Positions 1 to 64,000 of a stretch of 64,000 bases of DNA are shown here, in pieces. Both the position numbers and the translations under genes were made by a program. Numbering within the stretch: the first letter of the stretch is position 1; every line of letters begins with the position of its first letter. This DNA comes from Diospyros lotus. Its lineage: Eukaryota > Streptophyta > Magnoliopsida > Ericales > Ebenaceae. The notes under the pieces are model-generated. The model ran no database searches and was not told the DNA's origin. It was given only the letters and a program-made list of their open reading frames with translations. The stretch covers positions 32,435,316-32,499,315 of the forward strand of contig NC_068339.1 in the NCBI RefSeq assembly GCF_014633365.1, written 5' to 3'.

Positions 1-1251
1 TAAATTTTAATATTTCTTTTAAAATTTAGTATTAATAGTCAAAAAGTTATTAATAATTATTTATTAACAAGTAATTAATTACTCATTATTTGGCGAATAA
101 CCATACGTGACGTATTTTTTCGTCACCCAATATGATACATAATGGTGACAATTAATGTTTTGTTAACTTGTGCAGAACATAAAAATTATCAATAACTATT
201 GGTAATGAAACTTAACATCACTCAATGATACTCACAAATGTGATTATTTGTATTGTGTCACAAATAGGTATTTTTTCATATCTGACACAAATAAATCGTT
301 ACCAAATGTCTTCACCTTATATATCAACATAAAAAATTACTAACAATTGGTGACGAAACTCATCGTCACCTAATACTATTCACCAATATGACAATATGTA
401 ATATGTCACAAAAGGTATTTTTGAATACGTGATGAAATAAATCATCACCAAATATAATACTAATTAGTGACATTTCTAAAATCGTCATCATATCCATCAA
501 ATTAAAATATTACTAACAAGGGGTGACAAAACATAATGTCACCTAATACTATTCACACATGTGACGATATGCAATGCGTCACAAATAGGTATTCTTGCAT
601 ACATGACGGAAAGAAAATTGTCACCAACTGTAATACTCATTATTGACATTTCAAAATTTGTCACCTTATGCATCAAACTACAATATACTAACAATGGGTG
701 TCGAAACTAAACGTTACCTAATATTATTCACATATGTGACAATATCTAATGCATCACAAATAGGTTATTCTTGTATACGTGACACATATCATATCGTCCC
801 CAAATCTAATACTCATTAATGGCATTCCTAAATTTATCATCTTATGTAACAAATTAAAATATTACGATCAATGGGTGACCAAAGTTAACGTCACCTAATA
901 CTATTTATAGTTGTGACGATATCCAATGCGTCATAGATGGTCATCCATTCATTTGTGACATAAATATATCATCACCCAATATAATATTAATATGCTGACG
1001 TTTTATTTTTCGTCACCTACATATACAAAGCATCACGAAATCGTTTTCCGCAATCGGGTGTTGGCACTAAAAGTTGGTGCCAACTTATGCATGACGTTTT
1101 TTTGTGACGAAATCTCAAAATCATCACAAAAAATAACAATTCACGAATTTTGGTGACAAAATGCTTATATTGTCACAAAAGAGTATTTTTTGTGACAAAA
1201 ATTCATAGCGCCACTAAAAAAATGTGACTAGTAGTAAAATCTGTTGTAGTG
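1..1251. mobile_element. 3' part of a non-autonomous CACTA element
   Basis: The stretch ends in TCTGTTGTAGTG at 1240-1251, the mirror image of the CACTACAACAGA terminus typical of plant CACTA (En/Spm) transposons. The sequence inside is dense in short direct and inverted gtgac/gtcac motifs, as expected for transposase-binding subterminal repeats. No coding frame of note is present. The other terminus lies before base 1, so the 3-bp target duplication (aca at 1252-1254 on this side) cannot be checked. Assignment to CACTA rests on the terminus and the repeats; it is an inference with good support. Confidence 0.72.
201..1020. repeat. ~175-bp tandem repeats in the CACTA arm
   Basis: Units begin with variants of ggtgacgaaact at 201, 349, 522, 697 and 874, giving spacings of 148, 173, 175 and 177 bp. 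Each unit carries a cgtcacctaatactattcac motif and then a second gtcacaaataggtatt motif. The copies are clearly diverged. They probably are expanded subterminal transposase-binding blocks. Confidence 0.7.
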
Positions 1252-1407
1252 ACACTAGAAGAATGGTTTACTAGAGAAGAAGGGCTTATCCGGGAAGAAT
1301 GGTTGTTTGAGAAGACTGAGATAAATTTTCAAGTTTTGGCCCCGAATGGTACAACATGAGATATTTTTATCTATATATGATACACATACCTTTTCATTAA
1401 TTTTTAT
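1252..1407. other. flanking DNA between CACTA and gypsy insertions
   Basis: About 155 bp separate the CACTA end from the gypsy LTR. From 1249 the plus strand is open for 36 codons up to a TGA at 1357, with many Glu and Trp residues, so it could be a piece of an exon. I do not recognise a protein. A 19-bp string (ttttcaagttttggccccg) at about 1326-1344 recurs exactly at 14687-14705 on the other side of the gypsy element. Confidence 0.3.
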
Positions 1408-3813
1408 TGTAATACCCAGTAGTTAATATCAAAGGTATTTTTGAAAATTTTGGGGTCAAAATGGAATTTATCAAAGTTTCGGGCCAATGTTTAAATTCCA
1501 AAACTTGAACGAAAAGGTAAGTGACCAAACGAAGACAAAACTTGGAGGTTAAAAATGTTCAAAGAGTCATGGGATGTCAAAAATAAGAGATTTACAAAGG
1601 TGTTGGGTTGAAATTACGCGATTAGGGGCATTCGGGCCAAAGTGCAGAATCTAAAAACTAATGGAAGATGGTCGGAATTAGGGTTTTTCTAGACTTTCAA
1701 GAGTGTAGTGTCACATCCTAAACTTGTGGGGTCTAATGGAATAGGTGGAAAGTCCAGGGTTTGAGAGATAGGGGTAGAAACATGAAATATTAAAGATTGA
1801 GGGTGAAAGTGCAATTAATGAAAATCAGGTGTGAAACCTGCAAATCACCAGCCAACTTTTTGGCGGCCGTCATCAGAACTACCAAGGGGCACCAGGATGT
1901 GCTCCAGGCCAGGATGGTTCGAATGGACCTAGCCATTGGCCGAGGTCAACGGTGTAACGACGTGGATTAATTTTTAAACAAAATCGAAATCTAGCCACAA
2001 ATTTTGAGGCAATTTGATTGCCATTTAGCTTGATTTGAGACTCGAAATGATGAGAATTCGAAGCTTGGGGACTAGGAAAGCTTATGAATGGTCGAAAATC
2101 CGGTTGAAATCAAGTATAAATAGGGTTCAAATGGCCAAGGGTTTCAAAACAAATCGAAGTAGATTGGCTATGTTTTAGCAAGAATTGAGCTTCAAGGATA
2201 GACGGCTTTTGTTCTTTGAGTGCTAGGGAGGATTTCTGGAGATTTTGGGAGGTTTCGGTGTAGGTTTTAAGGGGTTTCAATGCATTTATCGAAAAATTGA
2301 GCTCGCCGAAAAATTGACCTGCAACTGGGTTTTAAAGGATTTTTCGGTGACTTTTTCGGCCATCTAAGAGGTCTATCAGGGTCACCTCGATGAGAGCTTT
2401 AAAGGAGAGTAACTGTTTTGGCCGTTGGAGGTCATTGGAACTGGTCGTCGTCGGAGAAGACGACTGTGTATGGCCTTCACTCGCCTAGGTTGGGGTGGCA
2501 CATGAGGTACCTTTTACCTTCGAAATTAACTTTTTAATTTTCAGAAAAATACTTTAGGAATATTCATGGAAAAATATTTGGTGAAAATGCATAATAGATA
2601 ATTATTTTTGGAATTTCTAAGGAAAGAAATTTATGGAAAAATATGAAAAATAAAGGAAAATATGGGAGAAATAGCAATGTTAATTTCTATAGATACGATG
2701 GTAATCAGGAGATGATTTGACTATTAGAAGGAATGATTGCACGATTTTCGAGGTATGACACGCTTTTCGAGGAAAAAATTAATTTTTTCTAAATTAAGGT
2801 GAGTGGTTCGATTTCAGTCTTACCGTTGTGTTTTGATGTATGTATAGTGGGTTTAGGCGAGCGATTCTACCCTCCCGAGTTTAGGATTGCATGTGTTTGG
2901 ACTAGTTCCAGCGACCAGTTATACCCTCCAAAACTTGGGGGTATATCGTATAGGTGTTTTATTTACGTATTTGTGGCATCGTATGCATATTGATCATGTG
3001 GATTATTGCATCAAATGTTTTACTTGTGAAAGAGTCGGTGCATGGTACGTGTTTTTTTTTCATATCATCGAGGTGTTGATTTTGTGTCGTTATTATCGGG
3101 ATGGGGTCTTCTTGAGAATGGGGCAAGGTTAATCCAGTGATCAGGTGACATGGATGGGTATCCAGGGATTAAGTATATCGCAGCAAGGTCAACCCCAAAG
3201 GTGTGTGGAATGGATTTCCATTAGAGGTTGAGTATGTTAGGGAGATTTCTCAAGTTAGACGTGTTGCATGAGTTGTTGTATGTATATGTCATGTTTGTGT
3301 GTTGTTCATGCATTTAGTAAACTGTATCATGCCATCACTTAGATGTTTTATCATCTAATTTGGGTTATTCCCTTGGAACATTCAACGTTTCAGCTAGGGA
3401 CTGCTGCGAGGGCAAGGACTTGGTCAGTTGAGGGCCAACGATGTTTAGTGTGATAGCTGTTGTATCATTTTGAGGTGGTAGTAATTATTTTGATATATGT
3501 ATGAATGGGGCGCATGATAGTGTCATTATTTTTTTTAACGTTGTGATTCGTATTTTGTTGTGGAATACTATGTATGAATCCCGTGGTAGGCCACAGTATC
3601 TTAATGTTATTATATCTACTGTGTAATATGATGACTCGCTTAGTTTAAGACTATGAATCTTGTTAGCTAAGCGGGCAAGATTGGGGTTTCTGGAAGTTCA
3701 TCTGCATGTGAAGATTGTTCTTGATGCACCGCGCGTGATAATCATAAAAAAAAAAAAAAAGATCCTCGGGAATTCCCTTATAGTAACGCGCTCGGGTAAG
3801 GCAGGGTGTTACA
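1408..3813 (+). repeat. 5' LTR of the gypsy element
   Basis: The LTR runs from TGTAATACCC to GGTGTTACA and is followed after two bases by a tRNA-Met primer site. A TATAAATAG box lies at 2115-2123. It is ~300 bp longer than the 3' LTR (12096-14203), which lacks about 100 bp near 1915-2010 and about 235 bp near 3210-3445 of this copy. Confidence 0.88.
2115..2123 (+). promoter_or_regulatory. LTR TATA box
   Basis: TATAAATAG inside the 5' LTR at a place conserved in the 3' LTR (12718-12726, TATAAATAA). It probably marks the U3/R promoter of the element and agrees with plus-strand transcription. Confidence 0.5.
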
Positions 3814-4555
3814 ATTGGTATGAGAGCCCTAGGTTAGTTAAGTTATCAAACTTAGCTAGGTTAGCTTGGTTAGAATTGTTGGATGAAAACTTAGGGTAGG
3901 ATTACGGATCCTAAGAAAACACTTGAAACTTAGAAGAAACGATAAGGAAGCTCTAGGACACATATGTTTAAGGTTTCTGAGTAAAATTTATGTGTTATTA
4001 GCAACAATGGTGTATCAAGTGTTGTTGACTCATTGGGCGCATAGGATCGAAGCTCAAGGAAACTCGCAAGAGGAACATGTGGTTGTGTTTTTGAATGCAA
4101 TGGAGGAAATCATAGATGATGTTTTGGGAGTTCATCTGCATGTGAAGATTGTCCTTGATGCACCGCGCGTGATAATCATAAAAAAAAAAAAAAGATTCTC
4201 GAGAATTCCCTTATAGTAATGCGCCCGGGTAAAGCAGGGTGTTACAATTGGTATGAGAGCCCTAGGTTAGTTAAGTTTTCAAACTTAGCTAGGTTAGCTT
4301 GGTTAGAACTGTTGGATGAAAACTTAGGGTAGGATTATGGATCTTAAGAAAACACTTGAAACTTAGAAGAAATGATAAGGAAGCTCTAGGACACATATGT
4401 TCGAGGTTTCTGAGTAAAATTTATGTGTTATTAGCAACAATGGTGTATCAAGTGTTGTTGACTCATTGGGCGCATAAGATCGAAGCTCAAGGAAACTCGC
4501 AAGAGGAACACGTGGTTGTGTTTTTGAATGCAATGGAGAAAATCATAGATGATGT
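3690..4555 (+). repeat. 433/434-bp direct tandem duplication of LTR end, primer site and leader
   Basis: Copy 1 (about 3690-4122) and copy 2 (about 4123-4555) both hold the last ~120 bp of the LTR with its A-run, the primer site, and the start of the internal region. The offset is 434 bp before the A-run and 433 after it. At the junction the frame gatgatgt continues into tttgggagttcatc (copy 1, back into LTR sequence) or into accggggctac (copy 2, on into the internal region). Confidence 0.85.
3816..3828 (+). other. primer-binding site (tRNA-iMet)
   Basis: tggtatgagagcc lies 2 bp after the LTR end. It matches the standard plant tRNA-iMet primer site TGGTATCAGAGCC except for one base. The same site recurs in the leader duplication (about 4249-4261) and after the 3' LTR (14206-14218). 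Confidence 0.8.
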
Positions 4556-4930
4556 ACCGGGGCTACTAACAATTAGAAGATCTGGCGAAGTACCAAATCG
4601 ACTATCTTATCAACCAATTGGTAGGGGAATGGAAGACATATGCCCAGTGGTTATTGCAGGATTGGGAATTTGAAACATTAAACGAATTCTGCACAAGGAT
4701 TCGGGATCAATACGCAGGGCTGTATGGAGAAGCTATGGAAGATGAAGCTCAGGAAGATGTCGCTGCTACGGAACTTGAAGAATAAGAGGACGTCATCGAC
4801 TTCAGTATCGACGAGGAGTCCGATGAGGATAAAGAAGGACCTCCGGCCGAGTCTGACGATGACATCAGTATTAAGGAGCCATGGATCTGGAGGCTGAAGG
4901 ATTAGCTGAAGAAGGCCAAAGATTAACTGA
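4356..4930 (+). pseudogene. unusual leader ORF upstream of gag, broken
   Basis: Downstream of the second primer-site copy an open frame of about 65 residues (from 4356) is followed, after a one-base frameshift near 4573, by a frame that reads through about 4780 and then, past a TAG, through an acidic tract rich in Glu and Asp (about 4785-4865). The protein has Trp/Gln-rich helices and the acidic tail; I recognise no domain. The first part also exists in the duplicated copy (3923-4216). It lies before the gag and is separated from it by an AT-rich spacer with a (ta)n run near 4945. It may be a diverged gag N-terminus or a lineage-specific extra ORF; the sequence does not decide. Confidence 0.4.
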
Positions 4931-5315
4931 AGGAAGGAAAAATATATATATATATATAATATAATAAGATGCTATGTTTATTTTTTTGTCATGCTATGTT
5001 AGGATGTTATGTTTCGTGGTTTACTTTTAAGAAATAAGACTGTCCCTCTTTTAAGAAACGAGCTTTCCTTGAGTATAACTTATATTCATGGTTCACTTCA
5101 GATGGTGAATACACGATGACCTCAAGATGCGTTCAATAATGATTGTGGGAGAAGATAGGAAGATAATCTCGAGAGTCAGGGTGACCATAGAAGTCATCTG
5201 GGAGGAAATAGGAGGTACATTAGGGAATCAAGCGCTGGTGAAGATCGGTTCAGGCGAATGGAAAGATTTTTTGGAGAACATGCTAACTTACGTGAGTAAA
5301 GAGGAACCTACTCGG

Positions 5316-7884
5316 TGTAACACCCCGCTTTTCTTTTACCGAGCATGTCACTATGCTGGGGCCCAAATTATACATAAGTTATTTTTTTCATTCTTTCTCG
5401 GTACATAACTTAACCTTAAGTACCGAATCTCAAACAAAACCCCTAGCAAATCATTTAAAAATGCGGAAGCAATAATCGAAACCTGATAGGGTACATAATC
5501 AAATCACTTTATTTATAACATAAGAATTCGTATCATAATTAACATCATATCCTCAATATTGAAATACATAAATACATGGAGATTCCATAATATTATAACA
5601 AGGCTAAACATCAATAAAGCATTAGCCAAAACATATCTGAGTCAGCTCGCTGAATCCATCGGCTACGCCATCACGTGCCGTCATATCTCAACCTACTCCT
5701 TGCCTTAACTGCAAGCCTAACACTGGAACGTGGAATGTTCCAGGGGCATAACCCATTAGAAGATGAAACTTTTAGTGAGGGTCCAAAACATATATACGAA
5801 TGCATGATGCAATAACATGAACAACATTTGCCTTTAGTGTAACTTCCCTGGCTCGCAAGCCTGGCTAGGAATCCTAGGCAAATCTCGAACCTCTACAGGA
5901 TAAGCCCAACGTTATTCCCTCAACGGCCTTAGGGAATTACGGCTACACTTTGGGGGCGACATCCCATTCCCATGCACAAATATCAATGTGACAATAATAT
6001 CGAGCCATGCAATTATCACGACTTTCCATGCAATATGACAAAATGGATCATATCTTTCGTAAATATTATGCATATATAAGAAATCATATATTTCATAAAT
6101 ATCATTTATAATAAACAATCATATCATGTAGGATAGGAAAACACACAAAACCATGTTTAGTATAAAATTACTCACATTTTCCCTAAAGACCAAGATACCT
6201 CGAAAAGCGCGCATCGCCTTGATATGGGTGCCCGACCTCGATTCTCGTGCCAACTCTCAAACGTTGCACAAATCACATCATCTCGATCACCTCAATCAAA
6301 ATGATATTTTATCACTAAATATCCTTAATATTCCATTCATTTCATTTTTCTTCATTTTCTCTTATTTTTCCTCTTCGAAAATTTCAATAAATACCTCGGG
6401 ACTATTTTCTCAAATCTAATTTCACAACAATTCATTATAGGCTATGAACTTCAAGGGAAAAATATTGAACTTGCCCGGATGTTGCGTTTTCACGCAAAAC
6501 GAGGCTCTTTAGCTCAAAAACCGAGACATCGGGAATCCCAAATTCAAATCTTTTTGCACGGACCTCCGTAAAATAATTTTTCAGATTTTTCTATATTTTT
6601 TCAGAATTTTCCCAAGCCCCACGCGCCCACACGTGCTAGGGCGACTAGGCGCACATGAGATGCAGCGCATGACCGGCACGCACCAGTCATCTTTTCCAGC
6701 GCTCCGGTCGCCGACGATCTGAGATTTCCATGCCATCTTAAAGCCCTTTTCTAGTTGATCCTCTTGGCCAAGTTTGAGCCTCAAAGAAACACCGGAAGAC
6801 CTCCCATCGGGGCCTCGAACATTTGGCCAAGGCGTCCGCCCCAAACTCCGGCGACCTCTAGAAACCTCACCAAACCTCAACCAAAATTGCTCAAAATCTC
6901 CAGAATTATTCTACCTCTCATGGGCTTCAAATGCCCCTTATTCCCATTGCCCAATTCATTCGATTTTGGCCTCGATTTGAAGCTCCATGTCTTGGAACTT
7001 TCGGCCACTTCGAGCTCTATTTATAGGCGATCATCGAGCTTCAAAATGGCTTTGGCCGCCTTGCCTATCACCTTAGGAGGATAAACCTCCCCTAGATCGA
7101 CCTTGAGGCTCCCTTATCCGACCATAATCTCGATTTGTAGGTATCGACCATTCAGCCGAATTCTTTAGTCGATTTTTTTGCTTTTTCAAGCCACTATGAT
7201 GACTATTGTCGACCCATCCCTTTACCAAAAATGTTCCCCAACCATCCCTCATGAAAACCCAGTGGCTTTCGGCGACCCTTGTGGCCTGGTCGGTTTCCCA
7301 TTGTTGCCATCTTTGAGAAATTGCACTTTGGCCCCTCTAGTTTTGGCCTTTCTCATTTTAGCACTTTTTACTTAGCCCCTGAAATTTTCAATATTGCATT
7401 TAATACCCTCAAGTCCCAAAACATCAATTTGACCCCCAAAGATTCCAAGAAATTATCGTTTTGACCTCTCTCCGATAATTTCAGAAAACTGCACTTAGCC
7501 CGAATCTTCGTTTTGGCCCTAAACCTCTTCGTTTCTTCCTGAAACCACTGAAGGGTTGTTCTTTATGAAAAACCAAAGCCCCCCTCAAGCTTCCATTGAC
7601 TTCCTGGAAGTCGTTTATAATAATTCGGTATTGCAGCCTAATTGGCAGTTGCATTTTTGCTATACCGAAAATTGTTCCCGATCTGATTTCTTTCTGCACC
7701 ATAAATCCTATCTCAGGGTGCTCGTTAATTTCACATCATTTTCCTTTGGCATCTCGGCTCCAGGGCACTCCCGGTAGTCGATTTGGTCAATTTTTTGGGC
7801 TATTCAAATACCAATTTTCTCTGAAATCCCATTTTTCTAATAAATTGCTTATTTTGAATTAACCCAAATTTCTCGGGTATTATA
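5316..7884 (-). mobile_element. solo gypsy LTR inside gag
   Basis: 2569 bp, beginning TGTAACACCCCG and ending GGTATTATA on the plus strand, so on the minus strand it reads TATAATACC to CGGGGTGTTACA. It is flanked by perfect 5-bp duplications ctcgg (5311-5315 and 7885-7889). No primer site, coding or second LTR is present. A minus-strand TATAAATAG (7017-7025) fits the orientation. Its right part matches the right parts of the LTRs at 42168-44837 and 50252-52590 (for example the ccgaaaattgttcccgatc region near 7665), so it belongs to the same broad family. Confidence 0.9.
7017..7025 (-). promoter_or_regulatory. LTR TATA box, minus strand
   Basis: ctatttata on the plus strand is TATAAATAG on the minus strand. 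The same octamer-like box lies in the other LTRs of this superfamily in the window, always in the orientation deduced from the LTR ends. Confidence 0.45.
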
Positions 7885-8735
7885 CTCGGCATACAACCAC
7901 AATGCTGGAACGATTCCGACATCTAAGGCCCCCTCTGTTAAAGGGTAGAACTTGCGATGATCCTAGCTCAGCTAAGTATTGGCTCGAGCAAACGGAGAAA
8001 TTACTTTAGCACCTCCAGTGCAACGAGGAGGAAAAAGTAAGATGCGATGTTTACACACTGGAAGAAGAAGCAGGACAATGGTGGCAGTCTACCAAACGTT
8101 CAATACTAAGATCTCGTCGAGAGCTTGAGGACAGAGATGAGAATGTGTCAATCTACACTTGGGCAGAATTCAAGGAAATGTTTAACGACAAATACTTCCC
8201 TAAGAGCTGGAAAGAGGAAAGAATCTGGGAATTCATGAGGCTTAAGTAGGCTGACGAAATGTTTTTGAACCAGTACGATAACCGATTCACCCAACTTATC
8301 AAGTACGTGCCCATGTACGAGACTGACGAGGGTCAGAAGGCACAAAAATTCATTTTAGGGTTACGAGTGAATCTCCAGCAAGTTCTGAGTGGGTGGGATA
8401 TCGATTCCTATAAAGAAGCATTACACCAAGCCCTAACTATCGAAAGGAATCTGACGTGAGTAAGAATAATTAAGTTTGAGGAAGAAAGCAAGGGCGGTAA
8501 GCTAGGAAGTTCAATGACTCTACCTAAGGACGAAGGGAAATGTTCTTAGTGTAAGAAGAAACACCCAGGAAAGAGATGCTTCATAAGATGCTATGGATAC
8601 GATGAAGAAGGTCATATCGGGAGAAATTGTCCAAAGACCAAAGAGACGCCCCAAGTTGGGTATCAAGGAAAGATTGTATGCTACAACTGCGAACAACTAG
8701 GACATATCTCACGAGAGTGCCCATAAAGGTAGAAG

Positions 8736-9266
8736 ATGGAGCAACCAAGCGGGGGAGCGCAGAACGTTCGTCAAGGTCGTGTGTACAATTTAAATTACGA
8801 GGATGCGAAGATCAACCCTGTGGTTATCAAAGGTACATTTTTCTTTTCAAATATTCTCGTTCATGCATTAATAGATCTGGGTGCTACGCATTCATTTGTT
8901 TCGCATGCATCAGTAAACAGTTTAAAGTTAAAACTAAGAAAATTGGGTTATCAAATGGTAATAGCCACTCCTATGGGTACGACCCTAGAAACTGCGATAG
9001 GTTGTCAAGAATGTATTTTCAATATGGGAGGAGAAAATCTCAAGATAGACTTAACGGTACTGGACATTCAATATTTCGACGTGATCATAGGAATGGATTT
9101 CCTATCGGTATATGAGGCTAAGGTAGATTGTAAGAAAAAAAGAGTAAGCCTACTCCAACCTAGTGGAATGTGGGTTATGTTTCAAGGTCAGAATAGTAAG
9201 AGTAAGAGAAAGCGCTTAGGGCATGACTTTGCAAGCATTGCAAATAGCCAAACCCGAAATGAGTAA
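8736..9266 (+). pseudogene. gypsy aspartic protease
   Basis: The retroviral-type aspartic protease cleaves the Gag-Pol polyprotein. The active-site loop reads LIDLGATHSFVS at about 8870-8905, where the family has D-S/T-G; here Ser/Thr is replaced by Leu, so activity is doubtful. A second conserved stretch (YFDVIIGMDFL) follows near 9070-9102. The frame shifts near 9223 into the next frame, which carries the linker to reverse transcriptase. It is in the same frame as gag, past stops at about 8727 and 8733. Confidence 0.82.
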
Positions 9267-10660
9267 GAAAAGCCCTATGTTGAAAGAAGTAAGGATTGTG
9301 AATGAATACCCTGAGATTTTTCCCGAAGACTTACCAGGATTACCTCTCCATAGAAAGATTGAATTCTCAATAGACATTGTACTAGATACGCAGCCTATAT
9401 CCATACCTCCGTACAAGATGACCCCAACCGAAATGAGATAATTGAAGGAGAAATTGCAGGCCTTAATCGACAAGGGATTTATTAGACCAAGTGTATCACC
9501 TTGGGGAGCTCCGATACTCTTCGTAAAGAAAAAAGATGGTACCTTACGAATGTGTATTGATTACCAGCAGCTAAACAAGGTAACCATAAAGCATAAGTAC
9601 TCGCTACCTAGAATTGAGGAACTATTTGATCAACTTCAAAGAGCTAGAGTATTTTCGAAAATCGATCTTTGGTCAGGGCACGACCAAATAAAGATCAAGC
9701 CGAAAGATGTACCTAAGACTGCTTTTCGATCTCGATATGGTCACTATGAATATCTAGTGATGCCATTCGGTCTAACCAACGCACCTGCTGCATTCATGGA
9801 TCTAATGAACTGAACTTTTAGACCCTACTTGGACAAGTTCATGATAGTTTTTATAGATGATATCCTGATGTACTCTGCAAGTGAGAGTGAGCACGAGGAT
9901 AATTTGAGGGTGGTAATGCAAACATTAAAAGACCACAAGTTGTATGCCAAGTTCTCAAATTGTAAGTTTTGGCTTACGTAGGTAGCATTTCTTGGACATA
10001 TAATTTCAGCGAAAGGTATAGCCGTTGATCCAAAAAGGATAGAAGCAATTTGAAATTGGAAAGCACCTAAGACGGTCGAGGAAATTCAGAGTTTTCTTGG
10101 ATTAGCTGGATACTACAAAAGATTCACAGAAGGATTCTCGAAGATATCTGCTCCACTTACCCGATTAATGCATAAGGAAGTTAAAATTTGAATGGGATGA
10201 AAAGTGTGAGCAAGGTTTTCAAGAGCTTAAGGCACGATTGACCACGGCACCGATCTTAGCAATGCCAACGGAATCGGGGAAATATGTGGTGTATAGTGAT
10301 GCTTCTGGAACAGGCTTGGGATGTGTTCTAATGCAAGATAAACAGGTAATTTCTTACGGATCTTGACAACTAAGAAGGCACAGAAGAACTACCCAACCCA
10401 CGATTTCGAATTAGCAGCCATAATCTATTCCTTGAAATTGTGGAGACACTACCTATACGGAGAACAGTTCGAGATTTTCACAGACCCCAAAAGCCTAAAG
10501 TACATATTCTCCCAAAAAAAGTTAAACATGCGACAAAGAAGATTGATGAAGTACTTGAAATACTATGATTTTATCATCTTCTATCATCCAAGGAAGGAAA
10601 ATGTAGTTAGAGATGCTCTTAGTCGAAGGAGTTCAGAAATTTTGGTGAGCATAACGGTTA
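9223..10660 (+). pseudogene. gypsy reverse transcriptase and RNase H
   Basis: The reverse transcriptase copies the element RNA into DNA; RNase H removes the RNA strand. Visible are the PEIFPEDLPGLP linker (about 9310-9345), the [20 protein letters not shown] block (about 9484-9540), MCIDYQQLN, the fingers/palm with [13 protein letters not shown] (about 9760-9798) and the catalytic FIDD (about 9850-9861). A stop at 9811-9813, another at 9979-9981 and one at about 10051 break the frame, and an extra base in an A-run near 10185 shifts it. RNase H follows (YSDASGTGLG near 10296-10325, then THDFELAAI after a second frameshift near 10380, IFTDPKSLKYIF, RDALSRR at about 10629). The order and motifs are those of Ty3/gypsy. 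Confidence 0.9.
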
Positions 10661-12051
10661 AAGAATGGAGGATGATTGAGGAATTCAGTCACCCGACAGT
10701 AAGTGTCAAGCCGAAACCAACCAAAGGGTATTTGGAAAATTTAACCACCCAATCGGATGTGGTAAATCAGATCAGGTCAGCTCTTCAGACAGACGGAAGA
10801 AGAAGTCAATGGATAGACGAAAATAATCAAGTGAGGGCACCTGAATTCAGTTACCGCGATGGTATATTTCAATTCCAAGGAATGACCTATGTGGCACGGT
10901 ACATGGCGCAATGCGATACTTGTCAGCGCGTCAAAATTGAACATTAGCGCCCCAAAGGAATGCTACAACCTTTGGACATTCCTGAGTAGAAATAGGATCA
11001 CATCACCATGGACTTTGTGACCAATCTGCCTAGAAGTCCCAAAGGAAATGATGCTATATGGGTGATAGTAGATCTATTTACAAAGTCAGCGCATTTCTTG
11101 CCTATTAAGATAGGGCAGCTGATCCATGCCTTAGCTTAGCTATACATTGAAGAAATAATTCGATTGCATGGAATTCCTGCAAGCATAGTGTCAGACTGAA
11201 ACCCATGATTTACATCAAGATTTTGGGAAAGTTTCCACAAGCGTATGAGAACGCAGTTGAAACTTAGCACGGCTTATCATCCTCAGACCGATGGACAGTT
11301 GAAGCGAACAATTCAAACGCTTAAGGACATGTTAAGGGCATGCATTTTAGATTTCTCAGGAAGTTGGGAGAAGCAACTACCATTGGTGGAATTCGCCTAC
11401 AACAATAGGCACCATAGTAGTATTGGAATGGCCCCCTACGAGGCGTTGTACGGGCAAAAATGCAAAACTCCATTTTGCTAAGTAGAAACCGAAGAAATAG
11501 GATTGATTGGACCCGAGATAGTGCAGACCACTACCGGAAAGATCAAAATAATTCAAGAGAGAATAAGGACAAGTCAAAGTCGTCAGAAGTCATACGTTGA
11601 CCACCGAAGACGAAATTTTGAATTTCTAATCGGTGATAAGGTATACTTGAAGGTCTCCCCATTCAAAACAGTGATTCGAGGGAAAAAGAAAGGGAAATTA
11701 AGCCCAAGATACATCGGTCCATATAAAATTTTGGAGAAAATTAGACCAGTAGCCTATAGAATAGCCTTGCCAGTAGCATTAGCAAATATCCACAACGTAT
11801 TCCACGTATCCCAACTGCGAAAACACGAGCCAGATCCTACGCAAGTCCTTCGAAACAAGACCATAGAGATACGAAAAGATCTGGCTTACCTCGAAGAGCC
11901 AGTTCGAATATTAGATCAGAGGGATCAGGTCTTAAGAAACAAGGTTATCCCATTGGTAAAAGTGCTATGGAGAAACCATGACAAAGAAGAAGCCACCTAG
12001 GAACGCAAAGAAAAGATGAAAACTTCTTATCTGCATTTGCTTAATTTGTAG
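10661..12051 (+). pseudogene. gypsy integrase with chromodomain-like tail
   Basis: Integrase inserts the DNA copy into the genome. The HHCC finger is incomplete: only CDTCQRVKIEH (about 10915-10944) is left and the two His lie in a missing piece just before MTYVARYM. The core has [10 protein letters not shown] and [12 protein letters not shown] (first Asp), then the second Asp near 11194, but the usual catalytic Glu in the GQSERTIQT-type motif reads Lys (GQLKRTIQT, near 11296). Stops at 10945, 10987, 10993, 11197, 11206 and about 11479 interrupt it. The GPY/F-type region (YIGPYKILEKI, HNVFHVSQLRKH) leads into a chromodomain-like end (PVRILDQRD, IPLVKVLWRN). A TAG at 11998-12000 replaces a Trp typical of this motif; the frame would end at 12049-12051. 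The chromodomain is thought to steer integration to heterochromatin. Confidence 0.88.
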
Positions 12052-12085
12052 AATGAGTGATTTCGAGGATGAAATTCCTTTTTAC

Positions 12086-12095
12086 AAGGGGAGGA
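12086..12095 (+). other. polypurine tract
   Basis: aaggggagga directly precedes the TGTAATACCC start of the 3' LTR. It is the expected plus-strand priming site. Confidence 0.75.
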
Positions 12096-14203
12096 TGTAA
12101 TACCCAATAGTTAATATCAAAGGTATTTTTGGAAATTTTGGGGTCAAAATGGAATTTATCAAAGTTTTGGGCTAATGTGTAAATTCCAAAACTTGAACAA
12201 AAAGTTAAGTGACAAAACCAAGATGAAACTTGGAGGGTAAAAATGTTCAAAGAGTCATGGGATGTCAAAAACAAGAGATTTACAAAGGTGTTGGGTCGAA
12301 ATTACGCGATTAGGGGCATCTAGGCCAAAGTGCAGAATCTGAAAACTAATTGAGGGTGATCAGAATGAGGGTTTTTCTAGACTTTCAAGGGTGTAGTGTC
12401 ACATCCTAAACTTGTGGGGTCTAATGGAATAGGTGGAAAGTCCATGGTTTGAGAGATAAGGGCAAAAACATGAAATATCAAAGATTGATGGGTGAAAGTA
12501 CAATTAATGAAAATCAGGTGTGAAACCTGCAAATCACCGACCAACTTTGCGGCGACTGTCATCGAAACTACCAAGGAGCACCAAGATATGCTCCAGGCTA
12601 GAAATTTCGAGGCAATTTCATTGCCATTTAGCTTGACTTGAGGCTCGAAATGATGAGAATTTGAAGATTGGGGACCAAGAAAGCTTACGAATGGTCGAAA
12701 ATCCAGTTGAAATCAGGTATAAATAAGGTTCGAATGGCCGAGGGTTTCAAAACAAAATGAAGTAGATTGGCCGTGTTTTAGCAAGAATCGAGCTTCAAGG
12801 ATAGAGGTCTTTTGTTCCTTAAGTGCTAGGGAGGATTTCTGAAGATTTTGGGAGGTTTTGGTGTAGGTTTTAAGGGGTTTCAGTGCCTTCGCCGAAAAAT
12901 CGGGCTCGTCGAAGCCACGACTTGCAACTGAGTTTTAAAGGCTTTTCTAATGACTTTTCCAGCCATCTAAGGGGTCCATCAGTGTCGCCTCGAGGAGAGC
13001 TTCAAGAGCGAGTAGTTGTTTTGGCCCTTGGAAGTCATCGGAGTTGGTCATTGTCAAAGAAGACGACTACGCATGGGCTTCACTCGCAGAGGTTGGGGGT
13101 GGCGCGTGATGGACCGTGAGGTACCTTTTACCTTCGAAATTATTTTTATAATTTTCAAAAAAATATTTTAGGAATATTCAAGAAAAATATTTGGTGAAAA
13201 TGCATGATAGATAATTATTTTGGAGTTTTTAAGGAAAGGAATTTATTGAAAAATAGAGAAAAATATGAAAAAATGAAGAAAATGTGGGAGAAATAGAAAT
13301 GTTAATTTCTATAGATACGATGGTAATCATGAGATGATTTGACTGTTAGAATGAAGGATTGCATAATTTTCGAGGTGTGACACTTTTTAAGGCAAAAATT
13401 AGTTTTTTCTGAATTAAGGTGAATGGTTCTATTTCAGTCTTATCGTTGTGTTTTGATGTGTGCAGTGGATTCAGGCGAGCGGTTCTACCCTCCCGAGTTT
13501 AAGATTGCATGTGTTTGACCAATTCCAGCGAGCCGTTATACCCTCCAGAACTTGGGGTGTATCGTATAGGTGTTTTATTTACATATTTGTGGCATCGTAT
13601 GCATATTGATCATGTGGATTATTGCATCCACTGTTTTACTTGTGAAAGAGTTAGTGCATGGTACATGTTTTTTTTTCTCATATCATCAAGGTGTTGATTT
13701 TGTGTCTTTGTTATCGGGATGGGGTCCTCTTGAGAATGGGGCAAGGTTAATCCTAGTGATCAGGTGACGTGGATGGGTATCCAGGGATTAAGTATGTCGC
13801 AGTAAGGTCAACCCCAAAGGTGTGTGGAATGGATTTAGTGTGATACCTGTTGTATCGTTTTGAGGTGATAATATTTATTTTGATATATGTATAAACGAGC
13901 GCATGATAGTGTCATTATTTTTTTTAACGTTGTGATTCGTATTTTGTTGTGGAATACTATGTATGAATCCCGCGGTAGGGCACGGTATCTTGATGTTATT
14001 ATATCCGCTATGTAATATGATGACTCATTTAGTTTAAGACTATGAATCTTGTTAGCTAAGCGGGCAAGACTGGGGTTTCCGGGAGTTCATCTGCATGTGA
14101 AGATTGTTCTTGATGCACCGCGCGTGATAATCATGAAAAAAAAAAAAAAAGATCCCTAAGAATTCCCTTATAGTAACGCGTTCGGGTAAAGCGGAGTGTT
14201 ACA
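12096..14203 (+). repeat. 3' LTR of the gypsy element
   Basis: It begins TGTAATACCCAATAG and ends GGAGTGTTACA. It parallels 1408-3813 base for base apart from substitutions and two deletions, the second with the ttt microhomology at ggatttagtg (near 13833). A TATAAATAA box lies at 12718-12726. Unusually, a primer site follows it at once. Confidence 0.87.
12718..12726 (+). promoter_or_regulatory. LTR TATA box (3' LTR)
   Basis: TATAAATAA, the counterpart of TATAAATAG at 2115 in the 5' LTR. Confidence 0.4.
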
Positions 14204-14584
14204 ATTGGTATGAGAGCCCTAGGTTAGTTAAGTTCTTAAACTTAGCTTGGTTAGAATTGTTGGATGAAAACTTAGGGTAGGATTATGGATCCTAAGAAAA
14301 CACTTGAAACTTAGAAGAAATGATAAGGAAGCTCTAGGACACTCGAAATTACTTTAGCACCTCCTGTGCAGCGAGGAGGAAAAAATAAGACGCACTGTCT
14401 ACACACTCGAAGAAGAAGCAGGACGATAGTGACAATCTATCGAACGTTCAATACTAAGATCTCGTCGAGAGCTTGAGGACGAAGATGAGAACGTGTCAAT
14501 CTACGTTTGGGCAAAATTCAAGGAAATGTTTAACGACAAATACTTCCCTTATAGTAACACGCTCAAGTAAGGCGAGGTGTTACA
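14204..14584 (+). mobile_element. internally deleted second gypsy unit fused to the 3' LTR
   Basis: After the 3' LTR come a primer site (14206-14218) and leader (to about 14343) matching 3816 onward, then a 200-bp gag piece (about 14344-14545) matching 8000-8205, then the last ~39 bp of an LTR ending GGTGTTACA at 14584. The gag-to-LTR junction lies in ttccct, shared by gag (acttccctaag) and the LTR end (aattcccttat), which suggests deletion at microhomology. The layout LTR-internal-LTR-internal remnant-LTR end is what unequal recombination between two related copies, then deletion, would leave. Confidence 0.82.
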
Positions 14585-15101
14585 GTTATCAATGATATGT
14601 ATTTTATGTGCATTTATTCCTAGCGGTCATGATATGCCCTTGCTACTTGGAGGTCCTTAAGGAACTTACACCATTATGCTAAACATTTTTCAAGTTTTGG
14701 CCCCGTAAAATTGTTCAACTGGTTACACAATTTTAGGTATTATCATCTTTTTAGACACACTACAAATGGATGCATTGACACCTAGAGTCAAATATTGAGT
14801 TTTATATTTCTTTATCTTATATTGTTAAATACAATTTGTGTTCCAATTAAAATAATTGAATTTATGTGTAGTTTTGTTGTTGATATTACTTTTATGTATA
14901 TGATATCAATTGTATTTGGTAATATGATGAGTAAATTAATGTAACATCCTATCTAGCATTAAGATCAACGCTGGTCACTATCTTAATTTCTGGTCATGAC
15001 ACCCCAATTTTTAGTACAATGGGGACAACCCTAATTTCTAGTACATACCTCATTTTCTAGTATCGCAGGGATAAACCCTAATTTTTAACACCACACCTAA
15101 G
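14585..15101. other. intergenic, no gene seen
   Basis: AT-rich DNA without a coding frame I can support. The flanking repeat string ttttcaagttttggccccg lies at 14687-14705. From about 14970 the degenerate minisatellite begins. Confidence 0.4.
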
Positions 15102-16430
15102 GTTGTTAAAATCGGGATTTTAAGTGGGATCGTAATAGTGTCCATAAAATCGGATCGTAAAATCGAATCGTAAAATCGTAAGATTTTAGAGATAATTAAA
15201 AATACCCTTCAATTTTTGTAAATATATGTTTATAATAACATAATTTTGCAGAAAATAAATTAATATCTTTTAATAACCTGATTATTCCTTATTATAGTTC
15301 AAAAGATTATACTTCCAAAATATAGTTAAAAAACTAGCAGGTTGGTATAGGCAATTTAGAGGCAAAATATAGGTAATTTAGGGGTAAAATATAGCTTAAA
15401 ATTCTTTTAGAGGATTCTTTCAACGTCTTCCATTAGATTTATGTTGCATTTTTTTCTTGATTTAACATTGATTAAATCAAGTAAAATCCCAATTTGGGGT
15501 TTGGTGGTCCATTAATTAATTACTTATTTGTCTTGATTTACTTATGCAATCAATGTTAAATCAAGTAAAAATTTTAATTTAAATCAAGTAAATTGAAACT
15601 TATGCAATTAATGTTAGATGCTATGTGACATTGGAACTTATACAATCAATGTTAAATCAAGTTCCAATTTAGAGGCAAAATATAACAATTCATTGCATAA
15701 GTTCCAATGTCAGATGCTATGTGACATTGAGACGTTGGAAACATCCTCTAAATTGCAACTTAAATCAATGAAGGTCTTTGAATCATAAAATCATTTGGGA
15801 ATCTGTAAAGCATAAAATCGTAAAATCGTATATGTAAAATCGAGATTTTATAGGATTTTATCATAAATTGAATTTTACATAGGATTTGAATCGTTTAGGG
15901 GTCTTCAAATCGTAAAATCGTAAAATCGTACGCATAAAATCGGGATTTTAACAACTATGACCACACCATTTTTTTTTTAAGCCCCGAGCCTAATATTTTA
16001 CAATTGTAAAAAAAAAAAAAAACTTATTTCTGGAACCGCATACACTACTTTTTAATATGACAAACACATTCCATGACTTCTAACAGCACCCCCTTACTTT
16101 TCAAATCGTATCATCAATTTTCTACCACCACAAGAAATTGCAATTTCTAATACAGCAAACCCCATTTTAAGTACACACCATAAACCCAATTTCTAGCACG
16201 ATGCCCTTAATTTTTTATAGAAATGAAACACTAATTTTTTTTTAATAAAAAAATCCAATTTCTAATACCTCAGACGCCCCCCACTTTTAGTACCACAACG
16301 ACAGACCCCAACTCCTAGAGTATTGTACCATTACTTTTGAGTATCACAACACCAATATTTTAAAATCATGAAATTTTCAATTAATAATAACCCTAATCAC
16401 CCTACTTTTTGGTACCACGGGAACATCCGT
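14970..16430. repeat. degenerate ~25-40-bp minisatellite, split by a TIR element
   Basis: Variants of ccctaatttctagtaccaca recur again and again: for example ccccaatttttagtacaatg, ccctaatttctagtacatac and cattttctagtatcgcaggg before 15102, and aatttctaatacctcagacg, acttttagtaccacaacgac and actttttggtaccacgggaa after 15955. Units are strongly diverged and uneven in length. The 854-bp TIR element interrupts the array. Confidence 0.5.
15102..15955 (+). mobile_element. 854-bp non-coding TIR element, copy 1
   Basis: The ends are inverted repeats: gttgttaaaatcgggatttt at the left and its reverse complement at the right (15935-15955). Near both ends runs of taaaatcgta recur. The core has gtgacattggaacttat and cttgatttaacattgattg repeats in both directions. 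No coding is seen. A close relative in the opposite orientation lies at 22272-23116. I cannot fix the target duplication, so the superfamily is open; size and lack of coding suggest a MITE-like element. Confidence 0.65.
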
Positions 16431-16439
16431 CAATATTTT

Positions 16440-18079
16440 AGAACCCAAAAAAAGTATTTGTGAATTAATAAAATATTTTCAATGCATGCAAATTATAATA
16501 GTTTGTTAAAGTTAAAATTTGTTATAATTTTTTAATATTATTAGTATTTTACAATATAATTATAATATTATGAATTATAATAATATTGTTATAATATATT
16601 ATTACATTAACATATTATCATGTTATAAACTATAACGATGTTGTAGATTTTCCGGGTTAATAGTGTGCTATAGGTAAAATCAAAATGTAATTATTGTAAA
16701 CTTGTCCGGGTCTTAGTGTATTTTTTTAAAAAAGAACACCCCAAAAATAAAAAAATTAACAGCAACTGTTGAAAAGAAAAGTGGCTGCTTGCCATTACAC
16801 GATTGGTAGGATAGAATTTTCCCCATGGATGGATTAAGAAGAGGCCGAATGCAGGGAACAAAATTAATTAAAAAAATAATGTAAAAATGTGTGCTGATCA
16901 AAGTCTGAAAAGGTTGAGTCCCGACGTGGGCGCATCAACCTTCCCAGATACAGCAAAAGCACATATCCAGAGATCGAGTGCTTCCAATCTATTCGTTAAT
17001 TTGTGCAAAATATGGCCGCTTTGCCCATCATTTCTGTTTCGCATGCGGATGGAAGTGTTCTTGCACGTAAAATGGTTAAGACAGCACAAATATGAAATTA
17101 TACCTACTGATCTAACTAATTAATTAATACTTATACTTGCCATTAATAAACACAGATCCATGTATATATATATATATATATATATTACTCAGAAAACAAA
17201 AGCAATATATTGACGAGAAAAAATAGAATAAAGTACAAATAACCCATCAATAATCATTCTGTATAAATTAAGAGCATATATGCAACAAACCTCTATATAT
17301 TTTCATGCATGAAGCAAACCTAAGACAAACCCAGTAACTATCAACAGCTGAGTTCTCATCATATATAGCCGTAACTCATGAAAGCTGAATCCCATGAAGT
17401 GATGTTTTCTCAAAATAAAAATAAAGTGTAGAGATTCATATGAGCAGTAGTAGTACTGCGTGGCTTAAGAGTAATACAGAATCGCTAAAGCCAGCAATCA
17501 ATGGAGAAGGCTTGAACAATATATGCAAGGAATGAGAGGGAAGGTCAGGGGGATAGAGAGGGATTCCTTTCTTTGGGCATACTTTTATAAGCCCTTCTAC
17601 GCAAACTAGTTGGTTCCTCGATCGGCGGTGCTAGCTAGGGTTTTGGGGCAACGGGCAGAGTCGGTGGGGGCAGCCCGGCATTTAAACTAATTTGCAACTT
17701 GCCTGCTCGAGCTTATCCCTTCCCTCATTCATATATGTTTATTACTATATATAGCTGTGATCCATCATGGATGATGAATGCTCACTGCCGATCACCATAT
17801 AAATAAATATATTTATTAATGCGAATGCATCACATCATGCACCGCGCAGGATGAAAATTTCGTCAGGTAATACATATATCATCCGTCAGAAAATCAGCCC
17901 ACAAAGTGCCGAAAGCTCTGAGATATATAATTTCAAGCCCAACCTATGGCAGCATACAAACTTACAAATAGCAGGGCCCAAACAAAAGACAAAAGAATCG
18001 GCCCAAAAGCTAACGTCAAACCAGATCAAATAAACTAAAACAACCAAGCTAGCCCTAAATAACAAAAAAAAAAAAGCTG
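16440..18079. other. AT-rich intergenic stretch, no gene seen
   Basis: No coding region can be supported. It holds a (ta)n run at about 17164-17185, a more GC-rich patch at about 17560-17720, and an A-run near 18061-18075 next to the copia LTR fragment. Confidence 0.4.
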
Positions 18080-18800
18080 TGTTGGTCCCTAGTAGAATGA
18101 AGACTCAAAGAAGAGGTTAATTGAGTGATTAAAATTTTTATTAATTTTTTTAAAAAAATCTCGTGAAGAATGACTTTTTAAAAAATATATTTGTATAAGT
18201 ATGTATAGATGAGATTGTTTGATATTTGATGAGATTATGCCACAAGATATAACAAATAATGTAAAGAGGAAACAAGATAAACTTATAGTGGTTCGATGGT
18301 TTACACAACACTTACTCCACTCTCCCAAGATCTAACTATCTTTGGGATTCTACTATATCCAAATACTAAGATTTTCACCCTATCTCACCTTAGAAACTAG
18401 ATACACATTTAGATTTTTGAAGATTCAAGACACCCAACCAATCCACACAAATGAGATTAGTGAATACAGATTTTGTCTACACTTCGACACAAATAAATTA
18501 ACAATTAAAGCACAATAATACAAGGCAATCAAATAAAATGTACAATGGAGCTCAGTTCAATGGAGAGACTTGACTTTGAGAAGCCTTCTTCTCCACTTGC
18601 CTCGTGGCTCTTGATGGGTTAGCAAAGGAGCTTTGAGCCTTGGATTGCTTGGAATACTTTGAGAGTGTGTTTGAGAGCTTGAGTTCTTTTGATATTCAAG
18701 AGAGCAAAAATCTTCTTTTCATTATGTGTTTCTCATATATATAGGCAGCCATGAAAGACCTGAATAATATTCACAAATCTAATCGTTAGAGTAGGACAGT
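18080..18800 (-). mobile_element. Ty1/copia LTR fragment
   Basis: On the minus strand this reads a TATA-like tract (near 18732-18742), then a U5-like part with gggagagtggagtaag and tcgaaccactataag (near 18290-18330), ending in ...GGGACCAACA at 18080. The copia leader at 46520-46570 in this window has a closely similar gtcgaaccactataaa string, which supports copia. No primer site follows, so it looks solo or truncated, and its upstream end seems cut by the gypsy LTR that starts at 18801. Confidence 0.45.
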
Positions 18801-19724
18801 TGTAAGACCCCGTTTCGACATAAGGTTGCCACGTAATTTCAGTGAGATTAAAATACCGAAAAGTAGGTTTGATAGTAAAATAAGTCACCAAATCGACTGT
18901 AGGGAATGCCCCAGAGTGTAAATGCCTAAGAAAAATGATATGGTCTCGATGAGTGTTCCGAAATAGGATTTATGATATTAAAAGAAATCAGAACTGAAAC
19001 GATTTTTTGTACAACTAAAATGCAGCTATGATTTAGGCTAAAAAATTGAATTATTGTATGGGACTTTCGGGAAGTCAACGGAACCCTAGGGGGGCTCCGA
19101 TTTTTCTTAATGATCAACCCTGAGGTAGTTTTAGGATGAATCAAGGGCCCGGTGAGGACACTGGGGCAAAATTAGTCTTTATCGAGTAATTGTCGATTTT
19201 TAATTTTGGAGAAATGGATGTTTTGAGTGGTTTAATGCAAATTAATGGGTTGTTAACGGGTGTTTTTGCAATTTAAGAATTTTTCAAATGTAATAGAGGT
19301 TGAATTATGGGGATTAAATGTGCAATATAAATATAATATATATAATATTCATATGTGTGTGCTCGTGTGATGGCAAAGAGGAACAAAAAGGCATGCGTAA
19401 TGGAGGCGTGGGAGGCAGCATGCATCACGATTGTCGTGCGTGTGGGTGTGCTGGAGGAAGCTTCATGGCCAATCGAGTAGTGGCCAAGGCTATGGTGGCT
19501 TGCTTATATATATATGGATGAGGGAGTTGAAAGAGTTGTAGAAAAAATGGAAGCAAGCTTTGGCCAAGAGCTTGGCCAAGCATGGCCGATAGTAGAGAGA
19601 GGGAGAAAGAGTCCGAGTGTGAGAGATCGGATGAGAAATAAAGAGAGATAGAGAAGAGGCTGGACGAAGGAAGCGAGCTCACAACGACTGGGCGCAGCAG
19701 CAAGCGATGTAGGGGAGGCCGATT
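18801..19724 (+). mobile_element. left part of a gypsy LTR split by CACTA and a solo LTR
   Basis: TGTAAGACCCCG at 18801 starts an LTR. The part at 18910-19190 (gggactttcgggaagtcaac, gaggacactggggcaaaatt) aligns well with the LTR at 55876-57862 and less well with 59292-61929. At 19725 a CACTA element interrupts it. The remainder probably continues at 42035-42167 and 44838-45430 (see there). No 3' end or primer site of this LTR is found, so it is truncated. Confidence 0.65.
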
Positions 19725-19744
19725 CACTACAACAAAAGCAGGCA

Positions 19745-19915
19745 TTAACGATCCAAAATTAATGACGACATTAGTTTTGGTCGTTAATGTAATACTATTA
19801 ACGACTAAATATAAATCCCATCGTTATAAGATAACTTTTAACGACAGGAAAAATAAGTCATCGTTAATCAATCATTTTCTCGTCGTTATTGACTAAAATT
19901 TTTAATTCCAACTAT
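19745..19915. repeat. subterminal repeats, left arm of outer CACTA
   Basis: Repeated taacga(c) / tcgttaa motifs in both orientations, for example at 19747, 19778, 19799, 19838 and 19861. They match the motifs at the right arm (41635-42025) and are likely transposase-binding sites. 19915-20297 is plain AT-rich DNA. Confidence 0.65.
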
Positions 19916-20302
19916 GAAATAATAAAAAAAATTATTAAAATTTAAGTACTACTTATAATAATTAATTTATTATAATTATTATAATAATACAATATATCAA
20001 ACTAATTAATTTATTATAATTATTAGATTTATAATATAATTATATTTTTAAATAAATATTAATTTGATACAATAATTTAAATTATTTTATTACCATATTT
20101 TAGATTAATAATTCAAATTATTATTTTATTAGTTATCATAATTATAAATTATTTTATTTTTATCAATTAAATAATTAATAATTATTTTCATAAATTATTT
20201 TATTTTTATCAATTAAATAATTAATTGATTATTTATATAAATTATTTGATTTTTATTTAACAAATAAATATTTTAAAAATAAAAAAAAAAAAAAAAAACA
20301 AT

Positions 20303-20494
20303 GTGGGCGGGAGTACTCCCGATGTGTATATCTCTCCCTTTCTTTTTCTCTCCCTCTCCCTTTCCCCTTCTTCCCCGAATCATCAAATCCCTAACTCCCC
20401 TCACTCCCTCTCTCTCTCTGTGAAGTACTCCTGCTATCGATCGATTCGTCGCACCTCTTGTCGTAGCCGTTGCCGCTGCCGCTGCCGCTGCCGC
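20303..20494 (+). other. candidate first (untranslated) exon of the CACTA gene, left piece
   Basis: After 400 bp of AT-rich DNA a CT-rich stretch typical of plant 5' leaders appears (tctctccc repeats 20330-20430), followed by GCC-rich repeats (tgccgc, 20468-20494). The inner CACTA inserts here. The sequence resumes at 31364 as GCC-rich DNA and meets a possible splice donor aagaag/gtatat at 31416/31417. Its place just inside the left arm suits the first exon of the transposase unit. This is inference. Confidence 0.3.
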
Positions 20495-20514
20495 CGCTAC
20501 AAAAAATTGAGAGA

Positions 20515-21120
20515 TTTACCCACACACGTAAATGTGGGTAAAAATCACCTTATGTGTCAATTATAATTTTTCTTCACACATAATGCAAATGTCAAGATGT
20601 GTGGGTAAAGGGGGGTTAGAAAATGACTTTTACCCACACATATATTCATGTGTGGGTAAATCTTAATATATTACCCACACATATATGTGTAGGTAAATAT
20701 TTTTGTATGTGTAGGTATTTTTATATCCAGAAGTTATAATTGTGACATGGCTGGTGACGTGGCTGATGACTTGGTTGATGACATGGCTATTGACGTGGCT
20801 GATGACGTGGCTAATGATGTGGTTTTAATTGGATGATGATGTGGCATGACACATGTATTTGTTTATGTGTAAGTAAAGTTAAGATTATGTGTGGGTAATA
20901 ATATTAAAAATAATTTTTTTATGTGTAGGTAAAAACTTTGTGTAGGTAAAAAAAATATTATGTGCGGGTAATAATTTAAAAAAATTTAAATATGTGTGGC
21001 TAAAAAAAATATAATGTGGGTAACAAACATATTATGTGTGGGCAAAAATATAAAAAATAATTTATATATGAAAGGATAATTTTCATGTGGCTAAAAACCA
21101 TATTATGTGTGGACAAAGCT
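20515..21120. repeat. subterminal acccacacat repeats, left arm of inner CACTA
   Basis: Motifs such as ttacccacacat and atgtgtgggtaa recur about every 25-45 bp in both directions. They grade into weaker copies (gtgtaggtaaa, gtgtggctaaa) toward 21120. Confidence 0.75.
20744..20827 (+). repeat. 12-bp tandem repeat, about 7 units
   Basis: Units are variants of gacgtggctgat: gacatggctggt, gacgtggctgat, gacttggttgat, gacatggctatt, gacgtggctgat, gacgtggctaat, gatgtggtttta. Confidence 0.75.
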
Positions 21121-21303
21121 AAAATATTATACTTAAAATTTCAATTGTTGCACATAAAAAATCACAAAATAAAAAGTCATCTATTACAATTTAGTTCAAA
21201 CATATACGCACATAAAAAGTCATAAAGTCACAAAATAAGTATAAAATCATAAAGTCATCTAAAATGTTCAAACATTCTTGAAAAAAAAGCATAAAATAAA
21301 TTA

Positions 21304-21513
21304 TTAAATCTCGTCGTCAAACTCCTCTTCAGTAGAATGGAGGGAAGGGCTAGAGCTGGATGGGTCGAGGCGGGATGGATTGAGGCAAAATCATCATGAA
21401 CTATGATCCAATGATACATGCGCAGTAGACGGAGAAGGCATAATATTCTTTTCAATCAATACTTGCCGCAACATGTTCACGTCTCCTAGAGCTCTTGAAA
21501 AAGAGACTTGTAC
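21304..21513 (-). pseudogene. candidate last exon of a TNP1-like CACTA gene
   Basis: On the minus strand an acceptor-like ...tgaacag is followed at 21513 by an open frame with a hydrophobic/heptad start (QVQVSFSRALGDVNMLRQ) and, after two adjacent stops (tgatga) in the middle, a Ser/Pro-rich tract and an acidic end (STEEEFDDEI) before TAA at 21304-21306. Short last exons with coiled-coil and acidic ends are usual in TNP1-like genes, and the position just inside the left arm fits a leftward gene. I have no direct homology proof, so this is a reasoned guess. Confidence 0.35.
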
Positions 21514-22271
21514 CTGTTCAAATCATCAACCAATTTTGAGTCATGACATTTTGACTCTTTAATGATCCACATATTGAAACAATAAAACATATTTAAATAT
21601 TAATTATTACTCAACAAAGAAAAATCAAAATAAAATTGTTTAAACAATCCTTAACCCCTACGTAGAAAAGGGAAAAAAGTAAAGTGATATGATGATTTTT
21701 TGTCCCTACCATACCAAAAGGATTGATTATATGATTTCTGTTTAGTTTCCAAGCTCACCATTAGCTAGTTATTTACCTTCCCAATCACCAGATCAATGAA
21801 AAAGAGGAGATTTAGAGACAATAACAGATTCAGGACCACTAATGGTGGGCAACTACAACTAATAATCAACTATTCGTATTGAATAAATGTCACATACAAA
21901 CAGGTAGGCAAGTTTCACCTGGATTAGGAATCCTGCTTTCACAACAAAATGCTGCTATAGGGCTGGCTCGTAAGTAGACAACTGAGCTTTTTCCTCTCCT
22001 TCTTCTTCCCTTTATCCCTCTTAATTTGACAAGCAAAATTTGTGATATATATATATATATGCAGAGAGAGAGAGAGAGAGAAAGAGAGTAGCAAGAAGGT
22101 GCGAGGAATTTTCACAGAATTATTGTGTATTCAAGTTCAGATGTCAAGAAAAGGATTGGCAGAAAACTGGTGGTGGTGTTTGCTTTTAAGACAGCTGCAT
22201 CCCAAATTGATATCATAATTAAAGAAATGCACAAGCAAGAGACTAAGTGAACTAGTCTTCTTAGATCCATT
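21514..22271. other. inner CACTA interior, no gene seen; AT/GA microsatellite
   Basis: No supportable coding. A compound microsatellite (ta)n then (ga)n lies at about 22046-22088. Confidence 0.4.
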
Positions 22272-23116
22272 GTTGTTAAAATCCCGATTTTACGTGTACG
22301 ATTTTACGATTTTACGATTCGAAGACCCCCAAACGATTCAAATCCCATGTAAAATCTAATTTGAGATAAAATCCTATAAAATCACGATTTTACATGTACG
22401 ATTTTACGTTTCAAAGATCCCCAAACGATTTTACGGTTCAAAGACCTCCATTGATTTAAGTTGTAATTTATAAGATACTTCCAATATCTCAATGTCACAT
22501 AGCATCTGACATTGGAACTTATGCAATGAATTGTTATATTTTGCCTCTAAATTGGAACTTGATTTAATATTGATTGCATAAGTTCCAATATCACATAACA
22601 TCTAACATTAATTGCATAAGTTCCAATTTACTTGATTTAAATTATAATTTTTACTTGATTTAACATTGATTGCATAAGTAAATCAAGACAAACAAGTAAT
22701 TAATTAATGGACCACCCAACTCCAAATCGGGATATTACTTGATTTAATCAATGTTAAATCAAGAAAAAATTGCAATCTAAATCTAATGGAAGACGTTGGA
22801 AGCATACTTTAAAGAATTTTAACCTATATTTTACCTCTAAATTACCTATATTTTACCTCTAAATTGCCTATACCAACCTGCTAGTTTTTGAGCTATATTT
22901 TAAAAGTATCATCTTTTGAATTATAATAAGGAATAATCAGGTTATTAAATGATATTAATTTATTTTCTACAAAATTATGTTATTATACACATATATTTAC
23001 AAAAATTAAAGGGTATTTTTTATTATCTCTAAAATCTTACGATTTTACGATTCGATTTTACGATACGATTTTATAGACCCTTTGTCGATCCCACTTAAAA
23101 TCCCGATTTTAACAAC
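22272..23116 (-). mobile_element. 845-bp non-coding TIR element, copy 2
   Basis: It starts gttgttaaaatcccgatttt and ends in the reverse complement at 23116. Read on the minus strand it aligns along its length with 15102-15955, including the gtgggatcg start and the aatacccttyaatttttgtaa part. Two related copies in one window show a dispersed family. Confidence 0.7.
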
Positions 23117-24467
23117 CTTGCTTAGAACACATCTGGAAAACAAACAAGCAAAATTAACATAAAACAGAGTTATCAAGGACTAATCAACTCAAATGAAATT
23201 AAATTAATGCTGGACCCTTATTATTTTCTAAGCACCTAACAAGCTATTCTTACTTTCTCAAATTTTAACTTTTGGTGACATTTTGGTGGCAGAAAGAGTA
23301 AAACAAAATGATAACGTCAGATATTGGATAACTAGTATGAAAAATGATGTGGTTAACAAAACACTTAAATAATGAAAAAAAAATAACAGATATAGCAGTC
23401 AATAACTTGATTAATAACGGCTAAAAAATTAATAATTATAATATACACCAACATGTACAATGCTGCCAACATTGCTAACTGCAAAGCAAAGATTGCAAGA
23501 ATTGTATCTTTAATTGTTAAGGGAGTGGATGGGAGTACTTGCAATCCATGTATATGTATATATATATATATATATATGGATAAAAAATATCCAACTTTAA
23601 TCTTGTTTTCAATTTTAGATGGAATTTTTAAATTTTATTTAGTTTTAATTACATATAAAAATTTAATAAAATTTTGATAAATAAAATTTGTAAAAAAATT
23701 AAGTTTTCCTGAACATAAAATATAATTTGGGGGAGAAATTTAAATTTAAAACTCTCTAAAATAGTAAATATAAAGAAATATTATATTCATAAATAAGTTT
23801 GACAAATAATAATTAAAATTAAAATGATATATATAAATTCGTACTATATATAACATTGTAAAGGTTAAAAATATAAATTTTACCTAAACGCTTGTTCATG
23901 GTGAATATTTTTAAACTTATTTTCGGGTCATTAAATATTCTCTAGTACAGTTATTTCTATATCTTTCTTCCTTTCATTATTAATATTCACCATCTGACTC
24001 ATATAAGTAACCCAAACCCTAAAAAATTCAAATGATCAGGGGATAGTATAAAGACTAGCTAGCACTGTGTACAATGGACTATCTAAGGGCTATTACATCA
24101 AAATTGTACTGCAAATATTCAAGCACTGCCTTGTGATGATCTTAACTAAATAATTTAAACCCTGTCCATACATAAACTAGGCCCAGTGGTTCTTTCTAGA
24201 TGAAATGAAGATTGTTAAACCAATGGACACTCCACATGAGTTCCATCATGAACAAAATTATCATCATTATGACCACTCTATATGTCAGAACTAGCTATAT
24301 TGGTATGACTAGCATAACTATGGAAGCAATACCATTAATCAGAACTGTAGAAAATGATTAACCAGGCAGAGAATTTGCTATCTGCACGAGCTTCAACACG
24401 GAGCCACCACAGCAAAACCTTGCGGCCACAGCTGCCCAAACTTGATCTAACACAGGAGATATAATAA
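23117..24467. other. inner CACTA interior, no gene seen
   Basis: AT-rich with a (ta)n run at about 23553-23576. The last ~110 bp (24360-24460) are less AT-rich and open on the minus strand (a WAAVAARFCCGGS-containing frame), possibly an exon piece, but I recognise nothing. Confidence 0.35.
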
Positions 24468-27205
24468 TGTAACACCCGGTGTAACCGGTGTTAAGAAAAT
24501 AGGAAAGGAAGTAAATATACTTCCAAAAATGCCCTTGAGGAAGTGATGATCCTTGAGATTGAGAATGCCCATGAGAAGGGTATTTTGGTAATTTGGATAG
24601 GAAAATCCAATAAAAAGGGTATTTTGGCAAATTGGAAATAATTCCTATGTGGAATTAGATGAGTAAGTGAAATAAATCCCAAATTTGTGTTTATGTGGAG
24701 ATATGGGATTAAAAATTCATGAAATGAGAATTTTGGTGATTTAGAGTGATTCCATAAAGGAAATTAATTATGGAAAATAGGGAAAATGGTGGATATTAAA
24801 TTATTTGAGGAGAATAATTATTTTTCCCTAAAATGGTAAATAAATGTGGTATTGCCACATGGATGACCAAGAACAAGAATTGGAAGCCAAGTTGTGTCTT
24901 GGAGTGACACTTAGCATAATCTTGGAATTTGAGAGAAATTAATATATATAAGAAATGTGGGAGCATGTATATATATATGTAGAATTATGAGTTGAGGAAT
25001 GATTTAATTAAATGCAAAAGATATGATAATTGGTCTTGTAAGCATTTAATGAGAGGCATAATTATATGGATTAAAGTAAATCCAAAAGAAAATGGTAAAT
25101 GGTCACCATTAATGCCTTGGAAAATTGTGGGATTTATTTAAATGAGAAAGAAAGTATTATGTCTTTCAAGTGGTCTCTCATGTGATGGTGGAAAATTGTC
25201 CTATTAAATTAAATGGGAAAGAAATTTATTTATGTCATTCAAGTGTGATGGTTATAAAAATAGTCCCATTAATTTAAATGGGAAAGAAAGGATATTTCAA
25301 GGGATGAGATTAATTCTTGAAATGGGAAAGTGATCCAAGGGTTGCCATTAAATCTTGGAAGTTGGCATGGATTGCCAAATGGTAGAGAGATTTTAAAGAG
25401 AAATGATTGGAAGGTGGAGATTTAATCTCCAAATTAAATCAAAGGCTAGGATTAAAACCTAGCAAAGCACATGGATTGTGCTTCCTTTGGATGGCTAAGA
25501 TGTTGTCTTGTAAAGTGAGAAAAGATCCAATGGTTGATCTTAAACAAGACTTAATGCCATGGATTGTGTTAGTTTGGATGGTGAGGATTTATTCTCACCA
25601 AATAAATCTAATGGCTAGGATGCATTCTTGAAATATGAGGGAACTAGTATAAAATGGCAAGAAGGGAAGTCTTGGTTTCCTTTGGCCATTTGGAGAAAGA
25701 AATGAAGAAGAGAGAAAGAAGAAGAAAAAGGAGAAGAAGAAATCCAAGAAGCCTAGAGGTAAAGGTTTCATAATTTTCTTGTATTTCTCATTTTTAAAGG
25801 ATTTCTTTATAATCCTAGACTTGTTTTTCATGTAAGGAGTTTGAGGAAATGAAAGGAAGTGATCTTGGAGGCTTGAAGTTGTTGGAAACTTGAAGAGCCA
25901 TGGAGTATGAGGTAAGGGGAAAGCCCCAAGTGGATGGAGGCTAGCATGACTCTTGTATGCATTTTAACATTTTTGTGCTTGCTTTGCATATGCTTGTGTG
26001 CATGAGACTCATGGCCATGAATTTGTGTGTTGGGTGGGTATGTTGAAGCCTTTAACCTTGAGGGTTGAGGTATTGGAACCCTAGGCACTTGCATATGGCA
26101 TTAGCATCTATGTTGTTAATTTCCATACTTTATGTCATTGCACCCTTATTGAGCTCTTGGAGCTCATGAGGTTTATTTGACCTCTTGTAGGTATTGAAGC
26201 ATGCTATGGAGGGGTTTGGCAAGAGAAAGAAGCTTGAGCATGAAGACATTGAATATTTTTCTCAAATGGTGTAATTTATGCTTAAATTGTATATGCTTTA
26301 AGTAAGGGTTTCTTAAGCCCAAAGTGTATATTTGGAGTGTATATTCCTTGAAGGGTTGATTTTTCTTTAGTGAATGAGATTGAGGCTTATGGCATGTTGA
26401 AGCCTAGGCAAAAACTTCACTTTGGTATGATATGTTGTGTATTCATCAAGAGGTGGATTAAGCCTTAATTATGGAGAATTAGAGGCAAACCAAGATGAAT
26501 GTGAAGTTATTTATTTAAATTTAATTTCTGAAAAATTTGGGGTTTTATAGCCCAAAAAAAAAAAAAAAAAGGGGAGAAAAGGAGTGAAAGGGGGCAGCTG
26601 CAGGCTGCTGGAAGCAGCAGCCTGCAGCCCGCGCGCAGGCAGGCGCGCAGCCGCGCGCGCGGGCGGCCGTGCCAGCGCGCAGGCACGCGTGGGCGCGGCC
26701 AGCGCCTAGCGGGGCCCGCGCGGGGCCCCGCCGGCCAAATTTTTTAAAAATTTGAAATTTTTGGGAGAAATTGGGGCATTTCTTAATTGAATTTGGGCCC
26801 CGGAGGAATTTTCAAAATAAATGGATTTTTCGGGTATTTAGGAGGAAACGCCGAAAATTTAAAATTTTGAAATGGATGAGTTTTTCCTCCAAAATTGGTG
26901 ATCCATCAATGGATTGGTTTAAATGGTGATTTTTGGAGCCCGGTAAAATCCTTCGATGAAAAGGAATTAAATGAGAAAATGGCGATTGGGCGCCTGAAGG
27001 AGATTTTCTTTATAGCTAATGCGGTGTGGCTAAAACCCAATTCCGCTAGCGAATCCTGGGATTTAGCGAAGGGAATGACGAGCCTAGATCCCACCTAGGG
27101 CGTTTCGTCTTGAAACACGATCCACCCTTCGCCTAAGGCCGGGCAGGTGGACAATTCGGGTGATTGTTCACGAGTAACACCCTTAAGTGGGAGCGGGGCG
27201 TTACA
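24468..27205 (+). mobile_element. solo gypsy LTR inside the inner CACTA
   Basis: 2738 bp from TGTAACACCCGG to GGGGCGTTACA, flanked by perfect aataa duplications (24463-24467, 27206-27210). No primer site or genes follow. It has a TATATATAAG tract at 24942-24951, a very GC-rich block at 26590-26740, and a 3' end (cccttaagtgggagcggggc) like the end of the LTR at 59292-61929 (ctgtaagtgggagcgggtc). The two are therefore related. Confidence 0.9.
26590..26740. repeat. GC-rich palindromic block in the LTR
   Basis: Within an AT-rich LTR this 150-bp block is almost all G and C, with gcagctgcaggctgctgg / agcagcagcctgcagc inverted repeats and gcgcgcag repeats. It should fold strongly as RNA. Confidence 0.6.
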
Positions 27206-28946
27206 AATAAGCCCATAAAAGTAATGAAGTTCTAAACTCTGAGGTCCAACCTTATATTCATGAATTTTGTTAAAAGGAAACAAAACCACCTACATATTTG
27301 TAGAAATATAAAAAAAGAAAAAAAATGACCCAGGAAGAGAAGAAAGCCATGTACTACTACTAATGAGACAGACTGTAAGTAAAATCAGAGAGGTTTGAAG
27401 GGGCATGGTTGTGATGGGGGACGGAGAGATTCAGATTACAGCAAGAAGGGACTTTAGTTTCTGGGGGTTTGTGTTTTCTTATGGGGATTTGAATGGAAAC
27501 ATTTGTTTATTCCCCTCTTCTTTGACAGTACATGGTAAAAGCCTTTTGCTTTTTGTGCATTTCTTTTTGGATTCGATGACATTTGTGTGTCTTCATCTGT
27601 ACTGTTCTCACTGTCACATTTTCTTCTCCGGTCAGAACTAAAAAAAAAATGTGTCATGAAACCTAGACAAGGAAGTTATCATCATTCAAAAATCCAAAAG
27701 CTAATCAGCAATCATTCAGCAGTACTATTACTTTGTTTGTTTCCTAAACTTGTAATCAGATCTCCTCATGTGTTTAAATCTAAGTTTTTGCTTTGATTTT
27801 TCACTTTCAGAGAGGTAATACAGTGGAAAATTTTCAGTTGAATTAAATGGTCGACTAGCCAATTGTAAGAAATTGTTGTTATGTTGGACTATAAAAAACC
27901 CCGGAAGATTTTAGATTTTGTGGTGTCTCAGTCTCTGAGAAAGAGTTAATCAAAATCTCAGTCTTTTTCTGCATAGCTGTACTTTCAACATAAATCCAAC
28001 ACTGTCAAATACATGAATTAATGTATGTTTGTCAGGAAGAAGTGATATCAATCTGAGGATAATATAGTCTGTGCCAACTATATAATATTTGGTTAAATCA
28101 AAGATCATTTTCAATTTACTATTAATCTAAAAAACATTTTTAAAGCTTCAGAACATTTTTAAAAATTCTCCTGCTAGTTTTTTATACTATATATTTTATA
28201 AAACAATTTACATTTTAAAATTCAAACAACACACTCAACTTACACATTCATTAATTGACTATTTATGTAAAAATCAAAAATTAAATTACAACAACCAAAC
28301 AATACCTCTTGAAATTTTACCTTTCTTTTAATTACCACACATTACACAATTTCCCCTCATTATGCAATTCAAAATTTAATATAAAAATGACTAAGATTTA
28401 TAAAAATTCAATTTAAGAAATCATGTTTCTGCATGCACTATCAACTCTAATACTCATTGCTAATATGTACTCATTAAATACATTAATATTTATTAAAAAA
28501 TATTTTAAAATTTATTAAAGGTTATTTACTGTGATATAATATGAACAATCAAACCAAACTCATAAAACTTAATCACATTTCGTTTATTGAAGGTTATATA
28601 CTGTGATAAAAGATAATTCGGCTGGAGTGGAGTGGAGTGGAGCAGAGCGGAGCATGGCTTATCAATTGCTTTCGTTTGATGCTTGCTCTATTCAATCAAT
28701 CACCTCCCTGAATTTGGAGTTTTCCATCCATTACCATTTTCAAAAAACTAATCTAAGGATAATATTAGTCTGTTTTTTAGATTAATCTGAGGATAATATT
28801 AATCTAAAAAACAGAGATCATTTTCAACTTAGGGTTTTCGCTGCAAATCAATCATCTCTCCAGAAGTTAATTACAATGATCTATATCTTCCTAGTCCTAT
28901 ATTGTATTCGCATAGAAGTATCAAAATGAAAGATCATTTGAATTAC
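27206..28946. other. inner CACTA interior, no gene seen; perfect hairpin
   Basis: No coding can be supported. A 17-bp perfect inverted repeat CTGTTTTTTAGATTAAT (28770-28786) and its complement (28798-28814) with an 11-nt loop lies in it, next to a diverged direct copy starting about 28752. Confidence 0.4.
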
Positions 28947-29225
28947 CTTGGGAAGATGATCTCTGAGTTGCCAAAGCGGAGCGGTGTGAGAGAAACGAAC
29001 AACAGAACGCGACGATGACTACCGGAGGCGACTACGACGATGATCGGAAAAGGAGACAGATGCGAAGGCGGAGGCGGAGGGGTCGATGGCGGGAGTTCAG
29101 AGAGAGAAAGAGTTGGGGGAAAGTGAGAGAGAGTTGGGGGAGGGGGGGAAGAAGGTGCGTGATTGAGAGAAGGGGAGGGGGGGGGAGAAGATACCAGATT
29201 TAGGGTTTTGGAGGGAATGGGAATT
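28947..29225 (-). other. candidate 5'-leader exon with splice donor
   Basis: On the minus strand this reads aaaaccctaaatctgg, then a long CT-rich tract, then ends ...ttcccaag/gtaatt, a good splice donor at 28946/28945. There is no ATG in the visible leader frame I would trust. It looks like a plant 5' untranslated exon with a telo-box-like aaaccctaa near its start. It could be the first exon of the lost inner CACTA gene or a captured host leader. Confidence 0.35.
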
Positions 29226-30232
29226 TTGGGAGGGAAATAATTTTTTATTTTGTTAAAATATTAAGCTATTAAATAAAAAATAAAATAATTTATAAAAAAT
29301 ATTAATAATTATTTTGGCATCCACGGCTTTGACACTTTTATGGTATATAATTTCACCCATTTTGTAATTAGATATTCTAGAAAAATCATTTTTTTTACTT
29401 TTATTAATTATTTTATCGAATAAAATTTAAAGAATATTTAGGTATATTAAAAATTTGGTAGAGCTTTAAAAGAAGGAATATTTAGGTATATTAAAATATT
29501 TAGGTATTTATTTGTTACATTAGAATAGACATATCTGTGTGTCGTGTATGTATATATGTATAACGTATGTGTATGTGTATGTATATGGATATGTATGTAT
29601 GTATTTATTTATAGATACACACATATATAAGGATGTTTTTACAAAAATTATATAATTTATTAATTTTGGTGTAAATTGAAAAATAAATTTTGAATTAGTA
29701 AATTATTTTAGGTCGTATGGTGTAAAATTTTTTCATTATAAAAATATTTATTTTTATTTTATTTTTAAACAAAACACAAAAATGTAAGAACATCCAAACA
29801 AACAAATTAAACCTTATATTCATATTCTTTCTAACTATAAAAACCTTATATTTTATATTCTTTCTCACTATAAAAATCTTATTAGTAATTCTTACAAAGA
29901 AAATTTTAAGTCTCTTTAAGGTTACATTTTGGTATATGTCTTATATAATAAATTTAGCACCAGACGTTGCCTAAAATGCCTTTCTTGTCTACAGAAGATA
30001 GTGTCTATCTGATTAAAATTATTTTGTCTAGGTGTTTGTGTTTCTTGCTGTTGCTGTATGGATTTTGCATTTTGGGCTTCCTTTTCCCCCTTCCTCTTTA
30101 TAATAATTGGGAAAATACTATTCAGAAACATCACTTTAATTTTTTCACCAAAAGCCAAAAAGGGTGTAGAAAGAAAATATATAAAACTAATGAAAAATTT
30201 ATGTGATGTAACAATTTCACAACTTATCCCAA

Positions 30233-30265
<33 letters not shown>

Positions 30266-30430
30266 TTGATTGAAAATATAGTCATATATATAAAATTCCT
30301 TGTAAAATTGTGTTTATATAAAGGGATTTTAAATTAATAATGTAATTTAAAATGACATTTATGTAGTTGTAATTTCATTTATTTTTATTTTAGGAAGCGT
30401 ATTAATCTAAATTTCAAATTTATATCAAAA
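29226..30430. other. AT-rich interior, microsatellites, no gene seen
   Basis: A (gtatgt/gtatat)n stretch lies at about 29545-29605 and an (aat)n run at about 30229-30264. No coding is supported. Confidence 0.45.
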
Positions 30431-31363
30431 GGTAATTTAACATTTGTAATTATGTGAATACCTACACATATCTAACATTTGTAATTATATGTGGGTAAAT
30501 TTATAAATAATTACCCACACATACTAAATATTTATTAATATGTGTGGATAATATAATTCAAAAAAGTGCCACATCAGCTAATACATATCTACCCACACAA
30601 ATATAACATTTGTAATTATGTGTGGGTAAGTTTATAAACAATTACCCACACATATGTAACATTTTTTAATATGTGTGGATAATATAATCCAAAATAATTG
30701 CCACATCAGCTAAATTTTTTTTCAAAAAATTATCCTACCAACCTCTGAAAGTGGAAGGAGTTTTTTTCGCCAAAAATAAGTGTGGGTATATCAATTTATC
30801 CACACATAATAAATATGGATAATGTAATGAGTTTGTCTAATTTAATCACTCTCACATATTACCATTATGTGTTGGTAAATACCCACGCATAATATACGTG
30901 GGTAACTTATATGTGGGTAAGTTTAAAAATAATTACCCACACATACATAACAATTATTAATATGTGTGGACAATATAATCTAAAAAAAACTACTACATCA
31001 GCTAATACGTGAATATACCCACATATATATAACATTTGTACTTATGTGTGGGTAAATTTTTAAATAATTACCTACACATGAGTAACATTTATTAATATGT
31101 GCGGGTAATATAATCCAAAAAAAGTGCCACATCAGATAAAATTTTATTGAGAATTATCCCACCAATCTCTAAAAGTGGAGGAAATTTTTCCTTCAAAATA
31201 AGTGTGGGTATATCAATTTACCTACACATAATAAATGTGGATAATGTAACGAGTTTGTCTAATTTAATCACCCACACATATTAACATTATGTGTGGATAA
31301 ATACCCACGTATAATATGTGTGGGTAATTTATGTGTGGGTAAATCCCCTAAATTCTTGTAGTG
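30430..31363. repeat. subterminal repeats, right arm of inner CACTA
   Basis: acccacacat / atgtgtgggt motifs recur throughout. On a larger scale a block of ~420 bp is repeated: cattatgtgtgggtaa..gccacatcagctaa..tatcccaccaatctctgaaagtgg appears near 30600-30760 and again near 31030-31170. Confidence 0.7.
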
Positions 31364-31416
31364 CGCTGCCTCCGCCTCCGGTTGCCGCCCCCTCTGTCTT
31401 CACCGCCTCAAAGAAG
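31364..31416 (+). other. candidate first exon of the CACTA gene, right piece with donor
   Basis: GCC-rich sequence that continues the interrupted exon at 20494 and ends at aagaag/gtatat (donor at 31417). A (ta)n and (tg)n tract follows to about 31660. The intron would reach the acceptor ttgtttag at about 33013. Confidence 0.3.
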
Positions 31417-33013
31417 GTATATATATATATATATATTGTGTGTGTGTGTGTAGTCTGCGTGTATATATATTATGTGTGTATATGTATTATGTGTGTATAT
31501 ATGTATATATGTATTCTGCGTGTATGTCTATGGATGATGTGTGTATGTATATATATTTATTTGATACTTTGATTCTTCGATTCGACTGATTGTGTGGCGC
31601 TAAAGCTATATAGTCTTGTATTATGTGTGTATGTATATATATTACAGTGATTGCATATGTCGATCCTGCTTCTTTCCTTCCTAATTTGACTATTTAGAGC
31701 AAGCTTCTAATGTTAAAAAAACAGAGCAACGTACTGTTATCAAACCAAAAGAATCACTTGCTTTTGATGTTAATTGTTGCAACGTATTGTTATCAAACCA
31801 AAAGAAGAAAAAAGCAAGCCACAGCATCTAATCTTTTCCAAAAACACTTTATAACAAAAATAGTAAGACAATTAATGTCAATATTATTTGTAAAATAGTC
31901 ACTTTCTTTTCACTTGAAAGGATAGCAATATGTCAATTTTATTTTTGTCTTACTATTATTTGTAAAATAGCAGTGTGTAAAAGATACACGTATGGCAGTA
32001 TGAGTGTTAACCAAAAACACTTTATAACAAAAATAGTAAGACAATTAATGTCAATATTATTTGTAAAATAGTCACTTGCTTTTCACTTGAAAGGATAGCA
32101 GTATGTCAATATTAATTTTGTCTTACTATTATTTGTAAAATAGCAGTATGTAAAAGATACACATATGGCAATATTGAATGTTAATTGACCCAAACATCCT
32201 TGCTTTTCATTTTAGTAAGACAAAAATAGTCACTTGAAAAGATAATTTTGAATGTTGAAAAAAACATTTATTTATAAAATGAGCAAGGGCCGTTACTCAC
32301 CAATTAGGTTATATTAGGGAAGGTCAATTTATGACTTTTTATTGTTGTTCAACTAGTATATGAATTCCAGAATATCCTTAAACAATTAATGTCAATATTA
32401 TTAATCTCTTTCTTCTTAAATTTGAGATTTTTAGGAAAACACTCTTGTTATCCAAAACAGAAAAAAAGAGATAGAAAATAAAAAAAAATGTTGGTTTATT
32501 TGTGGATGTGGAGTCCTAGTTATCTTTTAAGGTTGTAAAATTGATGCTTTAATTAAAAAGCACATTTTTAATTTTAATTGGTGTAAGTAATTACCCTATC
32601 AGTAGGCATTATTATGGGGGTGGGAGGGGTGTTACTATTAGTCCATTAGGAGACATGAAATCACCCAAATGATTTGTTTATTCTCCCAAGCCTAATCATG
32701 CTCCAATTTTAGAGCTCTCCACCTCCTCAACAAATTTACAATGATTGACTTTTACATGCTCAAAAAGTTAAGTTACATTATAATTTTCACGCACACACAC
32801 ACACAAGCTTTTAATTGATTCAACAAGCTTTGAATTGTTCAAGTAATAAGTTGGCCTAAACTTTTGTTTACTTGCTTTTAAAGTTTAGTTTTCTAAAAGT
32901 TCATACAAGTTTAAAGTCCAGCTCTGATAATGAGAAGCTAAATTTTGTTATGAATAGCCAACTTTATTTCTTAAGGCTTATTAGCTAAATGATATTATTG
33001 TTATATTGTTTAG
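31417..33013 (+). other. probable first intron of the CACTA transposase unit
   Basis: AT-rich, with (ta/tg)n microsatellites at 31417-31560 and 31625-31640, the 173-bp tandem duplication and an (ac)n run near 32793-32804. It ends in gtttag just before the coding exon. No gene seen. Confidence 0.4.
31838..32185. repeat. 173-bp tandem duplication
   Basis: ccaaaaacactttataacaa starts at 31838 and again at 32011. Copies are nearly identical over 173 bp. Each unit contains an internal inverted echo (atagtaagac.. and gtcttactat). Confidence 0.85.
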
Positions 33014-33049
33014 GTGAAGTACAAGATTTTGTCATTCTTTTACGAGATA

Positions 33050-36000
33050 ATGGCACTTAGTAAGGAGTGGATGAATCTTGTCAATGATCGACTTAATGAA
33101 GCTTATCAAATAGGGGTACAAAAGTTTCTAGATTATGCTTTAAAAAAGTTGGGTGCCAAAAATAAGATTCGGTGCCAATGCACAAAATGTTGCAATACTG
33201 ATCTTGGAACTCGTGAGTCTATTGAGACACATCTAATGATACATGGAATATCTGAAGGGTATACATTTTGGTATCATCATGGTGAACTGAACAATGAGCC
33301 TCAATCTGAGTCTGAGGATGAAGAAAATGAGATCTTACAATATGATACTAGTGCTCCAGATGATAGTGATGATGAGATCCAACAATTCATAAATGATTTG
33401 TACCCTCAGTTTAAAGGATTAGACGAAAATAATGAAGATGTTGAATTTCCAAATACCCAAAATTTGCCTGAAATGGAACCGAATAATGGAGCCAAACAGT
33501 TTTACAAGTTGATAGATGACCTTGAGCAACCAATATATCCTGGTTCACTAGTTTCAAGATTATCTGCAATTCTTAAATTATTGCATATAAAGAGTCTTGG
33601 TCGTTGGAGTAATAAGTCATTCACTATGTTGTTTCAATTGTTAAAAGAACTCTTACCTGAAGGGTCTTTCTTACCAGACTCATACTATAATGCGAAAAAG
33701 GTATTGCATGACATTGGTTTGTCTTATGAAAAGTATGACTCTTGTGTGAATGATTGCATGTTGTATTGGAAGACCGACAATGGATGTGACTGTTGCAAGG
33801 TATGTGGTGCTTCTCGATGGAAGAAAGATTATCGTAATGGAGAATTTAAGATGAAAAAAAATGGCAAGAAAATACCAGTAAAAACTCTACGTTACTTTCC
33901 ATTAAAGCCACAACTTCAGAGGTTGTTTATGTCTTCCAAGATAGCCTCTTCTATGAGATGACATTTTGATAAAAGAGTAGATGATGGAGTGATAAGACAC
34001 CCAACTGATTCAATGGCATGGAAGGATTTTGATAAAGTCCATCCAAATTTTGCCTCAGAACCTCATAATGTTAGACTTGGTCTTGCTAGTGATGGCTTTC
34101 AACCTTTTTCTAATTCAAGAACACCATATAGTATATGTCCAGTAGTGCTTATTCCATATAATATAGAGCCTTGGGTTTGCATGAAGCTGTCTAATTTCCT
34201 TTCGTCAATGCTTATCCCAGGACTAGATGGACCAGGGGATGCAATTGATACTTACCTCCAACCTTTGATAGATGAATTAAAGGAGCTATGGGAATTGGGT
34301 GTCGAAACCTTTGATGTGTCAACACGTCAAAATTTTACGATGCGTGCAGCTTTGATGTGGACTATCAATGACTTCCTTGCTTATGGGATTTTATCTGGAT
34401 GGAGTACAAAAGGAAAATTAGCATGTCCTTGTTGTAACAAGAATACTTTTTCGACAAGGCTTACTAACTGTGGGAAACAATGTTATATGGGTCATCGACG
34501 TTATTTGCCTATGAATCACAAATGGAGAAATAATAGGGTTTCATTTGATGGTACAAGGGAAAGAGGGGTCGCTCCAAACTTACTTTCTGGTGTAGATGTT
34601 CTGAAGCAAGTGCAAGTTCTTGAAGGGATTACTTTAACTAAATCTCGTCAATTGAAGACCAAGATAAATCATGAAAATAGGGGAGATAATTGGAACAAAA
34701 AGAGTATATTCTTCAAGCTTCCATATTGGAGTACACTTTTGCTACGACATAATTTGGATGTGATGCACATTGAGAAGAATATATGTGATAACATTCTTGG
34801 AACTATCATGAATGTTAAGGGAAAGACTAAAGACAATTTAAAGTCTCGGCTTGACTTAAAATCAATGGGCATACGACCAGAGCTACACCCAATTGTACAA
34901 GGGGACAAAGTTTTGTTACCACTGCAAGTTATGTTTTGTCTCCAAAGGAAAAGGATGCATTCCTTATATTTTTAAGAAAATTAAGGGTTCCTGATGGATT
35001 TTCATCCAACATATCTCAATGTGTTAACCTCAAAGACCACAAAATTATCAGTTTGAAGAGCCATGATTGTCATGTTCTTATTCAGCATATACTTCCTATT
35101 GCATTACGTGGCATCGTTCCTAATGATGTATGTGAGGCACTCACTGAATTGTCTTTGTTTTTCAAGATATTGAGTGGTAAGGCATACAGTATCGATGGAT
35201 GTACCCCATGGAGAGATATTTGTACAATTTGAAATCGTTTGTCCGTAATAAAACGCACTCAGAAGGCTCAATTGCTGAAGGATACATTGCTAGTGAGTGC
35301 ATGATGCTTTGTTCAAGGTACTTGCATAGCATGGAGACAAAGTTTAACAGGCTTGATAGAAATTACGAGGGTGATGTGCACAATGGAGGTTCACTTGTGT
35401 TCAACCAACGTGGGAGACTTTTGGGAGCTGGAATTACCCGTGATCTAGAAAATAATGAGTGGATTGAAGCATATATATATATTCTAAGGAATTGCAGCAA
35501 AGTTCAGCCATTTATTGAGTAAGATCCAACTTTAATCTTAATGTCACTTTCTTTTAATTTTGTTATACTCTATAATAACTATTTTATATCTACAGAGAGT
35601 ATTCTAGAATTCAATCAGTCACAGCCTTACAACTATCCAAGCAAGAGTGGAATATAAATTTTACTAAATGGTTCGAGTTTAGGGTAAGTGTATTGTGATT
35701 CTTTTTATGCTTTATTTTAGTATATGTGAATTCACTTAAAATAATTGATTTGTAGGTTGCAAGATTACATAGTCAAGATCAGAGCAGCATAGATGAGAGC
35801 ATGTTGTCATTGTCCCGTGGGTCATTAAAAAATGTGGCATTTTACAATGGTTACATTGTCAATGGGTATAGGTTTCATGTGGAACACTATGATAAAAAAT
35901 TAACGACACAAAATAGTGGAGTAGTTGTACTTGGTGATGAGGGAAATGGGAAGGATGAAATAGACTACTATGGCATTTTGACCGAAGTAATTGAGTTACA

Positions 36001-36439
36001 ATATCTTGATAACAATAGAGTAGTACTATTTCGATGCAAATGGTTTGATGTTCATGATACAAATAAAGGCATCAAGGTCGATAAATATGGATTCGTATCC
36101 ATTAACCCATGTCGATTTTTGAAAGGTAATGATCACTTCGTATTAGCCAATCAAGCATCCCAAGTATTTTATATGGATGACAACTACATCAAAGGATGGC
36201 ATGTAGTTATAAAAACACAACCTCGTGATTTATATAATTTCCCATTTCAAAAGGAAGATGACATTGATGATGCAAATCAAACATTTGAAATCAATCCTCA
36301 AAATGCATCAATCCCACCTGAATTTCAAGCTTCCAGCTCAATGGATATAGGTGATAATGTGCATTGGACAAGGAAAGACATGGACCCAATGGTCGTTAAC
36401 ATAACTATTTATTCAAAGAAAAGAAAGGAAAGAAACTAA
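33050..36439 (+). pseudogene. TNP2-type CACTA transposase, broken
   Basis: The transposase cuts element ends. Start chosen at the ATG of MALSKEWM (33050). Exon 1 (33050-35518) has the Transpos_assoc domain with a Cys cluster (CQCTKCCN) and HLMIHG, then an acidic linker, then the Transposase_21 (TNP2) core with NVRLGLASDGFQPF, ACPCCN, HNLDVMHIEKNICDNI. DUF4218-type sequence follows (LSPKEKD, QYRWMYPMERYLYNLKSF). Exon 2 is 35596-35683 and exon 3 35756-36439 (DUF4216-like: NVAFYNGYIVNGYRF, LFRCKWFDV); all junctions have gt/ag. Damage: TGA at 33959-33961 where the family has Trp, a one-base frameshift near 34922, and a frame-changing internal deletion near 35185 that removes part of the DUF4218 region. 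A product would not be full length. Confidence 0.9.
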
Positions 36440-37268
36440 GGTATTGAATTTTATCTCTTTTGCGTTTACTTTTATATGTGCATGCATATATTGCGCATAC
36501 CTAGTTTTTATTGTGCATGCATGTTTATTTTGTTATATGTTACTAATTTATTTTGGTTGTGCTTTGTAGTAATATGAAAGAGACAAACGATAAGGAAGGC
36601 TCAAAGACTGGTAAACATGTCTTCATACCTCCAGGTACTTTACTTAGAGGAAAGGTAAGGGGTTTGTCAACTTCAAGGCCAACATGTTCTTCTAATAGAG
36701 GATCAAAAGTCCAGATCGAAAAGAAAAATGAAAAAGGAGCTAGTAAAAGTTTGCAACATTTTGTTTTTGAGGCAACAAAGGGGTTGGTGTTGGGGAACCC
36801 AGGTTTGTATTACTGTATGCTTTTTGGCCCTTAAATTTGTTCAATTAATAGCATTTTTTTTTTATCTAAGCAAAGAGTTTTGTGATAGGTAACATGTTGC
36901 TGCACAATTTTCTTTTCTACTTTGAGAATAGCAAAATAGAATTAGAAAAAGAAGTTGACCCAGACAAGTACACTTACATGGATATGCTAGAGACATGCTC
37001 AAAACAACTAGATATATATACTGTTGGGATGCACATCATGTATGGGGATGAGATGTGGGTTACATGTGATGCTGATTTGCTTCAAATGTTTCAAGGAAGT
37101 CATAATGAAATGAACATTCATATCTTTGTGTACGAGGATAAGTCAACACGCCCAGTTCCCTTCAAGTTACCAAAACATATTGAAGGACCAGGTTTGGAGA
37201 TATTACTTCTTAGTTGATTTTAGATCTTTGAAGATATTATTAGGTCCTTAAATTTTGTTTTTTTTCTT

Positions 37269-37790
37269 GCTTCACATAAAAAGAAATAGGATATTATTAG
37301 TTTGTATTAGACGCACATGTTTGAAATTGTTTTCTTCTTAAGTATTTAATTTTACTAATTAATTGAATGATTATAGGCCATTTAAGATATTTATTTGGAA
37401 TCCATTAGGTTTTTTCATTTTGTTTTTTGTTGCTTCACAGGAAAAGAAATGGGAGATCATGGTCATGATGAGTCAGTTAGTATTGGATGCGCAGGTTTGA
37501 AATTGGTTTCCTATGAAACTTTAATTCTATTTTTTAATTGAATGATTCTAGATCTATTAAGTTTTTAATTTTTATTTTTTGTTGCTTCACAGAGAAAGAA
37601 ATAGAAAATCAAAGTCATGATGGTTTAAGCCGTATTGAATGCACTAGTTTGATATTATTTTCTTCTTAAATTTTTAATGTTATTCTTAATTGAATTATTC
37701 TAAATTTCCTAAGATATTTATTTAGAATTTAATAAGTTAGGTTGTGGTATTTGTTGCTTCATAGGGAAAGAAAGACAAAATCAGTCAACT
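37269..37790 (+). repeat. four tandem exon-plus-intron units in the TNP1-like gene
   Basis: ttgcttcacaggaaaagaaa-type acceptor/exon starts recur at 37269, 37432, 37584 and 37756 (spacings 163, 152, 172). Each unit has a T-rich intron end, an exon start (aaagaaat.. gatcatggtcatgatg..), then gcaggtttgaaattgttttc and tttaattgaatgattcta. The first copy has lost the AG acceptor (ttcacataaaa) and the last reads ttcatag. Confidence 0.75.
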
Positions 37791-39273
37791 AATGATTCCC
37801 AATGTCTTCCAGACAATACACTAATTGATGAAACTGCACCACAGCCTAATGAAGTCGAACTGCATCCACATCAATCACTAATAAAAAAGAAAGGACGAGT
37901 GGAAAATGATGGTATTTATTTATCATAATTTTGGTATTTATACACATTAATACATAATTATGTAACTTTAACAAATTTATGTCAAACAAACAGAGAAGAG
38001 TTCGAAGAATGAACAAGAACAAAAGAGTTGCAGCTCTAAAAAATGATGACCGACTAGAAGTAACTTTCTACAAAAATCGAGCTGTCGGACCTAATCACGA
38101 GGCTTTTTCAAGACACTTGGGACGGATTGTTCATGATTTTAATATTTGTTCTGTTAGAGTTCATAGTTGGAAGGAAATTGGAGAACAAGAGAAGAGCCAC
38201 ATGTGGGCTGCAATTAAGGTAAATAAAAATTAGTTAATATATATATTTTCAATTTTGGTTATTGATTTGTTCAACTTTTCTTTGTAGGAGAAGTTTAAAA
38301 ATGATAATATGGAGGATCACCGTAAAGATGCACTTTGTCACATGCGTTCCTTGTGGAATAATTGGAGGTCCTTATTGAATATAAAATATATCAAACCGTA
38401 CAATAGTGTACAAGACATTCTAAAGAGAAAACCCATTGAGATCCAAGATCAAGAAGATTGGGAATGGCTTGTCAAAAATCATTTTCAAGCTTCATCCTTC
38501 AAGGTAAACAACCTCGATTTTTTTTTGTAATTCTACTTCTAGTTTTTTAAGGAGTAGCATTTCTATCTCATTGATATACTTTATATTGTTATTAAATTCT
38601 CTAAATTTGGATAGGAAAAAAGTGAAAGAAATTCAAAAAATAGAAAGTAGCCACGCATGCCCCATAGGACCGGAAGCAAACCAATGCGAGAGATTGCATA
38701 CCAAATGGTACTATAACATATACCTTTAACAATTTTCTTACTTTATACATATCAATAGTTTGTTAGATAGCGGTTACTCTAAGCTTTTCATTTTATTTAG
38801 GGAGGCAAAAATGGTTATGAACCCAATTTAGCATAAATGTGGTTTTCAATTAGGAAGAAAGGTGAGAAGTTGGTGGAGCCGGAAGAACAAGAAACATATG
38901 TAAGTTAAATAGTTAATGACACTTGTTTTAATTTTCTTGTTCAATTTTTCACACCCAATTATATTTAATGTGTATTAAATTATACCATGAACATGTTTTA
39001 TAGGATCAACTAGTTCAAACCATCCAATCAAATCCTGAAATGTCAAATCTTGAAATCATTGAGACTTGTTTTGGCCCCCAAGTCAAGAATCATGTTCTTT
39101 TGTATGGTGGCGGGGTGAGACCTAAAGAATTAAAACTTGCGTCTTCAAGCAAGAATGAATTGGAAGAAGAGAACAAGATGCTTAAAGATCGGGTGAAAGC
39201 TCTAGAAGATGTATTTAAAGAATTTATGCAATTTAGGAGTCAAGATCAACCTTCTACATCTCAATCTACTCAG

Positions 39274-41180
39274 GTAATATATAATTCTGTTTATCCCCCG
39301 ACTTTTTTTAGATTTTTGCAAGTATAGCTTCCGTTGTTGACTTATCGGGCTTGAAATTAAATTAGTGGAGTAGAAATCTTTATCTTCCTTTTTAAACTAA
39401 GAGAAATTTAGAATTGCCATGAATGAAAAAAAATGGGTGGTTGCATAAAGTAGAAAACCAGAAGCAGCAAATTTCTAACATATGCATAAAGTAGAATGCA
39501 CATTTGACATACATATAGTTATTTGACATACATGCATAAAATAGATGGGAACTATATGCATAAAGTAGAAAACCAAAAGCTCGATGCATGTCATGAAAAC
39601 CAAAAGTAGATGGCCATGCACGTCATGGAATTTTAGATGCTCATAAGCTCGATTGTGATTTTTTATGCCATCTTCATAAAGAAGCCTTCAATTTTGATTT
39701 TTGACGTGCATGGCCAAGCTTACCAGGTGTATTATGTGTCAAATTGACATTGTTGAGTTTGTCTTGAATTTGTGGATTGGGGGCATTAATGACCCAGTCC
39801 AATATAGAGGAGAATTATGATTTCTCTACCCTAATCCAATTTAGAAGAGGATGGGAGAGAGTGTGAGCACATATTCAAGAACTGAGGATGCATTTATAAG
39901 CTTAGTTTATTGACATAATAAAATTTATTGGTCATCTCTAGCTTGTAGAAGTAGGCATCAAGCAAAAACACATTAAATTTGCTTCTCTTAATAAATTTGA
40001 TTTTTTTTTTCTTGTAGGATTGTGATTGGATTTATTTTTTGCTTAGCAAGATTCAATATTGAAATGGTATAGTATTTTTCCTTTTGACTAATCCTAACAT
40101 ACTTGATACTAAATGAACTACATGTTCTCATTTGTCAACACCTTCCTTATTGATTTTACGTAAGGAACTACATGTGCTCCTATGGTTGTCTTGGTTCTAG
40201 TTAAACCTCTAGATGGCGATGAACAAAATATTTTTAGTTGCTATAGTAACCTACTTAACTTGCTCTCACACTTTCTGTGAAGCTATTCTTTTGTGCTTTT
40301 GTAATCACTATGTTTTTAGTTAAATGTTTTTGTTTTTCGTTGTCACAAAACTAGAAACAACAATTCGATTATGGATATTAAGACTTTAAAATCTCAGCGT
40401 ATCACTGTAACATTGTACCCCTCAATGCATTTTCTGGTTTTTTGTTTTTGCACTTTTTTGGATGTGTCATTCTTTGTACATAGTCTTACCTGATCGTGAC
40501 AGATTTTCCTTGAAAATCTATTTAGTATTACTGTTGCGTGAGATGGCTGAATGTGACTTAGTGTATGTAATCTATATAAACTATTGATTGTGGAATATAA
40601 CTTACGCTGAATGTGATTTAGTATTACTATTGCGTGAGATGGCTGAATGTAACTTACGCTAGTTTATGTAATCTATTTAGTATTACTATTTCACATTTAT
40701 TAATTGATTTTGTATTGCATTGCTGCTGGATTGAACAAGCTTTGCACTGGTTCTATTGATTGTGGAATATAGGACTAGAATAATTTTTGTTAATTTGCCA
40801 GAATATATGTGTTGAATACATATGTATCATAATATATATTATATTTATTTTTTATTATTTTATGTTGGGTCATAGGACTACATTTTAGTAGATAAAAAGA
40901 TGTGAGAATATATGGTGATGGATAAAGATAATTCACAAATTAGAATTCATATAGGTGGCCCCATTCTATAGAACTAAGGCTTGGTGTTTTTGTTAATTTA
41001 CATTTCAATCTACTCTATATTTAAGGGTTTCTATGTTTTGGTACATTTTAGTGATTGTATGTTATGTAGTTTGTGATGGAGACATTTTGAGCTTTGTTAA
41101 TTTTATTTCTAACATTTTATAAAGAAAACATGAACACTTATTTGACTTTAATTTCATGTTTTATTTCTTGTTTTTGTAGG
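39274..41180 (+). other. long intron of the TNP1-like gene, no gene seen
   Basis: It holds gcataaagtagaaaacca repeats at 39440-39580, a pair of ~96-bp-spaced near copies around gcgtgagatggctgaatgt (40536 and 40632), and no coding. Confidence 0.45.
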
Positions 41181-41202
41181 TCAATGAGATAACAAGACTC
41201 TA

Positions 41203-42034
41203 AAGGAAACAATTGCTATCTTAGAGTATATGAACAATTTTATGACTATATATAGTGTTTTGTTGTATATTTTTTAATAGTATATATGATTGTTAAAGTG
41301 TTACTTTTAATTAAATATCTTTTTTGATGTATATTTTTGAATAGTATATACAATTGTCAAAGTGTTATTTTTAGTTGAACATATTCTTTGATGTAATTTA
41401 TTGGCAATTAACACATATATATACTACTTTTGGTGTGTAAATGTTAATGGATAATGAATACTTTAGTGTTATTTGAATGACATGTTTAATTTTATGAGTT
41501 TTATTCCAATTTGATATAGATAATGATATATAGGTTTGGTGGTTTATATCAAAACATGATATTTTTGTCATTGATGACTAGCAATTGTTTTCATATATAC
41601 TATTAAAAAAAAATTAAAAAATTAAAAAAATTAATTTTTTTTTTAACGATAGGAATCATATCGTCACTAATTGTTTATATTATTAACAAGAGGAAATATT
41701 GTTGTTATTGGTTTGTATTTTGATAACTAAAAAGTTATTTTTAACGACAGGAATCATACGGTCGTTAATTGTTTAGACTATTAACGACAGAAAATATTGT
41801 TGTTTTTGGATTATAATTTGGTAGTTAATAATTATTTTTAACGACGGGAATCATACGGTCGCTAATACAATTAACGACGGGTTTATCATTCCCGTCGTTA
41901 AAGACTTTTATCCTCGAAGGCAATAACGACGACTGATGACAAGAAAATTCCCGTCGTTATAACTTTTTAAGGACTGAAAATCAACTTTTAACGACTAATT
42001 TTCCCGTCGTTAAAACCCGTTTTTCTTGTAGTTG
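41203..42034. repeat. 3' region and subterminal repeats of outer CACTA
   Basis: 41203-41600 is AT-rich 3' flank of the TNP1-like gene. From about 41635 the motifs ttaacgacaggaatcata and cccgtcgttaa recur in both directions up to the terminus cttgtagttg at 42025-42034. Confidence 0.7.
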
Positions 42035-42167
42035 CAGTGAGAAGGCGATGTGGGCGGCTGGGGGCAACCGAGGGTGACCAAAAAAGGTGGCGTTGGCCGC
42101 GAGTGGCAACCGGAGGAGGCCCAAGCAGCAGCGTGACAAAGCTGGACCGTGCGCGCATGACAGTGAG
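42035..42167 (+). mobile_element. gypsy LTR segment between CACTA and solo LTR
   Basis: GC-rich DNA, unlike the CACTA but like the GC-rich middle of the LTR at 60050-60430. Probably the continuation of the LTR begun at 18801. The next 5-mer is gtgag, the left target duplication of the following solo LTR. Confidence 0.45.
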
Positions 42168-44837
42168 TGTAACACTTCGTTTTCTCGGGTGTGTTATAAC
42201 TTGGGACAATTCTAGGATAATAATTTTTTTTCCTTTCAAACTAATCCTAAATCACATCATTCCTCATATCTGCCCTATAATTCCCAATCATTTTCTCGAA
42301 AGAGAATTATTATACACATCAAATGCGGAAGCAATGATCGAACCTGATATCTTAACATTAATCGAAATTTAGTTCTTACATCATCATTCCTCAACATAAC
42401 TTAATACAAAGCATAAGTTCTCAATTAACTTTAACCTTAAATAGGATTATACATCTTCATTCTTTCAAAACGTCTAGAATTCAAAGTAACAGAACTTAAA
42501 TACATGGGCTACATTACATACATTTCATTCATCATTCAATTCATCATGTACTTTGCTAAGTGCCATTTCATGCCCCATTCATCCTCGTATCTACTGCAAT
42601 CTCTATCTGGAACGTTTGAATATTCCTGGGGTAAAGTCCAAGTTAGATGATGAATCATCTAAGGGTACAATAAACACATTTCGTGCATGAATGCAAAATG
42701 CAAAATGTCATTTCCATATCATTTCGATTTGAGTCGACTGCACCTAATTGTTGCTCCCCATTTTTACAGCCCCAAGCCGAGGTGTATGGGTGCACCCTTG
42801 GCAGTGCAGCAGTGCTAGTCCATATCTCAAACCCTTATGCGATGCATGATCAATAATATCATCATAAACATATCCACATTTCATGATCAATACATGTAAA
42901 TGCAATCTACATGATATATTCATATCAAGGCATGACAACATGATAAAATTGTTTACTTAAAATCTGGTTTTGGGTTGACCCACTTACAAACCAAGCATTT
43001 TTAATAAAACTAAATCTAGTTGGAAAGTACACTTACCTTCTCAAACTTATGGAGCTACCTCTATATTTGCGCGTTGCCTCGTCCATCGCCTCGATTTGTG
43101 TGCCAACCTCAAAGTTTGCACAAGTCACTTCAACTTAAGTCTCAAAGTATCCTAATCACCATATTTGATTAATAAGCATTAAAACCTATTTTTTCATAAT
43201 TTCTTACATTTTCTTTATTTTTCTCTTTATTTCTACCTTTTTTTCCTTAATAAATCCAAACTAAATATTTCTCAAATATTTCACTATGAAAATTCATAAA
43301 ATAATATTCCTAAATTTTTTGAAATTTTCTAAAAAATTTTACTCGCCTTGACTTAGCCTCTCCGGCTTCCTAGGTATGCGTGTCATATCCTCGAAATGTG
43401 TGCTTGAACCATTTCCTTGCTCAAAATCTCTAAAAAATTAATAAATCTCCCTTTCCTATTTTTCTAGAAATTTCGAGAATTTTTCGCCATTTTTTCCATT
43501 TTTTTTCCTTTCTTTTCTTTCTTCTTTTTCTTCTTTCTTCTTCTTCTTCTTCTCCTCTTCTCCTACTCCTTCTTACTCTACACTACGCCTGCAACTCTTT
43601 CGCCTGCACCAGCTCTATGCGCCCACAGCTCCCGCCGCCGTCACTTGGCTCTGCCAGCCATTGCTGCGGCCAACGCCACCTCACGCCACCGCCCGTGCGA
43701 CCACTACCACAGCCGCTGCCCATGACAGCCTCTCCTGCCTCGCGTTCATCCCGATAAGCTCGCGGCCATGGCCGCCTGCAACTTTGCTGCCAGCTTTGGC
43801 CACATTCGGCCTCACTGGCCGTCACTCTGGCTTCCACCGAGCTCTCCACCATCGCATCTAGCCCCCAGCTCGCTGCTCGCAACTCTTGCGTGTTGCCATC
43901 GCGTCGCCCAGCTGCTGCACAACAGCTCGGTTACTGCCTTAACCCCCTCCAACTGGTCATGATCGGCCCCTCTCGCTGCTCCGCCACCACTGCGTGCCAC
44001 TACCTCGACCGACGTCTCCCTCATGATCTCTTTCCCTTGATCTCACAAGCCCTCTCTTCCTCTCTCTCGGCAGAAGCTCTCATAGCTCACTGCCATTTGC
44101 TTCCCATTTCTTTCTCTATTTATAGAGAATTCACCCCCCCAATTGCATCGCTCATCCCTCTTGGAGTGCAAATCCTTCCAAAACTTGCAGAAACGTGGCT
44201 TCAATCTTGCAGGGTGTGGCTTGAAGGTTGCAAGGCATGGGTAAGTTGCAGAGGGATGGCCTCACGCAAGCACGAGATGTATATATATATATAACTATTA
44301 TATAATACACCAACATATAAGGAAAATTACATTTTTAATCCCATAATTCATTTAATATCACCTGGGTAATTTTCTTATTGCAACCATGCCCTCAAACACT
44401 GAATTAATTTGCATTACGATACCGAAAACGCAAAATTAATAACTTCAAAGTTACTCGAAAACGCCGATTTTGCCCCAGTGTCCTCACCGGGCTATCGTTT
44501 CATCCTGAAACTAATGAAGGGTTGCTCATTACAAAAAATCGGAGCCCTCTCAGCTTCTGTTGACTTCCCGGAAGTTCCTTACGATAATTCATTTTTGTAG
44601 CCAAAATGACAGCTGTATTTTAGCTGTACCGAAAATTGTTCCCAATCCAATTTCTTTCGATACCATAAATCTTATCTCGAAACGCTTATCGAGATCATAT
44701 CATTTTTCTTAGACAATTTTACTCTAAGGCATTCCCTGTAGTCGATTCGGTACTTATAACTGCTATTAAGCCAATTTTTTGGTATTCTAAATTTATCGAA
44801 ATTACGTGGCAAGCTCATACAAACATGGGGTATTATA
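42168..44837 (-). mobile_element. solo gypsy LTR
   Basis: 2670 bp, TGTAACACTTCG to GGGGTATTATA on the plus strand, i.e. TATAATACCCC to CGAAGTGTTACA on the minus. Flanks gtgag and gtgtg agree at four of five bases. A minus-strand TATAAATAG lies at 44116-44124. It is closely alike to 50252-52590 over its whole length and, reversed, to 55876-57862 (caagtgtgttataactt at the ends). Confidence 0.85.
44116..44124 (-). promoter_or_regulatory. LTR TATA box, minus strand
   Basis: ctatttata, TATAAATAG on the minus strand, in the solo LTR; the CT-rich to GC-rich block downstream of it (43560-44040, minus) would be the start of the transcript. Confidence 0.45.
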
Positions 44838-45430
44838 GTGTGTGTTGCAGGGGCTAGAGGTACAAGATGAAGTGAGAAAAAGAAAAAGGAAAATAAAGAA
44901 AGAAAGAAATGAAATGAAATGAAAGAAAATGGAAGAAAATGGGAAAAGGTGAAGAAAATCTCAAAAAATTATAGAAAAATAGGAAATGGAGATTTAGTAA
45001 TATTTCAGAGATTTTGGCGAGAGAAACTATTAGCGCATGCGTTTCAAGGTGATGCACAAAAATCGAGGTGGCGCACAAAAATTGATGTGGTGTGCGGAAT
45101 TGAAGTAGTGTGCGAGAATCGAGGCTGGGCATAAGAATCAAGGCAAGGCTCAGGGATCAAGGTTGTGCGTGAAAAATGAGGCATGTCGTACATACCGAGG
45201 AAGCCTAAGAGGCTAAGCAAAGGGAGCGATTTTATTTGGAAGATTTCACGTAAATCGAGGCAGTTGCACACTCGAGGTTAAAAGCACGCTTCTCGATGCT
45301 TAAGCAAGTTTTCAAAGGTAAGTTAGTTTTCTCGAACTTAATTTATTTATGAAAGGTATTTTCTAAAAGCGTGCCCTATTGTTTGAAATAGTATGCCTAT
45401 ATGTTTGATATGATGCATGCTTCAAAGTAT
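44838..45430 (+). mobile_element. right part of the split gypsy LTR
   Basis: The purine-rich gaagtgagaaaaagaaaaag.. and the gggaaaa..gaaaaatagg stretch resembles 60460-60590 in the LTR at 59292-61929. It then has aatcgaggtggcgcacaaaa-type short repeats (45055-45125). No TGTTACA end is found; it fades into the copia region near 45430. Confidence 0.5.
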
Positions 45431-45725
45431 GTTTTGATATTTTACTCTTAAGATTTAAAACAATTTTTGATAATGACACAATGTTATGAAAATCAATCTT
45501 GAAACCTAAAGAAATAAGCTTGAGTATTTAATTTCAAGCTAAATATCATTTTGATAATCTCAACTTGCTTTTAAATATCATTTTGATAATCTCAACTTAT
45601 TTTTAAATGAAACAAAGTTAAGAGAGTTCAATGACTAAAGATATTATCTGTGAAATCTCTCTTATATCAATCAAATGTTTTTTCTTCATGTTATTTTAGT
45701 GAATAGTTAACTAAGAGTTTTCAAT

Positions 45726-46045
45726 CTGTCGACTGTGTTTAGTGTATCTGTTGATTAACAGTGTTTTCAAATTTGCTTCTGTCGACAAAAGATTTGTCTT
45801 TGTCAACTACCAGTAGTACTTCTCATGTTTTGTAGGCTATGTCTTTGATCTGTCGACTAAGACTTTGGTCTTGTCGACCAACATGTGTTGTTTGTCGACT
45901 ATCATCATTGCTTTGTCAACTAAGCATATTGCTCTGTCGACTATCAGAATGTTTTTTTTTTGTATCGTTGACTAATGTTTCCTTTTGTCAACTATGTTTC
46001 TATTTTATGTTGTATATCTATTGACTAATCTCTTTCTCTGTTGAT
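45726..46045 (+). repeat. periodic gtcgacta motif array in the copia LTR
   Basis: About a dozen copies of (t/c)tgtcgacta or its variants tgtcaacta and tgttgacta occur at about 20-35-bp spacing, for example near 45728, 45780, 45799, 45848, 45873, 45893, 45914, 45937, 45964, 45986 and 46018. Confidence 0.7.
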
Positions 46046-46144
46046 AGTTTGTTTCTTAGTTTATCACAACGACTAGTTTTTGGTGAATTAAATGCTCGCC
46101 TAACCACCCACCATGGTCCAAATTTTAAACTTATCCACCATTTA

Positions 46145-46153
46145 TATAAATAG
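46145..46153 (+). promoter_or_regulatory. copia LTR TATA box
   Basis: TATAAATAG upstream of the pyrimidine-rich and leader region of the copia element, in the direction of its gag. Confidence 0.5.
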
Positions 46154-46231
46154 GTGGTTGAAGATGCATTGAAGGCTGCTGGAAAAATTTATTATTCAAC
46201 GTCCGAACATTCAAGCATCAACGTGCCTTAA

Positions 46232-46269
<38 letters not shown>

Positions 46270-46739
46270 TATATTATCTTTGTGAGGCTTTACATTTAAT
46301 TTGTAATATTCATTTTAACCCTCTTATTTTCAAAGAGATAACCTGTAACTAAGAGTTTTCACTCTTAGATTGTATTATCTCATTGTTTCGACTTTTACCT
46401 AGTTGTAGATAGAGGGCCTACAAGTGTAAGAGGGTTGTAATTTTTCCTAGTCGTGGACTAGAAGACCTACTTGTCTAAGTAGGGAGTTTATAGTGAATAG
46501 GTTTGCAAAATCCTTAGTGAGAAGCTAAGGTATTAGACTAGGCTTGGAAAGTCGAACCACTATAAATCGTCATCCCTATTATTGTTCTTGTTCTCTCATT
46601 TCATCTGCATCATATTTTAATTCTTACTCTCAGTTTATACATCACTTTGTGTTAAAATTTTTGTAAACGCAAGTCATTTTTTATTAACCCAATTGACCCC
46701 CCTATTGGGTGTTGGTGCCATTGTTACGTTTGTATCAAT

Positions 46740-46751
46740 TGGTATCAAAGC
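46740..46751 (+). other. primer-binding site of the copia element
   Basis: tggtatcaaagc, one base away from the tRNA-iMet site TGGTATCAGAGC. It lies ~55 bp before the gag ATG. Confidence 0.7.
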
Positions 46752-46805
46752 AAGGTTCCCATGGTTTTTAGTTAGGTCTAACAACCTAGGGACAAGATCC
46801 ACTCA

Positions 46806-48430
46806 ATGGCATACTTTGCTAACTCCTCTCATCATGAAAGACAGAGCACTTCACGACCACCTTATTTTGATGGAATTAACTATAATTATTGGAAAGCAAG
46901 AATGAATATCTATCTTATGTAGGACTCAAACCTTATGCAAGCTATTAAGAAAGGAGTCACCTTGGCTGACATGGAAAAAATGGACAAGTGGACGGCTGAG
47001 GAAAGATTGAGTATGGAGACAAATGCAAAAGCTATGAGCACTTTGATTTGTGCACTATGCCTTGAGGAATTTAACTGAATATCAACATGCAAGACCGCTA
47101 AAGAAATTTGGGATAAACTAGAGGTAACTCATGAAGGTACAAATCAGGTAAAAGAAACTAAAATAAATATTCTTGTTCATGACTATGAGTTATTTACTAT
47201 GAAAGAAGATGAAACTATTAAAGACATGTACACTAGATTTAATGATATTATTTCAACCTTAGAGTCTCCGGGAAAAACTTTTACAAATGGAGAAAAGGTT
47301 AGGAAAATTCTAAAGAGCTTACCTAGCTCGTGGGATTCTAAAGTGACTGCCATAACTGAAGCAAAAGACTTAGATAATTTGCCCTTTGAAAATTTTCTAG
47401 GTTCCTTAATGACTCATGAAATCATGATGAAAAGAAACAATGAGGATGAGTCAAAGAAACATAAGAATGTTGCTTTTAAAATAGAAGATAATGATAAAGA
47501 TTCACAAGATAATGAAGGTGATGACTTTGCCCTATTAGCAAGAAAATTCAAAAGATTCATGAAGAAGGGTAAATTTAATCGAAGAAGAAATTTTAGAAAA
47601 GGAAAAGATAAAAAGGATACTAATTCTTCTAATGAAATTAGATGTTTTGAGTGTAAAAAGTTAGGTCATGTGAGGAACGAATGACGTAAATTAAAGAAAA
47701 AAATCGCAAAAAGAAGAAAGGTAAGAAGAAAGCTCTAGCCGCATGGAGTGAGGAAGATTTATCCTCAAGCGATGATTCTCAAGATGAAGAGGTGGCCAAC
47801 GTTTGTTTCATGACAAAATTTGAAGATGAGGTAACCTCACAAACTCAAAACTCAATTTTAGATTTTACATTTGAAGAATTACATGATGCATTCAATGAAT
47901 TGCTAAGTGAATATGAACAAATGAATATACAGAATAATGATTTGAAGAAAAAGATAAATTTGCTAGAAGGTGAGAGCAAAAACCTAAGATCAGGAAAAAA
48001 AGTTCTAAAAAATGAAAAGACTGTGTTGATCAATGAAAAAGAAAAATTGCTGGAGGAAAACAAATATATGAAGGAAGCCTTAGAAAAATTAGTTGAAAGA
48101 AAAAAGAAATTAGAAATAATTCTTGGAGCCCAAAGAAATTTTGGAGATAAGCAAGGAATAGGTTTTGTTCCATTCAACGCAAGCTCTAGCAAAACTATCT
48201 TTGTAAAAGCCTCAAGCCAAAAATTTATGCAAAGAAAACCATTTTACAAACAAAGTCTCTCAAAAAGAAGCATCTGATGTCATTATTGTGGTAGGAATGG
48301 ACACTCAATTAACAAATGCTTAATAAGAAATAATCCACACAAGTTCAAACAATTTTGGGTGCCTAAGTATACAGTGTCTGCTAACAAGAATGGACCCAAA
48401 ATTATGTGCGTACCAAAGGAAGCAACTTGA
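46806..48430 (+). pseudogene. Ty1/copia gag, broken
   Basis: Start chosen at ATG 46806 (MAYFANSSHHERQS), soon after the primer site. The N-terminal copia gag signature PPYFDGINYNYWKARM is at about 46857-46904. The UBN2-type domain runs on (FTMKEDETIKDMYTRFNDII, KILKSLPSSWDSKV). A first zinc knuckle, CFECKKLGHVRNE, ends in TGA where the last Cys should be (47682-47684). After a frameshift near 47720 a long Lys/Glu-rich coiled coil (about 47850-48130) follows, then TGA at 48275-48277 and a complete knuckle CHYCGRNGHSINKC. Other stops: TAG 46920-46922 and TGA 47076-47078. The long gag with coiled coil between knuckles resembles the SIRE lineage. Confidence 0.85.
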
Positions 48431-48690
48431 AATGTTCATTTTATAGGTTGCATTGGCTTCTCTTGGCTCAATGAGCATATGGTTCCTTGATAGTGGGTGC
48501 TCAAGGCACATGACGGGAGATCAAGGACTTCTCAACAATGTAATCTTCAAAGAAGGAGGTAAGGTATATTATGGTGACAATTCTCAAGGCAAGATCATAG
48601 GTATAGGTTCTATCTCTTTTGAACATCTTGTGTTAGAAAATGTGTTTATTGTTAATGACCTTAAACATAATTTTATTATATTATGAGATT
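48431..48690 (+). pseudogene. Ty1/copia protease start of pol, truncated
   Basis: The frame from about 48450 has the copia protease active site WFLDSGCSRHMTG (D-S-G intact) and HLVLENVFIVNDLKHN, then stops at 48684-48686. No integrase, reverse transcriptase or RNase H follows before the next insertion, so most of pol is missing. Confidence 0.85.
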
Positions 48691-48937
48691 TTAAATATGA
48701 ATTAGGTTGCGATCTGAACACGTTTTGGCAATAAGACATAGTTTACCCTAGTGAAAAACAGAAAATATATATATATATATATAAGGTAAAATGAGGAAAT
48801 GGATGTTGCAAATGCTTCTAGAAGAACGGGGCATTACAATAGTCGATTATCCCTAGTCATAGTTGACTATCACTTGAACTACAGTCAATTTCTAGGGAGT
48901 TGGAATCGACTATCCAAGAGAGGCTCTTGGTTAGATA
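48691..48937. other. copia remnant, no gene seen
   Basis: A (ta)n run at about 48767-48782, then gtcgattat / gttgactatc / tcgactatcc motifs (48841-48915) like the U3 motif array of the copia LTR. It may be part of the same or a second copia LTR. Confidence 0.35.
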
Positions 48938-49134
48938 CACTATAAGAAAAAATAGTTTTTAGCGATGGAATTTAGTGACAGAATTATTTCGTCGCTAATT
49001 AGCGACGGATAGCGACGGAATTTCTGTCTCTAATATTTTTAAATATTTTTTTTTAATTTAGCGACAGAATTAGCGACAAAAAATCCATCACTAAATTCCA
49101 CCACTGAATTCCTGTAGCTAAAAAATTAAATAAA

Positions 49135-49690
49135 AAAAATTAAAATTTAGCGATGAGGTTAACCTCGTCGTTAAAAAGTAAAAAAATTAAATAAAAAATT
49201 AAAATTTAGCGACGGGGTCAACCCCGTCACTAAAAAATAAAAAAAATTAAAATTTAGTAACGGGGCCACCCCATTGCTAAAAAATAAAAATAAAAATAAA
49301 AATTTAGCGATGGGTCAACCCCGTGGCTAAAAATTAAATAAAAAATTAAAATTTAGCGATAAGGCCACCCCCGTTGCTAAAAAATAAAAAAAAAGTTAAA
49401 TAAACAATTAAAATTTAGTGACGAGATCAACCCCATCACTAAAAATAAAAAAATAAATAATAAATTAAAATTTAATGACGGGGCCACCTTATAGCTAAAA
49501 AATTAAAAAAAATTAAATAAAAATTAGCGACAGGTCAAACTTGTTGCTAAAAAATAAAAAAAATTAAATAAAAAATTAAAATTTAGCGACGGGGCCACCT
49601 CATAGCTAAAAAATAAAAAAAATTGAATAAAAAATTAAAATTTAGTGACGGGTCAACCCCGTCACTAAAAAATAAAAAAAATTAAATAAA
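49135..49690. repeat. ~50-60-bp tandem array in the CACTA arm
   Basis: About ten units of aaaatttagcgacggggtca / accccgtcactaaaaaataa. Each holds a short palindrome (gacggggt-ca-accccgtc) with tract-length changes in the A-rich spacer. Confidence 0.8.
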
Positions 49691-49972
49691 AAATTAAAAT
49701 TTTAATTAAAAATTTTATATTTAAACATATCAAAATAATTTTTAAACATTCTACAAATTAAAATCAAAATAAGAACATAATTTTTTACTGTTAATATAAT
49801 AATCAATAAACTTTTATTTGAATTAATAATAAAATAAAATTAAAATTAATATTCAGTTCCCTTTAGTAACATTAATATCATTAAAAAGTTTAAGAAATTT
49901 TGGTGTATAAATATAATTCTGAAATATTTGTAAGAGAATACTATAAATATATTTTATATACATTAATAAATA

Positions 49973-50115
49973 AGGAGGCTTCCAGATCGGCTGGTTCGCC
50001 CACGAAACTTAGTCATGAGAGGTTGGGTGTTCGAATCTGGTAGAGAGATTGAGAATAATAGCTGGGAGTAACCCAGCGTTACCATGTGGTGCACATGAAG
50101 GGAGGCCGGGGCCTG
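49973..50115 (+). other. possible tRNA-like (SINE-type) segment
   Basis: Unlike its AT-rich surroundings, this 140-bp part has ggctggttcgcc (weak A box) at about 49992 and ggtgttcgaatctgg (good B box, GTTCGAATC) at about 50026-50040, at a spacing usual in tRNA-derived SINEs. No clear SINE tail or target duplication can be set. Confidence 0.25.
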
Positions 50116-50251
50116 GCGCGCGTTGAATTTTGAATTTTAAGGTTGAATTTAGCGACGAAAATTTTGTCGCTAAATTAAATGACGAGGTTGTACCATCGCT
50201 GAATTCAACGACGGGGTTGTACTCGCCGCTGATTAGAAACAGGGTTGTACC

Positions 50252-52590
50252 TATAACGCCCCGCTTTCTTGGGCGTGTTATAAGTTGGGACAATTCTGAG
50301 ATAAATTTTTTTTTTCTTTCAAACTAATGCTCAACCACATCATTTCTAATATCTATCCCAAAATTTCCATTCATTTTCTCAAAAGAGAATTATTATACAC
50401 ATCAAATAGGATCGAACCTGATATCTTAACATTAATCATAAATCAGTTCTTACATCATCATTCCTCAAAACGTTCAGATTTCAAAGTAATAGAACTTAAA
50501 TACATAGGCTACATAATATACATTTAATACATCATGCACTTTGCTAAGTGCCATTCCATGCCTCATTCATTCTCGTTTCTGCTACAATCTCCATCTAAAA
50601 CGTTTGAATATTCTAAAGGCAAATCCCAAGTTAGATGATGAATCATCTAAGTAAGGGAACAATAAACATATTTTCATGCATAGATGTAATATGCAAAATA
50701 TCATTTTCCATTTCATTTCGGTTTGAGTCGACCGCACTCAACTACTGTTCCCTATTTTTACAGCCTCCTTACCAGCTCAAGGTGTATGGGTACACCCTTG
50801 GTAGAGCAGCGGTGCCAGTCCATAATCCCAAACCCTTATGCAATGTATGATCAATAATATCATTGTGAACATATACACATTTCATCATCAATATATGTAA
50901 ATGCAATCTACATGATATATTCACTTCAAGGCATGATAACATGATAAAATCATTTACTTAAATCAAGTGTTGGGTTAAACCACTTACCTTCTCAAAGTTA
51001 TCGGGCTACCTCGATATTCGTGCCTTGTCTCGAAATACGTGTATCATCTCGATTTGTGTGCCAACATCAAAATTCGCACAAGTCACTTCAATTTAAGTCT
51101 CAAAGCACCCTAATCATCATATTTGTTTAAATAAGTATTAAAACCTATTTTTTTCATAATTTTTTGCATTTTCTTTATTTTTCTCTCTATTTCTTCATAT
51201 TTTTCCTCAATAAACGAAACTAAATATTTCACTATGATAATTCATAAAATAATATTCTTGAATTTTTGAAATTTTCTAGGGAATTTTACTTACCTTAACT
51301 TAGCCTGTCAGGCTTCCTCGGTATGCGTGCCATGACCTCGAAATGCTTGCCCTAACCATTTTCTCTCCAAAAATCTCTAGAATATTAATAAATATCCACT
51401 TCTTATTTTTTGGGATTTTTTCAGGAATTTTCTCTATTTTTTTCTATTTTGTTTTCTTTTCTTTTTTTTTTCTTTTTCCTTATCTCCTTCCTATTCATCT
51501 TCTTCTTCCTTCCAACGCCTGCTGCACGCGCAAATAGCTTTGCCGAGCAGCCGCACCACCGCGTTTTTGGCCTTGCCTCCGCCCACCTTGGCCATAGTAG
51601 GCCTTGCTGATCGCCATCGCACGGCCCCAGCGGCACCGCGGCTGCCCCCTGCTCGCTGGCTTGCCTTCTTCCGCACAGCCATGGCTGCTGCTTGTGGCCA
51701 TGGCTGCTGGCCGCTTGCTGCGGCCGTTTCCAGCCGCCATCTTAGCCGTCAACAAACTAACCAACCACCCTCTTGACACCAAGCTTACTGATGCTCTACT
51801 TTAGCCATCATCGATCGTCGCTTGATCCCTCCGCCATTCTTGGCTCTCCCATTTCTTCTTCATCTTGATTGCTGCTCCCTCTAATTCTTCTCTTATTTAT
51901 AGAAGATTCACCATTAACTCTCCTGCCTTGCCCATCCTTCCGTGCGTGCGAATCCTTTTTACAAGACATGAAGATTTGCAAGGCATGGCTGAGACTTTGC
52001 AGAGGCGTGGCTTCCCCTACGCATGAATACATATTATATATATATAACTATATATTATACTACAATAATATAAAAATTACATATTTTAATATAAAAATTC
52101 ATTTCTATTTCACTTAGATAACTCTCTAATTACATTTACACCCTCAAACATCCAATTAATTTGCATTTCAATACCGAAAATACAAAATTAATAATTCGAA
52201 ACTTAGTTAAAAAGGACGATTTCGCCCCAGAGTCCTCATTGGATTATCGTTTCATCCCAAAACAACTGAAGGGTTGTTCATTACGAAAAACCAAAACCCC
52301 TTTAAGCTTCTGTTGATTTCTTAGAAGCCCCCTATGACAATTTGATTTTGCAGCCTAAATGGCAGCTGCATTTTAGCTATACCGAAAGTCATTCACGATC
52401 CGATTTCTTTTGATACCATAAATCATGCATCAAAATACTCATCACTGCCATATCATTTTATTTTGGCATCTCGGCTTCAGGGCACTTCCTGCAGTCAAAT
52501 CGACGACTTAATTTATCAATAAACTAATATTTCAGTATTCCAAACTTATCAAAACTATGGGACAATCTCATACAAACATGGGGTATTACA
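50252..52590 (-). mobile_element. solo gypsy LTR inside the CACTA element
   Basis: 2339 bp, TATAACGCCCCG to GGGTATTACA on the plus strand. Perfect gtacc duplications flank it (50247-50251, 52591-52595), and joining the flanks restores the ggttgtaccatcgctgaa-type repeat of the CACTA arm. Minus-strand TATAAATAA at 51893-51901. Very similar to 42168-44837. Confidence 0.9.
51893..51901 (-). promoter_or_regulatory. LTR TATA box, minus strand
   Basis: ttatttata, TATAAATAA on the minus strand, at the place matching 44116-44124 in the sister LTR. Confidence 0.4.
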
Positions 52591-52775
52591 GTACCCATCG
52601 CTAATTTCATTGCTGATTTGTGACGGGTACAACCCCCGTTGTTAATTCCGTCGTTAAAAAAATCTCGTTGCTAAATTTTAGTGACGCATTTTTTAGTGAC
52701 GAAAAGGTACCCGTCACTAAATCCATCGCTAAAAAATTTATTTCATCGCTAAAACGTTGATTTTTAGTAGTGATA

Positions 52776-53220
52776 GACTCTGTATAACAAGCTCTTACCT
52801 AGGTTGATTGTGACTTTACCAAAGTTGACTAGCACATCAGGAGTAACTCTTCATTTAGATTTAGAAAAAAAAAAATCCTTTTTATATTTTTGATTTGATT
52901 GAAAATAACATCAATGGAAAATATCAATTTTGATAACAAGGATACTATGAAAAAAATATTTTATAATTTTAATAGAAAAACATTAAGGGTTTCGATTAAT
53001 ACATTTTATAAAATATTATTTTTGTTAATCATTAAAACTTGATTAGAGATCAAATGGAGCAAGTTGACTCCATTTTTTATGATGACAAAAACATATGTTT
53101 TGAGAAAAGATATTTAAATTAATTAAAATCCACCCTAATTTTGCACAAAAAGACTCCCTCTTTCAAAAATACTTATAGAGTAATAGATAAAATAATTTGG
53201 CAAAATTTAAAAAATTTAAA
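52776..53220. other. copia remnant beyond the CACTA insertion, no gene seen
   Basis: It resumes the gttgattgtg / gttgactagc motif DNA cut at 48937. Further on ttttttatgatgacaaaaac (about 53072) resembles 45465-45490. Probably the end of the copia element's LTR. Confidence 0.35.
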
Positions 53221-54355
53221 AGACCGTAACTAGCCATACTGCCTTACCGCTCTCATTCTTTTCATCTCTCATACTTCTCCTATTTTTTTGTCATAATAAA
53301 AAAAAAAAATTGTTAGAGGAGAGAATAACCATATGAGAAAAATAATACATGACATGAGATATCCAAACATAAGCAACTGATAATCAGAAAGATAAATCTA
53401 AATACAAGAGCATCATGTATGAGGCACAAAAATAGTACTGAAATACAAAATAAGTAGCTCAGTAAAGGTCTAAAATACAATAACAGAACCTAGGCATCCC
53501 TAGGTGATGATGGAGAGACTCAAGCGGGAGTGTCGTTTGGCTGATTTGTTCTCCAAGGCAGATGACCATCGATGACTAGAAAAATATCAATCATAAAGCT
53601 CTAGGGGTAGGGTGGCTGAGGATGCCAGTAATGAGGCGTAATCCAAAAAAGAAATATCAATCATAATACCAAGAAGTGTTGTGAGATCGACTACTACTGA
53701 TGTCTGCAGCTCCATAATGTCCGCTACAACCTGGTATAATCTTGCATTTACTGTTTGTAAAATATATGGTTGATAACGATTTTCTGCAAGTGTACGAATT
53801 ACACAAATAATATAGTAGTGAGTAAAAATGTCGTTCCCACAAGGATTAGATGATAATTAACAAAATTATATTAACTTAAATGTTATTTAAATAATTGATT
53901 AAGTGATGAATTAATTTATTTAAGGAAACAAAACAAAATAATAACACAAAAAATAAATATGAAGGATTTCATGTTTTGGAGAGCACTAGGGTATTTCAAT
54001 TTCACCTAAAAAATCTAATTTAATTTAAATGGTTAGCAATCCAAATTTAATTATTAATGCAGTGATAATTAACCACATAAGTCAAATTTTTGCTTCTATT
54101 CCAATTATATGCTTGTAGTATTTATTATCTAGATCAAGTTATAGATTTTTTCTTCTGATATAAATCTATGTCAACATATCAATCAAATATTGGTCAACTA
54201 TTTGATAACATTAAGCATAATAATAAACACTTGCATGAATAAATAAATTCAATCAATGAAAATCAAATTATCATATTTATATTATATCAAAATACCCTAG
54301 TTATAGAGTTTAGTTCATATCTTAAATGATAAAATCTATAACAAAATAAATGAAT
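53221..54355. other. unclassified repeat-like DNA, no gene seen
   Basis: AT-rich. The gtacgaattacacaaataat .. gtcgttcccacaagg string (53785-53845) and the cactagggtatttcaatttcac string (about 53984) are of a kind often met in plant retroelement flanks, but I cannot name the family. A minus-strand frame at about 53591-53733 is open; nothing recognised. Confidence 0.25.
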
Positions 54356-54359
54356 ATTT

Positions 54360-55135
54360 TGTCGTTCAAATTTGGTCGACTGTGATTCGTTTTCCCGCTC
54401 TGAGAAATGGACACAAAAGGGGAGAAAAGAAGACGCACCAGGGAGGTTTCGGTGGTTCACTCAGTGTTCCAACTGCTGGTACCTGCAAGCACTCCGATGC
54501 TCAAGTAAGTATTAGAGTAAGGAGCAACAGTGAATCAGTAGGCTAGCCAGAAAAAACATACCCTAACTCTGAAGATAGCTGGTTGATATATAAGAGGAGA
54601 TGTCCTCTCCGTTTACATCTTGTTTTTGTAGGTGATGGGACTGAATATCACCGCCGGCGAGGGTTCCCAAATGACAGCATGGTGTTGATGTGACCCTCAT
54701 TAATGTGGATGTAGATGAGAACGCAGATACCCAGTAGAGATTGCAATGATATTGCTATAGGCTGGTATAAGGCTAGGATGGGACCTGCATGAGCCAAGAG
54801 ATGGGCCGAGAGAAAAGGGCTAGATTAGGCTTGGACAGTCCATCTAGAATGATGCCTAGCTCGTAACTATTCTCTGGTTATTTCGTGGCCCTCTTACATA
54901 TGCGAGCTGAATAGTCGGCCTACGAGCTGAACGCGTCGCTGGGAGCTCGCTCGGGGTCCCGCGATCTACGAGCTTTATGTGTTGCTGGGTGCTCACATGA
55001 TTCTGTGGTCTAAGCTCGGAGTGGGTGACATGCGACCTCGTCCAAGCGAGCTTGGCCTTGGGCCCATTGGGCTTTAAGATATTGGACCGGTCTACTGGGT
55101 CGAGTCCAGCTCGCTTCATGCGAGCAGAAAATACA
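54360..55135. mobile_element. possible short LTR/TRIM-like insertion
   Basis: A stretch of much higher GC content with sharp borders to AT-rich flanks. It has cactccgatgctcaagtaag (about 54490) and gctggttgatatataagagg (54580-54599, TATA-like), both common in plant LTRs. Ends and target duplication cannot be fixed, so this is tentative. Confidence 0.3.
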
Positions 55136-55875
55136 TATAAGAAATATAAACTTAAAATTTAAAGGAAATGGAAGAAGATAATACAAACTCTTTTAATATG
55201 CAAAGTTTCCCTTCTCTAAAAATATTATCACCAATCCTTAAAAGAAAATCTAAGAAATCCTCTGCCAAGAATGCTCTATTTCTTTACTCCTTCCAGCTCT
55301 CTATGTCTGCCACTCTCCAAAAATTAGCATCTTCATTATATTTATAAGCATGCCTCATTCAATTACGCCGTTATTCTCAGTTATTTAATTTCTTCTTTCC
55401 GCCATTTTGATCTTCAATTGGAACTGTACAATTTTTCTCTGTGCAAGTAGCCTTCCTTCTCTTGAATTGCATGCAACTTCATTTGCCTCTTTATTATAGT
55501 TGGTCGTTGCTTGCGTTCTTCTCTATGCTACTAATTACTACTCCACCAATTGCTCCACCCTTTTATAATAATATATGCGCATGCGCCATTGCAGCTACTA
55601 CTTGATTGCTCCAATTCTTGTTTTATAATATTATATAAAAAGCCTTTGATTCCTTCTCCTATTCTTTATAATATTATATAAACATCAAGTTGCCTCCTCT
55701 CATTCCAATTCCAATTTGAATTAGATTTCTTCACAACTTCACTCATTTGCATTATTATATTATATAGTCGTGGGTGAAGCTGGCCTCAAAAGCGCTCACC
55801 CAACCCTTTTCTGCGTTGGCCACACAATTTTTGGCCTGTAGGGGAATCCTAGTTTGGTACGTGGATGGTATCTTA
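55136..55875. other. AT-rich flank, no gene seen
   Basis: Several ataatattatataa boxes (55565-55765), no coding frame. Confidence 0.4.
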
Positions 55876-57862
55876 TGTAATATTCTAAATCAAAATAAGT
55901 AATATTCCATATTTTGTGATGTTAGAATAGTCAAGTTCAAAGATCTAGAAGGTAGTTTATTAATTTTAAACATCCGAATCAATTGAAGGGAGTACCCTAG
56001 AATGTAAATGTCTAAAGAAAATGGTATACCATGACAAATGTCTTGAGAAAAGATTTATGATGCTAAAAGCAATCAAAATGATGACAGTTTTCGGTATAAC
56101 TAAAATATAGCTTGAAAAATTGAATAGTTATAAGGGACTTTCAAAAAGTCAACGGAACTCTGAAAGGGCTCTAATTTTATGTAAAGATTAACCCTAAAGT
56201 GGTAACATGATGAAACAAAGGTTATGTGAGGACACTGGAGCAAAAACGTACTTATCGAGTAACTTAAAGTTATTAATCTTGGATTTTAAGTATCTATATG
56301 ATTATTTTGATATTTGAGGATTGTGCAAAGTCTAAAATGGGATTATGAAGTTAATTAAGATTAATTGTGAGGGTATAGCCTCGGTTAATTATGAGGAGTA
56401 ATGAGGTGAAATGTTAGAAATGAGAAAAAGTAAGTTAGTACAAGTAATGATGGCATAAAGGTATGGTGAGGTGAGGTATTAGGAATGAAAAAAAATGAGA
56501 GGTATGGTTGCATATTTGAAAAGTTATTCCATTTTAGAGTCCAAGCCTATAAATAGGGCCATGGGATTGTTTTCAAAACCATTCCATTTGAGATCCACTT
56601 GAGATATTGAGGTGAGAGATTTGTGCTTAAGAAATAGGAGATAAACTTGCCAAATGAAGAAGGAAGGTCGAAGTAAAATCAAGGGAGAATGAGCCTCGCC
56701 GGAGTTTCTAAAGTATTACAAGAGTTCATGCCAAACAGTTAGAAAAATGGTGAGGTAAGTTTTGTTTCTTGTTATATTCCTGTAAAGGGGGAAGAGAGGG
56801 ACTCCTAGGTTCAAATGGGGGTTGAATCGGAGTTAAAACGAGGGAGTTATGACCGAAATACGAAAACTGCGCAAAGCTATGCGTTTTTAAAGAGAGGAGC
56901 TTGTAGTTCACGCACCGGGAAAGGGTTGCGTGTGAAGGAGTGTGGGCCACCTTCCCAGGGTGCATGAGGCCTCGTGTGGGGCATCATTGCCTTGTAATTT
57001 TCCAGTTATCCTTCTTATTTAATGCTCTTCAACCCTATGTAAAAATATTGGAGGTTTGGTTTGCCGAAACTAGGCTCTTGTGCAGCGAAACAGTAACTTG
57101 CAAGGGTAAACCTTCATGGTAAGTGGTTCGACCCTAAACCCAATTTTATGTAAATGGTTTTATCATGTTGATATGCTTTGTTATGTTATACATCATGTAG
57201 AGTGCATTCACATGTATTGATGATGAAATACGCATATGTACACGATGATATTATTGGTCATGGATCGCATGGGTTTGAGATTAGAGACTGACACTGCTAC
57301 TCTACCAAGGGTGCCCCTATGTACCTTAGCCTGGTAAGGAGGTTGTAAAAATGGAGAGTAGCAGTTGGGTGAGGTCGACTTAAATGAAAGGAATAGGGAC
57401 ATTTTGCATTTTGCATACATGCACGAAATATGATGTTTGTACCCTTACTTAGATGATTCATCATCTAACTTAGACTTTATCTCTATAATATTCAAACATT
57501 CTAGATAAAGATTATAACAGAAACGAGAATGAAGAGGAATGTAATGGCACTTAACAAAAGTGCATGATGTAATGGTTATACGTTTATACTGCCAATGTAT
57601 TTAAAATTCTGCTACTTTGAATTCTAAACGTTTTGAAGAATAATGATGTATAACCTTATTATTGGTTAATGTTAAAGTTAAGGTTCGACTCTTGCTTCCG
57701 CTATCATTTAAGTACCTAGTCTAGCTTATATGTTGTATGATTTTTCATGCTAGCTGGGTAGATAGAAATTTTGAGAGTTTTGTATTATGTTGAGATTGTT
57801 CTAAAAAAAAAATAGCCCAGAATTTCTCAAGTTATAACACACTTGGAAAACGGGGTGTTACA
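55876..57862 (+). mobile_element. solo gypsy LTR
   Basis: TGTAATATTCTA to CGGGGTGTTACA, 1987 bp. Flanks tctta and cccta agree at three of five; the two differences are C/T. TATAAATAG at 56548-56556. Its end (caagttataacacacttgg) is the mirror of the starts at 42168 and 50252, and its front matches the LTR at 18801. No primer site follows. Confidence 0.75.
56548..56556 (+). promoter_or_regulatory. LTR TATA box
   Basis: TATAAATAG within gcctataaatagggcc of the solo LTR. Confidence 0.45.
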
Positions 57863-58142
57863 CCCTATGGTTGCTATAGAGAAAAGCAACATCGTCCTTT
57901 GACATTCAGGAAGGTAAGCCCGAATAACCCCATTTTCATTAGTCTCCCTATGGTATATCTTGGTGCTGGCCATGATCTTAAGGAAGAAAAGAAGAAATAA
58001 GTCAGACAGGATTAGCTAAGACTAATGGAGAGAGAAAGCAAATTTTCTCTTGGAGAGGCTTATCACAAAAAGAGTCCTCCTGGAAATAATCCTTGTAGAA
58101 AGAACTTTCTCGAGAAGAAATGATCATATCAAGAGGACTAGC
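57863..58142. other. short unclassified stretch
   Basis: Purine-rich, no coding. It separates the solo LTR from the 5S-like LTR. Confidence 0.35.
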
Positions 58143-58368
58143 TGTAATACCTTAAGAGCCTAAAGAATGGTAGTATATATCGAGAATAAGTAAGGAAAGA
58201 AACAACACCAACTGGATACTTTTTGGGCTGAATGTAGGCAAAGAACTCCCGGGTTAAACGTGTTTGAGCTAGTAAAGTTTAAGGATGGGTGACCCCCTAG
58301 GAAGTTCAAGTAAGTCCATCAGGGTAAGTTGTTCCTGTCTTTCTTATCGCTCGATGCATGATGTTACA
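58143..58368 (+). repeat. short LTR with a 5S-rRNA-like segment
   Basis: TGTAATACCTTAAG to GATGTTACA, 226 bp, then after 2 bp a perfect tRNA-iMet primer site. Bases 58242-58307 align without gaps with positions of plant 5S rRNA covering its internal promoter (from AGAACTCC to GGAAGTCC), about three quarters identical by my reading. Short LTRs with 5S-like sequence and a Met primer site are the hallmark of Cassandra TRIM elements. Here, however, a gypsy gag follows. Confidence 0.65.
58242..58307 (+). other. 5S rRNA-like internal promoter region
   Basis: The C-box core aggatgggtgacc (58282-58294) is identical to plant 5S rRNA. The A-box part reads gttaaacgtgtttgagc against GTTAAGCGTGCTTGGGC. 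Pol III factor binding is an inference. Confidence 0.6.
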
Positions 58369-58370
58369 GG

Positions 58371-58383
58371 TGGTATCAGAGCC
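58371..58383 (+). other. primer-binding site (tRNA-iMet), perfect
   Basis: TGGTATCAGAGCC, the full standard site, 2 bp after the LTR end. Confidence 0.85.
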
Positions 58384-59291
58384 AGGTTATTTGAGGATTA
58401 TAGATTCCATTGGAAATTTAGAAACTATTAATTTGAGGTCAAAAGTTGAAATCCTTACGTTGAATAATGCGATAACTGGTAGTTATAAAAAATGATCGAG
58501 TTAGGAGTAATACGGTATCAATCGAGGATCCTAGGAATGATGAACTTAGGATGGTTCGATAAGTGTTTTTGAGAATAGAGTTTAAGTATTCCAAAGATCG
58601 ATTTTGATGATAGGGATCTCGAAGTAGACGTTGTGAAAATCAAGGTAAGGTTATTTTGAGGAAACGACTCATGGGAATGAGTCATGTATGCTTAGTCAGT
58701 ATTGACTTAGTGGATGAAGTGGCCAACGTATAGTCTTGGGCCTCGTAGAGGGTTTTGACTAAAAAATTTGGACGATTCACAATTTGGGATATACAGGTAG
58801 ATTACCCCTAAGATAGTTACGTGAGACCCAAAAATCTTTAGTAAGATAGAGATTACCTTTAAGTGAGTTTAGCAATGATTAGGAAAGTGTTTTTCTTTTC
58901 AAGATGGTGAAAACTCAAAGAAACCTGAATCTCATTGTCGAGATAAGGAAGACAGTGGTAGTAGTTACCACGGTCAATCTAGGAATCATACCGCAAGCGA
59001 TGAACGACAAGAAGAGGGATTCGTCCCAATGGAAATAAGCTCCACTGAATGGAAAGTATCTTAGAGGGCATGCTGATACATGTAGCAAGGAACGAGCCGC
59101 CAAGGCATATCACTCATGTGTTAGACCAGTATCGCTGACAAAGACCCTCGATATTCAGGGGAAGAGTGGAAGACGACCCTAGCAAGGTCGAGTTCTGGTT
59201 GGAGCAAACCGAGAAGCTGCTCTAACATTTGCAGTGCAGTGATGAGGAAAAGGTTAACTGCGCCACATTCATGCTAGAGGAAGAGGCTGGA
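58384..59291 (+). pseudogene. leader and gag fragment of the 5S-LTR gypsy element
   Basis: About 520 bp of leader, then from about 58903 (an ATG) decayed coding. The clear part is 59140-59291, reading DPSKVEFWLEQTEKLL, a TAA, then HLQCSDEEKVNCATFMLEEE, the Retrotrans_gag motif also found at 7960-8070 of the first gypsy element. The gag is cut at 59291 by the next gypsy LTR. The stop after KLL falls at the same codon as in the first element. Confidence 0.7.
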
Positions 59292-61929
59292 TGTAATACC
59301 CGGTATTACATGGTATTGAAAATAAATAATTTTTAATTATTTTGAAAGGATCTCCGATGGTTCGGGAAGCCAAAAGTCGGTTTCGAGAAATTAATTAATG
59401 AAAATTATCGAATTGACGACAGGGAGTGCCTTGGGACATGGATGTGCAGGGAAGAAGGCATGTAATTGGTGAGCATCTTGAAGCGAGGTTTATGACGCTG
59501 GAAGCAATTCGATTGAGAATAATTTTTGGAATAAATTCGGTATAAGCCTGAATGGGTGTCAGTATCGAATTGATGTAGGGGACCTCCCGGAAGCTGAGGG
59601 GACCCTAGGGGTGGTTCGATTTTGCGAGTAAGGCAACCCTGAAGCATCTTCGGGTCAAATAGAGGTCCCACGCAGGTGCAGGGACAAAATCGATATTCCC
59701 AAGTAAGTGTCGGTAAATAATTTTGGGAAAATCAATAATCTAATTGGCTTGAGGGTAATTAATTTAGGTCTTGGAGGGCCCAAATGATATTATTGGAAGT
59801 CTTAAGTGTAATTAGTAGATTCCTAAGTGAGATAATTAAGAAATTGGGGGATTAAGAGTGTAATTAAATTATATATGTATTTATATATATATGGGCGTAT
59901 GTATATATAGGCAGAGCCGTGAGCTTTCTGCCAACAATTTCAAAATTTGAAATTAAAACAGAGAGGGAGAAGTGAAATCACGAGGGAGAGAGGGCAGCCC
60001 GAGATCGTGACGGAGAGAGAGAGAGATCGTGAGAGGCTGAGAGCGAGAGCCGCAAGAGGAAGAGAGGGAGTCAGCGAGAGCTTGATGGCCGAACTCGGCC
60101 ATGGCGGTTACATCGCGCAGGAGACTTGAAGGCCGGGGGTTGCTGCAACGGAGGCAGCCGATGATGATACATGTAATGCAATTGGAGGCTGCCGGCGGTA
60201 GCGGAGCCCATGGCAGCGTCCAGCAAAGCCAGCGGCGGTGGCTGGCTGCCATGCTTGCAGGCGCGCCGTGTGCGCAGACTCGGTGCGGAAAAAGAAGGGG
60301 CGTGCACGAGAGGCGCGGGCTGCTGTGAAGGTCGCCGGTGCTAGAGGCCGCACTGTGGCGGAGGTGGCCAACCAGAGGTAGAGCGCGAGCAGCAGCGGTG
60401 GCCTGCTGCGTGGGCGCCCGCTAGAGGTTGAAGGCGATGAACAGTGCGCGTGGGAAGCTGGAGAAGAAAGGAGGGAAAAAGAAAGAAAAAAATAAAGAAA
60501 AAGAAAAATAAAAATAAAAATAAAAATAAAATATGGAAAACTGGGAAAAATAGCTAAAAAATCCAGAAAAATTGGGGAAAGCCCTGGAAATTAATTTGGG
60601 GCTCGAGGAGTGGGCCGGAGGTTCGATATGGGAGTCCGAGGGCATTATGGCAGTCCAATAGGCGATGCCAATATGGGCGATTAGCCGATTTTCTCTTCCA
60701 GATTAACTGAGGTGAGTTAATTAATTCTTTTCAAAATATTTCCTTTATGTGAGATATTAAATTGTGTAGAGTAATTTAATTGTTGGATTAAACCCTGGGT
60801 CGGGGTTGTTTGGAATTTATTGACGGCTGGTGTATGCCGTGGTTAGTGTTGTTTGGAGATAGTGTTGATGCTTAATTTTGCGGTGTAAGCAAAAACGAAG
60901 GCATTGGTTAATGCTTGATATGATGGGGTTTTGCTTGTTTGTCTCTAGGTTCGACCGGGAAGGCAGTAATCCTAGAGGAACTTGAGATTCAGACTGGAAT
61001 TCATGCTGAGGTAGAGATGAAGCTTCGAGCCAGGTAAGGGATGACCCCATGTGGAGGTGGCCTTGCAAGTTGGTAAATGTGTTTGATAATGTTTTTATGT
61101 TGTATTTGCATGTAGTGGTTAACACTTGCGCGATGCGAGATCTAGTGGACCTGTGGCTATATGGAGGACTAGTGTGGTGGGGGCTGATAGGATGATGCCT
61201 CAAACCTTAGTGGGTTGTGAGGATGAGTGGGCCTAGCCTCATTTGCATGCATTTGTCATACATAAATATGGTTATATTCATATTTACATGCATTGCACCC
61301 TTACTGAGTCTTTATGACTCATGAGGTTTTACCTCATGTTGTAGATGACGCAAGTCCAGATGCAAGCAGGGAAGGCGCCTGGATTCTGTTGTGGCAACTA
61401 GCGGTGTTGCCCGAGTTGTGTATATTATTATCTCTTGTATGTAGCCATGTGGTATTGTGTATGTATACCCTTGTGAGTAAATGTATGTGTTGTTGAGCGT
61501 CAAATGTATTTAATTGTTGTAATCATCATAGCGTGATAAATGATTGTGAGAATGTTCGTTGTATATGGCTTAGTTGGAGAAGCCGAGTTTCGGATCGAGT
61601 AAAGATCAGCGAGGTATGTTCTCATAAATCCCTATTACTCAGCGAAGTGTTTGTTATGCTAGCTTTGTGCTTGGGTCATCTTTGGCTTGCTATGAGGCGA
61701 GCTGAAGAGAGGTAAAGCTCACTCGGGTCTCAAGTCTTGATCCGTTGAGTTTTTCTTGTTTGAGTTTGGATCGATTCCTGAGTAGAGAGAAGGGAAGGAC
61801 GAAGCCTAGTTCCCACCTAGTGCGTTTCCTGTTGAAACATAGTCCAACCCTTTAGTTATCGTTCGTCGGGCGAGTAATTCGGTCGATTATTTTACTACTG
61901 ATGCCTGTAAGTGGGAGCGGGTCGTTACA
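59292..61929 (+). repeat. 5' LTR of the last gypsy element
   Basis: 2638 bp, TGTAATACCC to GGGTCGTTACA. It opens with a near-perfect palindrome (tgtaatacc-c-ggtattaca). A TATATATAG box lies at 59902-59910, followed by a purine-rich then GC-rich block (59940-60440) and an A-rich tract (60475-60530). Confidence 0.85.
59902..59910 (+). promoter_or_regulatory. LTR TATA box
   Basis: TATATATAG upstream of ggcagagccgtgagc; probable U3 promoter of this LTR. Confidence 0.4.
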
Positions 61930-61931
61930 AT

Positions 61932-61944
61932 TGGTATTAGAGCA
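61932..61944 (+). other. primer-binding site
   Basis: tggtattagagca, two mismatches to the tRNA-iMet site, 2 bp after the LTR end. Confidence 0.7.
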
Positions 61945-64000
61945 CGGCTAGCTATAAGAGTGGGGAAGGCTAGCGTGTTGGAATGCAAAGTATGGTCAAT
62001 TAAGTGAGTCGATGATGTCTGGTATGAATTCGGATATAAGTTGAAATGTCCTAGCTGCTGAGTTGGGGGCGAGAACAGTTAATTGTGATCTCAAGGTTTG
62101 GATGTGAGATTGATTGATGATCTGAAAAGTTGGACATGTGGTCTGAGGACCCTAAGGGATTGGGTCAAGCCATTGAGGCTTGTGATGGCTTTGCGGGTAT
62201 GCTCGGATATTCCTACTTTAGCAAGGATAAAGTACCCTGGTTTGAGATGATATACCTGTAAGAGGTATGCAAGTCGTGTATGAAGAACCGGAAACCCAAG
62301 TGTGGGTGTCGGTGTCAAGAAAACCCGAATAAGGCATTTTGGGGATATGAAGTGTTCTAAGGATGGGAACTCCTTGAGATTGAAGTGTTGAGACTTTTGT
62401 GGGGACACGAAACCGAAGCGTGACTAGTCCGGGAGGGGATTAGTAGAGTGTCCCTATATTAGGGATTTGTATAGCATGTTTGAGGGAATAGAGTTATCCC
62501 TTGGAAGTGGTGTAGTAAGGCTTGTGCGCTTGCGATAGAGTGAGCTATAGTGGGAGTCAGCTCGAGACTCAAGGAAATGAGTCGTCAGCGAGCTATGTGG
62601 TAAGCCCCAGGAAGGGGTAAGGTTAATTGCAGTAAGACTCTAAGGGGAGTCGGGATGCTAGATGTATGTCATGCGATGTGATCGAATGGTTAGGATGATC
62701 CCGGAGGGGATGAACCTAGGGTATGAGTAGACCCTAATCGGTTTAGGATAAGACGAGGTCTATCCTATGGAAGGGTAGGTGTGTAGCAAGTGGACCCTAG
62801 CGGGTGTTTGTATGAGATGAAAATCTCAAGTAAGTCGAGCTGGAATTCAGGGGAATCCAGATTTGGGATTAAGGAGATGGACATGCGTTGTTATGCGTGT
62901 GAGAGCCATTGGGTTAGAAGTCCTAGTTGTGAAGGGCCAAAAGACCGTTCAAGTGATTGATGAATGAGGGGTCAATCAAAACTCTCATTATGATGCTTGG
63001 GGTCTGGTGGGACGCCTAAGGTCGGGAGATGAGAAGTGAGTAGACCCTCATTGTGATGCTTGGGGTCGTGATGACGCCTAAGGTCACAAGACTCTTGATG
63101 GGAGACGCGGAGGTCACCCAATAAAGGGTATGAACGGGTGTGTGTGTGTGGTCTGAGGGCGATGAGTGTGTGGCAACAGGACATCCATGGGCTATGCGCC
63201 GGAGAGAAATGCCAACTTTGGATGCCGAGTGGGCTGGGGCATGGTGAGTAATGTGGAGGCCCCGAATTTTTAAATTCCAAGTTATGGAAGCCCGTGGAAG
63301 GCGTGTTGGAAGGCCAGGCCGGGCGTCGTGACTGAATGCATTCATGAGTGTGCAAGGAGAGACAAGAGGTCTCTGTTTACCTGGAGGGTAATGGTAGGTG
63401 CTCTATGGTTATGGGTACTGGAGCTTGAGGTAGGCTCAGCATGTTGGTTGTGGTTTGAGAGTCTCTTAAGCGGTAAGAGATGTAGAGTCTTGAGAAGCGA
63501 GGCTCATGGTATGAGCTTGAGGTTATCAAGGCAAGGATAACCAAGTAAGGTGGCTTTGGCAAGATGGTGGTGGAACCATCGTAACTCGGGAAAGCTTTAA
63601 GTAGCTTTGATGCTATGGGTGCAAGGCTCGATGTGACAGATCTGATGTTATGGACCGTGTGACAGAGGACTAATGAGTTGGCTCGCGTGAGGGCAAGTGG
63701 CCCATGGGCCTGCGCAATTTAGTGAACTGCAAGTGACGATCAGATGCCAAAAATCTGGAGCAACACCTTAAGAGAATTGGTTAGATGAGACCGATAACCT
63801 CCTGCAAGGGATAGGACATCTAGAATAATCCTAAGAAGGAATCGCAGAGCGCAGTAATGATCCGATAGATTAGCTGCCGAATAGGAAGCTTGGTGGAAAG
63901 AAGGGCTGTAAGCGTGGCGGGGTAACCATGCCAGGTTCGATATCAAAAGTTGGACCGGAAGGCTTGGAGGCACGCTACAGGTACAAAGCAGATTAGTGGG
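61945..64000 (+). other. long leader of the last gypsy element, no gene seen
   Basis: Over 2 kb after the primer site hold no recognisable gag. The DNA is GC-richer than the rest, purine-rich on this strand and full of short near-repeats such as gtaagactctaaggggagtc, ggagtcagctcgagactc and gaccctaatcgg. gag presumably starts beyond the window. Confidence 0.55.
62985..63110 (+). repeat. 63-bp tandem pair
   Basis: ctcattatgatgcttggggt (62984) and ctcattgtgatgcttggggt (63047) start two units 63 bp apart, both going on to gacgcctaaggtc. Confidence 0.75.

Follow-up and report, generated by a model that had tools for sequence, protein, structure and literature searches.

Organization of the locus

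The window, which is the whole 64,000-nucleotide stretch of Diospyros lotus DNA analysed here, carries near its right end an element whose LTR is of the Cassandra type and whose body is of a gypsy type, interrupted by a younger gypsy that runs past the window end. The features of this outer element are given below, where "extended" coordinates are the window numbering continued past the window end.

58138..58142, + strand: 5′ TSD copy CTAGC of the outer element, very probably a hybrid
58143..58368, + strand: Cassandra-type 5′ LTR, 226 bp, recognized by full-length genome matches and the canonical TRIM context of other copies
58242..58307, + strand: 5S-like core, the internal-promoter part of 5S, 50/66 identical
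58282-58291, + strand: C box AGGATGGGTG within the 5S-like core
58369..58370, + strand: spacer GG from LTR to primer site, the usual Cassandra state (gypsy donors, AT)
58371..58388, + strand: tRNA-Met primer site, 18 nt, where Cassandra sequence gives way to gypsy sequence
58389..59123, + strand: untranslated leader of a gag-only gypsy family
59124..59291, + strand: first part of a decayed gag with two stops, resuming beyond the window at extended 70381
59292..64000 in the window, whole element to extended 70375, + strand: younger nested gypsy, breaking gag
59292-61929 and extended 67754-70375: LTRs of the nested gypsy, 94.6% identical, TSD CTGGA
extended 77824-77828 (L034:3824-3828), beyond the window: 3′ TSD copy CTAGC

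The 5′ LTR has the termini TGTAATACC...GATGTTACA, and its limits, proposed in the initial annotation as a 226-bp TGTAA..TTACA repeat, agree with full-length matches elsewhere in the genome, many of which are paired at a spacing of about 415 bp. The primer site TGGTATCAGAGCCAGGTT follows after a 2-nt spacer and was likewise annotated correctly as a perfect tRNA-Met site, with 18 nt that pair with the 3′ end, CCA included, of the tRNA-Met encoded by a gene of this genome. This tRNA is presumably the initiator tRNA.

The gag fragment begins 756 nt past the LTR and has two in-frame stops. Its first description as Retrotrans_gag stands as far as kinship is concerned, with 59% identity over 56 aa (E 3.8e-20) to window positions 7908-8075, part of a gag matching Retrotrans_gag (E 3.4e-12), but the name itself was not returned by Pfam, in which the best match of the fragment is PNMA (E 0.011). 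Past the nested gypsy, the outer gag continues from extended 70381 and has zinc knuckles at its end (zf-CCHC, 5.7e-10; 72842-73132), beyond which lie AAAGGGGGGATAA and then an LTR start, TGTAATAACC, at extended 73540. After this start, the LTR is interrupted by an insertion with minus-strand reverse-transcriptase-like frames, by eye a LINE, and it closes with TGTTACA at extended 77823, followed by CTAGC. This 3′ LTR is of the gypsy type, with a 5S score of 15-18. Queries for protease, RNase H, and integrase gave no pol match downstream of the outer gag to 104 kb, and no second Cassandra LTR was found downstream in the 104 kb read.

CTAGC stands directly before 58143 and directly after the end of the gypsy 3′ LTR, an end that was set independently, through donor alignment. 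The chance of CTAGC at the aligned end is approximately 0.0006, or 0.025 when every one of the 41 TTACA in the stretch is counted. The two halves are from two families that meet at the primer site, where the switch occurs. Because CTAGC encloses both halves, a gag belonging to a separate, adjacent insertion is rejected. In the assembled sequence, the outer element is very probably a single hybrid insertion, and the earlier suggestion that a Cassandra LTR and a gypsy body form a chimera here is borne out by two families within one 5-bp TSD. It is highly improbable that a Cassandra LTR merely came to lie beside an unrelated gag piece, or was joined to it in assembly; the region is indeed heavily nested, but the switch sits at the primer site, the matching TSD brackets both parts, and the same kind of border occurs in two further loci, A and B, described below.

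The 5S-like core

The 66-bp gap-free 5S-like segment with its intact C box withstood closer alignment, 58242-58307 being identical to the plant 5S letters used as reference at 50/66 positions without a gap. The 5S score of the LTR is 53, reached by 0/2000 dinucleotide-preserving shuffles of the LTR (shuffle maximum 25), and the identity remains above chance; on both strands of the window, there is no other 5S-like site near this score, the next best having 24. The core occupies LTR positions 100-165 of 226, inside the 25-75% zone of Cassandra, and the canonical C box, given as AGGATGGGTG in the available text of its source (PMC10853983), is intact.

Angiosperm probes printed in the accessible part of another source allow a comparison for 5S positions 34-62 and 66-89, of which the LTR matches 18/29 (3/1000 shuffles as good) and 17/24 (0/1000 shuffles as good), respectively (PMC5974128). 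For the probe of 5S positions 1-30, the LTR match is at chance level only, and the window LTR therefore holds only the internal-promoter part of 5S. The Rfam 5S model, applied to the LTR alone, matches 58222-58321 with E 0.03 and 21.1 bits against a gathering threshold of 38, while over a 14-kb stretch the LTR site is not listed at E<=1. A small-RNA promoter in the LTR is also found in Ajax and Helenus, called "TRIMp3" and described as non-autonomous in the available text; Ajax resembles the window LTR in having only the promoter part of 5S, whereas no hybrid with a gag element is described there for either, unlike the window (PMC10886601).

The Cassandra family in the genome

The genome search with the LTR at 58143-58368, as suggested by the initial annotation, gave 42 matches listed from 4218 first-look candidates (40 scored), from which 30 Cassandra loci were taken, with L005 and L015 showing one and the same element. 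They are mostly canonical Cassandra, with gypsy interiors at the window, A, and B. The LTR family is an ordinary Cassandra TRIM of 226 + about 190 + 226 bp with TSDs and arrays, the latter at L021, L023, and L025. According to the available portions of the published descriptions, Cassandra TRIMs have a 5S core of approximately 70 bp with A box, IE, and C box at 25-75% of the LTR, a Met primer site, LTRs of 200-400 bp, and tandem arrays, and the canonical copies found here agree with this description (PMC10853983, PMC7215508). Where two LTRs flank an interior, its length is mostly 177-195 nt and its last part is a polypurine tract, for example GGGGGGAGAA, and perfect 5-bp TSDs surround 12/26 adjacent Cassandra LTR pairs. 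In the arrays L023 and L021, two interior types are mixed among units, with the starts GACCCCCGAGCC and GACCCTTGG, and at L030 and L026, neighbouring Cassandra LTRs are inverted and their order is broken.

Within this family, the window LTR is of average type. Among 59 full LTRs, the number of 5S matches in the core ranges from 34 to 55 with a median of 50, and GGATGGGTGACC is kept in 30. The identity of adjacent Cassandra LTR pairs averages 88.0% against 86.5% between loci, and outer-LTR identity is uninformative for dating or pairing composites.

The 30 loci, taken from the best-scored matches, contain 61 LTR 3′ ends, and the primer site follows 36 of them. Of these 36 LTR-primer-site junctions, 31 continue into a Cassandra interior, and the spacer is GG, as in the window, in 25 of the 31 Cassandra junctions. 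The five exceptions are the window, locus A (L010), locus B (L031), L021, which has a variant Cassandra interior slightly below the cut, and L030, where a 69-nt LTR fragment lies within a rearranged array. Gypsy interiors thus follow 3/36 junctions (2/35 without the window) in a sample picked by likeness to the window LTR. The initial annotation had held that short, non-coding elements at all other copies, with gag in an adjacent insertion, would speak against its proposal; the adjacent insertion fails on the common TSD, yet the interior is short and non-coding at those 31 junctions.

The 81 published Cassandras have two like LTRs and no coding remains in the available text (PMC10853983, PMC7215508). 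The window insertion differs from these in having gag remains with zinc knuckles and, opposite its 5S-type LTR, an unlike 3′ LTR of the gypsy type.

The gag-only Ty3/gypsy family

When leader and gag together (58369-59291) served as the query, 41 matches were listed from 541 first-look candidates (40 scored), and these best matches are 75-88% identical, self aside. The donor survey comprised 29 cut loci and the nearest relatives L071 and L072, 31 in total. By BLAST, the family's own LTR stands ahead of the leader in 28 of the 29 donors and also in L071 and L072, while the remaining donor, L046, has just the terminal TTACA there. The spacer is AT in 31/31 against GG in the window. No 5S-like segment occurs in 28 of the 29, whose scores are at shuffle level, and the 5S signal of L043 comes from a separate antisense two-LTR Cassandra that sits within the LTR of this gag-only copy. 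The donor 3′ LTR begins 2.0-2.1 kb past the leader start in 21/29, gag was matched in 29/29 with an intact zinc-knuckle motif in 22, and pol queries, integrase included, matched only L049. The body behind the Cassandra 5′ LTR belongs to this gag-only Ty3/gypsy family, in which the LTRs lack 5S. In LTRs, gag, zinc knuckles, and absence of pol (28/29), the donors resemble TR-GAG, the gag-only elements with terminal repeats.

The window primer site matches the tRNA over 18 nt against 12 nt in L042 and L045; L052 and L057, which are ordinary donors, also have an 18-nt site. Among L042-L070, the primer core is followed by GAGCGAAGGTT or, in L052 and L057, by the tRNA-like GAGCCAGGTT, as if tRNA copies were occasionally retained. 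The leader starts of L061, L062, L064-L068, and L070 are near-identical, and these copies, spread over many chromosomes, look like the product of a recent burst. As for the gypsy lineage, we guess at a Tekay-like chromovirus; Pfam found no chromodomain.

The initial annotation had also considered a coding relative or donor of Cassandra, that is, a family with both 5S-type LTRs and gag. The LTR, primer site, and gag of the window are indeed contiguous and in one insertion, but a Cassandra LTR stands directly upstream of the leader in 0/31 other loci examined among the best-scored candidates (best 41 of 541), the outer 3′ LTR is gypsy-type with its low 5S score, and the 104 kb read holds no second Cassandra LTR. 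The donor survey disfavours a coding member of the Cassandra lineage, which is scarcely credible.

Other elements were noted in the window. Positions 1408-14342 hold another gypsy with remains of gag, RNase H, and integrase and with LTRs that start at 1408 and 12096; round the end of its 5′ LTR, there is a duplication, 3688-4122 / 4122-4555, with 96% identity. This gypsy was rejected as the gag donor, being mere kin at the 59% over 56 aa given above, and a protein search with its gag returned six short relatives without context. At 33014-36439, three long open frames are by eye similar to a CACTA-type DNA transposon.

Two further Cassandra/gypsy composites

Two more composites of Cassandra and gypsy were found among the 30 Cassandra loci, one with a perfect TSD.

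Locus A (L010, C6:29551897): Cassandra LTRs at both ends, GAATT on each side
Order in locus A: Cassandra LTR, gypsy interior remnant, polypurine tract, LTR-like segment 9193-11296, full Cassandra interior, Cassandra LTR
Locus B (L031, C3:19090108): gypsy LTR 5513-7825 first, second gypsy LTR from 14889, 5′ flank TCCAC
Order in locus B: gypsy LTR, Cassandra interior, Cassandra LTR, gypsy interior, gypsy LTR

The gypsy remnant of locus A includes a C-terminal piece of integrase (SH3_Tf2-1, 5.4e-18), and no second copy of its LTR-like segment was matched. Its outer LTRs are 87.6% identical, no different from unrelated Cassandra LTRs (mean 86.5%). The gypsy interior of locus B has gag (3e-12), RNase H (1.8e-19), and integrase (2.8e-15), and its gypsy LTRs are 89.5% identical across 1213 bp. 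The spacer in locus A goes with the interior, AT ahead of gypsy and GG ahead of Cassandra, while in locus B it is GT at both borders; since the window spacer goes with the LTR, the switch point differs at base level among the three.

Origin of the hybrid

A two-family insertion formed via strand transfer is the likely and best explanation overall. More specifically, the structure rather favours a transfer in which Cassandra and gypsy cDNAs, packaged together, were joined at their common primer site. As the structures suggest, Cassandra and gypsy RNAs would have been together in one virus-like particle. The plus-strand strong-stop DNA of Cassandra, consisting of the LTR plus approximately 18 nt copied off the tRNA primer, may have paired not with its own primer-site complement but with the one at the 3′ terminus of the gypsy minus strand. 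Such a hop would yield, in order, a Cassandra LTR, the primer site, the gypsy body, and a gypsy LTR, exactly as the window element is built, and the ends of this product, TGTAA...TTACA, could be used by one integrase. Further hops could yield the three-LTR composites A and B and help build Cassandra arrays. Copying of the tRNA would give 18 nt, the same as the window primer site, if it halts at the modified A58; however, this length is also present in the non-hybrids L052 and L057 and is therefore no proof of the strand-transfer route. The window copy itself, its ends being unlike, is probably a dead end.

Post-insertion exchange at the DNA level, in which gene conversion or ectopic recombination put the Cassandra LTR on the gypsy 5′ end, is unlikely. 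Ordinary recombination of two insertions leaves unlike flanks, yet CTAGC in the window and GAATT in locus A stand on both sides. Gene conversion, for its part, would preserve the TSD, and both LTR families have a TGTAATA start, a TTACA end, and the common primer site, but it must replace a far longer gypsy LTR by 226 bp via a likeness of 10-20 nt per end. The sorting of the locus A spacer with the interior fits exchange at the LTR end; under strand transfer, a heteroduplex could resolve either way and leave the spacer with the LTR or the interior, as DNA-level exchange could too. Published surveys, in the available text, identified most complex insertions as post-insertional recombinants (PMC1950507).

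Strand transfer has parallels in the Triticeae, where complexes, and VejuL and BARE2 as cited with them, are explained, in the accessible text, by co-packaged elements fused during reverse transcription (PMC1950507). These complexes show one TSD round a composite, their three-LTR forms compare with A and B, and Cassandra is not among the examples in that text (PMC1950507). One TSD round a two-family composite, which is expected of template switching, was found in the window (CTAGC) and locus A (GAATT). The R-region switch of Sabot and Schulman, as far as its available description goes, predicts like outer LTRs, whereas those of the window element are unlike, Cassandra against gypsy (PMC1950507). 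In locus A, the outer LTRs are no more alike than unrelated Cassandra pairs. For unlike outer LTRs, the switch would have to fall in the second strand transfer.

Swapping of LTRs is already a known kind of event, and new here are the part taken by Cassandra and the two unlike LTRs. In soybean, Du et al. in 2010 reportedly observed that autonomous and non-autonomous elements swap LTRs, a non-autonomous element there likewise exchanging LTRs with its partner; no 5S LTR is known from that study. No Cassandra/gypsy hybrid is reported in the titles or abstract starts of the openly licensed papers listed, and an earlier notice elsewhere is possible. Among viral contigs, two 5S/LTR patterns gave 0 matches and the primer-site pattern gave 2, neither of them a plant LTR element.

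Implications for Cassandra and its helpers

The hybrid bears on the helper of Cassandra and hints at the kind of element with which Cassandra travels, a partner that LTR likeness is unlikely to reveal according to the available text on related elements (PMC10886601). If the hybrids were formed during reverse transcription, every one of them names an element whose cDNA was a particle-mate of Cassandra. It is possible, at slightly less than even chances, that primer-site hybrids are a fossil record of such particle-mates, here Ty3/gypsy helpers of an integrase-bearing and a gag-only kind, and that serial plus-strand hopping also builds arrays. Template switching is named as one source of Cassandra arrays by Kalendar et al. 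in the text available, and the serial-hopping reading of arrays extends their idea. A survey of junctions across plant assemblies is cheap and would let the helper question be tested species by species.
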